Shown in pieces: positions 1 to 44,908 of a DNA stretch of 44,908 bases. Positions within the stretch are counted from its first letter, which is position 1. Every line of letters begins with the position of its first letter. The notes beneath the pieces were generated by a model. That model searched no databases and was not told the DNA's origin. It saw only the letters and a program-made list of their open reading frames with translations. Position numbers and translations under genes: made by a program. Source of the stretch: Oceaniovalibus sp. ACAM 378 (lineage in GTDB: Bacteria > Pseudomonadota > Alphaproteobacteria > Rhodobacterales > Rhodobacteraceae); the NCBI RefSeq assembly GCF_008085915.1, contig NZ_VSJK01000024.1:1-44908 (forward strand), given 5' to 3'.

Positions 1-106
1 CCGGTTCGCTGGAAGCCGTCGTTTCCTTGGCCACCTTCCCATGCGCGTTCAGAACGCAGATCGCAGTGCTTGCCAAAGAGACGTCCAAACCGATAAAGTG
101 ATCCAT
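1..106 (-). CDS. IS110-family transposase, N-terminal part (cut by window edge)
   Basis: Reading from an ATG at 106 leftwards gives MDHFIGLDVSLASTAICVLN followed by HGKVAKE. This is the start of the DEDD (RuvC-like) catalytic domain of IS110/IS1111 transposases, with the first catalytic Asp at residue 8. The frame stays open to the window edge, so the gene may be intact outside. IS110 elements have no long terminal inverted repeats and I cannot place the element's end. The family call rests on about 35 residues. Confidence 0.7.
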   Translation of the reverse strand, partial: MDHFIGLDVSLASTAICVLNAHGKVAKETTASSEP

Positions 107-416
107 GTCGTTGCCCTTTCATTCTGTATTCAGAATTGGGGCGCGCCTCACGGCAAGACCCCGTAAGCACGCATCGCGTGCCGAGGGCAACGACACCTCA
201 CATCCACAGTCACGACAAGCCGAAACGCTGATGATTTGGGGCCAGCCCTATTATGGCATCTGATACATGACCGCACCCGATCACACGCTCGCGCCGTTCA
301 AAAACCACTTGCATCAATGGGGGCATCCATACATGTTCAAATCCTCAAATCTGTCTCACGAGTGCTTACGTCAGACACAATACGAACCATGTTAGATGAA
401 GGGATCTGAGGCGCGA
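107..416. other. Non-coding stretch upstream of IS110 transposase
   Basis: No convincing gene is seen. The first ~200 bases probably belong to the long untranslated end of the IS110 element. The rest is the region downstream of the leftward IclR gene. A short reading frame starting near 396 runs against the IclR gene and is taken as a shadow. Confidence 0.4.
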
Positions 417-1187
417 TCAGGTCACGCGCCGTCCTATTTCTACCTCGATAGTGCTGGCAGAATTCTGTACTTCTTCGGCCAGTTGGGCGTAATTTGCCCG
501 TGCCCGTGCTTCGGGCAGCACGATCGAAATTGTGGCTACGCAGGCGCCTGTCTCGTCACAGATTGGCGCGGCGATACAAGCGACTGAGTATTCAGAAGCG
601 CTAAGTTGTACCGACAGTCGGTCACGGAACTCGCGCCCAGAGATCTCGGCCAGCTTTTCCGGCTGGATCTCGGCCAGTCCAGTGCCCGAGGGACGCGCGC
701 AGTCGCGGAAGATGTGTAGTCGTTCGGCCTCACTGAGGTGACCCACCAAAAGTCGTCCAGAGGCCGTCCAATTCAGCGGCACTCGGGTACCAACGTCGGA
801 GGCAACGTTGAAATGCCCATGCCCGCGGGCCATTGCGATAACGGTCATCATGTCCTCGTCCCGCGCGCAAACCTGAATTGTTTCGTCTATTCGTTCTGCC
901 AGTCGCTCCATTTCACGCTTGGCGGCGGCGAAAAAATCCATCTTGGAACGATAGGTGAGGCCATAACGCATCAAGCGGGGCCCAAGCCAGACTTCGTTGG
1001 CATCCATGCGCGTGAGCATCCCGCGTTCTACCAGTTCCTCGGTGATCTTGTAGATGGTCGATGCGGGAGAGCCGGTGGCTCGCACCAGTTCATAGGTGCT
1101 CATGGAAGCCTGCCGCTCGGTCAGAATGTCGAGGATCTGGAGTGTTCGGTCTATGGCTCCCACGCGGCGCCGCGGCTGATCGGTCAT
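417..1187 (-). CDS. IclR-family transcriptional regulator
   Basis: A 256-residue protein of normal IclR length. Residues ~13-60 form the N-terminal winged helix (DRTLQILDILTER, then a recognition helix around SPASTIYKITEELVERG). The rest is the IclR effector-binding domain, including the late segment SVACIAAPICDETGACVATI that lines the ligand pocket in the family. It is divergent from the amino-acid ABC operon starting at 1373, and the shared 185-bp gap makes it the likely regulator of that operon. The effector is unknown; the substrate of the neighbouring transporter or a catabolite is the natural guess. Confidence 0.9.
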   Translation of the reverse strand: MTDQPRRRVGAIDRTLQILDILTERQASMSTYELVRATGSPASTIYKITEELVERGMLTRMDANEVWLGPRLMRYGLTYRSKMDFFAAAKREMERLAERIDETIQVCARDEDMMTVIAMARGHGHFNVASDVGTRVPLNWTASGRLLVGHLSEAERLHIFRDCARPSGTGLAEIQPEKLAEISGREFRDRLSVQLSASEYSVACIAAPICDETGACVATISIVLPEARARANYAQLAEEVQNSASTIEVEIGRRVT

Positions 1188-1372
1188 GATGGCTATGATC
1201 CTCCAAGCCTCTGCAGTTATGGAACCGGCGCAGCAAATTCAAGCCGCAAAACCCGCTGTGCCCCGAGCGTAGCCGATTTACCTGAAATCGCGATATACAT
1301 ATTTATAGACTATAGACCACTTTTATGTAAACTGTGTTTCACATCCGATTCGAAGATCAGGGAGGGTACTGA
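1188..1372. promoter_or_regulatory. Divergent promoter region between iclR-type gene and ABC operon
   Basis: This gap must hold the start signals of both divergent genes. An AT-rich patch around 1290-1340 (ATATACATATTTATAGACTA) is the likely core promoter/operator area. A strong ribosome binding site, GGGAGGG, ends 7 bases before the ATG at 1373. I could not define an exact -35/-10 pair or IclR palindrome. Confidence 0.5.
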
Positions 1373-2236
1373 ATGAACATTCACCGAAACCTCGGACTTG
1401 CCGGACTTGCGACCGCGACACTAATCGCAATTGCCCCGGTCATGGCTGCGGCACAGCAGACCGAGAGCAAGCTTTATGAAGTGATCGAGCGCGGCCATCT
1501 GATATTTGGGACCGGTTCGACCAACGTGCCTTGGCACTTTGTGGACGAGAAGAACGAACTGGCCGGCTTTGACGTAGATATGGGAAAGATTCTTGCCCGG
1601 GCGCTGTTCGATGACGAGACCAAGATCGAGTATATCCGCCAAGCACCCGATGCGCGCATTCCGAACCTGCTGACAAACAAGACAGATTTTACTTGTCAAT
1701 TCATGACTATCAATACCGCCCGCGCCCAGAAGGTCGAATTTACCTTGCCCTACTACCGGGAAGGCGTGGCGATGATCCTGAACAAGAAAGGCCCTTATCC
1801 AGACCGTGCATCCATCGACAAGGCACTCGCGGATGGCAAAAAAATCCGCGTTGCGGTCCTACAAAACGCTGATGTCGAAGACACCGTCCATGACGTGATT
1901 GAAGGTGTCGAAATCGACCAATATGAAGAGCAGGGACTGGTCTTTGAGGCGTTGGACACCGGGCGTGCCGATGGCGGCATTGTCGATCTTTCCAATGTGC
2001 TTTGGCTGTCCAAAAAGTTCCCCGAGCGTTACGCGCACGGTGGTGACGGCGAAAAGGCCTCCAGCTATGGCTGCGCGGTAAAGCCGGGCGACCAAGTCTG
2101 GCTGAACTTCATCAATACCGCTTTGCGTGAGGCGATGAATGGCCGTGACTTCGACGTCTATGCTGCCTCATTTGAAGAGTGGTTCGGCGTGCGGCCTCCT
2201 GCACCCAAGATCGGGTTCCCGATCGAGAACCGGTGA
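1373..2236 (+). CDS. Amino-acid ABC transporter substrate-binding protein (SBP family 3)
   Basis: A 287-residue periplasmic binding protein. The first ~27 residues are a Sec signal peptide (hydrophobic LATATLIAIAPVMAAA, then AQQ). The mature part shows family-3 features: GHLIFGTGSTNVPWHF, then ELAGFDVDMGKILARALF, and a middle hinge with RAQKVEFTLPYYREGVAMIL. Family 3 proteins bind amino acids, opines or related small zwitterions. It is the first gene of a cistron set followed by two permeases and an ATPase, so it delivers substrate to that complex. The exact ligand cannot be read from the sequence. A hairpin right after the gene separates it from the permeases. Confidence 0.92.
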   Translation: MNIHRNLGLAGLATATLIAIAPVMAAAQQTESKLYEVIERGHLIFGTGSTNVPWHFVDEKNELAGFDVDMGKILARALFDDETKIEYIRQAPDARIPNLLTNKTDFTCQFMTINTARAQKVEFTLPYYREGVAMILNKKGPYPDRASIDKALADGKKIRVAVLQNADVEDTVHDVIEGVEIDQYEEQGLVFEALDTGRADGGIVDLSNVLWLSKKFPERYAHGGDGEKASSYGCAVKPGDQVWLNFINTALREAMNGRDFDVYAASFEEWFGVRPPAPKIGFPIENR

Positions 2237-2256
2237 GCAGCGTCCGCTGACCTCAA

Positions 2257-2282
2257 CGCGGCACCGTTCTTTCGGTGCCGCG
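2257..2282 (+). promoter_or_regulatory. Hairpin between binding-protein gene and first permease
   Basis: A perfect 10-bp stem (CGCGGCACCG at 2257-2266 pairing with CGGTGCCGCG at 2273-2282) closes a 6-base loop, TTCTTT. No T-run follows, so it is not a classical terminator. It sits 20 bases after the binding-protein stop and overlaps the GTG at 2275 that could otherwise extend the permease. The likely role is 3'-end protection of the binding-protein mRNA or partial termination. Confidence 0.75.
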
Positions 2283-2304
2283 CCCTCCAATTGATTGCGA
2301 AGCC

Positions 2305-2964
2305 ATGAACTATCATTTCAACTGGAAGGTCATCGTCGAAGACTGGGACAAGCTCATGTGGGGGCTGCTACTGGGACTTGAGATCGCCTTTGGGGCCATC
2401 ATCATAGGCCTAGTCATCGGATTGGTTCTAGCCTTTGCGTCGCACGCGCGGCAATTTTGGATCCGGGCCGCAGTAAAGGTCTATGTGACATTCTTGCGCA
2501 ACCAGCCGCCGCTGCTTTTGCTGTTTTTTGCCTATTTCGTGCTGCCGCGAATGGGCATTCGCATTGACCGAGTGGAAAGCGTAGTTCTGGCGCTGGGGCT
2601 ATATGCCGGTGCGCAACTGACCGAAGTGTTCCGCGCCTCGCTTGCCAATATTCCTAAGGGCATCCGCGAAGCCGGGCTGGCCATCGGGCTGACGCCGGTG
2701 CGCACCAATACTTTGGTGGTTCTGCCGGTAATGTTTCGCAATGCTATACCTGCGCTCGGCAATTCCTTCATCTCGCTGTTCAAGGATACCTCGCTGGCCG
2801 CCGGCATAGCAGTGGCGGAACTGACTTGGCAGGCGCGAAAGATCTCCACCGATACCTTCGCCGTGCTGGAAAGCTGGATTGCCGCCTGCGTCATCTATGT
2901 CGTTGCCTGCATGATCATCGCGCAGCTTCTGCTTGCCCTTGAACGCAAGCTTAAAATTCCGTGA
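2305..2964 (+). CDS. Amino-acid ABC transporter permease (HisM/GlnP type), first subunit
   Basis: A 219-residue inner-membrane permease from the ATG at 2305. An in-frame GTG at 2275 lies inside the hairpin and is less likely. Hydrophobic helices occur at GLLLGLEIAFGAIIIGLVIGL and further on. The EAA loop that contacts the ATPase is EAGLAIGLTPVRTNTLVVLP, typical of polar amino acid permeases. It pairs with the next permease as a heterodimer and with the family-3 binding protein upstream. Confidence 0.9.
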   Translation: MNYHFNWKVIVEDWDKLMWGLLLGLEIAFGAIIIGLVIGLVLAFASHARQFWIRAAVKVYVTFLRNQPPLLLLFFAYFVLPRMGIRIDRVESVVLALGLYAGAQLTEVFRASLANIPKGIREAGLAIGLTPVRTNTLVVLPVMFRNAIPALGNSFISLFKDTSLAAGIAVAELTWQARKISTDTFAVLESWIAACVIYVVACMIIAQLLLALERKLKIP

Positions 2965-2980
2965 GCGGGAGGCAGAGAAC

Positions 2981-3652
2981 ATGATCGAAGATTTCAGCAA
3001 TACGTTGGTCACTGCAACGCCTTTTCTTCTCGGGTCGTTGTGGTTCACCATCACCATCAGCGCAATGTCCATCGTCATAGGCACCGCGATAGGCCTGTTG
3101 TTGGGGCTGGCCTCGGCCTATGGCGGGTGGGTCACGCGGTTTCTGGTGCGGATCTATGTGGACATCGTCCGAGGCATCCCCGGTCTGGTCAAGATCTTTA
3201 CTGTTTTTTATCTGGTGAATGCTCTGCTGAGCGAAGTCGCGGGTTTCACCCTTTCGGCTATGGCCTGTGGCGTCGTCGCGCTGTCGATCCATGCCAGCGC
3301 GCAGGTGTCCGAGATGGCGCGCGGCGCGATTCAGGCGCTTTCCAAGGGACAGGCCGAGGCGGGCAAGGCGATTGGGCTGCGGTTCTGGCAGGTCCAGTTC
3401 TATGTGATCTACCCTCAGGCGATCCGCCAGATCCTGCCGACTTGGGTGACATCATCGACCGAAATTGTGAAGGGCACGACGCTGCTGTCGTTGATTTCTG
3501 TGCCGGAGTTCTTCATCACGATCCGCGAGCTGGCAGCGCGCGAGTTCCTCTATATCCAGTTCTATGGCTTTGCCATGATAGTCTATTTCCTACTCAACTT
3601 CTCAATTGAACTGCTCGGTGCCCACTTGGAGCGCCGGTACTCGCGCTATTAA
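2981..3652 (+). CDS. Amino-acid ABC transporter permease, second subunit
   Basis: A 223-residue permease. The ATG at 2981 is chosen because GGGAGG lies just upstream; the open frame extends back to 2933 over the previous gene. The N-terminal helix is [20 protein letters not shown] and the EAA loop [20 protein letters not shown]. It forms the second half of the membrane channel with the product at 2305-2964. The spacing (16 bases) indicates co-transcription. Confidence 0.9.
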
Positions 3653-3677
3653 TCGGCTGACTGACAACAGGAAAAAC

Positions 3678-4442
3678 ATGCAATCGCTATTGAAAATTAA
3701 CGGTCTGCACAAGAGCTTTGGCAATCTCGAAGTCCTCAAGGGGATCGACTTGGAGGTCAATCAGGGGCAGGTGGTCTCGATCATCGGTTCCAGCGGCTCG
3801 GGAAAAACTACGCTTTTGCGCTGCGTCAACCTGTTGGAGGAGTTTCAGGCAGGCGAGATTGTGATCGAGGGGCAGCTCATCGGATATCGCGACAAGGGAG
3901 GGCGGCGAAGCTCGATCTCGGAAGCCGAGAAGGCGCGCCAGCGCGCATTGACCGGAATGGTGTTCCAGACCTTTAATCTGTTCCCGCATCTGTCGGCTCT
4001 GGGCAACGTCACGCTGGGCCTGCGCAAGGTACTGAAACAGCCCCGCGCCGAGGCTGAGGAGACGGCCGCGCACTGGCTGGACCGGGTTGGGCTGAGCGAG
4101 CGCAAAGATTACTATCCTTCTCAACTGTCCGGCGGGCAGCAACAGCGCGTGGGTATCGCCCGCGCGTTGGCTATGGCCCCCAAACTTATGCTGTTCGACG
4201 AGGCGACATCGGCATTGGATCCGGAATTGGTGGGCGAAGTCTTGCAGGTGATGACCGATCTCGCGAGCGAAGGCATGACTATGTTGGTCGTTACCCATGA
4301 AATGAGCTTTGCCAAAGACGCCTCGACACGTGTAGTTTTCATGAACGAAGGAGTGATCGCCGAAGAGGGCCCCCCCGCCACGCTGCTGACCAATCCCAAA
4401 CACCCGCGTTTGCAGGACTTTCTGGCACGGAGCCAAAGGTGA
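3678..4442 (+). CDS. Amino-acid ABC transporter ATP-binding protein
   Basis: A 254-residue ATPase from the ATG at 3678, preceded by an ACAGGA-type ribosome site. Walker A GSSGSGKT is at residues 37-44, the Q-loop around [11 protein letters not shown], the ABC signature LSGGQQQR, Walker [13 protein letters not shown], and the switch His in VVTHEM. This is the GlnQ/HisP class that powers polar amino acid uptake. It completes the transporter encoded from 1373. Confidence 0.93.
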
Positions 4443-4480
4443 CATGTCGTGTCCTATGGTCAAACCAAAGTGAGACGGTC

Positions 4481-4972
4481 ATGACAATTTCGCAGCAAAG
4501 CACCGATCCGATGGCGAACCTTGCCGCAATGGGCCTGACGCTGCCAGAGTGCCCGCCCAGCCCCATTGGTGCTTTTTGCAATATACGCGAACATAAGGGG
4601 TATCTGTATGTCTCGGGTCAGGGGCCAATTGACGCAGACGGTGTCGCGATGGTCGGCAAGGTTGGCGGGGATGTGAGCGCCGAACAGGCGCGCGAACATG
4701 CCAGGCTTGTGGCGCTGAACATCCTTGCTGTGGTGCGCCACCACCTTGGCGGGTTCGCTCGCGTGCACTCGGTTCTGAAGGTCCTCGGTCTCGTCAATGC
4801 TGTGCCGGATTTCGAGCGGCATCCCTTTGTCATCGATGGCGCATCTGAACTATTTCACGGGGTATTCGGCGAAAGGGGGGTGCATTCGCGCTCGTCCTTC
4901 GGTGTCTCCTCATTGCCCAACCGGATCACCGTTGAAATCGAAGCTATCCTGACGCTGACCGACAACACCTGA
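4481..4972 (+). CDS. RidA-family protein (YjgF/TdcF-like)
   Basis: A 163-residue protein from the ATG at 4481; the open frame reaches back to 4439 but the upstream part overlaps the ATPase stop. The family pattern is clear: PPSPIGAFCNIREHKGYLYV, then SGQGP, and near the end RSSFGVSSLP, which supplies the Arg that RidA deaminases use to bind the imine carboxylate. It belongs to the longer Rid subfamily (~150-160 residues). RidA enzymes hydrolyse reactive enamines/imines released by PLP enzymes. The next gene encodes a PLP enzyme, so a partner role in catabolism of the imported amino compound is a strong inference. Confidence 0.88.
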   Translation: MTISQQSTDPMANLAAMGLTLPECPPSPIGAFCNIREHKGYLYVSGQGPIDADGVAMVGKVGGDVSAEQAREHARLVALNILAVVRHHLGGFARVHSVLKVLGLVNAVPDFERHPFVIDGASELFHGVFGERGVHSRSSFGVSSLPNRITVEIEAILTLTDNT

Positions 4973-4992
4973 CGTTTAAGCACGGAGTAATT

Positions 4993-6180
4993 ATGCGCGA
5001 GACTTTCACAATTGCCCTCAACAACCGTTTTGCGGACCTTATCAATGTATCAGGCACGATGACTGCCCTTGGCGGGTCCGTATGCGCCGAGGATGTCCGC
5101 GTCGCCACCAGCGCCATGATGGCCCGCTTTGTGAATATGCACGAGTTGCAGGCGGAGGCAAGTCGGGTGATCGCCGAGTTGACCGGCGCCGAGGCGGGCT
5201 GCCTGACGGCTTCGGCGAGTGCCGCAATGACGCTGTCGATTGCAGGCGCCATGACTGGTTTGGACCCCGCAGCAGTCGAAAACCTGCCCCAGCGGCCCGG
5301 CGAGAAATGCGAAGTTGCCGTGCAGATGGGCCACCTCTGCGGGTATGGTGCACCGGTATCCCAAGCAGTCGAACTGGCGGGCGCGACGGTACGGATCGTC
5401 GGGCAGTCGACCCTTTGCGCGGATCACCAATTAGAAGGTGTTTTGAGCGACCGGACGGCCGCGGCGCTGTTTGTTGCCTCGCACCATGTGGTCCACTATG
5501 GGCAGATCCCGCTGAAACGTTTTGCCGAAATCTGTCATGCCAAACAGGTGCCGGTGATTGTCGATGCGGCATCTGAATACGATCTGCGCTGGTTCCTTGA
5601 TCAGGGGGCGGACATTGTGATCTATTCCGGCCACAAGTTTCTCGGCGGTCCAACCTCTGGGGTCATTGCTGGGCGCCGCGATCTGGTGCGCGCTACTTAT
5701 TTCCAGAATATCGGGATCGGGCGGGGCATGAAGATCGGCAAGGAAAGCATCGCCGGTACCATCGCCGCGCTTGAGGCCTGGGCAGTGCGCGATCACGATG
5801 AGATCCGTAAGACCGAGACTGCGGCGCTGACCCTCTGGCAATCGGCACTCGCCGGGGTCGATGGTGTGACGGCGCGGATCATGCCAGACCCGACCAATAA
5901 TCCTCTGGATCGCTTGCAGGTCGAAATAGATCCACTGAAAACCGGTTGGAGTGCAGCGCAGGCGGCGGCCGAATTAGGGGCGCAATCTCCGAAGATCATC
6001 GTACGCAATCACAAGGTCGAACAGGACTCTTTCCAGCTTGACCCCTGCAATATCCTGCCCGGTCAGGCTGAAAAGGTCGCAACTGCACTGACAAATGTGA
6101 TGACACGCAAAACCCTGCCGACTGCCGTATCCGACGCACGCAATGGCGGGGTGAACAGTTATCTTGCATGGCTGGCATGA
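4993..6180 (+). CDS. SelA-like PLP-dependent enzyme (D-glucosaminate-6-P ammonia-lyase-like family)
   Basis: A 395-residue fold-type I PLP enzyme. The cofactor-binding Asp is in PVIVDAASE (D191) and the Schiff-base Lys in YSGHKFLGGP (K215), the arrangement of the SelA/DgaE branch rather than ordinary aminotransferases. SelA-like catabolic members catalyse alpha,beta-elimination of ammonia from amino acids or amino sugars; a selenocysteine role is unlikely because the gene sits with an uptake system, not selB or selD. It follows the RidA-like gene by 20 bases and is the only other enzyme gene in the operon. Substrate unknown. Confidence 0.8.
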   Translation: MRETFTIALNNRFADLINVSGTMTALGGSVCAEDVRVATSAMMARFVNMHELQAEASRVIAELTGAEAGCLTASASAAMTLSIAGAMTGLDPAAVENLPQRPGEKCEVAVQMGHLCGYGAPVSQAVELAGATVRIVGQSTLCADHQLEGVLSDRTAAALFVASHHVVHYGQIPLKRFAEICHAKQVPVIVDAASEYDLRWFLDQGADIVIYSGHKFLGGPTSGVIAGRRDLVRATYFQNIGIGRGMKIGKESIAGTIAALEAWAVRDHDEIRKTETAALTLWQSALAGVDGVTARIMPDPTNNPLDRLQVEIDPLKTGWSAAQAAAELGAQSPKIIVRNHKVEQDSFQLDPCNILPGQAEKVATALTNVMTRKTLPTAVSDARNGGVNSYLAWLA

Positions 6181-6260
6181 AGCAAATGAGCAAATTCGCG
6201 AGAAGCCCCTGAGTGGTACGGCGCAGGGTGCTATGCTATGAGGCTGGCAACGCCCAAGGG

Positions 6261-6418
6261 TCCTTAGGTATCCTGCGCCGGTTCCCCCGTTCGGACGTGA
6301 TGCACCCCACCTACAAGACGCTGGCGGAACTTGGCCGCGCTATCAAGACGATTTTTCTATCCCGGTAACTGCGTTCAGAGGCGTTCCGCCAGGAAATCCA
6401 CGAAGGGCTGAACGGATA
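6261..6418 (+). pseudogene. Tn3-family transposase (TnpA) internal fragment
   Basis: The reading frame gives ILRRFPRSDVMHPTYKTLAE followed by LGRAIKTIFLSR, a TAA stop, and then LRSEAFRQEIHEGLN. This matches the late region of Tn3 TnpA proteins, where the stop stands in place of an aromatic residue. The fragment is cut on its right by the IS6 element at 6419. It is a relic of an older Tn3 transposon. Confidence 0.65.
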
Positions 6419-7237
6419 GTGTCGCAAACTTTTCTGGGTTTCATATGGATCACCACTGGAGCAATGCTTGGCTCTCAGGCGAAGCAGACAGGCGGGTCAG
6501 AACGGTGATAGATTTCAAGGGCGTACACTACCCGAAGGCAGTAATCCTGCATGCCGTGTTTTTCTATGTCCGCTATGCCGTCTCTTACCGCGACCTTGAA
6601 GAAATCTTGGCCGAGCGCGGCGTGGCCGTTGACCACGCTACGCTGAACCGGTGGGTTGTGAAGTATTCGCCGCTGATCGCGGCCACCGCCCAAGCCAAAA
6701 AGTGCGGGACGGCCAAATCCTGGCGGATGGACGAGACTTATGTAAAGGTTCGCGGCAGGTGGACGTACTTGTACCGGGCCGTCGACAGCTTCGGAAAAAC
6801 CCTTGATTTCATGCTCTCAGAGCGCCGAGATACGGCTGCGGCGCGACGGTTTTTCAAGCAGGCTATCGCTGCAAACGGTCAGCCGGACCGCGTAAACATT
6901 GATAAAAGCGGCGCTAATTTTGCGGGGCTTCAGGCGGTGAATGTGATCCTCAAATTTAAAGGGAATGGCCAGCTGATCACCATCCGGCAGAAAAAATATC
7001 TTAACAACATCCTTGAACAAGATCACCGCTTTATAAAGCACATCACCGGTCCGATGCTAGGCTTCAAAGCCCTCCATTCTGCAGCAGCAACCATCGCTGG
7101 TATCGAGGCCGCACACATGATCCGCAAGGGCCAGTTCGGCGCCAATAGACTTTCCGCATTCCAGCAGTTTGCCGCCCTCGCAGCATAATCATGTCGAAAA
7201 GGTTGGCACCCTCAGGCTACCCCAAAGTTTGCGACAC
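6419..7237 (+). mobile_element. IS6-family insertion sequence, intact
   Basis: The ends are a 14-bp perfect inverted repeat, GTGTCGCAAACTTT at 6419-6432 and its complement at 7224-7237, giving an 819-bp element. The single transposase gene is full length. The 8 flanking bases (AACGGATA left, AACCGATC right) match at only 6 of 8 positions, so a target duplication is not proven. It interrupts a Tn3 transposase fragment. Confidence 0.85.
6445..7188 (+). CDS. IS6-family transposase
   Basis: A 247-residue DDE transposase of usual IS6/IS26 length. The catalytic triad is visible: Asp in SWRMDETYVKVRG, Asp in RVNIDKSGAN, and Glu in NNILEQDHRFIK. An N-terminal helical DNA-binding part (SYRDLEEILAERGVAVDHAT) precedes it. 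No stop or frameshift is seen, so it should be active. Related fragments lie at 8926-9571. Confidence 0.92.
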   Translation: MDHHWSNAWLSGEADRRVRTVIDFKGVHYPKAVILHAVFFYVRYAVSYRDLEEILAERGVAVDHATLNRWVVKYSPLIAATAQAKKCGTAKSWRMDETYVKVRGRWTYLYRAVDSFGKTLDFMLSERRDTAAARRFFKQAIAANGQPDRVNIDKSGANFAGLQAVNVILKFKGNGQLITIRQKKYLNNILEQDHRFIKHITGPMLGFKALHSAAATIAGIEAAHMIRKGQFGANRLSAFQQFAALAA

Positions 7238-7455
7238 AACCGATCATAGTGCGGAGAATCTAGCCTCAGGCGGGACACTTTGGGCGAGGCCGTCAGTCCA
7301 GCTTGAAAATTTCGCTTTGCTTGTTTCTCGGCAGGAGTTTTCGTGTTACAGCCTCTGGTGAAGCTTGCATGACAGTGGGCGAGCATCGTCATTTTTTTCG
7401 AAAATTCCGTTTTCAGAAATCTCCTAAACCATTCCAGATATGAATTGAGGTCGCC

Positions 7456-7644
7456 ATGAAAATGAGTTCGTTTGAATACCAGATGACCAAACTGGATCAT
7501 CTGGTCCTTGAGGCTGATGCCGCGAATACACGTCGCGCCGCGCAGCGTCAGATTCGCCTGGAAGCCAGCAACGAAACAAAATCCGGGCCCGAAACGACGT
7601 CCCTTGAAGATGATAGCCTGCTGTTGAATAACGTCCCAATCTAA
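7456..7644 (+). CDS. Possible small protein, no recognised family
   Basis: A 62-residue frame beginning MKMSSFEYQMTKLDHLVLEA, preceded by GAGGTC five bases before the start, a fair ribosome site. The first half is predicted helical and the sequence is charged overall. I recognise no domain. It sits between an IS6 element and HicAB in a debris-rich stretch. The opposite strand also has a long open frame here, so a non-coding relic is possible. The remainder of 7238-7795 shows nothing else. Confidence 0.3.
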   Translation: MKMSSFEYQMTKLDHLVLEADAANTRRAAQRQIRLEASNETKSGPETTSLEDDSLLLNNVPI

Positions 7645-7795
7645 CGCTTGGCTGATGCTGGAACGGGCTGCTTTGCTTCGTGCACATTCTGCTCGGACCG
7701 ACTTTTTCCGCATTTCCACAACCCGCCAAAAACCACGGATTCTGGGGCGTTCCTAGATCGCGAAACGTCTGTGATCATTGGCGCGGCTTCACGAG

Positions 7796-7829
7796 CGCGC
7801 TTGCACTTAATGCAAGCGCGGCTTATATA
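7796..7829 (+). promoter_or_regulatory. hicAB promoter with palindromic operator
   Basis: A 10-bp perfect inverted repeat (CGCGCTTGCA at 7796-7805, TGCAAGCGCG at 7811-7820, spacer CTTAA) lies just before hicA. The left arm overlaps a possible -35 TTGCAC (7801-7806), and TATATA at 7824-7829 lies 17 bases on as a -10. HicB-type antitoxins with ribbon-helix-helix domains bind such palindromes to repress their own operon. The hicA ATG is only 5 bases after the -10, so this promoter would give a leaderless message. Confidence 0.6.
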
Positions 7830-7834
7830 GCCTT

Positions 7835-8089
7835 ATGAACAACAAGCACCGCAAAACACTTGCCACTGTTTTCACCGATCCCGTGTCTGGGACAGTTGAA
7901 TGGTCGGCAATCGAAAATCTGCTCGTTGCGGCTGGGGCGCGGGTGATTGAGGGCAACGGTTCGCGGGTCCGCTTCGAGAAAGATGGTGAGGTCGAGACGT
8001 TCCACCGTCCGCACCCAGCCAAGGAAGCCAAGCGGTATCAGGTCCGCGCAGCCCGCGCGTTCTTGGAGAGAATAGGGATCACGCCATGA
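7835..8089 (+). CDS. hicA: HicA-family toxin (mRNA interferase)
   Basis: An 84-residue protein with the double-stranded-RNA-binding-like HicA fold: WSAIENLLVAAGARVIEGNG, then SRVRFEKDGEVETFHRPHP with the conserved His, and a C-terminal helix RYQVRAARAFLERIGI. HicA toxins cleave mRNA and tmRNA during stress. It is the first gene of the pair and overlaps hicB by 4 bases (ATGA), indicating translational coupling. No Shine-Dalgarno is visible before the ATG at 7835. Confidence 0.88.
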   Translation: MNNKHRKTLATVFTDPVSGTVEWSAIENLLVAAGARVIEGNGSRVRFEKDGEVETFHRPHPAKEAKRYQVRAARAFLERIGITP

Positions 8090-8430
8090 CAAACATCATG
8101 ACCTACAAAGGCTACTCTGCGCGCATCGAATACGATGATGAAGACGGCATCATGACAGGCCAGATCGCTGGTATCCGCGACGGCGTGGGCTTTCATGCAG
8201 ACAGCGTAGAAGAGCTAAAAGAGGCGTTTCATGAGGCCGTCGATGATTACGTCGATGCCTGCGCCAAGATCGGAAAAGAGCCGCAGAAGCCATATTCTGG
8301 CCGCGTGATGTTCCGGGTCGATCCAGAAGTTCACCGCAAGGCTGCACTGGCGGCAGAACTAGCAGGCAAGAGCCTGAACCAGTGGGCAGAAGAGGTTCTA
8401 AAACATGCTGCTCGCGGTGAACACGCGTGA
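8086..8430 (+). CDS. hicB: HicB-family antitoxin
   Basis: A 114-residue antitoxin. The N-terminal half is the HicB partial RNase-H-like fold (YKGYSARIEYDDEDGIMTGQ, IAGIRDGVGFHADSVEELKE). The C-terminal part (FRVDPEVHRKAALAAELAGK, SLNQWAEEVLK) is a ribbon-helix-helix DNA-binding domain. It neutralises HicA and probably represses at the palindrome upstream. An alternative in-frame ATG at 8098 would remove four residues. The pair sits inside mobile debris, as is common for toxin-antitoxin modules. Confidence 0.9.
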   Translation: MTNIMTYKGYSARIEYDDEDGIMTGQIAGIRDGVGFHADSVEELKEAFHEAVDDYVDACAKIGKEPQKPYSGRVMFRVDPEVHRKAALAAELAGKSLNQWAEEVLKHAARGEHA

Positions 8431-8487
8431 CTGAATAGCCCGCCGCAAAACTCCATAATCGCTCAATGCCTCCTCTCGCCGGAGATT

Positions 8488-8925
8488 GACCCGGAGGTCG
8501 GTCTTTACCTCGTGGCACCCTTCGGTGCGAGTTCTATCCTCCTCTTCGCCGTTCATAACAGCCCCTTGGCGCAACCATGGTCAGCCGTTGTTGGCAACAC
8601 CGTGGCCGCCATCGTCGCCGTCGCTGTCTGTCTGGCGGTGTCGGACCCCATGTTGCGTATCGCCTTGTCCGTTGGGCTTACCATCGCGGCCACTATCCTC
8701 TGCCGCGCCTTGCATCCCCCTGCCGGCGCGGTTGCAATGACCGTCGCGATGAGCCCCGATGCCGTAAGAGAACTGGGGTTCATGTTCGCCCTGACACCGG
8801 TTGCCGTGGGGACAGTTCTGCTTGTGCTGATCGCAATCGCCTATGGTCGGCTGACGGGGCGGCACTATCCATTCCGTCAATTCGATGACTCGAACACCCA
8901 CGGCACCACAGATCCTGAACCGATG
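8488..8925 (+). pseudogene. HPP-family membrane protein, truncated at both ends
   Basis: The frame reads DPEVGLYLVAPFGASSILLF, then SPLAQPWSAVVGNTVAAIVA, and CRALHPPAGAVAMTVAM, which is the diagnostic HPP motif of this four-helix integral membrane family. Three to four transmembrane segments remain. The expected N-terminal helix is missing just after hicB, and the C-terminal extension (after HGTTDPEP, where CBS domains often follow) is cut by an IS6 fragment starting near 8926. No start codon with a ribosome site is apparent. HPP proteins have been linked to nitrite transport in cyanobacteria and plants; that role is not assured here. Confidence 0.75.
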
Positions 8926-9172
8926 GAAAATACCTCAACAACATCGTGGAGCAGGACCACCGCTTCATCAAGAAGCTGACCCGGCCGATGCAGGGTTTCA
9001 AATCCTTCGCTGCTGCGCAGGCGACCCTCGCCGGGATCGAGACCGCACATATGATCCGAAAGGGTCAGCTTGCCGGCAACGGTGGCACCGCCTTTCAGCA
9101 GTTCGCGGCGCTGGCAGGATAACTGTGTCCAGCAAAACGCTTGCGTTTAGCCTGCGGATATATTTGCGACAC
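8926..9172 (+). mobile_element. IS6-family fragment A (3' end of transposase plus right terminal repeat)
   Basis: From 8928 the plus strand encodes KYLNNIVEQDHRFIKKLTRP and continues to QQFAALAG and a stop at 9122; this is the last 64 residues of an IS6 transposase with the catalytic Glu. The terminal repeat TTTGCGACAC ends at 9172. The 5' two thirds of the element are missing. It replaces the C-terminus of the HPP gene. Confidence 0.8.
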
Positions 9173-9571
9173 ATCCCAAGAAATCAAGGGTTTGCCCCTC
9201 ACGGTCAACAGCTCGGTAGAGATACGTCCAACTGCCTTTAACCTTGATGTAGGTTTCATCCATTCGCCAGGACACAGCTGTTGGTCGCTTTGTGGACTGC
9301 GCATTTGCAGCGATCTGCGGGGAATATCTGATGACCCAACGGTTCAAAGAAGAATGATCAACGCTGACGCCACGATCGGACATGATCTCTTCCAGATCAC
9401 GGTACGAGACGCCGTAACGGACATAGAAATAGACCGCATACAGAATGACGGATTTCGGGTATTGCGCGCCCTTGAAGTCAATTATCGTTCCGTTCCGATC
9501 GTGCGTGTCCGGTCTCGCACATCCAGTTCTGCATACGCCGCCGGGGCGACAGTGCGAAAAGCTTGCGACAC
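9173..9571 (-). mobile_element. IS6-family fragment B (5' end of transposase)
   Basis: On the minus strand the frame gives GTIIDFKGAQYPKSVILYAV and proceeds through WRMDETYIKVKG to DREGQTLDF, where it abuts the terminal repeat of fragment A. The catalytic core after the first Asp is lost. Its own left terminal repeat (GTGTCGCAAGC on the minus strand) begins at 9571. A and B therefore meet in opposite orientation. Confidence 0.8.
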
Positions 9572-9573
9572 TA

Positions 9574-9666
9574 CCGGTTAAAACGGACGTACAGCCACAC
9601 TGCATGAGCGATGATCTGGGCTGGGAAGCGGTGACGTTTGTAGCTGATAGAAGGTGTGTGCATCAT
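9574..9666 (-). mobile_element. IS6-family fragment C (N-terminus, different subgroup)
   Basis: From an ATG at 9666 the minus strand encodes MMHTPSISYKRHRFPAQIIA followed by HAVWLYVRFN, the start of a second IS6 subgroup distinct from fragments A and B. The next codons are lost where fragment B begins; the TAG stop is created by the junction. Between 9667 and 9878 nothing else is recognised. Confidence 0.6.
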
Positions 9667-9878
9667 TGCCAGCTATGTCCAAATTGTGACGCAAGCAACC
9701 GAACGACAGTTTATGTGACAATCCCCGAGATACAGATGCGGACCCGCTTCGCCGTTCACCATCCCGGCCAGCGGCTCCTGAAACGTGCCGCATAAACAGG
9801 CCCGACAGAAGACCGCACTCGATCACCAAGCCCAGGGGTCAGAGGTCCTTGCACAATCGGCGGCAACCACAGAAGTTG

Positions 9879-10388
9879 CTAGCGATGAATATGTACCGCA
9901 TCTGCGATGTAACGCTGTAAACTGTGCGACCAGCTTGCTGGAAACCAGACCGCAAAACTGTCCGCAGCGGTCCGGTGAATCAACGCGTGGATCCCGTGAA
10001 TTCCGGTTTGTCGAAAAGCGCCAATCATAAAACCGGACGAGCTGAAATCAATCGGAGCAAGACTCGACATCGCGTTTTCCGAGCTGGCGCCCGAAATCTC
10101 CAGCCGTGCACGGGCATGGCTCAGATCGCAAAACGCACCGTCCTCGAGATTGACCCGGCTTTCCAGCGACATGATCGCAGTCGAGTCTGCATGGTGAAAC
10201 TGAACCCGATCCGGCGCGATGCGAAACAGAATGAATCCATCGATGCTGACGGCAAGGTCATAGCCGGGCAAGGGCAGTGTCTTGTCAAAGATGAGCGATA
10301 ACTGCCTTTGCAGATCGCCCCAGACGACCATCTGGGCGACCCCACCAGCCGCGGATTTCTTCAATGTGACTCCGTAATCCTCAGGCAT
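9879..10388 (-). CDS. soxG: Sarcosine oxidase gamma subunit
   Basis: A 169-residue small subunit of heterotetrameric sarcosine oxidase. The family is weakly conserved; support comes from position (last gene of soxBDAG, overlapping soxA by 8 bases) and from a GcvT-like pattern such as FCDLSHARARLEISG and the late FWFPASW-type stretch (FAVWFPASWSHSLQRYI). The subunit helps assemble the alpha-beta core. Downstream lies IS6 debris, so the operon ends here. Confidence 0.8.
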   Translation of the reverse strand: MPEDYGVTLKKSAAGGVAQMVVWGDLQRQLSLIFDKTLPLPGYDLAVSIDGFILFRIAPDRVQFHHADSTAIMSLESRVNLEDGAFCDLSHARARLEISGASSENAMSSLAPIDFSSSGFMIGAFRQTGIHGIHALIHRTAADSFAVWFPASWSHSLQRYIADAVHIHR

Positions 10389-13344
10389 TCTGGCGCTCTC
10401 CTTCGGGGTCGAAAAATTGCGGAGACACGACGCGCGCCATTACGGTGCTTTCGCCCAGGAAATCAATGGCGCGGACCGTGCTGCCGATCCGTTCGGGGGC
10501 ACCGCCGAGATAGCCAAGAGCGATAAACCGCTCCAGCGCGGGCGACCATGTTGTCGAGGTAACCCAGCCAAGGCCGTTTCCTTCGGTCTTACCGTCGGCG
10601 GCGAACAGGATCGCACCGGCTTTCGCGCCGATGGGGCCATCGATCTCCAATCCGACCAGCATGGGGCGATCCGGGTCTTGCAGGTCGGGCCGCTGGGCAA
10701 GCACCGAGCCGACGAATGGTTTGCGTGACGATGCCATGCGCCCCATCCCCATATCGCGCAGGGTTGCGCGACCGTCCAGTTCGGGTCCCGCGACATGGCC
10801 TTTTTCAATGCGCAGGGTGCCCATCGCCTCGGTGCCATATGGGGCGATGTCATGTGGGGCGCCTGCCGTTATCAGTGCCGCCCAAACATCTTCAGCGTCT
10901 TCGGAGCGAACGTATATTTCATACGCCAACTCGCCGGAAAAGCTCATTCTGTGAACCCGCACGGCAACCCCTTCAACCTGTGCGTCGGTCAATGAGTTGG
11001 GCGACAGCGCAGCGGCAAAATCGCCGGAAACCGCGCGCAGAACATCGCGTGAGGCAGGGCCGGCCAGCGCCATAGCCGCCCATTGATCGCTGACCGAAGT
11101 AACGCGCACCCGCAGGTCATACAACGACGTCGCCAGCAGGTGTTCGATATGCGACATTACGCGGCCCGCACCGCTGGTGGTTGTCGACATCAGATAATCG
11201 TATTCGCTCAGCCGGGCAGTTGCTCCGTCATCCAGCACGATTCCATCCTCGCGCAGCATGACGCCATAGCGCAACTTTCCGGGCTTCAGGGTGCTCCAGC
11301 CATTGACGTATAGCAGGTTCAGCAAATTTGCGGCGTCAGGTCCCTGCACCATAATCTTGCCCAGCGTCGACACATCGACTAGGCCGACGGCACGACGCAC
11401 ATGGGCGGCCTCGCGCCGGTAGGCCTGGTCAAGTGTTTCGTCGCCTATTGGATAGTACCAAGGGCGCAGCCAAGGCCCGGCCTGTGTCATGACCGCACCA
11501 TTCCTCAGGTGCCAATCTTGCAGTGGCGTCAGGCGGGTCGCGTGGAAATGTTCACCGGAATCATGCCCGACAAGCGCACCGATCGTTACCGGCGTAACCG
11601 GGGGACGAAACGTGGTGGTGCCAGTTTCGGGCAGAGATTTCTCCGAAAGCTGGGCCATACGCGCCAGTGCATTGACGTTCGACAGCTTGCCTTGATCGGT
11701 GGCCATCCCGGTCGTGGTATAGCGTTTGAGATGTTCGACCGAGACATATCCCTCGTCATGGGCCTGATCCAGATCGCGCACTGTGACGTCGTGCTGCATA
11801 TCAACAAAGGCCTTGCCGAACGGTTTGTCCTGCGCATTCATCACACACCAGAGCGGATGCAGGTCACGCGCCCAGTGCGGGGCCGTGTCGGCAAGGTGGG
11901 CCGTCTGTGAGGTGGATGCGCCCCCGGCCAGTGCGCCTTGAATGATGGCGTCCGAAAGGCCCGGCGCCGCGATGACACTGCCTGCAAAGCACATGTCCGG
12001 CAAAAGATCGGGCACAGGCAGAAAACAACCATTTTCGGTGTCATAAACCGGTTTCATCTGGCGTTGGCTCCACAATTGCAGAGCCGGCGCCCAGCCGCCG
12101 GAAACAGCGATCAGATCGAACCTGAGTCTGACGGTTACACCGGTTGCGCGGCCGTTCCGATCAACGGGAACCACAGAGGCTGCGGTGATATGCCTGTGCC
12201 CATGCGCGGAGGCGATGCCGTGTCCGGAAAGGCAGACACCGCCAGCTGAAGTCAGTTCGTTGGCAAGAGGTTGCGGCACACTGGCGCGCGCATCGCAAAG
12301 CGTGACTTGGGCACCAGCCCGTACCAGATCAAGCGCCGTGGCATAGGCGCTGTCGTTATTGGTGGCGATCAGCACGTTCTGTCCTGCCAACACCCCGTAT
12401 CGGTTGAGATATGTTCGCACTGCCGAGGCAAGCATGACACCGGGCCGGTCGTTATTGCCAAAGACGAGTGGACGTTCAAAGGCGCCGGTGGCCAGCACGG
12501 TACGCTTGGCGCGGATTTTCAAATAGCATTGCCGTGCCTCATCGGAGGGGGGCTGCGCGACATGGTCCCACTGACGCTGCACCGCGCCAAAAACATTGCC
12601 GTCATAGGCGCCGAAAACGGTTGTCCGGGCAAGAATGGTGACGTTTGGCAAAGAGTGCAATTCGTCCGCAGTTGTGCTCAGCCAAGCATCGGTCGCCGCA
12701 TCCGGTGGGGCTGACAACAACGCACCACCAAGGGCAAAATCTTGCTCGGCAAGTATGACACGCAGGCCTTGCCGCCCGGCTGTCAGTGCCGCGCTCAGCC
12801 CTGCTGGACCCGCGCCAATGACCAGAACGTCGCAAAAGGCGTTGGTCTTGTCATAGCTGTCAGGATCAGAAAGCGTGATAGCGCGTCCCATGCCGGCGGC
12901 TTTGCGGATGTATCGTTCGCAGAACATCCAAAAGGCCGTTCCGCGAAACGGACCGATGAATGTCTTGTAATAAAAGCCCGCACCGATGAATGGTGACAAT
13001 GCTCCGTTGATCGCGCTGAGGTCATGCCGGACATTGGGCCAGCCGTTTTGGCCCCGCGCGACGAGGCCGTCGAACGCCTCGAGAGTTGTGGCGCGCGTGT
13101 TCGGCTCAGACCGGGCACCTTCACCGAGGGTGATCAATGCGTTCGGCTCTTCGGTTCCCGCAGAAAAAACCCCGCGTGGACGGTGATACTTGAAGCTGCG
13201 CGCGATGATCATTTCCCCGGCGGCTAGCAGTGCCGAGGCAAGTGTGTCGCCCGGATGCGCCGCGATCCTGCGCCCGTCAAACTGCATTGAAATCATGCGG
13301 CTGCGATCGATTCGCCCGCCCTTTGCAAGGCGACGCGCCGTCAT
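10381..13344 (-). CDS. soxA: Sarcosine oxidase alpha subunit
   Basis: 987 residues from the ATG at 13344, which overlaps the soxD stop by 4 bases; the frame is open to 13470 but that part lies within soxD. Domains in order: an N-terminal 2Fe-2S-ferredoxin-like segment lacking iron ligands (RISMQFDGRR-type, residues ~20-100), a nucleotide-binding domain with DVLVIGAGPAGLSAALTAG for NAD, and a C-terminal GcvT/aminomethyltransferase-like half beginning near REAAHVRRAVGLVDVSTLGK that binds tetrahydrofolate. The enzyme demethylates sarcosine to glycine, passing the methyl carbon to tetrahydrofolate as 5,10-methylene-THF and producing hydrogen peroxide. Cytoplasmic. Confidence 0.95.
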   Translation of the reverse strand: MTARRLAKGGRIDRSRMISMQFDGRRIAAHPGDTLASALLAAGEMIIARSFKYHRPRGVFSAGTEEPNALITLGEGARSEPNTRATTLEAFDGLVARGQNGWPNVRHDLSAINGALSPFIGAGFYYKTFIGPFRGTAFWMFCERYIRKAAGMGRAITLSDPDSYDKTNAFCDVLVIGAGPAGLSAALTAGRQGLRVILAEQDFALGGALLSAPPDAATDAWLSTTADELHSLPNVTILARTTVFGAYDGNVFGAVQRQWDHVAQPPSDEARQCYLKIRAKRTVLATGAFERPLVFGNNDRPGVMLASAVRTYLNRYGVLAGQNVLIATNNDSAYATALDLVRAGAQVTLCDARASVPQPLANELTSAGGVCLSGHGIASAHGHRHITAASVVPVDRNGRATGVTVRLRFDLIAVSGGWAPALQLWSQRQMKPVYDTENGCFLPVPDLLPDMCFAGSVIAAPGLSDAIIQGALAGGASTSQTAHLADTAPHWARDLHPLWCVMNAQDKPFGKAFVDMQHDVTVRDLDQAHDEGYVSVEHLKRYTTTGMATDQGKLSNVNALARMAQLSEKSLPETGTTTFRPPVTPVTIGALVGHDSGEHFHATRLTPLQDWHLRNGAVMTQAGPWLRPWYYPIGDETLDQAYRREAAHVRRAVGLVDVSTLGKIMVQGPDAANLLNLLYVNGWSTLKPGKLRYGVMLREDGIVLDDGATARLSEYDYLMSTTTSGAGRVMSHIEHLLATSLYDLRVRVTSVSDQWAAMALAGPASRDVLRAVSGDFAAALSPNSLTDAQVEGVAVRVHRMSFSGELAYEIYVRSEDAEDVWAALITAGAPHDIAPYGTEAMGTLRIEKGHVAGPELDGRATLRDMGMGRMASSRKPFVGSVLAQRPDLQDPDRPMLVGLEIDGPIGAKAGAILFAADGKTEGNGLGWVTSTTWSPALERFIALGYLGGAPERIGSTVRAIDFLGESTVMARVVSPQFFDPEGERQNA

Positions 13345-13634
13345 GATGACGCCGCCATAGTTGCTTCGCCTGCGAAAACCGAGCGGGCCAACTGGCAACT
13401 GTCGATCTGGTGAGTGGCCGTGTTGCGATTGACTATCAACCATTCCCGGCAGCCCATTACATGCTGCCAATATTCACAGTGCGCACCGCGCGGGTTGTCA
13501 CGCAGGAACACAAAATCTGCCCAGGTGCCCGGATCGGTAATCGACGGGTCCGGTCGGCGCACCGTCGCGTCGCCCAGATAGGCAAACTCTGTCTCGTCGC
13601 GGTGCCCGCAAACGGGGCAATCCAGCCGTATCAT
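13341..13634 (-). CDS. soxD: Sarcosine oxidase delta subunit
   Basis: A 97-residue zinc-binding subunit from the ATG at 13634. Ligands are visible: C6 and C9 in LDCPVCG, then H58 and C62 in EYWQHVMGC. The start is chosen because the upstream open frame lies over soxB. It is spaced 10 bases after soxB and overlaps soxA, consistent with a tightly coupled operon. Confidence 0.92.
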   Translation of the reverse strand: MIRLDCPVCGHRDETEFAYLGDATVRRPDPSITDPGTWADFVFLRDNPRGAHCEYWQHVMGCREWLIVNRNTATHQIDSCQLARSVFAGEATMAASS

Positions 13635-13644
13635 CCGGCGATCC

Positions 13645-14925
13645 TCACTGCATGTTCGGCTGCGGCCCGGCAGCCTTCTCGTCGATCTGGGTGCCGCGCT
13701 CGAACCGGGATAAGGTAAAGCGGGCGTTGTCGTCGTGCGGGGTGTCTGTTGCGATGGTGTGGGCGAAACACCAGCCACTGGCCGGGGTCGCCTTGAACCC
13801 GCCGTAACACCAGCCCCCGTTCAGATAGAGACCCTCGATCGGGGTTTTTGCGATGATCGGGCTTCCGTCCATGGTCATGTCCATGACGCCCGCCCAATGG
13901 CGCAGCAGGCGCAGACGTGACAGGGACGGAATCAGGGCCATCGCACTTGCCAGCGTGTGTTCAACCTCGGGAAGGCCACCGCGTTGGGCATAGCTGTTAT
14001 ACCCGTCCAGATCGCCACCCAGCACCAATCCGCCCTTGTCGGACTGGCTGATATAAAAATGCGCCGCCCCAGAAGATATGACGTGATCGATGAACGGCTT
14101 GATCGGTTCGGTGACAAACGCCTGGAGCGCGTGGGTTTCGATCGGCAGCCGCAACCCCGCCTTGGCTGCAAGCAGACTGGTATGCCCGGCAACGGCCAGT
14201 CCGACCTTGCCGGCCCGGATCGGGCCGCGCGTGGTCTCGACGCCGCAGATCCGTTCGCCGTCGCGCAGATAACCGGTCACTTCGCATTGCTGGATGATAT
14301 CGACGCCCAACCTGTCTGCGGCGCGGGCATATCCCCAGGCCACGGCATCATGGCGGGCGGTGCCGGCGCGGCCCTGAAACATCGCGCCATAGATCGGGTA
14401 TCGCGCCTTTTCCGAATAATCGAGATAGGGCAAACGGCGCATCACCTCGGCGCGGTCCATCAGTTCAGAGTCGATGTCATGGGCGCGCATGACGTTGCCG
14501 CGCCGCCGCAAGCCGTCCATCTGCGCCGGGGAATGACCTAGGTGAAACTGTCCGCGCTGCGACATCATCACGTTGAAGTTCAATTCCTGGCTCAGATTTT
14601 CCCACATCCGCATCGAGCGTTCGTAGAACATCGTGTTGCCGGGAATCATGTAATTGGATCGCACGATGGTGGTGTTGCGCCCGGTATTGCCGCCCCCCAG
14701 CCAGCCTTTCTCGATCACTGCGATGTTACGCAGCGAGTGTTCCTTGGCGAGGTAAAACGCGGTGGCCAGGCCATGACCGCCGCCACCAACGATCACGACA
14801 TCATAGGCAGGTTTCGGTGCAGGATCGCGCCAGGCGCGCGTCCAGCCTCGGTTGCCTGAAAGGCCATTCCGAACGATCGACCATGCGGAATAATGTGTCA
14901 CACCAATGAGCCTCTGCTGTTTCAT
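13645..14925 (-). CDS. soxB: Sarcosine oxidase beta subunit
   Basis: A 426-residue flavoprotein. The Rossmann FAD motif YDVVIVGGGGHGLATAFYLA lies at residues ~41-60, followed by the DAO-fold signature through GGGNTGRNTTIVRSNY. The C-terminal part includes GLYLNGGWCYGGFKATPASG, typical of the family. This subunit carries the catalytic flavins that oxidise sarcosine. It is the first gene of soxBDAG, divergent from an RpiR-type regulator. The start codon lies inside a short inverted repeat and no strong Shine-Dalgarno is seen. Confidence 0.95.
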   Translation of the reverse strand: MKQQRLIGVTHYSAWSIVRNGLSGNRGWTRAWRDPAPKPAYDVVIVGGGGHGLATAFYLAKEHSLRNIAVIEKGWLGGGNTGRNTTIVRSNYMIPGNTMFYERSMRMWENLSQELNFNVMMSQRGQFHLGHSPAQMDGLRRRGNVMRAHDIDSELMDRAEVMRRLPYLDYSEKARYPIYGAMFQGRAGTARHDAVAWGYARAADRLGVDIIQQCEVTGYLRDGERICGVETTRGPIRAGKVGLAVAGHTSLLAAKAGLRLPIETHALQAFVTEPIKPFIDHVISSGAAHFYISQSDKGGLVLGGDLDGYNSYAQRGGLPEVEHTLASAMALIPSLSRLRLLRHWAGVMDMTMDGSPIIAKTPIEGLYLNGGWCYGGFKATPASGWCFAHTIATDTPHDDNARFTLSRFERGTQIDEKAAGPQPNMQ

Positions 14926-14947
14926 ACGCTATATGAAGCATACGCTA
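14921..14947. promoter_or_regulatory. Repeats overlapping the soxB start codon
   Basis: TTCATA (14921-14926) and TATGAA (14932-14937) form a 6-bp inverted repeat around a 5-base spacer and include the soxB ATG. CATACGCTA also occurs twice, at 14923-14931 and 14939-14947, 16 bases apart. Binding here would block soxB initiation. I have no direct evidence for which protein binds. Confidence 0.35.
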
Positions 14948-15040
14948 CGCCATTTCAAAGGAAAATATCAATCGCTATTAATGTTGTGCGCCCTACTTTC
15001 GACCGGATGTCGGGATGTTGGACAGCATGAGGGGAAACAA

Positions 15041-15063
15041 GTAACGAATGGTACATCCGTTAC
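15041..15063. promoter_or_regulatory. Candidate RpiR operator
   Basis: A 23-base imperfect palindrome with outer arms GTAACG and CGTTAC and a matching inner ATG/CAT. It ends 11 bases before the regulator's ATG and lies in the intergenic region shared with soxB. The location fits autoregulation and joint control of soxBDAG. Confidence 0.5.
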
Positions 15064-15074
15064 TGCGAGGTATC

Positions 15075-15929
15075 ATGTCACACAGCATTCTCGATCGGCT
15101 GACTGCCGAGCTTGCCGAACTTCCGACAAAACTGAAGGTGGCAGCAAAATACGCTCTGGATAACCCGGACAGGATTGCCTTTGGATCAATGCGTGGGGTT
15201 GCAGTCGAATGTGGTGTGTCGTCGCCAACCATGCTGAGGCTGGCACGACATCTGGAGTTCGACAGTTACGAAGATTTCAAAGCCTGCTTTCAGAATGAAA
15301 TCGCTGGCAACAGTTTTTCGTCAAGGGCAGGGGCTTTGATGGGCAGCGGGACGGGCGTGGGAAGCCCGCTGATCGACCGTCTGAAGGTGGCGGCGTTGGA
15401 CAACGTGACAAGCGCGATGACCCAGAACGCCCCCGAGACATTCAAGGAAATGGCTACGATTCTGCGCACCGCCGAGACGACGCATCTTGTTGCTGCCGGT
15501 TCGATGTACTGGATTGCAGCACATATGGAAAACACCGGCGGAATCGCGTTCCGGGGATTGCGCACTGCTCGGCCTGGCACTGCGACGGTGCTGGAAACGC
15601 TCAGTCTGATCGGACCAAAGGATGCGGTGTTGATCATTGCCGTTTCGCCCTACGCAAAGGTGGCGGTGAACGCGCTGACCTATGCCAACGAGGCGGGCGC
15701 GCAGACGATGGCGATTACCGACAGGCGCAGTTCTCCGTTTGCCACGCTGGTCAACCACTGTTTGTTCGCCCCGACGGCGAGCCCGCATTATTATCCGTCC
15801 GTTGTCGGGATCGCTGCGGTGGCCGAGGCGCTTTTGGCTTGCGCCGTGGCGGGGAGTCAGGGCGCCGCGATCAAGCGGATCGAGACAGTCGAAAAGTTGC
15901 GCCTTCAAAGCGGAGCCTATTTCGAATGA
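15075..15929 (+). CDS. MurR/RpiR-family transcriptional regulator
   Basis: A 284-residue regulator from the ATG at 15075, with GCGAGG upstream; the longer frame from 15048 crosses the palindromic operator. The N-terminal HTH (residues ~1-77) includes AAKYALDNPDRIAFGSMRGV and ECGVSSPTMLRLARHLEFDS. The C-terminal SIS domain starts near residue 115 with THLVAAGSMYWIAAHMENTG and GPKDAVLIIAVSPYAKVAVN, a phosphosugar-binding fold that in this subgroup may sense other ligands. It stands between soxBDAG and the peptide-type ABC operon, so it probably controls both. Confidence 0.9.
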   Translation: MSHSILDRLTAELAELPTKLKVAAKYALDNPDRIAFGSMRGVAVECGVSSPTMLRLARHLEFDSYEDFKACFQNEIAGNSFSSRAGALMGSGTGVGSPLIDRLKVAALDNVTSAMTQNAPETFKEMATILRTAETTHLVAAGSMYWIAAHMENTGGIAFRGLRTARPGTATVLETLSLIGPKDAVLIIAVSPYAKVAVNALTYANEAGAQTMAITDRRSSPFATLVNHCLFAPTASPHYYPSVVGIAAVAEALLACAVAGSQGAAIKRIETVEKLRLQSGAYFE

Positions 15930-16180
15930 CGCCAGACGGATTTCACGCCGATTTATCGGTCGGCAACCTCGAAGGTCTTGGTTAATGTTATATTACAATT
16001 GACACGGTTGTAGATAAGAATGTAGCGTTTGGTTCAGGGGTGGGGCAATACCTGCGTAGCCGTTGTTCGGCCATGCGCAAGTCAAGATCCATAACCGGCC
16101 TTATCAATTGGCAAGGGCCCCAGAGATCGTGACGGAACTCTGAACTATCCGCACGAAACCCGAACAGCGAGGTGAACACC
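15930..16180 (+). promoter_or_regulatory. Intergenic region before the peptide ABC operon
   Basis: No gene is seen. An AT-rich patch holds TGTTATATTACA (near-palindrome, about 15987-15998) directly followed by TTGACA at 15999-16004, a consensus -35 box. I could not settle the -10. The ribosome site GCGAGGTG precedes the GTG at 16181. Confidence 0.4.
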
Positions 16181-17776
16181 GTGTTACGTCTTCTGTCACT
16201 TATTACTGCATTCGCGTTGACAAGCGTCGTGGTGCCAGGGGGGACAGCCAGCGCCGCGCCTTCCCAAGGGGGCACATTCATCATCGGGCTGGAAGGAGAG
16301 CCAGCCACAGCAACTGGTCATTTGGCGACCGATACGGTCGCGCTCATGGTCGCGTCGAACATTTTCAACGGTCTGGTATCACTGGATTTCAATTTCAACC
16401 CGCAACCCGATCTGGCGACAAGCTGGGATATTTCCGATGACGGACGGACCTATACCTTCCATCTGGCCGAAGATGCCAAATGGCATGACGGGGTGCCGGT
16501 TACCGCCGAGGATATCGAATATACCTTCAACGATATCATCGCCGTTGCGCACCCCCGCGCCGGGTCATGGTGGCCAAACGTTGAAAGCGCCGTCGCAACG
16601 GACAAGCACACCTTTGTGATCACACTAAAGGCGGCCTATGCGCCCTTCATGACGATCATCGGCAATACGCTGGGTTCTGGCACTCTGATGATGCCCAAGC
16701 ATATCTATGAAGGCACGGACCCCAAGACAAACCCCGCCAACTTCGCGCCGATCGGGAGCGGGCCATTCAAGTTCGTCGCATGGAACCGCGGCAGCCACAT
16801 CGAACTGGAGAGGAACCCTGATTATTTCAAGGAAGGGTTACCATATCTTGACCGGATCATCTTGCAGTTCCTGCCCGATGCCGCGTCCCGACTGCTTGCG
16901 TTCGAGCAAGGCGAAGTGGACTTCCTCCATATGTATATCGTGCCATTCGATCAGGTGGCGCGCTTCAGAAAAGACGACAAATTCCGGGTGATCGAACGGG
17001 GCGGCGAAGGGGCTGCAACCAACGAGTTTCTGCTGATGAACATGCGCAGTGGCCCGCTTGCCAACAAGGATGTCCGTCATGCACTGGCTTGGGCCATTGA
17101 TCGCGAGCAAATCGTCGAGAAAGCAGTGTTCGGCGAGGGCAAGGTCGCTCACAGTTTCATCAACAGCGGCCTTTCATGGGTCTCTGACGGGAGCACCGAT
17201 GTCTATCGGTCGGTCGATCTGGACAAGGCCAACGAACTGCTCGACAACGCTGGCTTTCCGCGCGATGCTGATGGCAAACGATTTGATCTGCGCATCGCTC
17301 TTGCGTCGGGGCGGGATTACGAAGGCCGTGCCGATGAGATCATCAAGGATAATCTGGCTCAGGTGGGGATTGGTGTCACTGTCGAAATGTCCGACCGCAC
17401 TTCTTTCATCGAGAAGGTGATGCGCCAGTGGGATTTTGATCTGGCGAATCAACTTTTCACCACCGGCCCGGATCCCGCGATCAGCGTTCGCCCGCGGTAT
17501 CATTCCGAACAGATCAAGAAGATCCCGTTCGTCAATTCGATGGGCTATTCCAACCCCGAGTTGGACAATATCTTTGACACGGAGTCCGGTGAGATTGATC
17601 GCGAAAAGCGGGCCGGAATGTGGAGAGATGCGCAGACAATCCTGTTCGAAGACATGCCTGCCCTGCCGCTTTTCGAGATACCGGTGGTCAATCTGGTCTC
17701 CGACCGGTTCAAAGACGTGATCACGACACCCTTTGGCTATATCCAGAGCCGCGAAGGCACCTACTTCGAAGAGTGA
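16181..17776 (+). CDS. Peptide/opine-type ABC transporter substrate-binding protein (SBP family 5)
   Basis: About 531 residues. I prefer the GTG at 16181 because GAGGTG is well spaced upstream; a GTG at 16172 overlaps that site. A signal peptide (LLSLITAFALTSVVV, cleavage near ASA-AP) is followed by the family-5 pattern: PDLATSWDISDDGRTYTFHL, then DAKWHDGVPVTAEDIEYTFN, and a C-terminal FEDMPALPLFEIP. Family 5 proteins bind di/oligopeptides, nickel, opines and glycine-betaine-like compounds. The genomic link to sarcosine oxidase suggests a ligand that releases sarcosine. A hairpin follows the stop. Confidence 0.92.
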   Translation: MLRLLSLITAFALTSVVVPGGTASAAPSQGGTFIIGLEGEPATATGHLATDTVALMVASNIFNGLVSLDFNFNPQPDLATSWDISDDGRTYTFHLAEDAKWHDGVPVTAEDIEYTFNDIIAVAHPRAGSWWPNVESAVATDKHTFVITLKAAYAPFMTIIGNTLGSGTLMMPKHIYEGTDPKTNPANFAPIGSGPFKFVAWNRGSHIELERNPDYFKEGLPYLDRIILQFLPDAASRLLAFEQGEVDFLHMYIVPFDQVARFRKDDKFRVIERGGEGAATNEFLLMNMRSGPLANKDVRHALAWAIDREQIVEKAVFGEGKVAHSFINSGLSWVSDGSTDVYRSVDLDKANELLDNAGFPRDADGKRFDLRIALASGRDYEGRADEIIKDNLAQVGIGVTVEMSDRTSFIEKVMRQWDFDLANQLFTTGPDPAISVRPRYHSEQIKKIPFVNSMGYSNPELDNIFDTESGEIDREKRAGMWRDAQTILFEDMPALPLFEIPVVNLVSDRFKDVITTPFGYIQSREGTYFEE

Positions 17777-17782
17777 TACCTG

Positions 17783-17808
17783 GCGGTCCGGCGTCGTTGC
17801 CGGACCGC
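17783..17808 (+). promoter_or_regulatory. Hairpin between binding-protein gene and first permease
   Basis: Perfect 10-bp stem GCGGTCCGGC (17783-17792) with GCCGGACCGC (17799-17808) and loop GTCGTT. It starts 7 bases after the stop codon, without a T-run. Same layout as at 2257-2282 and 29430-29464. Confidence 0.75.
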
Positions 17809-17848
17809 AATTCATTTGCCCTTGCCTCGAATATCGGGAACCGAACAA

Positions 17849-18829
17849 ATGACGGGAACGCGTCTGCTCCTCTACGCTTTGCGCCGCCTGCTTCAGGCTG
17901 TCCCGATGATCGTCATTATCCTCATCGTCAATTTCTTCCTCATACACTCCGCGCCCGGAGATCCGGTGGATGTGTTGACCGGTTCGATGGAGACGAGCGA
18001 AGAATACATTGCCGAGCTGCGCGCCGAATTCGGGCTGGATAAGCCATTGGTTCAACAGCTCGGAATCTATCTCTGGAAGGCGGCGCATTTCGATCTGGGG
18101 TATTCAATGCGCTATCGTCAGGATGTGACCGGGCTGATCCTCAGCCGATTGCCGGCGACCTTGCTGTTGATGGGCACAGCGCTCGTCTTTTCCAGCTTTC
18201 TTGGAATCATGCTGGGTGTGTTCGCCGCGCGGCGGCCCTATTCCCTAAGCGACAATGCCGTGACTTTTATCGCGCTTGCCGGGTACTCCATGCCGGTGTT
18301 CTGGCTCGGGCAAATCCTGCTGCTGATCTTTGCGGTTCAACTGCAATGGTTTCCGGTGCAGGGGATGTTCTCGCTTCGGGTGCCCAGCCACGGATGGGCT
18401 CGGTTTGCCGATCTGATGCATCACCTGGCGCTTCCGGCAATTACATACTCGGTTTATCACCTGACGCTGATCTATCGCCTGACACGCGTAAAGATGCAGG
18501 AGACACTGACACTGGACTTCTGCACCACAGCCCGCGCAAAGGGGCTGAGCGAAGCAAGTGTCGTTCGCCGTCACGCGCTGCCCAACGCAATGCTGCCGGT
18601 GGTGACGGTGATCGGCCTCAACTTTGGGTTCATGCTGGCCGGATCGGTCTTGACCGAGACGGTGTTCGCATGGCCGGGCACCGGGCGGCTGCTGTACGAG
18701 GCGATCAATGCCCGCGACTATCCGGTGCTGCTGGGTCTTTTCACATTCCTGTCGCTGATGGTGATCCTGGCCAATGTGCTGACGGATATCATTTATGCGC
18801 TGATTGACCCACGGGTGACTTACTCATGA
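17849..18829 (+). CDS. Dipeptide-type ABC transporter permease (DppB-like)
   Basis: A 326-residue permease from the ATG at 17849 (the frame is open to a TTG at 17816). The N-terminal helix with MIVIILIVNFFLIHSAPGDP and the conserved APGDP motif identify DppB/OppB proteins. A later EAA-like loop reads TTARAKGLSEASVVRRHALP. It overlaps the next permease by 4 bases. Confidence 0.92.
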   Translation: MTGTRLLLYALRRLLQAVPMIVIILIVNFFLIHSAPGDPVDVLTGSMETSEEYIAELRAEFGLDKPLVQQLGIYLWKAAHFDLGYSMRYRQDVTGLILSRLPATLLLMGTALVFSSFLGIMLGVFAARRPYSLSDNAVTFIALAGYSMPVFWLGQILLLIFAVQLQWFPVQGMFSLRVPSHGWARFADLMHHLALPAITYSVYHLTLIYRLTRVKMQETLTLDFCTTARAKGLSEASVVRRHALPNAMLPVVTVIGLNFGFMLAGSVLTETVFAWPGTGRLLYEAINARDYPVLLGLFTFLSLMVILANVLTDIIYALIDPRVTYS

Positions 18830-19698
18830 GCGTTGTCGAACCACTTGCCGCGACTGAAGTTGCCGAAATGCCAAGCGCATGGCGCATTTTCCGGCGCAAC
18901 CGCATGTCGGTGTTCGGGCTTGTTCTGATTGTGATTCTGGCGGTTCTGGCGCTGCTGGGGCCATGGATTGCACCGTTTTCGCCCTATTCCACTACGGCGG
19001 GGCCGGTCATGGCGCCGCCGGGTGCGCCTCATTGGCTGGGCACTGACGAATTGGGCCGCGACATTTTCAGTCGGGTTCTGTTGGGCACGCGAACATCGTT
19101 GTTGGTGGGACTTGCCGCCGCGTTCATCGCCACATTTGTCGGCATCACGGTGGGTGCGCTTTCGGGATATTTCACTGGCTGGATCGATGACGTAATAATG
19201 CGCGTCACCGAAGTGTTTCAGGTCATTCCACGGTTCTTTCTCGCGATCGTACTGGTGTCGTTCTTTGGGGCGAACCTGGTGAACATCATCCTTGCCATAT
19301 CGCTTTTGTCCTGGCCCGAACTGGCCCGGATCGTGCGCGCCGAATTTCTGACCCTGCGCAGCAGGCAGTTTGTCGATGCAGCGCGGGTGTGCGGGGCAGG
19401 TGCGATGTGGCTGGTGTTTGTAGAAATTCTGCCAAATGCGCTGGCGCCGGTGATTGTGAACGCCACGCTGCAGGTGGGGCAGGCGATGCTGCTTGAGGCG
19501 GGCCTCAGCTATCTGGGCGTCGGCGATCCCAGCCAGATATCGCTGGGCATGATGTTGCAGCAGGCGCAGCAGATTATGCGCGCCGCTTGGTGGGCAACCC
19601 TGTTTCCGGGTGTTGCGCTTGCCATCGCGGTTCTTGCTATCAACATTGTCGGGGATGGTCTGAACGATGTGTTCAGCCCCCGCTCGCGGGAGCGATGA
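18826..19698 (+). CDS. Dipeptide-type ABC transporter permease (DppC-like)
   Basis: A 290-residue partner of the DppB-like protein. Near the N-terminus FRRNRMSVFGLVLIVILAVL is the first helix of DppC-type permeases; HWLGTDELGRDIFSRVLLGT is the diagnostic periplasmic motif. The EAA loop is VDAARVCGAGAMWLVFVEIL. ATGA overlap with the preceding gene signals translational coupling. Confidence 0.93.
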   Translation: MSVVEPLAATEVAEMPSAWRIFRRNRMSVFGLVLIVILAVLALLGPWIAPFSPYSTTAGPVMAPPGAPHWLGTDELGRDIFSRVLLGTRTSLLVGLAAAFIATFVGITVGALSGYFTGWIDDVIMRVTEVFQVIPRFFLAIVLVSFFGANLVNIILAISLLSWPELARIVRAEFLTLRSRQFVDAARVCGAGAMWLVFVEILPNALAPVIVNATLQVGQAMLLEAGLSYLGVGDPSQISLGMMLQQAQQIMRAAWWATLFPGVALAIAVLAINIVGDGLNDVFSPRSRER

Positions 19699-19699
19699 A

Positions 19700-20689
19700 A
19701 TGACAGACCATGCTACAGCACCATTGCTGTGCGTTCGCGGGCTGACCACAACCCTGCGTACGGATACGTCAGAGTTTGACGCGGTGAGCGATGTATCAAT
19801 CACCATTGGCCGGGGCGAGGCGGTCGCGCTGGTCGGTGAATCCGGATGCGGCAAGAGCCTGACCGCACTATCGCTGATGCGATTGCTGCCGTCCGTCGCA
19901 CGGCTTTCACCGCCGACATCCGTGACGTTCGACGGCGTTGATCTTGCAACACAGGACGATGCCGAGATGCGCAAGGCGCGCGGTCGCAAGATGGCGATGA
20001 TCTTTCAGGATCCGCTGACGTTCCTTAATCCGGTGATGCGTATCGGCGATCAAGTGACCGAGGCAATCCGGGTTCACAATGTCCTGACCAAGGCAGAGGC
20101 GAGCCAACTGGCGCTGGAATCGTTGGAGCGCGTGCGCATCACTGCCCCGGCGCAGGTGATGCGTTACTATCCGCACCAACTGTCCGGAGGAATGCGCCAA
20201 CGGATACTGATCGCCATGGCCATCAGTTGCAAACCCGAACTGTTGATTGCGGACGAACCGACAACAGCGCTGGACGTCACGATTCAAGCCCAGATCATGG
20301 ATCTTCTGGCGGATCTGCGGCGCGAACTGGGCAGTTCGATGCTGTTGATCACCCATGACATGGGTCTGGTCGCGGAATATGTCGACAGGGTGTATGTAAT
20401 GTACGCCGGCGAGATCGTCGAAGAGGCCAGCGTCTTTGATCTTTTTGCGGCGCCAAAGCACCCCTATACGCAGGCGCTGCTGAAATCGTCGCTATCGGTT
20501 GATCGCCGCACCGAGGTGTTCGAGACGATTGCTGGGGTGCCGCCCAACCTGGCCAATGCGCCCAAGGGGTGTCGTTTTCACCCGCGCTGCCCCGTCGCTA
20601 TCGAGCGTTGCGCGCGAGAACATCCCGGCTTTACCGATATGGGAAATGCGCAGCGCGCCCGTTGTCTGCTGCTGGAGGAGGGGGCATGA
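19700..20689 (+). CDS. Dipeptide-type ABC transporter ATPase (DppD-like)
   Basis: A 329-residue ATPase from the ATG at 19700, directly after the DppC-like gene. Walker A GESGCGKS is at residues 46-53, followed by Q-loop [12 protein letters not shown], signature LSGGMRQR, Walker [14 protein letters not shown] and the OppD-type C-terminus [18 protein letters not shown] with clustered cysteines (a possible iron-sulfur or metal site of the family). It forms a heterodimer with the next ATPase. Confidence 0.93.
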
Positions 20690-21684
20690 GCGAACTATTG
20701 CGGGTTGAAGGCTTGAAGGTTCACTTTCCAGTCAATTCCGGCGCGTTCCGCAGATCTCCCGGGTCGGTCAAGGCTGTCGACAATATCAGTTTTGCCATTC
20801 CCAATGGCAAGGTCGTGGCGTTGGTCGGTGAATCCGGTTGTGGCAAGACCACCGTGGCCCGCACCATTCTTGGTCTGAACCACATCAGCGACGGGCGCAT
20901 CACCCTGAACGGCAAGGATGTGACCGAACACGGAAAAGGGCGAACGCCCGAGTTCCGAAGCAGGGTTCAGATGGTGTTTCAGGACCCTTACGAGTCGCTG
21001 AACCCGCGTCGCACGGTGCTGCAATCGCTTGCGGTGCCGTTGCGGGCGAACGCGGTTGTGCCCAAGACCGAGTATCAGGCCGAATGCATTCGCCTGCTGG
21101 ATATGGTGGGGTTAAGTCCTGGTGCGGCGTTCCTTAACCGTTATCCGCACCAGTTTTCGGGCGGCCAACGGCAACGTATCGGCATCGCCCGCGCCATCGC
21201 CGTGCGCCCCGATCTGATCGTCGCGGACGAGGCGGTATCGGCGCTGGATATTTCGATCCGGGCTCAGGTGCTGACGCTGATGCGCCGGTTGCAGCAAGAT
21301 CTTGGGCTGGCCTATCTGTTTATCTCCCATGATCTGGGTGTGGTACGCTCTTTGGCCGATCATGTGCTGGTCATGTATCTGGGCCGGGTCGTCGAAGAGG
21401 CATCGACCCAGGATCTTTTCGAGCGCCCAACGCACCCTTATACACAGTCGCTTCTGGCGGCCAGCCCGATCCCGGATCCGGTGGCCGCCCGGGCGCGTAA
21501 GCGTATTCCGCTGACAGGCGAGGTTCCATCGCCGATCAATCCGCCGAAAGGGTGCCATTTTCATCCGCGCTGTCCGCTGGCCATTGACCGCTGCCGCAAC
21601 GAAACACCGGCGCTGCGCCTTGTCGGCGCCTTTAAGACGGCCTGTCACCGGGCCGAAGAAATGCCGGAACTGACGGCGACCTGA
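20686..21684 (+). CDS. Dipeptide-type ABC transporter ATPase (DppF-like)
   Basis: A 332-residue ATPase beginning at the ATG at 20686 after GGAGGAGG and overlapping the previous stop by 4 bases. Walker A GESGCGKT, Q-loop MVFQDPYESLNP, signature FSGGQRQR, Walker B LIVADEAVSALD, and the C-terminal PPKGCHFHPRCPLAIDRC. The first residues (LRVEGLKVHFPVNSGAFRRS) are typical of DppF/OppF. Confidence 0.93.
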   Translation: MSELLRVEGLKVHFPVNSGAFRRSPGSVKAVDNISFAIPNGKVVALVGESGCGKTTVARTILGLNHISDGRITLNGKDVTEHGKGRTPEFRSRVQMVFQDPYESLNPRRTVLQSLAVPLRANAVVPKTEYQAECIRLLDMVGLSPGAAFLNRYPHQFSGGQRQRIGIARAIAVRPDLIVADEAVSALDISIRAQVLTLMRRLQQDLGLAYLFISHDLGVVRSLADHVLVMYLGRVVEEASTQDLFERPTHPYTQSLLAASPIPDPVAARARKRIPLTGEVPSPINPPKGCHFHPRCPLAIDRCRNETPALRLVGAFKTACHRAEEMPELTAT

Positions 21685-21717
21685 CCTTGCAAGATCATAC
21701 CCAATATGGAGATTCAG

Positions 21718-22734
21718 ATGTCACCAGCCCCCATAACCGCCAGCGCCGAGGCAATTGCATTTACCAAGAACACGATGGTGTTCGACTGCCTGTCGCTGTT
21801 CTATGTTCTTGACGACAAATACGCGCAGCAGTGCATCGAGGGCGGGGTCAACGCCTGCAACGTGACCTTTGGTTCGGAAAACGATTGGGGCGCGATGGTC
21901 GCCAATATCGAAACCGGGCTGGAAAAGGTCGAGAAAAGCGAGTTTCTGCACCTTGTCACCTGCGCCGCCGATATCGAAAAGGCCAAATCCGAGGGCAAGC
22001 TGGGCGTCATTCTCGGCACCCAAGGATCATCCATGATCGAGGACCGGCTTGAACGGATCACGCTGATGCACCGCCTTGGCATGCGCTATTTCGGGCTGGC
22101 CTATACCGGCCCGACGCTGCTTGCCGATGGTTGCGGTGAACATCGCGATGCCGGGCTGACGTTTCTTGGTAAAGAGGCGATCGAGGTCATCAACGGTTTG
22201 CCGCTGATCCTTGACCTCTCGCACAGCGGCCACAGTGCCCGCGCAGAGGCGACCGAATTGGCGCGTGTGCCGGTCTGCACCCATTCCAACGCCTATACCC
22301 TGAACGCCAACGACCGCAACACCAAGGATGAGACAGCTAAGGCAATCGCAACTAAGGGCGGTGTCGTCGGTCTGTGTGGTCTGCCCAAATCGGTTCACCC
22401 CACGGCGCCGACGCTTGAACATATGCTGAACCACTGCGATCATTACCGCGACGTGATCGGCACCGATCATATCGGTATCGGGCTGGACTTCACCACCGGC
22501 TACAAGGCCAGCGGAGAGATATTGCCGATGTCGCGGCGCTGGCGCACCTATCGCCCCGACATTTTCGGAACGGTCGATGAATTCATGACCCAGACCTATC
22601 CCGACGGCCTGACTCGGATCGAGCAGCTTCCCAATCTTACTCAGGGACTGATCGACCGTGGTTATAGCGAAGATCAGGTCGCCGCCATTCTGGGCGGAAA
22701 CTGGTTCAATCATTTCAAGCGTTTCGTCGGGTGA
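21718..22734 (+). CDS. M19 (renal dipeptidase-like) metallohydrolase-fold protein
   Basis: A 338-residue protein. ATG 21718 is preferred because GGAG sits 6 bases before it; ATG 21706 is also in frame. The TIM-barrel family is evident from LPLILDLSHSGHS, VPVCTHSNAY and DHIGIGLDFTTG, with two metal-binding His. The usual first-strand His-x-Asp ligand pair of dipeptidases (DGHND) is replaced by VFDCLSLF, so the metal site is incomplete or altered. A similar non-classical M19 protein lies beside dimethylglycine demethylase genes in Pseudomonas. Position after a peptide ABC transporter and near soxBDAG suggests it cleaves or processes the imported sarcosine precursor. Confidence 0.85.
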   Translation: MSPAPITASAEAIAFTKNTMVFDCLSLFYVLDDKYAQQCIEGGVNACNVTFGSENDWGAMVANIETGLEKVEKSEFLHLVTCAADIEKAKSEGKLGVILGTQGSSMIEDRLERITLMHRLGMRYFGLAYTGPTLLADGCGEHRDAGLTFLGKEAIEVINGLPLILDLSHSGHSARAEATELARVPVCTHSNAYTLNANDRNTKDETAKAIATKGGVVGLCGLPKSVHPTAPTLEHMLNHCDHYRDVIGTDHIGIGLDFTTGYKASGEILPMSRRWRTYRPDIFGTVDEFMTQTYPDGLTRIEQLPNLTQGLIDRGYSEDQVAAILGGNWFNHFKRFVG

Positions 22735-22764
22735 GCCGCCGATCGTGTTACGAAAGTTACTCTG

Positions 22765-23553
22765 ATGGCTGACATTTTTCCCGTTGTTCTTGGTATCTGC
22801 CTTGATGCCGAAGCAATCTGGCTCAGCAAGAGCCCTGCCAACAGGGACCGTCCGGTTCTGCTGTCCACCGGCAGTTACGCGATCCGCGAAGGGCTGAATC
22901 CTCTGCTTGATCTATTGGATGCCAATGATGCAAAGGCGTCCTTCTTTGTACCGGGCATCACCGCTGACCGCTACCCGGGCGCGGTCAAGCTGTTGCATGA
23001 CCGCGGCCACGAACTGTGCAGCCACACCTATAATCACCTGCCGGTCATGGGCCTGACGCCCGCGCAGGAACGCGACGAACTGGTGCGCGGAATTGAAGCT
23101 GTCGAACGTCACAGCGGCGTTCGCCCGACAAGCTGGCGTTCGGCGTCTTGGGAGTGGTCGGCGCACACGCTGGATTACCTGGTCGATGAGGGTGTCGAGG
23201 TATCCTGCAATTTTCAGGATAGCCTGCGCCCTTACCGCCATCTGAAGAACGGTGCGCCAACGCCAGTGATTGAACTGCCGGTTCACTGGCATCTCGCGGA
23301 CGCGCCGTATTTCCTTTATGGTGGCGATATACAGCGCCGGGTGCGCCCGGTGACAGAAGTTGAGACGATCTGGATGGATGAATTCGACGCAACCTATGAT
23401 TGGCCCGGCACCTATTTTCAATTGACGCTGCATGTTCAATTGATGGCACATCCCAGTCGCCTTAAGATGCTGGACCGCATTCTGAAACACATGAAATCGC
23501 GGAGCAGAGTCCGCATCATGACCTGCTGCGAAGTATCGAAAGCGGTTAGCTGA
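22765..23553 (+). CDS. Polysaccharide-deacetylase-fold hydrolase (HpPgdA/PuuE-like)
   Basis: A 262-residue NodB-homology protein without signal peptide, so cytoplasmic. The metal-binding Asp is D14 in GICLDAEAIWL, and His ligands are H87 and H91 in HELCSHTYNHLP. WRSASWEWSAHTLDYLVDEG supplies the third conserved motif. The subgroup with LDAE instead of FDDG includes Helicobacter PgdA and the allantoinase PuuE, which open cyclic amides or remove acyl groups from small molecules. It is the last gene of the transporter operon, so a small amide substrate in the sarcosine route is more likely than cell-wall chitin chemistry. Activity not certain. Confidence 0.82.
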   Translation: MADIFPVVLGICLDAEAIWLSKSPANRDRPVLLSTGSYAIREGLNPLLDLLDANDAKASFFVPGITADRYPGAVKLLHDRGHELCSHTYNHLPVMGLTPAQERDELVRGIEAVERHSGVRPTSWRSASWEWSAHTLDYLVDEGVEVSCNFQDSLRPYRHLKNGAPTPVIELPVHWHLADAPYFLYGGDIQRRVRPVTEVETIWMDEFDATYDWPGTYFQLTLHVQLMAHPSRLKMLDRILKHMKSRSRVRIMTCCEVSKAVS

Positions 23554-23690
23554 TCTCAGTGCGAGGCTGTTAGCGCTCCCATCTAATCCTTCACGTTCGT
23601 GTAAATCTGGACCGGCATTTTGACACATGTGCTGCGCGCAGATATTGCCAAGTTGTTGGCGTCAGCTTGTGAAACTTGGAAAAGACAGGA

Positions 23691-24866
23691 TCATGTTGCC
23701 ATTTCAGCGGTGTAGTCGGCCCAGAGGTTGAAAGCATCTGAGTGGGCGTGGCGGTATGAGGCTGCTGCGAGTTGATAGCGGCGGGGGCGAAGGATCAGGT
23801 TGATTTGGTCATTTGAAGACAGAAACTTCTGAGGATGCTGGTGGGATTTGTACTTGCCGAAGATCTTCTCTCGTTTTCGGGTCGGCCGGTGCGTTTCTTC
23901 GATCGCGTTGTTCAGACCCTTGTGGGCCCGGTGATCCGCTGACGAGGCTAACGTCTTGATTGGCTTGATGTAGCTGCGCAACTTGTCCGTGATTACAACG
24001 CGCGGCTCGCCGAACCTTGCGGCCAATCTTTGGAAGAACCGTTTGCTGCTTTTGCATTCCGGCGCGTTTGCACGAGAATACCCACGCACATCTCCGTCAG
24101 CGTCGATTGCGCGCCACAGCCAATGTTTCAGCCCACGGATGGCAATCACGACTTCGTCCAGGTGCCACTTGTCGTTCGGTCTTGGTCGGTCACGCCGGAT
24201 GCAATCCGCGAAGTGCCACCCGAAGCGGTTAACCCAAAGACGGATCGCTTCCCGGCTGACAAGCACACCCCGCTCCGCCAGTAGGCCTTCAACGTCGGCC
24301 GTGCTCAGGGCGAAGCGATGATACGCCCAAACAGCATAAGCAATGATCTCACGTGGATATGGAAAGCCCTTCAGGCGCGGCATATCGGTGAGAATTCTCA
24401 TGGGCTCCGGGGTCTGGCGGAAGATGATGTCGCGCTCGGGACCGTTCAGCGCCCGCCACTGCCGCACCCGCCGCTCCAGCGTGCGCCGAATACGATCGTC
24501 GGGGAAGGCCAGTGGATGCTCGCTCTGAAGGTGGCGCAACAGGGTGACGGCCTGCAACGCGCTGTCCTTCTTTAGCAGGGGAAGAAGGTCGGTCTCCCAA
24601 TAGACTTCAAGGGGATCGGCCACCGTGCGCCCGCGGGCGATCTTGCGCTTTGAGGGCGGTGTCGGGTCGGCATCGAAGCGCCGGGCGGTCCGTTCGCTGA
24701 ACCCGGCACGGGCAGCCGCTGTGCGCTGACTGTGATTTTGGAGGTCGGTCATATATAATCTCAATTGCTGGTCGGTGATGGGTTTGTAGGCCAACCCGGA
24801 TCCTCCGTTTGACGGCAGAAGAACCCGGCTTACCAACCCGCAGCGAGCACCCAACCCAGAAATCAA
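23691..24866 (-). CDS. Chimeric ORF: IstA N-terminus fused to IS6 transposase
   Basis: 391 residues in one open frame. Residues ~27-150 (YKPITDQQLRLYMTDLQNHS through RQWRALNGPERDIIFRQTPE) are the helix-turn-helix and start of an IS21 IstA transposase. From about residue 155 the protein is an IS6 transposase (MPRLKGFPYPREIIAYAVWA, Asp in KWHLDEVVIAIRG, Asp in VVITDKLRSY, Glu in NNAIEETHR), complete to the end. The fusion is in frame at PEP-MRILTD. The IS6 catalytic triad is intact, so it may still act on related IS6 ends; its own start could be an internal ATG. Confidence 0.8.
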   Translation of the reverse strand: MISGLGARCGLVSRVLLPSNGGSGLAYKPITDQQLRLYMTDLQNHSQRTAAARAGFSERTARRFDADPTPPSKRKIARGRTVADPLEVYWETDLLPLLKKDSALQAVTLLRHLQSEHPLAFPDDRIRRTLERRVRQWRALNGPERDIIFRQTPEPMRILTDMPRLKGFPYPREIIAYAVWAYHRFALSTADVEGLLAERGVLVSREAIRLWVNRFGWHFADCIRRDRPRPNDKWHLDEVVIAIRGLKHWLWRAIDADGDVRGYSRANAPECKSSKRFFQRLAARFGEPRVVITDKLRSYIKPIKTLASSADHRAHKGLNNAIEETHRPTRKREKIFGKYKSHQHPQKFLSSNDQINLILRPRRYQLAAASYRHAHSDAFNLWADYTAEMAT

Positions 24867-24869
24867 TCA

Positions 24870-24927
24870 GGCCGGTGGGGCTGCCCTCCAGACGGGCATG
24901 CCCGTCTTCCGTTCAGCCCCACCGGCC
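24870..24927. repeat. Inverted repeat at the IS21 end
   Basis: GGCCGGTGGGGCTG (24870-24883) pairs perfectly with CAGCCCCACCGGCC (24914-24927). Its loop holds a second palindrome, GACGGGCATGCCCGTC (24891-24906). The structure lies between the istA start and the element end and would form a strong hairpin in any read-through transcript. Confidence 0.7.
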
Positions 24928-24962
24928 AAGGTGGTTGTCGGAACCGGCCAAGATGGTTGTCG
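24922..24962. repeat. IS21 terminal direct repeats
   Basis: CCGGCCAAGGTGGTTGTCG (24922-24940) and CCGGCCAAGATGGTTGTCG (24944-24962) differ at one base. Multiple short terminal repeats serve as transposase-binding sites in IS21 elements. Confidence 0.75.
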
Positions 24963-24969
24963 CTCAACA

Positions 24970-25458
24970 GTATCGCCCGAGGCAATCCGCCAGGCGGTCA
25001 CCCCATGTCTTGAGCATTTGGATTACCTTGTCGTTAACGACTATGAGATCGGCGCGCTTTCCCAGATGGATACTCTGTCGGACACCGGGCGGTCCCGGAT
25101 CAAGGCGGTGATCGAAGCCGCTCGGCTGGTACTGGCACAAGGCCGGATGAAACTTGTGGCCGTGCATTTCCCCGAAGGCGCAGTTGCCATCCGGGATTCC
25201 GGTGAGTTGACCACCCAGCCTTCGGTGAAGGTGCGCCCCGAAACCGTCGTCGGAACGAACGGTGCGGGCGACGCCTTTGCGGCCGGATTTTTCTGTGGTT
25301 TGAACAAAGAACTTTCGCTTGCCGCATCGTTAAGGTTGGCCCACGCTTCCGCCACTGCCTCGCTAAGGTCCGTTGATACCTATGGCGCCATGGTTTTCAT
25401 GCAACAGTGCCTGACACTGGCCGAGGAATCCGGGTGGAACCCGGCAATTCAAACCTGA
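24970..25458 (+). pseudogene. PfkB-family sugar kinase, C-terminal remnant
   Basis: About 162 residues remain, from VSPEAIRQAVTPCLEHLDYL to the stop at 25458. NDYEIGAL and the active-site anion-hole motif GTNGAGDAFAAGFF (with the catalytic Asp) identify PfkB/ribokinase enzymes, normally ~300 residues. The N-terminal sugar-binding half is missing at the IS21 terminus, so the kinase should be inactive. It lies convergent with the polyol transporter operon and was probably part of the same sugar pathway. Confidence 0.85.
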
Positions 25459-25564
25459 GCTCGGACTGTTGAAGGTTGCAGCCAACCCCATTCGATTCAG
25501 CCGGTCATTGCGCCATCATCAGACTGGTGCAACAGGCTGTTCACTATGGCACCGCACCCGCGGG

Positions 25565-26638
25565 TCATACCCGTAGAAGCGACAGACCGGTTTCGCTGTC
25601 GAACAGGTGAACTTCGGCGGGGTTCAGGGAAAATTTGACGCCGACACCTTCCTTGGGTCGTTCGCGGGCCGGCACAAAGGCGTGAATCCGGTGCGACCCC
25701 ACATCAAAACTGATCAGAACCTGATCGCCGTGATATTCGATCAGGTCAGTCGTCCCGCTTAATACCTGCGGACCTTCCGAAGTCGCCATCTGCAGGTTCG
25801 CAGGACGTACGCCGAGGATTACATTCTGCCCTTTGCCCACGTTAAAACGCGACAGATCCAGCGTCAGGTCAATTCCGTCACCGCACAATGCACTGCCGTC
25901 GCGCCGCAGGTTTAGAAAATTCATTGCCGGGGTGCCGATGAACCCGGCGACAAAATGGGTCCGTGGCGTTTCATAGATCTCTTCCGGCGTTCCCACCTGT
26001 TCGACCTTGCCGTCCTTCATCAGCACGATCCGGTCGGCCAGAGTCATCGCCTCCATCTGGTCATGAGTGACATAGATGGTCGTCGTGCGCAGCTTGCGGT
26101 GAAGGCGGGCGATTTCTTCGCGCATGGTCGCACGCAGCTTTGCGTCGAGGTTTGACAATGGCTCGTCAAACAGGAACACCTTCGGCGTCTTGATCATCGC
26201 GCGGGCGATGGCGACACGCTGTTGCTGACCGCCCGACAGTTCCGTTGGCTTGCGATCAAGATAGGGGTGCAGGCCCAGAACCTCAGTTACGTCCGATATG
26301 CGGCGCTCAATTTCTGCGGCTGGCACCTTCAATCGCTTGAGGCCAAAGCCGATGTTGCCCCGGATCGTCATATGCGGATAAAGTGCATAGTTCTGAAACA
26401 CCATGGCGATGCCGCGATCGCGCGGTTCAAGGTCATTCACGACGATATCGTCGATCAGCAGTTCGCCATCGGTGATCGTTTCCAAGCCCGCCATCATGCG
26501 CAGCATCGTCGATTTTCCGCAGCCCGACGGGCCAAGAAAGACGATGAATTCCTGATCGGTCACCTCAAGGTTGAAATCGGGAACAACAAGAACTTCGCCG
26601 TACTTCTTGCGAATGTTCCGACAGAGGATTCCGGCCAT
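25565..26638 (-). CDS. Sugar/polyol ABC transporter ATPase (UgpC/MalK-like)
   Basis: 357 residues. Walker [10 protein letters not shown] at 36-44, Q-loop [13 protein letters not shown], signature LSGGQQQR, Walker [13 protein letters not shown], switch [19 protein letters not shown]. The C-terminal ~120 residues form the OB-type regulatory domain of MalK-like ATPases ([26 protein letters not shown]). It is the last gene of the operon, its ATG sharing one base with the preceding stop. Confidence 0.94.
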
Positions 26639-27690
26639 CAGTCCTGCCCTTCCGCTTTCATTCGAATTTGAACCTTGATGTCGCCTGCACGACTTTCGGC
26701 GGCGCGCTCGAAAGCCTCGACGCTGCGTTCAAACGGGAAGGTATCGGAAATCAACGGCTTAAGATCCACTTTGCCCGACGCAATCAGCTCCAGCGCCCGG
26801 TCGAACACGTTGGCATAACGGAACACAGTTTCAATTCGCAATTCGCGCGCGCAGGCGGCGCTGACATCGAAGGGCACGGCGTCTGGCGGAAGACCAACCA
26901 GAACCATGCAGCCGCCAGGACGTACCGCGCGTATCGCGTCACCGTAAACCCGCGGATTGCCCGAACATTCAAACACGACGTCGCCGCCCCAGCCAGACGT
27001 CGTTTGCATCACCGCATCGACAAGGCCGGTCTGGGCAACGTTGACTGCGGTGATTCCGTCATAGCCTTCCGCGATGGCCAGTTTTTCGGCGCTGACGTCT
27101 GCAATGATAACCCGCGCGCAGCCCCCTGCGAGGGCCGCCAAAGCCACCATGATGCCGATCGGTCCGGCACCGATCACGACCGCCACATCGCCGGGCACGA
27201 TCCGCGCGCGGGTTGCGGCCTGCATGCCGATGGCAAAAGGTTCGACCATGGCGCCTTCAGCAAAGCTGACATTATCGGCCAGTTTGAAAGTGAAAGCAGC
27301 GGGATGCACGACGGACGGCGTCAGGATTCCGTGGACGGGCGGCGTCGCCCAGAACGACACCGCCGGATCCACGTTATAGATCCCCAACTTGGTCGCGCGC
27401 GACGACATATCGGGCACGCCCGGTTCCATGCAGACGCGATCACCCACCTGCAACCCTGTGACGGCGCTGCCCACTTCTGTCACAGTGCCGGAGCCTTCGT
27501 GGCCCAGAACCATCGGTGCGTTCACCACAAAATCACCGATCCGGCCATGGGTGTAATAGTGTACGTCACTTCCGCAAACGCCGACTGTGTGCAGTTCTAT
27601 CCTTATATCATGCGGCCCGACGTCTTGGGGCAGGTCCACATTGCGGATCGCCAATTCACCGATACGTTCCAGAACAAGGGCTTGGGGCAT
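26638..27690 (-). CDS. Zinc-dependent polyol dehydrogenase (xylitol dehydrogenase / D-xylulose reductase-like)
   Basis: 350 residues of the medium-chain dehydrogenase superfamily. Catalytic zinc ligands are Cys in [13 protein letters not shown] and His-Glu in LGHEGSG; the NAD-binding motif is [16 protein letters not shown]. The loop that holds structural zinc in other members reads [20 protein letters not shown] without the four cysteines, as in bacterial xylitol dehydrogenases. It oxidises a polyol to a ketose in the cytoplasm. Being embedded between permease and ATPase genes, it most likely acts on the imported polyol. Confidence 0.88.
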
Positions 27691-27702
27691 TTTGCCAACC
27701 TC

Positions 27703-28512
27703 TCAACGTGTTTTCTGCGCGAAGGCGCGATTAAGAAACCCGCTCAGTAGTCCGAGCAGCATCAACGGTGGCAGAGAAAGCAGCACAACCGCCGCGTTCA
27801 GGACGCCCCAAGGCACGTTCATGCCCATCTGCGACATCTCCGATGCGATGATCGGCAAAGTCTTGGCATCCGCGGTCGTCAACATCAGCGCCAGCAGGAA
27901 TTCGTTCCAAACTAGAATGAAACTGAAGGCCAGCGCTCCTAGAAGGGATTTGCCCGCTACCGGCAGCGCAACCCAGAAGAACACCGCATATGGTCCATAG
28001 CCGTCGATGCGCGCGGCTTCTTCTACCTCACGCGGCACACTGACAAAGCTGGGAATGCCAAGCCACATCGTGATCGAGATCGTGATCAACGAATAGGCGA
28101 TGATCATGCCGATCCGGGTGTCATAGATCCCTAGGTTCAGCCAGATCACCATCAATGGGATCGCCACAGCAACTGGCGGCAAAAACCGCAGCGACAACAC
28201 GAAGAACTGAATCTCTTTCGTGATGCGATTGGGATGGCGGGCGATAGCATAGGCACCCGGCAACCCCAGCGCCAGCCCGATCGCGACCGCCGAAAGACAG
28301 ACGATCAGTGAATTGATCAACGCGGCAAATACGCTGTCACGGCCCAGCACATAGGCCATGTTTTCCAGCGTCGGCGAGAAGAACAACTTTGGCACCGGGG
28401 TCAGCAGATCAGCGTTGACCTTGAACGCGTTCAGCAGGGTCCAGCCCAGCGGAACGATGACGATCAGTGCGAAAAGCCACAAAATGGTCTGTCCAAAGAA
28501 ATTGCTTTTCAT
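27703..28512 (-). CDS. Sugar/polyol ABC transporter permease (MalG/LacG-like)
   Basis: 269 residues with six predicted helices (first: QTILWLFALIVIVPLGWTLL). The EAA loop EEAARIDGYGPYAVFFWVAL is characteristic of carbohydrate permeases of the CUT1 class. It overlaps the upstream permease by 4 bases. Confidence 0.92.
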   Translation of the reverse strand: MKSNFFGQTILWLFALIVIVPLGWTLLNAFKVNADLLTPVPKLFFSPTLENMAYVLGRDSVFAALINSLIVCLSAVAIGLALGLPGAYAIARHPNRITKEIQFFVLSLRFLPPVAVAIPLMVIWLNLGIYDTRIGMIIAYSLITISITMWLGIPSFVSVPREVEEAARIDGYGPYAVFFWVALPVAGKSLLGALAFSFILVWNEFLLALMLTTADAKTLPIIASEMSQMGMNVPWGVLNAAVVLLSLPPLMLLGLLSGFLNRAFAQKTR

Positions 28513-29372
28513 CGGTTCACCCTTTTCCAGATGACTGTGAAAATCACAATGGTGGCGATCAGCATTATTACGGCGATGGCCGAGGCATAGGCGATGTTAC
28601 CCGATTCAATAAAGCCCTGACTGAAGGCGTACATATCAAGAGTTTCGGTCGCGATTCCGGGCCCGCCACGCGTCATCACATAGATAAGATCAAACGAGCG
28701 CAGGGATTCGATTGCCTTGACCAATGCCAGACTGACAAGCGGTGCCTTCAGCATCGGCAGGGTGATGTAGAAGTGGATTTCCCATGGCTTGGCGTTGTCC
28801 AGGCGGGCCGCTTCGATCGGCTGCGGCGGTAACGATTCAAGCAGTTTCAACACTATCACGGCGAAGAAAAAGCCCCATTGCCATACATCCACAAAAGCCA
28901 CCGCCAAAAGCGCGGAATTGGGATCGGACAGAACGTCAAGCGGTCTGCCGGTGATCGCGCGGTAAGGAAAGGTGATGATGCCGTAAAGCGGGTGGAACGC
29001 AAATTTCCAGACGAAGGCGGCGCAGACCCGGGGCAACAGGACCGGAACCAGAAACACCAACGAAAAAAATGCGCGTTGCCGGCGCGACGCGGTTTCAAAC
29101 ATCAGTACGCCCAAACCGACCGCAAGCAGCATCGTCGCGCTGACGGTCACCACCTCCCATTTCAACGAGACCCATGCCGAGCTCACGAAACGCCGATCGC
29201 CCAGTAACTTGCTGTAATTCTCGAACCCGACCCAGCTTGAAGTCGGCTCGAACAGGGTCCGGTCAGTGAACGAAACCATGACCGCATAGATCAAAGGCGT
29301 GAACGCCAAAACTATCAACAGCAGGACAGTCGGAACAAGAAAGGTATAGGGGAGCGTGTTGCGAATCCGCAT
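28509..29372 (-). CDS. Sugar/polyol ABC transporter permease (MalF/UgpA-like)
   Basis: 287 residues from the ATG at 29372, with GAGGAAA about ten bases upstream; the frame is open to 29408. The N-terminus RIRNTLPYTFLVPTVLLLIV and the EAA loop IEAARLDNAKPWEIHFYITL fit the MalF-type half of CUT1 transporters. It forms a heterodimer with the product of 27703-28512. Confidence 0.92.
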   Translation of the reverse strand: MRIRNTLPYTFLVPTVLLLIVLAFTPLIYAVMVSFTDRTLFEPTSSWVGFENYSKLLGDRRFVSSAWVSLKWEVVTVSATMLLAVGLGVLMFETASRRQRAFFSLVFLVPVLLPRVCAAFVWKFAFHPLYGIITFPYRAITGRPLDVLSDPNSALLAVAFVDVWQWGFFFAVIVLKLLESLPPQPIEAARLDNAKPWEIHFYITLPMLKAPLVSLALVKAIESLRSFDLIYVMTRGGPGIATETLDMYAFSQGFIESGNIAYASAIAVIMLIATIVIFTVIWKRVNR

Positions 29373-29429
29373 GGTCGGAAATTTCCTCGGCGACGATGGG
29401 TGGCACAAACTCCACCGCTATCCGGTCAT

Positions 29430-29464
29430 GTCGGCCCCGCAGCAAAAAAGGCGACGGGGCCGAC
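29430..29464 (-). promoter_or_regulatory. Hairpin between binding-protein gene and first permease
   Basis: Perfect 10-bp stem GTCGGCCCCG / CGGGGCCGAC (29430-29439 and 29455-29464) with a 15-base loop. It follows the binding-protein stop by 20 bases on the minus strand. Third example of the same arrangement in the window. Confidence 0.75.
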
Positions 29465-29484
29465 AGATTTCATTTTGGGAAGGA

Positions 29485-30759
29485 TCAGCCGGCGGTCAGT
29501 GTATTGGCGAAATCCTCAAGCTCTTGTAGCGCGGCTGGGATATCGTCACGTTGACCAGTGATCAGCTCCTCCAGGATGATGCCCCAGCGGTCGCCCAGTT
29601 CAGGCCATTTCGGGTTCTGCCAGAAATTCACCGCCGTCACTGCCGCAGTCGCTTCCAGAGCGGCTGGAAGTTCCGTTCCGAACTTTTCGGCGAATGCTTT
29701 GGACTTGAAGATCGAGGTGCGGTTCAATTCACCCGGTTGTCCGACCTCAAAGCGACGCTCTTCGTTTTCTTTCGACGTGGCCCAGCCGATCCAGAGGGCG
29801 GCGCATTTTTTCGCTTCTTCCGTTTTGTTCGCCTTAACCCCGACGGCGAAGCCATGGGCATAGCCGCCCCCAGTCAGCGGTTTGGGAGGGATTCCGAAGG
29901 CGACCTTGTCGCTGACGGACGACACATCCGGATCAAGCGTCATCGCGCCCAGTGGCGCGGATTCGATGATAAGGGCAACCTGACCTGAGTTGAAAGCGCC
30001 GGTCGATTCATCCCACGATCCTGTTTGGGTGCCCGGTGGCGAATATTCGAACAGCTTCAGATAGGTTTCGGTCGCCTTGATGCCGGCCTCATTGTTGAAG
30101 GCTGGCTTGCCGTCCACAAACCATTCGCCACCCATACCTTTGAAATAGGGCATCCAGCGCCAGACGTTGGCACCGGAGCCTCGCCCACCGCGCAAGGAGA
30201 TTCCATAAACACCATTGTCTGGATCGTGAAGTTTTTCCACGGCTACCATCAACTCTTCCAGCGTTTCTGGTGGCTTAACGTCAGCAGCCTCAAGAAGGTC
30301 CGTGCGATACACCATCAGATCTCCGCCGCCTGTAATCGGGGCGAACCACACTTTACCGTCAAAGGTGGCGGTGGTACGGCGACCGGGGTCGAAATCTTCG
30401 AAATCGTATTCGGCCGGATAATAATCGGTGATCGGCACAATCCAGTCGGCGGCAGCGAACTGGGCGAGGTTCGCCTCATCGATGTAATAAACGTTGTAAC
30501 GACCAATGGTCGAGGCATCTGCACGCGATTTCGCACGACGGTCATTTTCGTTCAGATAATCGATCTGAAAACCAACGCCGGACAATTCCTTGAATTCATC
30601 GGCGAACTTTTCGGTTGTGGTCAACCCGTCCCATGGTTGCGACAGGATGCGCAGATCTTCTGTGCAAACTTTATCTGCTGCGAATGCGACTGTCGCCCCG
30701 GTCAGCGCAAAGGCGAACACAGCGGTAGTCGCCACAAGTCGGCTTTTAACAACGGTCAT
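29485..30759 (-). CDS. Sugar/polyol ABC transporter substrate-binding protein (SBP family 1)
   Basis: 424 residues. The ATG at 30759 follows a strong GGGAGGAG site. Signal peptide SRLVATTAVFAFALTGATVA with cleavage near AFA-AD. Family-1 features include AKSRADASTIGRYNVYYIDE, DGKVWFAPITGGGDLMVYRT, PPETLEELMVAVEKLHDPDN and WDESTGAFNSGQVALIIES. First gene of the operon, which sets its role as the periplasmic receptor. The dehydrogenase in the operon points to a pentitol or tetritol ligand. Confidence 0.93.
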   Translation of the reverse strand: MTVVKSRLVATTAVFAFALTGATVAFAADKVCTEDLRILSQPWDGLTTTEKFADEFKELSGVGFQIDYLNENDRRAKSRADASTIGRYNVYYIDEANLAQFAAADWIVPITDYYPAEYDFEDFDPGRRTTATFDGKVWFAPITGGGDLMVYRTDLLEAADVKPPETLEELMVAVEKLHDPDNGVYGISLRGGRGSGANVWRWMPYFKGMGGEWFVDGKPAFNNEAGIKATETYLKLFEYSPPGTQTGSWDESTGAFNSGQVALIIESAPLGAMTLDPDVSSVSDKVAFGIPPKPLTGGGYAHGFAVGVKANKTEEAKKCAALWIGWATSKENEERRFEVGQPGELNRTSIFKSKAFAEKFGTELPAALEATAAVTAVNFWQNPKWPELGDRWGIILEELITGQRDDIPAALQELEDFANTLTAG

Positions 30760-30938
30760 CAAGCTCTCCTCCCATGAACATAGTCGACCGGCCCTTTTTG
30801 GGACAGTATTGGCTATGCGTTTAAGCGGTGAGTCTCGCTGAACAGTCGGAGCACGTCAACTAGGCTCCAGACTTCAGGAACGGGGACTGAGCTACTCCCC
30901 AATCGTTGGACAGGACGTGACGTAAAAAAGCTAATCTT

Positions 30939-31095
30939 TGCACCTGCTGATGGGGGTTGATTGCTTCAATTCGCTACCAGTAGACCACAGCGGGTGGTTG
31001 GCCGCCAAGGGCTGAGTGTGGTCGGTTGTGATTGTTGAACCCGATCCATTTTTTGACGCCCACCTCGGCCTCCGATCCGGTCTCCCAAGCATGTA
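30939..31095 (-). pseudogene. IS3 transposase OrfB, C-terminal remnant
   Basis: The minus strand gives LHAWETGSEAEVGVKKWIGF followed by NNHNRPHSALGGQPPAVVYW, the highly conserved end of IS3 integrase-like OrfB proteins with the HNRPHSALG motif. A TAG follows, then IEAINPHQQVQRLA. The catalytic part upstream is gone. Confidence 0.8.
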
Positions 31096-31175
31096 GGGCT
31101 AATTTCCCCAATTTTTAACGGGATGCATTCGTAGAACTTACGCGACCATCGTCAGTTTTTGGGCGGGCGTAATGC

Positions 31176-32228
31176 GGCGTTGTTGCACAACTCAGGTTGC
31201 GAACGATTCACATTGTGAATCCAGTCGTTTATACGGGCTGCATGAGCAAGCTATCACCAGCCCGCTACCGCACGACCAACTGGTCCAATTACAATGCAGT
31301 GCTGCGCAATCGGGGCTCGCTGCTGATCTGGGTGGACAAGGATATGGCCTGGCTCGCCCCGCATGAAGGGCTCCCCGGTCGCCCGCCGCTCTTCTCCGAT
31401 GCTGCCATCCAGTTCTGTCTGTCGATCAAGGTGCTTTTCAAGCTGCCTTTGCGGCAGACCGCTGGCATGGTGGCCAGCTTGCTCCGGCTGGCAGGATTGG
31501 ACTGGCCAGTGCCTGACTTTTCCACCGTGTGCCGCAGGCAGAAGACTCTGATGGTGCAGATCCCGTATCGCCATGCTGACGGCCCGTTGAACCTGCTCGC
31601 GGACAGCACCGGGATCAAGTTCCTCGGCCATGGCGAATGGCAGTCCCGCAAGCATGGCGTGCAGGGCCGGCGCCAGTGGCGCAAGGTGCATTTGGCCATG
31701 GACACGACCACGTCCGACATCCGCGCCGTGGAATTCACCCCCAGCCGCGACGGCGACAGCCCTGTGCTGCCCGACCTTCTGAACCAGCTCCCCGAGACCG
31801 AACAAATCGGCACCGTGACCGCCGACGGGGCCTACGACACTCGACGATGCCACACCGCCATCATCGAACGCGGCGCCGTCCCGGTCATCCCTATCCGCAA
31901 GAATGGGAGCCCGTGGAAGGAAGACTGTCCGGCAGCACGCGTCCGAAACGAAACGCTGCGGGCGACCCGGCACTATGGCAGGGCGTTCTGGAAGCGGTGG
32001 ACAGGATACCACGCCCGCAGCCGGGTCGAGGCGAAGATGCGTTGCCTCAAAGCCTTCGGCGAGCGCATCGCCGCAAGAGACCCCGACCGACAGACCGCCG
32101 AAATCGACATCCGCATCGCCCTCATGAACCGCTTCTCGGCCCTCGGCAACGCCGAGATCGTTCGCGTGGCATGACGTCAGTGGGGAAAGGGGAACTCACA
32201 CCTCAAGCGTGAGTTCTGCAACAATGCC
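31176..32228 (+). mobile_element. IS5-family insertion sequence, intact
   Basis: Ends are 18-bp inverted repeats with 16 matches: GGCGTTGTTGCACAACTC at 31176-31193 and the complement of GGCATTGTTGCAGAACTC at 32211-32228. Length 1053 bp with one full transposase gene. It lies in the 5' part of the IS66 remnant, directly before the tnpB tail. No clear target duplication. Confidence 0.88.
31242..32174 (+). CDS. IS5-family transposase
   Basis: 310 residues from the ATG at 31242 (MSKLSPARYRTTNWSNYNAV); the open frame extends to 31197. The DDE domain shows Asp in LLADSTGIKFLG, Asp in TVTADGAYDTRR, and the downstream YHARSRVEAKMRCLKAFGER motif with the catalytic Glu. No interruption, so probably active. 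Confidence 0.93.
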   Translation: MSKLSPARYRTTNWSNYNAVLRNRGSLLIWVDKDMAWLAPHEGLPGRPPLFSDAAIQFCLSIKVLFKLPLRQTAGMVASLLRLAGLDWPVPDFSTVCRRQKTLMVQIPYRHADGPLNLLADSTGIKFLGHGEWQSRKHGVQGRRQWRKVHLAMDTTTSDIRAVEFTPSRDGDSPVLPDLLNQLPETEQIGTVTADGAYDTRRCHTAIIERGAVPVIPIRKNGSPWKEDCPAARVRNETLRATRHYGRAFWKRWTGYHARSRVEAKMRCLKAFGERIAARDPDRQTAEIDIRIALMNRFSALGNAEIVRVA

Positions 32229-32323
32229 CCTTGAACCACGCCCAGTTTGAAGCGCTGTTCTCGGGTTTAGACTGGCGCAAGGTAAAGGCTTTGTCGGTGC
32301 GTCCCCCCACTGCGGCAGAGTGA
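32229..32323 (+). pseudogene. IS66 TnpB, C-terminal remnant
   Basis: The frame reads LNHAQFEALFSGLDWRKVKA then LSVRPPTAAE and a stop at 32323. This is the end of the IS66 accessory protein TnpB. The rest of tnpB and tnpA is absent; the IS5 element adjoins on the left. Confidence 0.75.
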
Positions 32324-32377
32324 ATCAGGTGGGCTTTTACAAGGGCGCTGAGGTGCTCGAAGTGATAGTTTTACCCC

Positions 32378-33756
32378 ATGTCAAAACCTGCCGATTTCCC
32401 CAATGATGTTGAGACCCTGAAGGCGCTTCTTGTCGCCTCAGAGGATCGAAATCTGCGCAAACAGGATCGTATTGATCAGTTGGAAAAGCTGGTATCTGAC
32501 TTCAAACGCGCCCTGTTTGGCGCAAGGTCTGAGAAGGCCGATCCCGAACAATTTGAGCTATCACTTGAAGACATCGAAACCGCGACGGCAGTGGTTCATG
32601 CTGAAGACGAAGCGCTTGATCGGCCTGCATCGCGCTCGGCAAAACCGCGCAACACCAATCGTGGCTCACTCCCCAAACATTTGCCCCGTATTGAAGAGAT
32701 GATTGCGCCCGATAACATGACCTGCGGCTGCGGCGGTGAGCGCCATGTGATCGGTAAGGATACGTCTGAACGATTGGATATCGTCCCCGCCCAGTTCCGT
32801 GTAATCGTTACACGCCGCCCGAAGTATGCCTGCCGGTCGTGCACCAATGGTGTTGTGCAAGCGCCTGCACCAGCGCACCTGATCCCAGGCGGCATGCCCA
32901 CTGAGGCAACAGTGGCGCATGTGTTGGTATCCAAATTGCAGATCATCTGCCCCTGTATCGTCAGGCGCAAATTTACAGCCGCCAAGGGGTCGATCTGGAT
33001 CGCTCCACCCTCGCGGGATGGGTCGGCAAAGCGGCCTACGAACTCCGTCCGGTCTTTGATGCGTTGATCACCGATCTGAAGCGCTCCACCAAGTTATTTA
33101 TGCCTTCTCGGCAGATTGCTGTGCAATCGCCTGCCGGGTAATAGACGAGACCCGCGCACCAGTGCTGGATCCTGGCAAGCGCAAAACCAAAACGGGCTAC
33201 TTCTGGGCGCTGGCCCGCGATGATCGACCTTGGGGCGGTGCAGCCCCACCGGGCGTCGCCTTTACCTATGCGCCGGGGCGTTCTGGCCAATATGCGGATG
33301 ACATTTTGAAAGGCTTCTCCGGCATCCTCCAAGTGGACGGTTATGCTGGATATAACCGTTTGCTCAAACGCGCCGATGACCAAGTTGCACTCGCTTATTG
33401 TTGGGCTCATGCGCGGCGCAAACTGCATGAGGTTGCACAATCTGGCACCGCCCCTATCGCCGAAGACGGGTTGAAACAGATCGCTGCACTCTACCGGATC
33501 GAAAAGGATATCCGAGGCCTGACCTCCGAGGCGTGACTGGCAGCAAGGCAAGACCGGTCAGCGCCATTGATCGCCGCATTTGAAGCCTGGCTCACGACCA
33601 ATCGCGCGCGGCCTTCTGCCAAAGCCCCTCTGGGCGAAGCGCTCAAATACATCGCAAAATACTGGGATGGACTGTGCCTGTTTCTGACAGACGGCCGTAT
33701 CGAGATGGACAATAATGCCGTCGAGCGCACAATCCGGCCCATCGCTTTGAATCGAA
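32378..33756 (+). pseudogene. IS66 transposase TnpC, 5' part, multiply disrupted
   Basis: From ATG 32378 (MSKPADFPNDVETLKALLVA) the N-terminal helical domain and the zinc-ribbon Cys pairs (TCGCGG, YACRSC) are intact. Damage follows in order: a one-base deletion at about 32936 (SKL instead of SKFADHLPLYRQ), a 41-base insertion at 33103-33143, and a nonsense TGA at 33535 where Arg is expected. Frame pieces such as DETRAPVLDPGKRKTKTGYF, ILQVDGYAGYN and DNNAVERTIRPIALNR carry the DDE region. The gene then breaks at the RIT end. Continues at 36216. Confidence 0.85.
33103..33143. repeat. 41-base hairpin insertion in IS66 tnpC
   Basis: Extra bases relative to the expected LFM-DETRAPVLD reading. The insert can fold: CGGCAGATTGC then TGT then GCAATCGCCTGCCG, a stem with a three-base bulge. 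Origin unknown. Confidence 0.45.
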
Positions 33757-33795
33757 ATTATGCCCACCAAGTGATTATGCGCAGTTCGCTGAGGA
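33757..33795 (+). repeat. RIT left terminal inverted repeat
   Basis: 39 bp, identical to the reverse complement of 36160-36198. It also contains shorter GCGCAGT/ATTATGCGC motifs, and GACTGCGCATAATTC recurs inside at about 33840, possibly a secondary recombinase site. Confidence 0.85.
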
Positions 33796-33851
33796 GGCGC
33801 CTGCAAGTGCCGCCGCGCTGGCGACTTCCAGCACAACGGACTGCGCATAAT

Positions 33852-34760
33852 TCAAAGGCTCTGAAGGAATTGCATCAACTGATCCGGTGGCCGATACCGA
33901 CTGGGGCGCGCCCCGATGGGTTGCAGTCGATCAAGTGTGCGCTCTTTCATTGATAGGTCAGCCTGGAGGTACATATGCGTTGTGGCGGGGCTTTCGTGGC
34001 CCAGCCAGAGTGCGATGACGGTGATGTCGACCCCAGACTGCAGAAGATGCATTGCCGTGGTATGGCGGACCGTATGCGGTGATATCGCACGTTGCGCGAG
34101 TTGTGGGTGACTCTCAGCCGCAGTTGCAACGGCACGCTTGAAGCGCTGTGTGACATTCGAGCGCGCCATCTTTTCCCCGCTTCGGCTTGGGAACAGGAAC
34201 CTGTCATCGGCTGTACCCTCCAGCCTGCGTTTCCAGTTCCGGATCAGCGACGCGGTTGAACGCCAGAGCGGCACGGTACGTTCCTTTCGCCCCTTGCCGT
34301 GAAGATGTGCTGACATCGTCTGGTCGATGACAACATCGCCGACCCGCAGGCCTATGGCCTCCGACCCGCGCGCACCGGTGTTATACATTAGACTGAAGAG
34401 TGCTCGATCCCGCTGACCTGCCCAGGATTGAGGATCCGGCGCTTCGAGGATCGCCTGCATCTCTGGGCGCGACAGAAACCCCAGTACCGGTTTGTCAAAC
34501 CGCTTCATAGGGATAGCCAGTGCTTGCTGGATCACAGGGAGTGCGGTCAGGTCGTAGTGGGCGGCATACTTCAGGAAGGATCGGAGCGCCGCCCAACGAG
34601 AGTTGCGGCTGCGCGCGCCGTTCTTGCGATCATTCTCCAGATAATCGAGGAAACTGAGGATGAACTGGGCGTCGAGATCGACCAACGCCAATTTGGTCGG
34701 AGCCTTACCGATTTTGGACTCCGCAAAGCTGAGCAACAGGCGGACCGTGTCTCTAAATCC
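33852..34760 (-). pseudogene. RIT recombinase C (tyrosine recombinase), N-terminus deleted
   Basis: The frame begins at the deletion junction with LGFRDTVRLLLSFAESKIGK and runs to QLMQFLQSL. Core-binding domain residues and the full catalytic domain remain: Arg in MYNTGARGSEAIGLRVGDV, HTVRHTTAMHLLQSGVDITV with the His-x-x-Arg pair, WLGHESPATTHMYLQADL with the nucleophilic Tyr. The first ~50 residues are lost, and ritB coding is fused out of frame upstream. An ATG at 34736 could initiate a shortened protein. Confidence 0.8.
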
Positions 34761-34762
34761 AA

Positions 34763-34921
34763 GGTGATGCGGATTGTCAGTGGACCAGTATGACCTGTCG
34801 CGTCAACGAACCGGGCGAAAGCGCTTATCTGATCTCCCGGAATGCGCAGATCAAACCCCAACCCGCGGCGTTCGGCCAGATAATCTTCGGCCTGAGAGAG
34901 CAGCGTACAGGGCGCGGTCAT
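34763..34921 (-). pseudogene. RIT recombinase B, N-terminal fragment
   Basis: From ATG 34921 the frame gives MTAPCTLLSQAEDYLAERRG then LGFDLRIPGDQISAFARFVD and PLTIRITLD, the start of a RIT-B recombinase. After this the sequence switches to ritC in another frame. The ATG overlaps the ritA stop by 4 bases, as in intact RIT operons. The catalytic domain is entirely absent. Confidence 0.75.
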
Positions 34922-36046
34922 GACGCGCTCCCCGGCCAAGGTAAGGCCACTGCCGAGAGTTTGGTCAAATCGACCTTTGCATAGATCGCAGACGTATCAA
35001 GGCTGCGGTGCCGTAGGACATCGGCGATATCCTTCATGGGCACGCCGGTGCGTAAAACTCGACTGGCCATGCTGTGCCGCAGAATGTGGACACGCGTGCG
35101 GGTCCATCCGCATCTTCGATAACCCGCCAAGACCGCACGCTTGACGACCCCCTTCTCAATCGGCGCGTCGCCCCTTGGTTCCTATGAGGCAGATTGTCCC
35201 TTCGGCCCAATTGATGTCTTTGAGGCGCAGGTTGACTACCTCGCTGGATCGCAGACCGAGATCGATCAAACACCGCGTCATCGCATAGGCTCGCCGGCGC
35301 GACGGAAATGGTTGATCGAAGGACTGCAACAGCTCATCGATCTCGGCGTTGGTGAGAACTTCCGGCAAGGATGCCAATCTCCAGTGGGCCGCCCGCGGAA
35401 TGGCGGCTGTCAGTGCGCTGACCCGGTCGCCGGACATGCTGCGGAAGCGAAGATAGCAACCGACAGCGCCGCCGATCACGCGGATGGTGCCGGGGCTGCG
35501 CCCGTGTTCGCCGAGGACGAAGCGCCGGACAGCGGTGGCGCCGATCTTCGATAGCGTGACCGGTTGGTCGCTGAAATGGGCAAGCAGAAACTCGCCAATG
35601 ATGCGACCGCGCTGACGGCGGGTGCTGTCCGCCAAACCCCAGACATCGCGCATGTGTTTGTCAAAGCGCGCCAGCTCTTGCGCAACGGCCGTGTCGGAGG
35701 CGAGATCCTGCGCTCCCATGCCTTCGGCTCTCAGCACTTCCAGCAGCTGGGCGAGTGCAGCGCGCAGCTCGTGGCGCAATCGACGGACCGGATAGGGGCA
35801 ACTGCATACAGGCAGATGTTCAAACAGAAACCGCGCGACCATGGCCTCGCCGATCGCGCTCAGGTTACACCGCTTCGCAGTCAACCAATAAGCAAAATGC
35901 GCAACGCAGCATAGGTAAACACGCTGCGAACTCGGCGCATATCGTCCGCGGCACAGGTGTGCGCCGTAGCGCGAAACGTAGGGCTGAAGAATGCTGTCCT
36001 CTAACCACAATCGCGGCTGCGACTGAATGACGATCTCTTGGGACAT
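34918..36046 (-). pseudogene. RIT recombinase A, internal deletion and frameshift
   Basis: The first part (MSQEIVIQSQPRLWLEDSIL to LICLIGTKGRRAD, ending at 35156) contains the N-terminal SAM-like domain and the first catalytic Arg in DLGLRSSEVVNLRLKDI. The last part resumes in another frame (KGVVKRAVLAGYRRCGWTRT, then HILRHSMASRVLRTGVPMKD with the second box, and LDTSAIYAKVDL with the Tyr). The middle stretch between these boxes is about 50 residues short. Non-functional. Confidence 0.8.
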
Positions 36047-36159
36047 GGTAAACTCCTATCAGGTTGAACGAACCTTCAAGAAGATCAGGATTATGTTCAG
36101 AACGAAGCTCTATACGAGGCCACTCTCGTCCAGTGTAGCCGTAGGAATTGAAGTTCATC

Positions 36160-36198
36160 CCTCAGCGAACTGCGCATAATCACTTGGTGGGCATAATT
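36160..36198 (-). repeat. RIT right terminal inverted repeat
   Basis: Perfect 39-bp reverse complement of 33757-33795, ending in GGGCATAATT. Located ~110 bases upstream of ritA. Confidence 0.85.
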
Positions 36199-36215
36199 GC
36201 GGTTATGGAGACCTC

Positions 36216-36415
36216 TCCATAAACGCAAAAACGCGCTGTTCGCTGGCCACGACGCCGGAGCCACAAACTGGGGCGTCATCGCTTCTTTGATCGAGACCTG
36301 CAAATTGAACAGTGTCGATCCGCATACCTATCTGGCCCACACGCCCACAGCCATCGTCGCAGGCCACAAACAAAGCCAGATCAATGAGCTGCTACCGTGG
36401 AATTACGTCAAATAG
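36216..36415 (+). pseudogene. IS66 transposase TnpC, 3' part
   Basis: HKRKNALFAGHDAGATNWGV then SLIETCKLNSVDPHTYLAHT and INELLPWNYVK, the conserved end of IS66 transposases. It completes the sequence broken at 33756. Confidence 0.85.
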
Positions 36416-36440
36416 GTGGGATCGGCGCACCGCTTACGCC

Positions 36441-36689
36441 TTATTTGCCGGTCTAGGGATTGAGCTTTTTGGCCAAAAAATCGTTGGCGGCGGCCAACTC
36501 CCCGATTTTGGCGTGAAGATCCTTAACCTGGTCCTGATCAACCTTCGGAGCTTTCAGGCTGGCGTGTTCGAACACGCCAACCTGAAAGCAAAGCACCTCT
36601 CCATTGATGGATCATCTTTGGATGGACGCCAAATCGCTGACCGTCTCCTCGTCCTTCAACTCTGGATGATATCGCTTCCGTTTCGACAT
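36441..36689 (-). pseudogene. IS3 OrfA remnant
   Basis: From ATG 36689 the frame starts MSKRKRYHPELKDEETVSDL and, after a stop and frame slips, continues as KAPKVDQDQVKDLHAKIGEL with AAANDFLAKKLNP. This is the HTH protein OrfA of IS3 elements, shortened by a deletion in the middle. It lies at the right end of the same IS3 whose orfB tail is at 30939. Confidence 0.75.
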
Positions 36690-36838
36690 ATCTGATCTCC
36701 ATCGTGGTAAAGATCAGCAGACTGCAAACCCCAGCTTACGTCAGTGTCCGAATCTTGGAAGGTAGCCCAGCTTTCTGAAAAGCATTCTATAAAAGTCAGA
36801 TCGGTATCTTTTATGTCCTGCGACGGGCGTGATACTGT

Positions 36839-38506
36839 ATGATCATGGACATCGTGACACTCAGCCGATCGCAGGCTTTCAAGCGGCTTGAAAGCCTTCC
36901 TACGCCGGATGTATTGATCCTTGGCGGCGGGGTGAATGGCGTGGCCACCTTGCGGGATCTGGCGCTTAATGGCGTTTCGTGCGCCCTAATCGACACAAAG
37001 GATTTTTCCGCAGGTGCCAGCGGTGCATCAAGCCGGATGGCGCATGGCGGGCTGCGCTATCTTGAGGGCCGTGAGTTTCGTCTGGTTGCGGAATCCGCCC
37101 GCGAACGTGACTCGCTGATTGCAAACGCGTCTCATCTGGTCAAACCGCTGCGCATTGTCGTACCGCTAAAATACCGCGTGCGCGGGCTGCTGCAGGCCAT
37201 GTTCAGATTCATAGGCCTGTCACAGACTGGTGGGCCAATGAGCCTTGTGGCATTAGACGGCGGATTGCGGATCTACGAGGCATTAGGACGAGGCAAAAAT
37301 CCACTGCCGCGCCACGTCACTTTTCTGCGCAAGTCACGGTTCCCCACTGGCCTTGATCCAAGTACGAAGGCAGTTACAACTTATTACGATGGGCAAATCC
37401 TGCATCCCGAGGGTTTGATAAGCGAAATGATCGCCGAAGCCGTCACGGTGAATGACGGCTGCGTCGCATTGAACCACGTAAGTTGGACAACCCAGGATGG
37501 GCAGGTGACGGTCACGGATACGGTAACCGGGCAAAGCACCGCATTGCGGCCACAGATTATCATTAACGCCACAGGTGCCTGGATTGACAGGGTGAATGGT
37601 ACGTTGGGGATCAACAGCAATCATGTGCGATTGGTCAAGGGGGCGCATCTGGTACTGGATAATCCCGCGCTTTTCGCTCGTATGGACGGTAGCGCTTATT
37701 ATTTTGATGACGGAACCGGACGAATGGTGATCAGCCTGCCAGTAGATCGCAATATTCTAGTCGGCACTACCGAGCGGGATATCACGGATCCTGAGGATCG
37801 TGACGTCTCGGACGACGAGGTCAGCTATCTTTTGCAGGCAATGGACGGACTCTTTGCCGATATTTCGGTGACACGCTCGCAGGTGGTCGCGGCGACGTCT
37901 GGCATAAGACCTCTACAACGCGGCGGAGAATTGGTGACGGCAGCGTCACGCGATCATGCGATCAAGGAAGATGTCGTCTCGGGTTTCAAATATCCGGTGC
38001 TGTCACTTGTAGGTGGTAAATGGACGACGTTCCGGGCTTTTAGTGAACAAACATCCGACCGCGTGTTGGCTCTGCTGGGGCGCGCGCGGAAGGTTTCGAC
38101 AGCCGTTCGCCGTTATCCCGGCGCAGGTCCATGCGATGCGGCAGAATTGGCGCAGGCCCATGGATTGCCACTCGAACATGTCACAGGGCTGATCGAACGC
38201 TATGGCAAGTTGGCCAAGTCCGCTGCCGCTTTCGTGGCGTCACGCGTTGATCGCCCGCTTGCGGGTGCCGCGCATTACAGCCGTGCTGAAATCGCCTGGC
38301 TTATTGCGGCGCGCGGAGCCGTCACAGTTGAAGATATCCTGTTGCGCCGTACCCGTCTGACCTTCGGCCTTGGGGTCACGCAAGAAACCATCGAGGATGT
38401 TGCCCAGATTGTGGAGCAGGAAACTGAATGCAGCCGCCAGAGCATTGCCGCAGAGGTGGCCGGACTGGTTGGAAATCCACTCATCTATGGCCTTCAGGAA
38501 AGGTAA
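36839..38506 (+). CDS. GlpD-like FAD-dependent glycerol-3-phosphate / polyol-phosphate dehydrogenase
   Basis: 555 residues, close to GlpD length. FAD-binding motif PDVLILGGGVNGVATLRDLA at residues ~24-43, followed by DFSAGASGASSRMAHGGLRY, the flavin signature. Later GIRPLQRGGE and KWTTFRAFSEQTSD match the substrate region and start of the C-terminal domain. GlpD passes electrons to quinone at the inner membrane. Relatives such as EryB oxidise erythritol-4-phosphate. Adjacent to an FGGY kinase (9-base gap), a phosphorylate-then-oxidise route for glycerol, erythritol or another polyol is likely; which one cannot be read. Confidence 0.88.
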   Translation: MIMDIVTLSRSQAFKRLESLPTPDVLILGGGVNGVATLRDLALNGVSCALIDTKDFSAGASGASSRMAHGGLRYLEGREFRLVAESARERDSLIANASHLVKPLRIVVPLKYRVRGLLQAMFRFIGLSQTGGPMSLVALDGGLRIYEALGRGKNPLPRHVTFLRKSRFPTGLDPSTKAVTTYYDGQILHPEGLISEMIAEAVTVNDGCVALNHVSWTTQDGQVTVTDTVTGQSTALRPQIIINATGAWIDRVNGTLGINSNHVRLVKGAHLVLDNPALFARMDGSAYYFDDGTGRMVISLPVDRNILVGTTERDITDPEDRDVSDDEVSYLLQAMDGLFADISVTRSQVVAATSGIRPLQRGGELVTAASRDHAIKEDVVSGFKYPVLSLVGGKWTTFRAFSEQTSDRVLALLGRARKVSTAVRRYPGAGPCDAAELAQAHGLPLEHVTGLIERYGKLAKSAAAFVASRVDRPLAGAAHYSRAEIAWLIAARGAVTVEDILLRRTRLTFGLGVTQETIEDVAQIVEQETECSRQSIAAEVAGLVGNPLIYGLQER

Positions 38507-38515
38507 GTTGGGCGG

Positions 38516-39973
38516 ATGAGCAAAGATATAGTGATTGCAATTGATGCGGGGGGTACGTCGGTCAAGGTCGTCGCCTTCGACCTGACCGGGTGCGAATTGA
38601 CGCGGGCGCTAGCCGATGTTCAGACAGAACACTTTCCCGACGGACGGGTGGAACGCCCCTTGGATCAGTTCTGGGAGGGAATCTGTTCCGCCTTGCGCAA
38701 AGTCGTTTCTACCTGTGGTTCGGATCGGATCCTGTCGATCGGCTGCACCGGATTTGGAAATGGCCTGTTTGCGGTGGACGCCCGGGGGTATGGCACGAGG
38801 GCGGGCATTGTTTCAGTTGATCATCGGGCACAACCGTTGGTAGACGAGCTTTGCCAAACCGGCCTTGCGTCGAAGATAGAACCGCTTGTCGGTCTTCGCT
38901 TATGGGGCGGCCAAGGCGTGATGCAATTTGCACATCTGGCACGCTACGAACCCGAAGTGATGGCACGCACACGTTGGGTTTTGTCGTGCAAGGATTTCAT
39001 CCGATTGCGCCTGACCGGAGAAGTCTGGACAGATCCAACCGATGCAAGCGGCTGTGGGATGATGGATATTGCGCGCAGGGATTATGCCCTTGCCGCATTT
39101 GATTTGCTGGGTTTGGGCAATTTCACCGATCGCCTGCCGCCGATCGCACCAAGCGATGCAGTTTCCGGACATATATCGGAAACGGCGGCGGCAGAAACCG
39201 GTTTACCGCAAGGCACGCCGGTCGCCGGGTCGATGATGGATGTTGCGGCCTGTTACCTCGGAGCCGGTGCCGAGGGGGTCGACACCCTAACGATGATCGC
39301 AGGCACTTGGTCAATCAATATCCTCGAGACAGACGCGCCAACGGGAGCAACATTGCCCATTCTCAATATGTTGTATCGCGGTTCGACCCGTTTGATTGCC
39401 GAAGGCAGTCCATGTTCGGCCGCCAATCTGGGTTGGTTTCTGGACAATGTGATGGACGGGAGAATTACCCATCAGGCGGCGTCACACCTAGTGGCGAAAG
39501 TCCCGGTTCAGACGCGGCGATGTCAATTTCTGCCCCATGTCTTTGGACCGGACCCACGTAGAGGGGCATTCATTAATTTGGGAGCGCAGGACAATCTTGG
39601 CACGATGCTCCGTTCCATTTTTGAATCTGTCGCTTTTCAGGCGCTGCTTCACGCCGAAGATATCGCAAGAATAGCCGGACGGACACGACCAGAGCGGGTG
39701 CGCTTGGCGGGTGGTGCGGCTCAATCATCGGTTTGGGCTCAGATTTTCGCCGACATCACCCAACGCGAGGTCGAGGCTGTGGCATCCAGCGAGGTTGGAG
39801 CCTTGGGCGCGGTGATCTGCGCAGCAGTGGCGGGCGGTGCCTATCCGGATCTACTGCATGCCCGCGCCGGGATGACGCGCGTGGCGCGCAGATATCAGCC
39901 TAACCTGACACACACAGAATTCTACCGTGCGGGTTTCGATCAATTTAAACACAATAACCGGGAAGGGCGTTAA
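38516..39973 (+). CDS. FGGY-family carbohydrate (polyol) kinase
   Basis: 485 residues. The N-terminal phosphate-binding motif is IAIDAGGTSVKVVAFDL and the catalytic Asp lies in ASGCGMMDIARRDY/VAGSMMDVAACYLGAG. MIAGTWSINIL and the second signature RVRLAGGAAQSSVWAQIFAD fit the FGGY C-terminal domain. The subfamily resembles L-xylulose/erythritol kinases more than glycerol kinase. It pairs with the preceding GlpD-like dehydrogenase and may serve the polyol transporter at 25565-30759. Confidence 0.88.
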   Translation: MSKDIVIAIDAGGTSVKVVAFDLTGCELTRALADVQTEHFPDGRVERPLDQFWEGICSALRKVVSTCGSDRILSIGCTGFGNGLFAVDARGYGTRAGIVSVDHRAQPLVDELCQTGLASKIEPLVGLRLWGGQGVMQFAHLARYEPEVMARTRWVLSCKDFIRLRLTGEVWTDPTDASGCGMMDIARRDYALAAFDLLGLGNFTDRLPPIAPSDAVSGHISETAAAETGLPQGTPVAGSMMDVAACYLGAGAEGVDTLTMIAGTWSINILETDAPTGATLPILNMLYRGSTRLIAEGSPCSAANLGWFLDNVMDGRITHQAASHLVAKVPVQTRRCQFLPHVFGPDPRRGAFINLGAQDNLGTMLRSIFESVAFQALLHAEDIARIAGRTRPERVRLAGGAAQSSVWAQIFADITQREVEAVASSEVGALGAVICAAVAGGAYPDLLHARAGMTRVARRYQPNLTHTEFYRAGFDQFKHNNREGR

Positions 39974-39985
39974 TTTCTGCGAGAG

Positions 39986-40088
39986 ATTGACCCAGTTTTC
40001 CGAAATTTCGTGACCCACCGGCTGTCAGAAATTTCATGATATTATCATGTTTTAAAGGAGTCAGTTCGAGATGAAAAAATGGGTCAAT
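39986..40088. repeat. MITE-like 103-bp element
   Basis: Terminal inverted repeats ATTGACCCAGTTTTCC (39986-40001) and the complement of ATTGACCCATTTTTTC (40073-40088) match at 14 of 16. CATGATATTATCATG (40035-40049), a perfect palindrome, lies near the centre, and GAAATTTCGTGA/GAAATTTCATGA occur as direct repeats. No coding capacity. The remaining 40089-40194 shows only another small palindrome, AAGGATATTATCCTT. Confidence 0.55.
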
Positions 40089-40194
40089 CCGAAGCGAAAA
40101 TTAACAAATGCGTTTCATGCTGAAGGATATTATCCTTTCAGGCGGGCAGGAATCCTCAATCGGGTAAGATTGCTATCAATGCCGCCATTTCTAG

Positions 40195-41620
40195 CATTAC
40201 AGTTGCATTTTTGATTTGATGTGTGCTTGTTGAGCTGCTGCCTGATGAGCTCGTCGCCAGAGGGACCATGCGATGACATGGGCGGGATGAATTTGTTGCC
40301 GTGCGAGGCGGGTGGCGATGCGGCGGATTTCCTGCATCGACCAGCGGATCAATTGGCGGTCTTGCCCCTTGCCGACCGCATCGTTTTTGGGGGATCCGAA
40401 GGACGGGTGTTGGCGCGATTGCGGATGATGGCCATCATCGCGAAAGCGAGCATCACCAGCGAGACGTGGCGATGCCAGCCATGCCAGGAGCGGGTTTCGT
40501 TGTGGTCGAGGCCGAACTCGTTCTTGGCGGTTTCGAAGCTATCTTCGATCGCCCAACGATGCCCCTCCACTGTCACCAGTTTTTCCAGAGGTGTGCCAAC
40601 CGGACACCAGGTCGAGAAGAAGGCGAGATCGCCGTCGGCGATGTTGCGGCGGATCAGCAGCCCGCGGGTCCAGACGCCGGCGAAAGCGGCGTTGAAATCA
40701 TCGGCGTCAAGATCAGCGAGATCGAGATAGGCCCAGTCATGTAGTCTCGCGCCCTTGGTTCCCTCGCCTGCTGACAGCCGACGCCAGGCATTCTCGTGCA
40801 AAGCTTCAGCGATGTCCTTCGCCGTTCCGGCCACGGCCAGCGGCTTGCCCCATGAGCGGAAGGAATGGTTGGCGTTCACGCCCAGCACATAGCCCTTGGC
40901 TGCGCGTTTGAGCGCCATCTCGATGTCGCCCACGCCATAGACGCTGTCGGCCGCCACCCAGGAAAACGGCACGTTCGAAGCAACCGCCCGCTCGATCATC
41001 GTGAGCGCCAGTGCCGGCTTGGTGGCAAAGTGAACGCTTTCCGGCACATGGGCTGCCAGCAGGCGATCCCGGTCATCCGTCCAGGCCTTCGGCAGATAGA
41101 GCGCCCTGTCGATGAAGGCATGACCATGCCGGGAAACATAGGATGCGAACACACCGATCTGGCAATTGGTGATTTTGCCAGCCGAACCTGTATATTGCCG
41201 ACCGACCCCGCAGGATGCCTTGCCCTGCTTGAGAAAGCCGGTTTCATCAAGCACGAGAACGACATCGGGATCGGCGAGCGTCTCAAGCGCATAATCGCGC
41301 ACGATGTCGCGCAGGGAATCCGCGTCCCAGCATCCGCGACCCAGGATCGCCTGTTGCCGCCAAGGGCCGGGATCGCCAGCCGCCTCCGCACGCATCCATC
41401 CCGTCTTGCGTCTTTCCTCCCCCAGCAAGCCGTCCAAAAACTGTCCCGCTGATGCGGCCACACGCTCCTGCGTGAACAACGGTCGCATCCGCGCCTTCAC
41501 TTCCCGCAACGAAGACGCCCAAAGTTCAAGCGTTGCCTCGACCGATGCACCTGCCATCCATGACCTCCGATTCATGGAAACTCATGGATTCAGACATCGG
41601 AAGAAAATGCAACTGTAATG
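40195..41620 (-). mobile_element. IS701-family insertion sequence
   Basis: 17-bp perfect inverted repeats CATTACAGTTGCATTTT at 40195-40211 and its complement at 41604-41620. Flanks are CTAG on the left and TTAG on the right, fitting the YTAR target of IS701. 1426 bp with one transposase gene that needs a frameshift. Confidence 0.85.
40197..41557 (-). CDS. IS701-family transposase, read through a -1 frameshift
   Basis: From ATG 41557 the zero frame encodes 402 residues to a stop at 40349 and contains the DDE domain (VVLVLDETGFLKQGKASCGV, PFSWVAADSVYG, and Glu in HRWAIEDSFETAKNEFGLDH). The family's usual ending is in the -1 frame: DRQLIRWSMQEIRRIATRLA, then AHVIAWSLWRRAHQAAAQQA and KSKMQL with a stop at 40197. 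The two frames join at CCCCCAAAAAC (complement of about 40383-40393), which contains the slippery heptamer C-CCA-AAA in phase. A -1 slip gives 453 residues. It could be programmed or a simple mutation. Confidence 0.8.
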
Positions 41621-41733
41621 TTAGGAAGACATGATCTGCGAACATTTTTAAAATGTTAAAGATAGCAACTCGGCAAGAGAAATCTTCTTGGGCGGAGAGC
41701 ACAAAGGTGCCGCGCGACAATCAGGATGAGACG

Positions 41734-41806
41734 CCGCGGTGGGTGTGTGACGTAGGAGGGCGTAGCCCGACTGGAGGCACACACCCACCGCGGTGCGCAT
41801 TTTTTT
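41734..41806. terminator. Long hairpin with T-run
   Basis: CCGCGGTGGGTGTGTG (41734-41749) pairs perfectly with CACACACCCACCGCGG (41778-41793). The 28-base loop holds a small GGGC-GTA-GCCC stem. CATTTTTTT follows at about 41799. It can act as a rho-independent terminator for rightward transcription. The surrounding 41621-42135 contains no convincing gene. Confidence 0.65.
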
Positions 41807-42135
41807 GCGGCCGTGATCGCGGTCGGTCCGATACGCTGGTGGTTTTCTGTAAGGGAAGCTTTTGCTCTGAGTTTGATCAGGATTTTGCGATCCGGATCAA
41901 CAGCAGCGCTCGCAGCGGTTCTTTTAAAGGGTGGGGCTTCTTCCTGCTCCTCGATGTCACAGGCGCATGTACCCAAAAAACTTGATTAAAATAATAGAAC
42001 TCACCAATCTGTTGGAGCAGGCGTTCTGCCTTTGAGATTTCAGTACGAATGCTGATCAGCCAAATTTTGTGGCCCACGAAGCAACTATAAGACGCGACAT
42101 CCAATATTATTTTAAAGATGGTAGGAATTTTCAAA

Positions 42136-42867
42136 ATGATTGAACAAGGTAATCCATTAGCACTACAGCTCAGTCCCTACGGAAGTTTTTCCAATAGAGA
42201 ACAAGCGGTTCTTGATCAATTCCACCATAAGCAAAGGATCTTTCCCAAAGGAAAAGAGCTGGTTCATGAGGGGCAAGCTGCGCCATCCGCCTACATCCTG
42301 TATGAGGGTTGGGCGAGCTCATTCAAACTGATGCCGGACGGTGGGCGGCAGATCATCGACTTCAGCATTTCTGGTGACTTTCTGGGCCTGCGCAGCGTGT
42401 TTTTTCGTACTTCCAACCACTCCATCGTATCCATCACGGACATAAAGGCTTCGCAGGTCACTGCGGATGACTTGTATAGCACCTTCGGATCATGTCCACG
42501 CCTGGCTACCTCGCTTCTGCGGGCAGCTTCAATGGATAAGGCCATTGCGGTCGAGCGCTTGGTAAGTCTCGGGCGCCGAAATGCCCCTGAGCGAATGGCA
42601 CATTTCCTGTTGGAACTGGGTGAGCGGTTGATGGTGGTCGGATTGGCCACGGAAAAAGGTTATGACTGTCCACTGTCTCAGTTTCATCTCGCTGACGCTC
42701 TGGGGCTGAGTGCAGTTCACGTGAATCGCGTTCTGCGAGATTTTCGCGAGGAGGGCTTATTGACCTTTCGCGCCGGTCGGGTTGTTTATCACGACATTGA
42801 AAAACTTGTCCGTTTCTGTGGCTTCGATAACTCATATATAAGCCAAATTCGTCGGCTGTTGACTTAG
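42136..42867 (+). CDS. Crp/Fnr-family transcriptional regulator
   Basis: 243 residues from ATG 42136, with TAGGA 8-9 bases upstream; an ATG at 42118 is in frame. The cNMP-binding-like barrel spans residues ~20-130 (FPKGKELVHEGQAAPSAYIL, DGGRQIIDFSISGDFLGLRS). The C-terminal winged helix reads CPLSQFHLADALGLSAVHVN, RVLRDFREEGLLTFRAGRVV. No N-terminal cysteine cluster, so not an oxygen-sensing Fnr. Signal and targets unknown; it is flanked by mobile and decayed DNA. Confidence 0.9.
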   Translation: MIEQGNPLALQLSPYGSFSNREQAVLDQFHHKQRIFPKGKELVHEGQAAPSAYILYEGWASSFKLMPDGGRQIIDFSISGDFLGLRSVFFRTSNHSIVSITDIKASQVTADDLYSTFGSCPRLATSLLRAASMDKAIAVERLVSLGRRNAPERMAHFLLELGERLMVVGLATEKGYDCPLSQFHLADALGLSAVHVNRVLRDFREEGLLTFRAGRVVYHDIEKLVRFCGFDNSYISQIRRLLT

Positions 42868-42895
42868 GTGCAAAAGCGAACATGTTCAATGCTAT

Positions 42896-43015
42896 GGCTC
42901 GTCGCAATGAGACGCTTCTGCGCGTAACTGAATTGATAGGCCGGTTGGTGGGTAAGCTACCAAATAATGCTATTTTGTAAACGCCTTCAAAAGGATAGGG
43001 CAGAAGCGACGAGCC
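42896..43015. repeat. Inverted repeat downstream of the Crp-type gene
   Basis: GGCTCGTCGC (42896-42905) and GCTTCTGC (42914-42921) together complement GCAGAAGCGACGAGCC at 43000-43015, separated by about 80 bases. The left arm carries an 8-base interruption. It could be a degenerate mobile-element end or a large hairpin. Nothing else is recognised in 42868-43155. Confidence 0.35.
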
Positions 43016-43155
43016 TCCTTTGAACCTTCTCTGCTACGTCAATAATTGTTTTATGAAGCTCTATACAGCGAGATCCGCCCACAAACCACCAAGTCCGAGC
43101 ACTGCGTAGAGTCGCTTGGCGAAAAACTAAAGTGGCAATGAAAAACCGAACGTCC

Positions 43156-43701
43156 CTTCTGCACCCCGTTTCTGATCGCCTCGTTTATACCAATTCCAGC
43201 ACCGGCAATGATGTGCGTCACGCGCCTGAGCCGGATAAAGAACCAGAAACCCGAACTTGTCTGCCAGCGTGTTCTTCCCGGTGCCACGGGCGAAGTCCGT
43301 TGAGGATTGTCCGCACCCGTACAGCATTACAATCAAGTGGAGCCGGTGCGTTTCTCGCGGTGGCAGGCACGTAGAGCTTGTAGAAACGGGTGCCACATGC
43401 AGTCTCATGCGATCCGTCCTTGAACTATGGTCCTTGCGGGATCCGTGCCTGCGACCGGAATGTCGCCGAAACAGGCATTCGAGTTTTGACACTGGCGCTT
43501 TCGCCCCTGGCCGAACCCTTGCTCGACCGCCTAGAAGGCGATGCATGCTTTGTTGACAGGTTTTCCGGGGTTTTTGACCTTGCGTTTCTTGGGCTTGGGA
43601 GCACCAAGGATTTTGCCCCACATTTCAGTCAGTGCTAAAACGCCCGCGCGTCTGAGTTTGCGCTGTGTATTGGCACGTGCGCGTTTGAACAGATCGTGCA
43701 T
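43156..43701 (-). pseudogene. PHB depolymerase-family esterase, decayed 5' part
   Basis: From ATG 43701 (GAGGTC upstream) the frame reads MHDLFKRARANTQRKLRRAG then ALTEMWGKILGAPKPKKRK, and stops at a TAG. In another frame the family core follows: HRLHLIVMLYGCGQSSTDFA (with Tyr where the family has His), then KFGFLVLYPAQA and CWNWYKRGDQKRGAEG. The serine nucleophile region and the rest are missing. Such enzymes degrade polyhydroxybutyrate or related esters; this copy is dead. Confidence 0.75.
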
Positions 43702-43952
43702 CTGACCTCACAAGTCTGGAAATTCATAAGGGTCCGGAAGTTAAGGCAAAAAGCCGGAATTCGGAGGTTGGCAACCTAATGTATCGAGGCTGACAACATG
43801 TCTGTTGCTGGCGGGACGAGAAGCTCGTCTACCTCTGTGCTGGCCAGAGCGGGAAATCGGAAAAAACGCCGTGCTCTCCATCCCGTCATGGCCGATTGAC
43901 ATGCAACGGATCTGAGCCGGTACTTTTTACCCTGAAGGATACGCGACGGTCG
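43702..43952. other. Non-coding stretch
   Basis: No gene, RNA or repeat is supported beyond a small GGTTGGCAACC palindrome near 43766. It separates the decayed esterase from the csbD promoter. Confidence 0.4.
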
Positions 43953-43977
43953 GGAACCCTAACAGCCTTCACAAGTT
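43953..43977 (+). promoter_or_regulatory. EcfG-type general stress promoter
   Basis: GGAAC at 43953-43957 and GTT at 43975-43977 are spaced by 17 bases, fitting the alphaproteobacterial EcfG pattern GGAAC-N16/17-GTT. It lies 37 bases before the CsbD start; CsbD genes are common members of the general stress regulon. Confidence 0.65.
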
Positions 43978-44014
43978 AAGTTGCCATACTAATGACTCAA
44001 TCATGGAGATGAAA

Positions 44015-44188
44015 ATGGCCAATAAGGATCAAGTAAAAGGCAAAGCCAAGGACATTGTCGGCAAGATCAAGGAAGAAGCCGGAGATGCAGTCGGCAACGA
44101 CAAGATGAAGCGTGACGGCCAGAAGGATCAAGTCGAAGGCAAAGTCCAAAAGGGTGTCGGTGATGCCAAGGATAAACTGTCAGACTGA
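44015..44188 (+). CDS. CsbD-family stress-response protein
   Basis: A 57-residue charged protein: MANKDQVKGKAKDIVGKIKE, then DKMKRDGQKDQVEGKVQKGV. The paired K-x-K/G-K repeats are the CsbD hallmark. ATG 44015 is chosen because GGAG lies 6 bases upstream; ATGs at 44003 and 44009 are in frame. Function in the family is unclear but expression follows general stress. A terminator follows, so it is monocistronic. Confidence 0.92.
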   Translation: MANKDQVKGKAKDIVGKIKEEAGDAVGNDKMKRDGQKDQVEGKVQKGVGDAKDKLSD

Positions 44189-44201
44189 CAGTCAATGAAG
44201 C

Positions 44202-44227
44202 GGCCCGGATCACTCTGGGCCCTTTTT
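44202..44227 (+). terminator. Rho-independent terminator of csbD
   Basis: GGCCC (44202-44206) pairs with GGGCC (44217-44221) across a 10-base loop, followed by CTTTTTT. It begins 14 bases after the csbD stop. A second small palindrome, CTGTCAGACTGACAG, spans the end of the gene. Confidence 0.8.
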
Positions 44228-44405
44228 TCCATCCAAACCCAAAAATCAGAACATCAGGAATTCGCCATTACGAAGCCAGATGAAGGAAAAAAGAAAACCC
44301 GCTGAAGAAACCCAAAGATGAACTGCGTCGACTGGAGGAAACCCTTGGTGATGCGCCAGCCAGTGATCTGAACCAAACCGAGCGGTCAAGGGTGGCGGAC
44401 CGAGC

Positions 44406-44636
44406 ATGACTGATAATCCAGACCCGTTCCCCGCCGAGGTGCCTGTCCGCGAGCCTTCCGAGGCACCGCCGTCTCCACTACCGAAAACCCGGTTAAAGAG
44501 CCTGATGAAAGAGCACCCGAGGAACAAACGTTCAATAGTCTCTCAGAGTGATCTTTTTCGGCGTCAAAAAGGCGGTTCTTGCCTTCATCGGACGCACTCA
44601 CGGATTGCAGCTCATAGTCAGGATCTAAATCAGTGA
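44406..44636 (+). CDS. Possible small proline-rich protein, maybe frameshifted
   Basis: MTDNPDPFPAEVPVREPSEA then PPSPLPKTR. The first 27 residues are proline- and acid-rich; after that a second frame (ENPVKEPDERAPEEQTFNSL) continues the same composition better, suggesting a one-base slip near 44480. Upstream, 44280-44408 has a lysine-rich frame (KKPKDELRRLEETLGDAPAS) ending with an ATGA overlap but lacking a clean start. I recognise no family. 44228-44405 holds nothing else. Confidence 0.3.
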   Translation: MTDNPDPFPAEVPVREPSEAPPSPLPKTRLKSLMKEHPRNKRSIVSQSDLFRRQKGGSCLHRTHSRIAAHSQDLNQ

Positions 44637-44668
44637 CGATTAATGGGTGGATACTTCATCTGGCGGTG

Positions 44669-44908
44669 TCAGCAAATCGTGTTGGTGTGAGCGCCTGACA
44701 CGAGCAGCAGGCTGAGCACGTCCCGATGGCTGCGCCCCACATTGTCGCGGGCGGCGTGCCATCGGCCGTAGGCTGCGAGGATCCTGGAGGCCGGACCGCA
44801 GAACGGCTGCATGAAGCCGCGGAATCGCCCGATGAGGGCATTTACGGTATTTATGTGATGGCTGCGCGGGGTGCGCTTCGAGCGCCGTCCTGCGTTGAGC
44901 GCAAAGTG
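44669..44908 (-). CDS. Transposase, C-terminal part (cut by window edge)
   Basis: 79 residues running in from the right edge: HHINTVNALIGRFRGFMQPF then CGPASRILAAYGRWHAARDN to a stop at 44669. The HxNTVN...GRF..FM..F.G pattern resembles the end of IS1595/ISXO2-type transposases, in which an Asn/Glu-containing helix completes the DDE site. Family assignment is tentative. Confidence 0.5.
   Translation of the reverse strand, partial: HFALNAGRRSKRTPRSHHINTVNALIGRFRGFMQPFCGPASRILAAYGRWHAARDNVGRSHRDVLSLLLVSGAHTNTIC

Follow-up and report, generated by a model that had tools for sequence, protein, structure and literature searches.

Genes for heterotetrameric sarcosine oxidase are found on an acquired betaine-catabolism island of Colwellia psychrerythraea, and, as far as the accessible portion of its description goes (PMC3691474), the subunit set (soxBDAG), the domains and the gene order are the same as in the locus studied here. 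Described proteins sharing the CE4 fold with the hydrolase of this locus are HpPgdA (HP0310), the allantoinase PuuE and HxnM. According to the available parts of the respective papers, HP0310 lacks a signal peptide, is closest to PuuE and was inactive on the compounds tested, including allantoin (PMC3084791), and HxnM, a cyclic imidase from a fungus, resembles HpPgdA in structure and shares 64.2% identity with a P. putida homologue of cyclic imide hydrolase (PMC9304392). The best solved relative of the M19-like protein of the locus is the PDB entry 2i5g, an 'amidohydrolase' of the M19 family (E 7e-35). We take this entry to be PA5396 of Pseudomonas, presumably encoded near betaine genes; no described function of PA5396 or 2i5g was found in the open-licence literature. 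Among open-licence publications joining sarcosine oxidase with RpiR, MmgE, a dipeptidase or a polysaccharide deacetylase, the accessible text of none describes the gene set considered below; such an absence carries little weight, and it agrees with the initial annotation, which knew of no pathway with exactly this set.

The window, i.e. the whole stretch of DNA that was analysed, comprises 44,908 nt of contig NZ_VSJK01000024.1, and the block under study occupies positions 9879-23553. The sox genes are located on the minus strand. The soxB gene (beta subunit, 13645-14925) has the solved relatives 1vrq and 2gag; its homologues start about 8 codons downstream of the start of the window ORF. The soxA ORF (alpha subunit, 10381-13470) contains the Pfam domains Fer2_4, SO_alpha_A3, GCV_T and GCV_T_C, and its true start is probably near 13390. 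SoxB and SoxA score 677.8 and 1178.9 bits against the NCBIfam soxB and soxA cut-offs of 529.45 and 1164, respectively, these sox models being defined at the subfamily level, where a score does not fix the substrate. The matched part of soxD (delta subunit, 13392-13625, 78 aa tested) is above the Pfam cut-off for PF04267 and below the NCBIfam one (107.8 vs 116.5). The soxG-like gene (gamma subunit, 9879-10388) gave no Pfam or NCBIfam match at the chosen thresholds and was assigned by its position and by 29-36% identity to the soxG-like genes of relatives.

The gene of an RpiR-type regulator (15048-15929, plus strand; HTH_6 and SIS domains, both above the cut-off) is divergent from soxB. Downstream of it on the plus strand are the genes of a family-5 solute-binding protein, or SBP (16172-17776; SBP_bac_5, PF00496, E 4e-92), a DppB-type permease (17816-18829) and a DppC-type permease (18826-19698), both assigned by Pfam, and DppD/OppD-type and DppF/OppF-type ATPases (19667-20689 and 20569-21684), both assigned by family profiles and both with oligo_HPY. 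Together they form a complete peptide/nickel-type ABC importer of family 5; among the matches listed for it, all NCBIfam specificity models stayed below their cut-offs. The last two genes on this strand encode an M19-like protein with an altered metal site (Peptidase_M19, 21706-22734) and a CE4-family HpPgdA/PuuE-like hydrolase (Polysacc_deac_1, 22765-23553). The gene content given in the initial annotation, namely soxBDAG, a divergent RpiR gene, a full transporter, an M19 protein and a deacetylase, is confirmed by the ORFs and their family matches. In comparison with the Colwellia island, the sox genes of the window are accompanied by an RpiR gene, a family-5 importer and two hydrolase genes, whereas genes for betaine or dimethylglycine demethylation were absent from the annotated window ORFs. 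The scan for promoters and terminators gave no excess over shuffled sequences (2 vs 4.6 and 7 vs 8.0, respectively).

The name of the sox genes does not settle the substrate. Related heterotetramers act on other N-methyl amino acids, an example being N-methylglutamate dehydrogenase. Two further soxD loci are present in the same genome (contigs C21 and C109), and the window SoxB is 60% and 49.5% identical to the respective SoxB copies, which marks it as an additional and divergent copy. In an alignment of 21 SoxB sequences the Arg and Lys expected at the substrate carboxylate are conserved (VRSNY, IRSNY or IRANY, and GFK or RFK), at positions that we assume by analogy with monomeric sarcosine oxidase. 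Only four positions of this alignment have a residue that is invariant in the window clade and found in no other row, and the comparison did not separate substrates. The idea of a sarcosine source rests on the sox name; SoxBDAG may be a sarcosine oxidase in the strict sense, as far as its sequence tells, and sarcosine is a possible, not an established, product of the block; the sarcosine-containing peptides, creatinine and N-methylhydantoin suggested in the initial annotation are likewise candidate substrates.

The M19-like protein is a family member by its Pfam score (PF01244, 256.5 bits vs a cut-off of 26) that lacks the N-terminal HxD (VFDCLSL is found there) and has Gln instead of the bridging Glu (GTQG), the metal-ligand positions being those we presume from renal dipeptidase. 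Both losses are common to all 14 rows of the clade alignment, which covers 13 loci, one of them (L040) giving two rows; neither this alignment nor the tree includes L042. The later metal and substrate residues are kept. The distant relative 2i5g has the same Gln at the Glu position. Given the loss of HxD and of the bridging Glu, ordinary dipeptidase chemistry is doubtful, and the description of the protein as a 'non-classical' M19 member was borne out. The window protein has no well-supported neighbour in the M19 tree. Tandem M19 copies were observed in L040 (3340-5462) and L035 (3114-4327, the second copy being cut by the contig end).

The CE4 protein contains a NodB-type domain (PF01522, 70 bits), and its best solved relatives are 3rxz, HP0310 (3qbu) and PuuE, as expected from its earlier designation as PgdA/PuuE-like. 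The similarity to PuuE is distant (E 4e-16), and the NCBIfam PuuE model was not reached (50.5, cut-off 424.6). Asp14, His87 and His91 are conserved in 10 of 10 aligned rows and line up with what we take to be the metal residues of the CE4 group, one Asp and two His. It had also been proposed that a deacetylase-fold enzyme can open small rings; this accords with the likening of HxnM to HpPgdA in the available part of PMC9304392. An ABC importer adjoins the CE4 relative in seven of the eight plasmid loci looked at (the exception being Thermomicrobium), and an SDR oxidoreductase is beside it in six of these seven. In three loci (L052, L053 and L054) the same operon is repeated: a MarR regulator, an ABC importer, a CE4 relative, two SDR genes and an amidase. 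Neither the CE4 nor the M19 protein has a clear signal peptide by eye, a crude hydropathy score (2.2 and 2.0 for the hydrolases vs 2.4 for the SBP) providing poor separation. The best reading of these sequence features is that the CE4 protein may act in an imidase- or amidase-like manner on a small substrate inside the cell.

SoxB was found at E<=1e-150 in 118 of the 149 genomes of the family, the source genome included; at an identity of at least 77% it was found, besides the source genome, only in G089, G108 and G125. Close SoxBs were also found on plasmids of Parasedimentitalea (77%) and Thalassospira (80%), and in the tree of 20 sequences the window SoxB groups with these five (98/99). Next to soxB, and divergent from it, an RpiR gene (42-48% identity) is found in G089, G108, G125 and Parasedimentitalea. 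The contig of G108 ends within soxA; in the other three, soxG is followed by an MmgE/PrpD gene and then by transporter genes. The transporter has a family-3 binding protein in G089 (Pfam) and is of the amino-acid type in Parasedimentitalea (by annotation) and in G125 (by homology of the permease and the ATPase). These three units share with the window the divergent RpiR gene, soxB (77-81%) and a common operator motif; they carry MmgE/PrpD and a small amino-acid-type ABC transporter, where the window carries genes for a family-5 transporter, M19 and CE4. The Thalassospira sox locus gave no RpiR match. It has an aspartate ammonia-lyase gene before the sox genes, purU after them, and a LysR gene and an amino acid ABC transporter nearby; the lyase is above the aspartase subfamily cut-off and below the equivalog one. 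In G026 a distant RpiR gene (39%) adjoins a gene with DAO and GCV_T domains, an aspartase-like gene being a few kb away.

A palindromic 16-base operator matrix was built from eight sites in the RpiR-soxB gaps of G089, G108, G125 and Parasedimentitalea. Thalassospira, with no RpiR gene adjoining soxB, was excluded, and G026 was scanned with the matrix only. The matrix contains no window sites, but its seed was picked after viewing all gaps, that of the window included. The six best window sites start, in order, at 14918, 252, 14964, 16021, 14934 and 15040, and the score drops from 11.5 at the sixth site to 9.4 at the seventh. Four of the six are at the RpiR-soxB gap, where operators are predicted at 14918-14933, 14934-14949 and 14964-14979 (no strand assigned here or below). 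Another predicted operator (16021-16036, 13.9 bits, rank 4 in the window) is located between rpiR and the SBP gene. The second-best operator-like site, 252-267, is close to the start of the contig. With a first-order random background, 0.0017 sites as good as 16021 are expected in the rpiR-SBP gap and 0.34 per window. Column-permuted matrices, a stricter control, reached rank 4 or better in the SBP gap in 4.4% of cases, in the sox gap in 3.2% and in both in 0.2%. The SBP-gap site stays at rank 3 to 6 when each relative is dropped in turn; comparably strong sites (11-13 bits) are found elsewhere in the relatives' loci too. The motif is present again in the RpiR-sox gap of the window and, with less certainty, ahead of the transporter operon, and RpiR would likely co-regulate the sox genes and this operon.

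The transporter, M19, CE4 and sox genes recur together in a distant genome, G206, an alphaproteobacterium of another family. Its locus (L059) has them on one strand in the order SBP, permeases, ATPases, MmgE/PrpD, M19, a second MmgE/PrpD, CE4, soxB, soxD, soxA and a SoxG-family gene. The proteins are identical to those of the window by 62.5% (SBP), 70% and 69% (permeases), 61% and 57% (ATPases), 60% (M19), 56% (CE4), 64% (SoxB), 51% (SoxD) and 46% (SoxA). A LysR gene lies beyond the module. In G502 (locus L040, contig C235) a LysR gene is ahead of an SBP gene (26%), which is followed on the same strand by two M19 genes, soxB (65%), soxD and a soxA gene that the contig end cuts off after its first part. 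No RpiR match was found in the 20 kb of L059, and neither L059 nor L040 contains an operator-like site comparable in strength to those of the window. The 4.3-kb contig L035 contains both ATPase genes (66%; 57-60%), a PrpD gene, an M19 gene and part of a second one. Lists of neighbours may be incomplete, given that the codon-score gene caller misses genes: a PrpD gene (L059:11393-12748) and the soxG gene (L059:2682-3386) were missed by it and found otherwise, and one of its runs gave nothing for L060. The loci of G206 and G502 indicate that chance proximity does not account for the grouping.

A related transporter (permease 50%) is found in G378 on L105 (1-15329, minus strand) beside the genes of an ASL-type lyase and an MTTB-family protein; a DAO+GCV_T demethylase and MmgE/PrpD, M24, MR_MLE and Ldh_2 genes are also there. 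A family-5 binding protein was not found on L105, and the M19 orthologue of G378 is on another contig. The gene run of L105 looks like one for catabolism of a methylated amine.

Close copies of the hydrolases and of the first permease are rare. At E<=1e-20 the M19 orthologue was found in one of the six genomes of the genus, the source genome itself. At E<=1e-60 it was present in 6 of 385 genomes of the class, including the source genome, G206 and G378. The source genome was the only one of 398 genomes of the phylum to have it, and G502 the only one of seven in its own family. M19 relatives at E<=1e-20 occur in 88 of the 149 genomes of the window's family; among the matches listed, none besides the source genome's own exceeds 35% identity. 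The CE4 protein at E<=1e-60 was found in 2 of 357 class genomes (the source genome and G206), and the first permease at E<=1e-100, in 3 of 357 (these two and G378).

In total, 14 distinct loci with M19 orthologues were retained: the window, L033-L043, L059 and L060. The archaeal L044 (33%) and other relatives below 48% identity were excluded, and duplicates were merged (G378 = L043, G441 = L037, G502 = L040, L045 within L059, L049 within L060). Several of the contigs are short, making absences weak. SoxB of at least 64% identity is encoded in three of the 14 loci, the window included, and a distant DAO oxidase (about 26% to SoxB) adjoins M19 in two more (L041 and L060). Under the assumption of three sox clusters per 5 Mb, the Poisson probability of at least two close SoxBs in the remaining 13 loci, 231,210 bases in all, is 0.009. 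Parts of a family-5 transporter are found in eight loci (the window, L033, L034, L035, L040, L042, L043 and L059), L040 and L043 having the SBP alone; MmgE/PrpD adjoins M19 in six (L035, L036, L037, L038, L041 and L059), and a close CE4 gene is present in two. Other M19 loci carry XDH-like, AtuA, ALAD-like, penicillin amidase, aldehyde dehydrogenase or phosphodiesterase genes; since the orthologues occur in these other catabolic settings, the M19 clade is not tied to sox alone. In L036, L037 and L038 the M19 gene is directly after MmgE/PrpD and an ALAD-like gene is nearby, and penicillin amidase and XDH-like genes are present in two of these three.

We consider it rather probable that the block is one module for import, hydrolysis and N-demethylation under RpiR control, assembled from two older units in an IS-bounded region. 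The order of reactions, the targets of the M19 and CE4 proteins and the substrate class are what we infer as follows. The family-5 transporter would import a compound containing an N-methyl amino acid. Inside the cell two enzymes would hydrolyse the compound, the M19-like one and the one with the CE4 fold (probably an imidase or amidase for small rings), and a secondary N-methyl amino acid would be released; SoxBDAG would then oxidise the N-methyl group and hand the one-carbon unit to tetrahydrofolate. The initial annotation had also read the genes as a single module of this kind, and the set of G206, M19 together with sox in G502 and the putative operator before the transporter support it, as do the DAO+GCV_T demethylase adjoining the transporter genes of G378, the presence of the M19 orthologue in both other genomes with a close permease (G206 and G378), and the divergent RpiR genes of the four relatives, whose operator matrix finds sites in both window gaps. 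Against it, RpiR-soxBDAG stands with other partners in near relatives; the M19 orthologue is missing from the five other genus members and, above 35% identity among the matches listed, from the 148 other genomes of the family; L059 has neither an RpiR match nor a strong operator; the SoxBs of the three modules are not from one clade; close sox genes are found in only 3 of the 14 M19 loci; and the operator before the transporter is equalled or surpassed in rank by 4.4% of the column-permuted matrices, the seed having been picked in view of the window gaps. As to the conservation of the neighbourhood, which the initial annotation proposed to check, the set is kept in one distant genome, G206, and not in the near ones, an outcome that does not clearly refute the annotation. 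The kinds of unit are known and newly combined: a sox demethylation unit and a rare import-and-hydrolysis unit.

Since MmgE/PrpD or aspartase-like lyase genes stand beside the nearest relatives of the sox genes, an N-methylated amino dicarboxylate is a live rival to sarcosine. Iminodisuccinate (IDS) epimerase is an MmgE/PrpD protein (its structure paper is cited in PMC12290011), and for this reason MmgE/PrpD and aspartase/ASL-type lyases as recurring partners point to amino dicarboxylates. The module would then act on a substrate of the N-methylaspartate type and not on a source of sarcosine, the SoxBDAG branch would be specialised for the dicarboxylate, and MmgE/PrpD epimerases and aspartase- or ASL-type lyases would complete the route in other genomes. 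The position of MmgE/PrpD after soxG in the three units of the window SoxB clade and beside M19 in six loci is consistent with this, as are the lyase gene before the Thalassospira sox genes, the joint presence of transporter, demethylase, ASL-type lyase and PrpD on L105, the IDS epimerase structures (2hp0, 2hp3) among the best solved relatives of two PrpD proteins, and the two other sox copies of the source genome. However, the window block has neither a PrpD nor a lyase gene, the PrpD genes of the genome being on C22 and C77; the PrpD proteins are diverse, and in both structure comparisons IDS epimerase scored lower than B. subtilis IRG1. Moreover, the Thalassospira lyase is under the aspartase equivalog cut-off, and the SoxB residues fail to separate substrates. 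We regard this explanation as unlikely, though deserving attention.

A wider version of the dicarboxylate idea, which we hold to be improbable, is an undescribed bacterial route, assembled several times from exchangeable blocks, for an amino dicarboxylate that carries an N-methyl group and is linked as an imide or amide. After import by the family-5 system, the cytosolic CE4 imidase and the metal-depleted M19 enzyme would open the ring or amide, and MmgE/PrpD, in genomes that have it, would act as epimerase. The dedicated SoxBDAG branch or a DAO+GCV_T enzyme would carry out the folate-linked N-demethylation, and an aspartase- or ASL-type lyase, again only where encoded, would release fumarate. 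Nothing relevant on sarcosine oxidase together with aspartate ammonia-lyase or N-methylaspartate was found in the accessible open-licence texts, nor any open-licence publication on a bacterial N-methylaspartate demethylase; both absences are weak. The homarine/N-methylglutamate route was considered and set aside, as the accessible open-licence texts gave no matching gene set, this absence being weak as well.

The block is flanked by insertion sequences. On the left there is an IS240-type transposase gene (6445-7188, plus strand; IS240-type DDE domain), with two fragments related to it at 8928-9488. On the right, a transposase gene of the same Pfam family is found at 23691-24866 (minus strand). 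Two older units appear to have been joined between these elements, and acquisition or rearrangement through insertion sequences fits these data without being proven. With IS sequences on both sides, RpiR-soxBDAG occurring without M19 and CE4 in four relatives and M19 found in other contexts, a stand-alone RpiR-soxBDAG operon and an unrelated transporter-hydrolase operon could have been brought alongside by IS elements. We think this improbable, as G206 and G502 join M19 with sox (G206 also with the transporter and CE4), and an operator is predicted before the window transporter. Moreover, the SoxBs of L059 and L040 fall outside the window SoxB clade and the three modules thus have SoxBs from more than one branch, so that sox was recruited to M19-type modules on more than one occasion or was exchanged in some of them; in other words, the link between M19 and sox arose repeatedly or survived replacement.

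Use of creatinine or N-methylhydantoin, in which CE4 would open the ring, M19 remove the carbamoyl group and Sox demethylate sarcosine, appears quite improbable to us. It is favoured by the action of PuuE on a small ring and of HxnM on a cyclic imide, as given in the available parts of PMC3084791 and PMC9304392, and by a Hydantoinase_B gene next to a DAO oxidase gene and M19 in L041. Nevertheless, the accessible part of PMC3084791 has HP0310 inactive on allantoin, and no known pathway family was found among the annotated window ORFs or the annotated genes of L059; creatininase, hydantoinase and carbamoylsarcosine amidase were all absent from the annotated window ORFs (those outside 2933-3652, 26638-29408 and 32378-42867). 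Cell-wall peptide recycling by the transporter, a peptidase and a peptidoglycan deacetylase, with sox as a bystander, is suggested by the family names alone and is very improbable given the altered M19 metal site, the ABC importers adjoining the CE4 relatives and, as judged by eye and with a crude hydropathy score that separates them poorly from the SBP, the lack of a clear signal peptide in both hydrolases.

The import, hydrolysis and N-demethylation module bears on annotation, since the label sarcosine oxidase is easily given to soxBDAG copies. That one branch has a regulator, an operator motif and partner enzymes of its own suggests that some copies serve other N-methyl compounds, in which case the genome-based prediction of methylated-amine use would change. 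The module also provides a testable setting for the M19 clade with the altered metal site and for CE4 'polysaccharide deacetylases' in small-molecule import operons.

Several other features of the window were observed. A pfkB-family ORF of 186 aa (24898-25458) directly after the right transposase looks truncated, its best stretch covering only profile positions 172-296 of 302 (the C-terminal part). The region 1373-6180 contains family-3 ABC transporter genes together with a YjgF-family gene and a SelA-like PLP-enzyme gene. A DDE_Tnp_1-type transposase gene (31197-32174) is located to the right of a sugar-type ABC transporter cluster.
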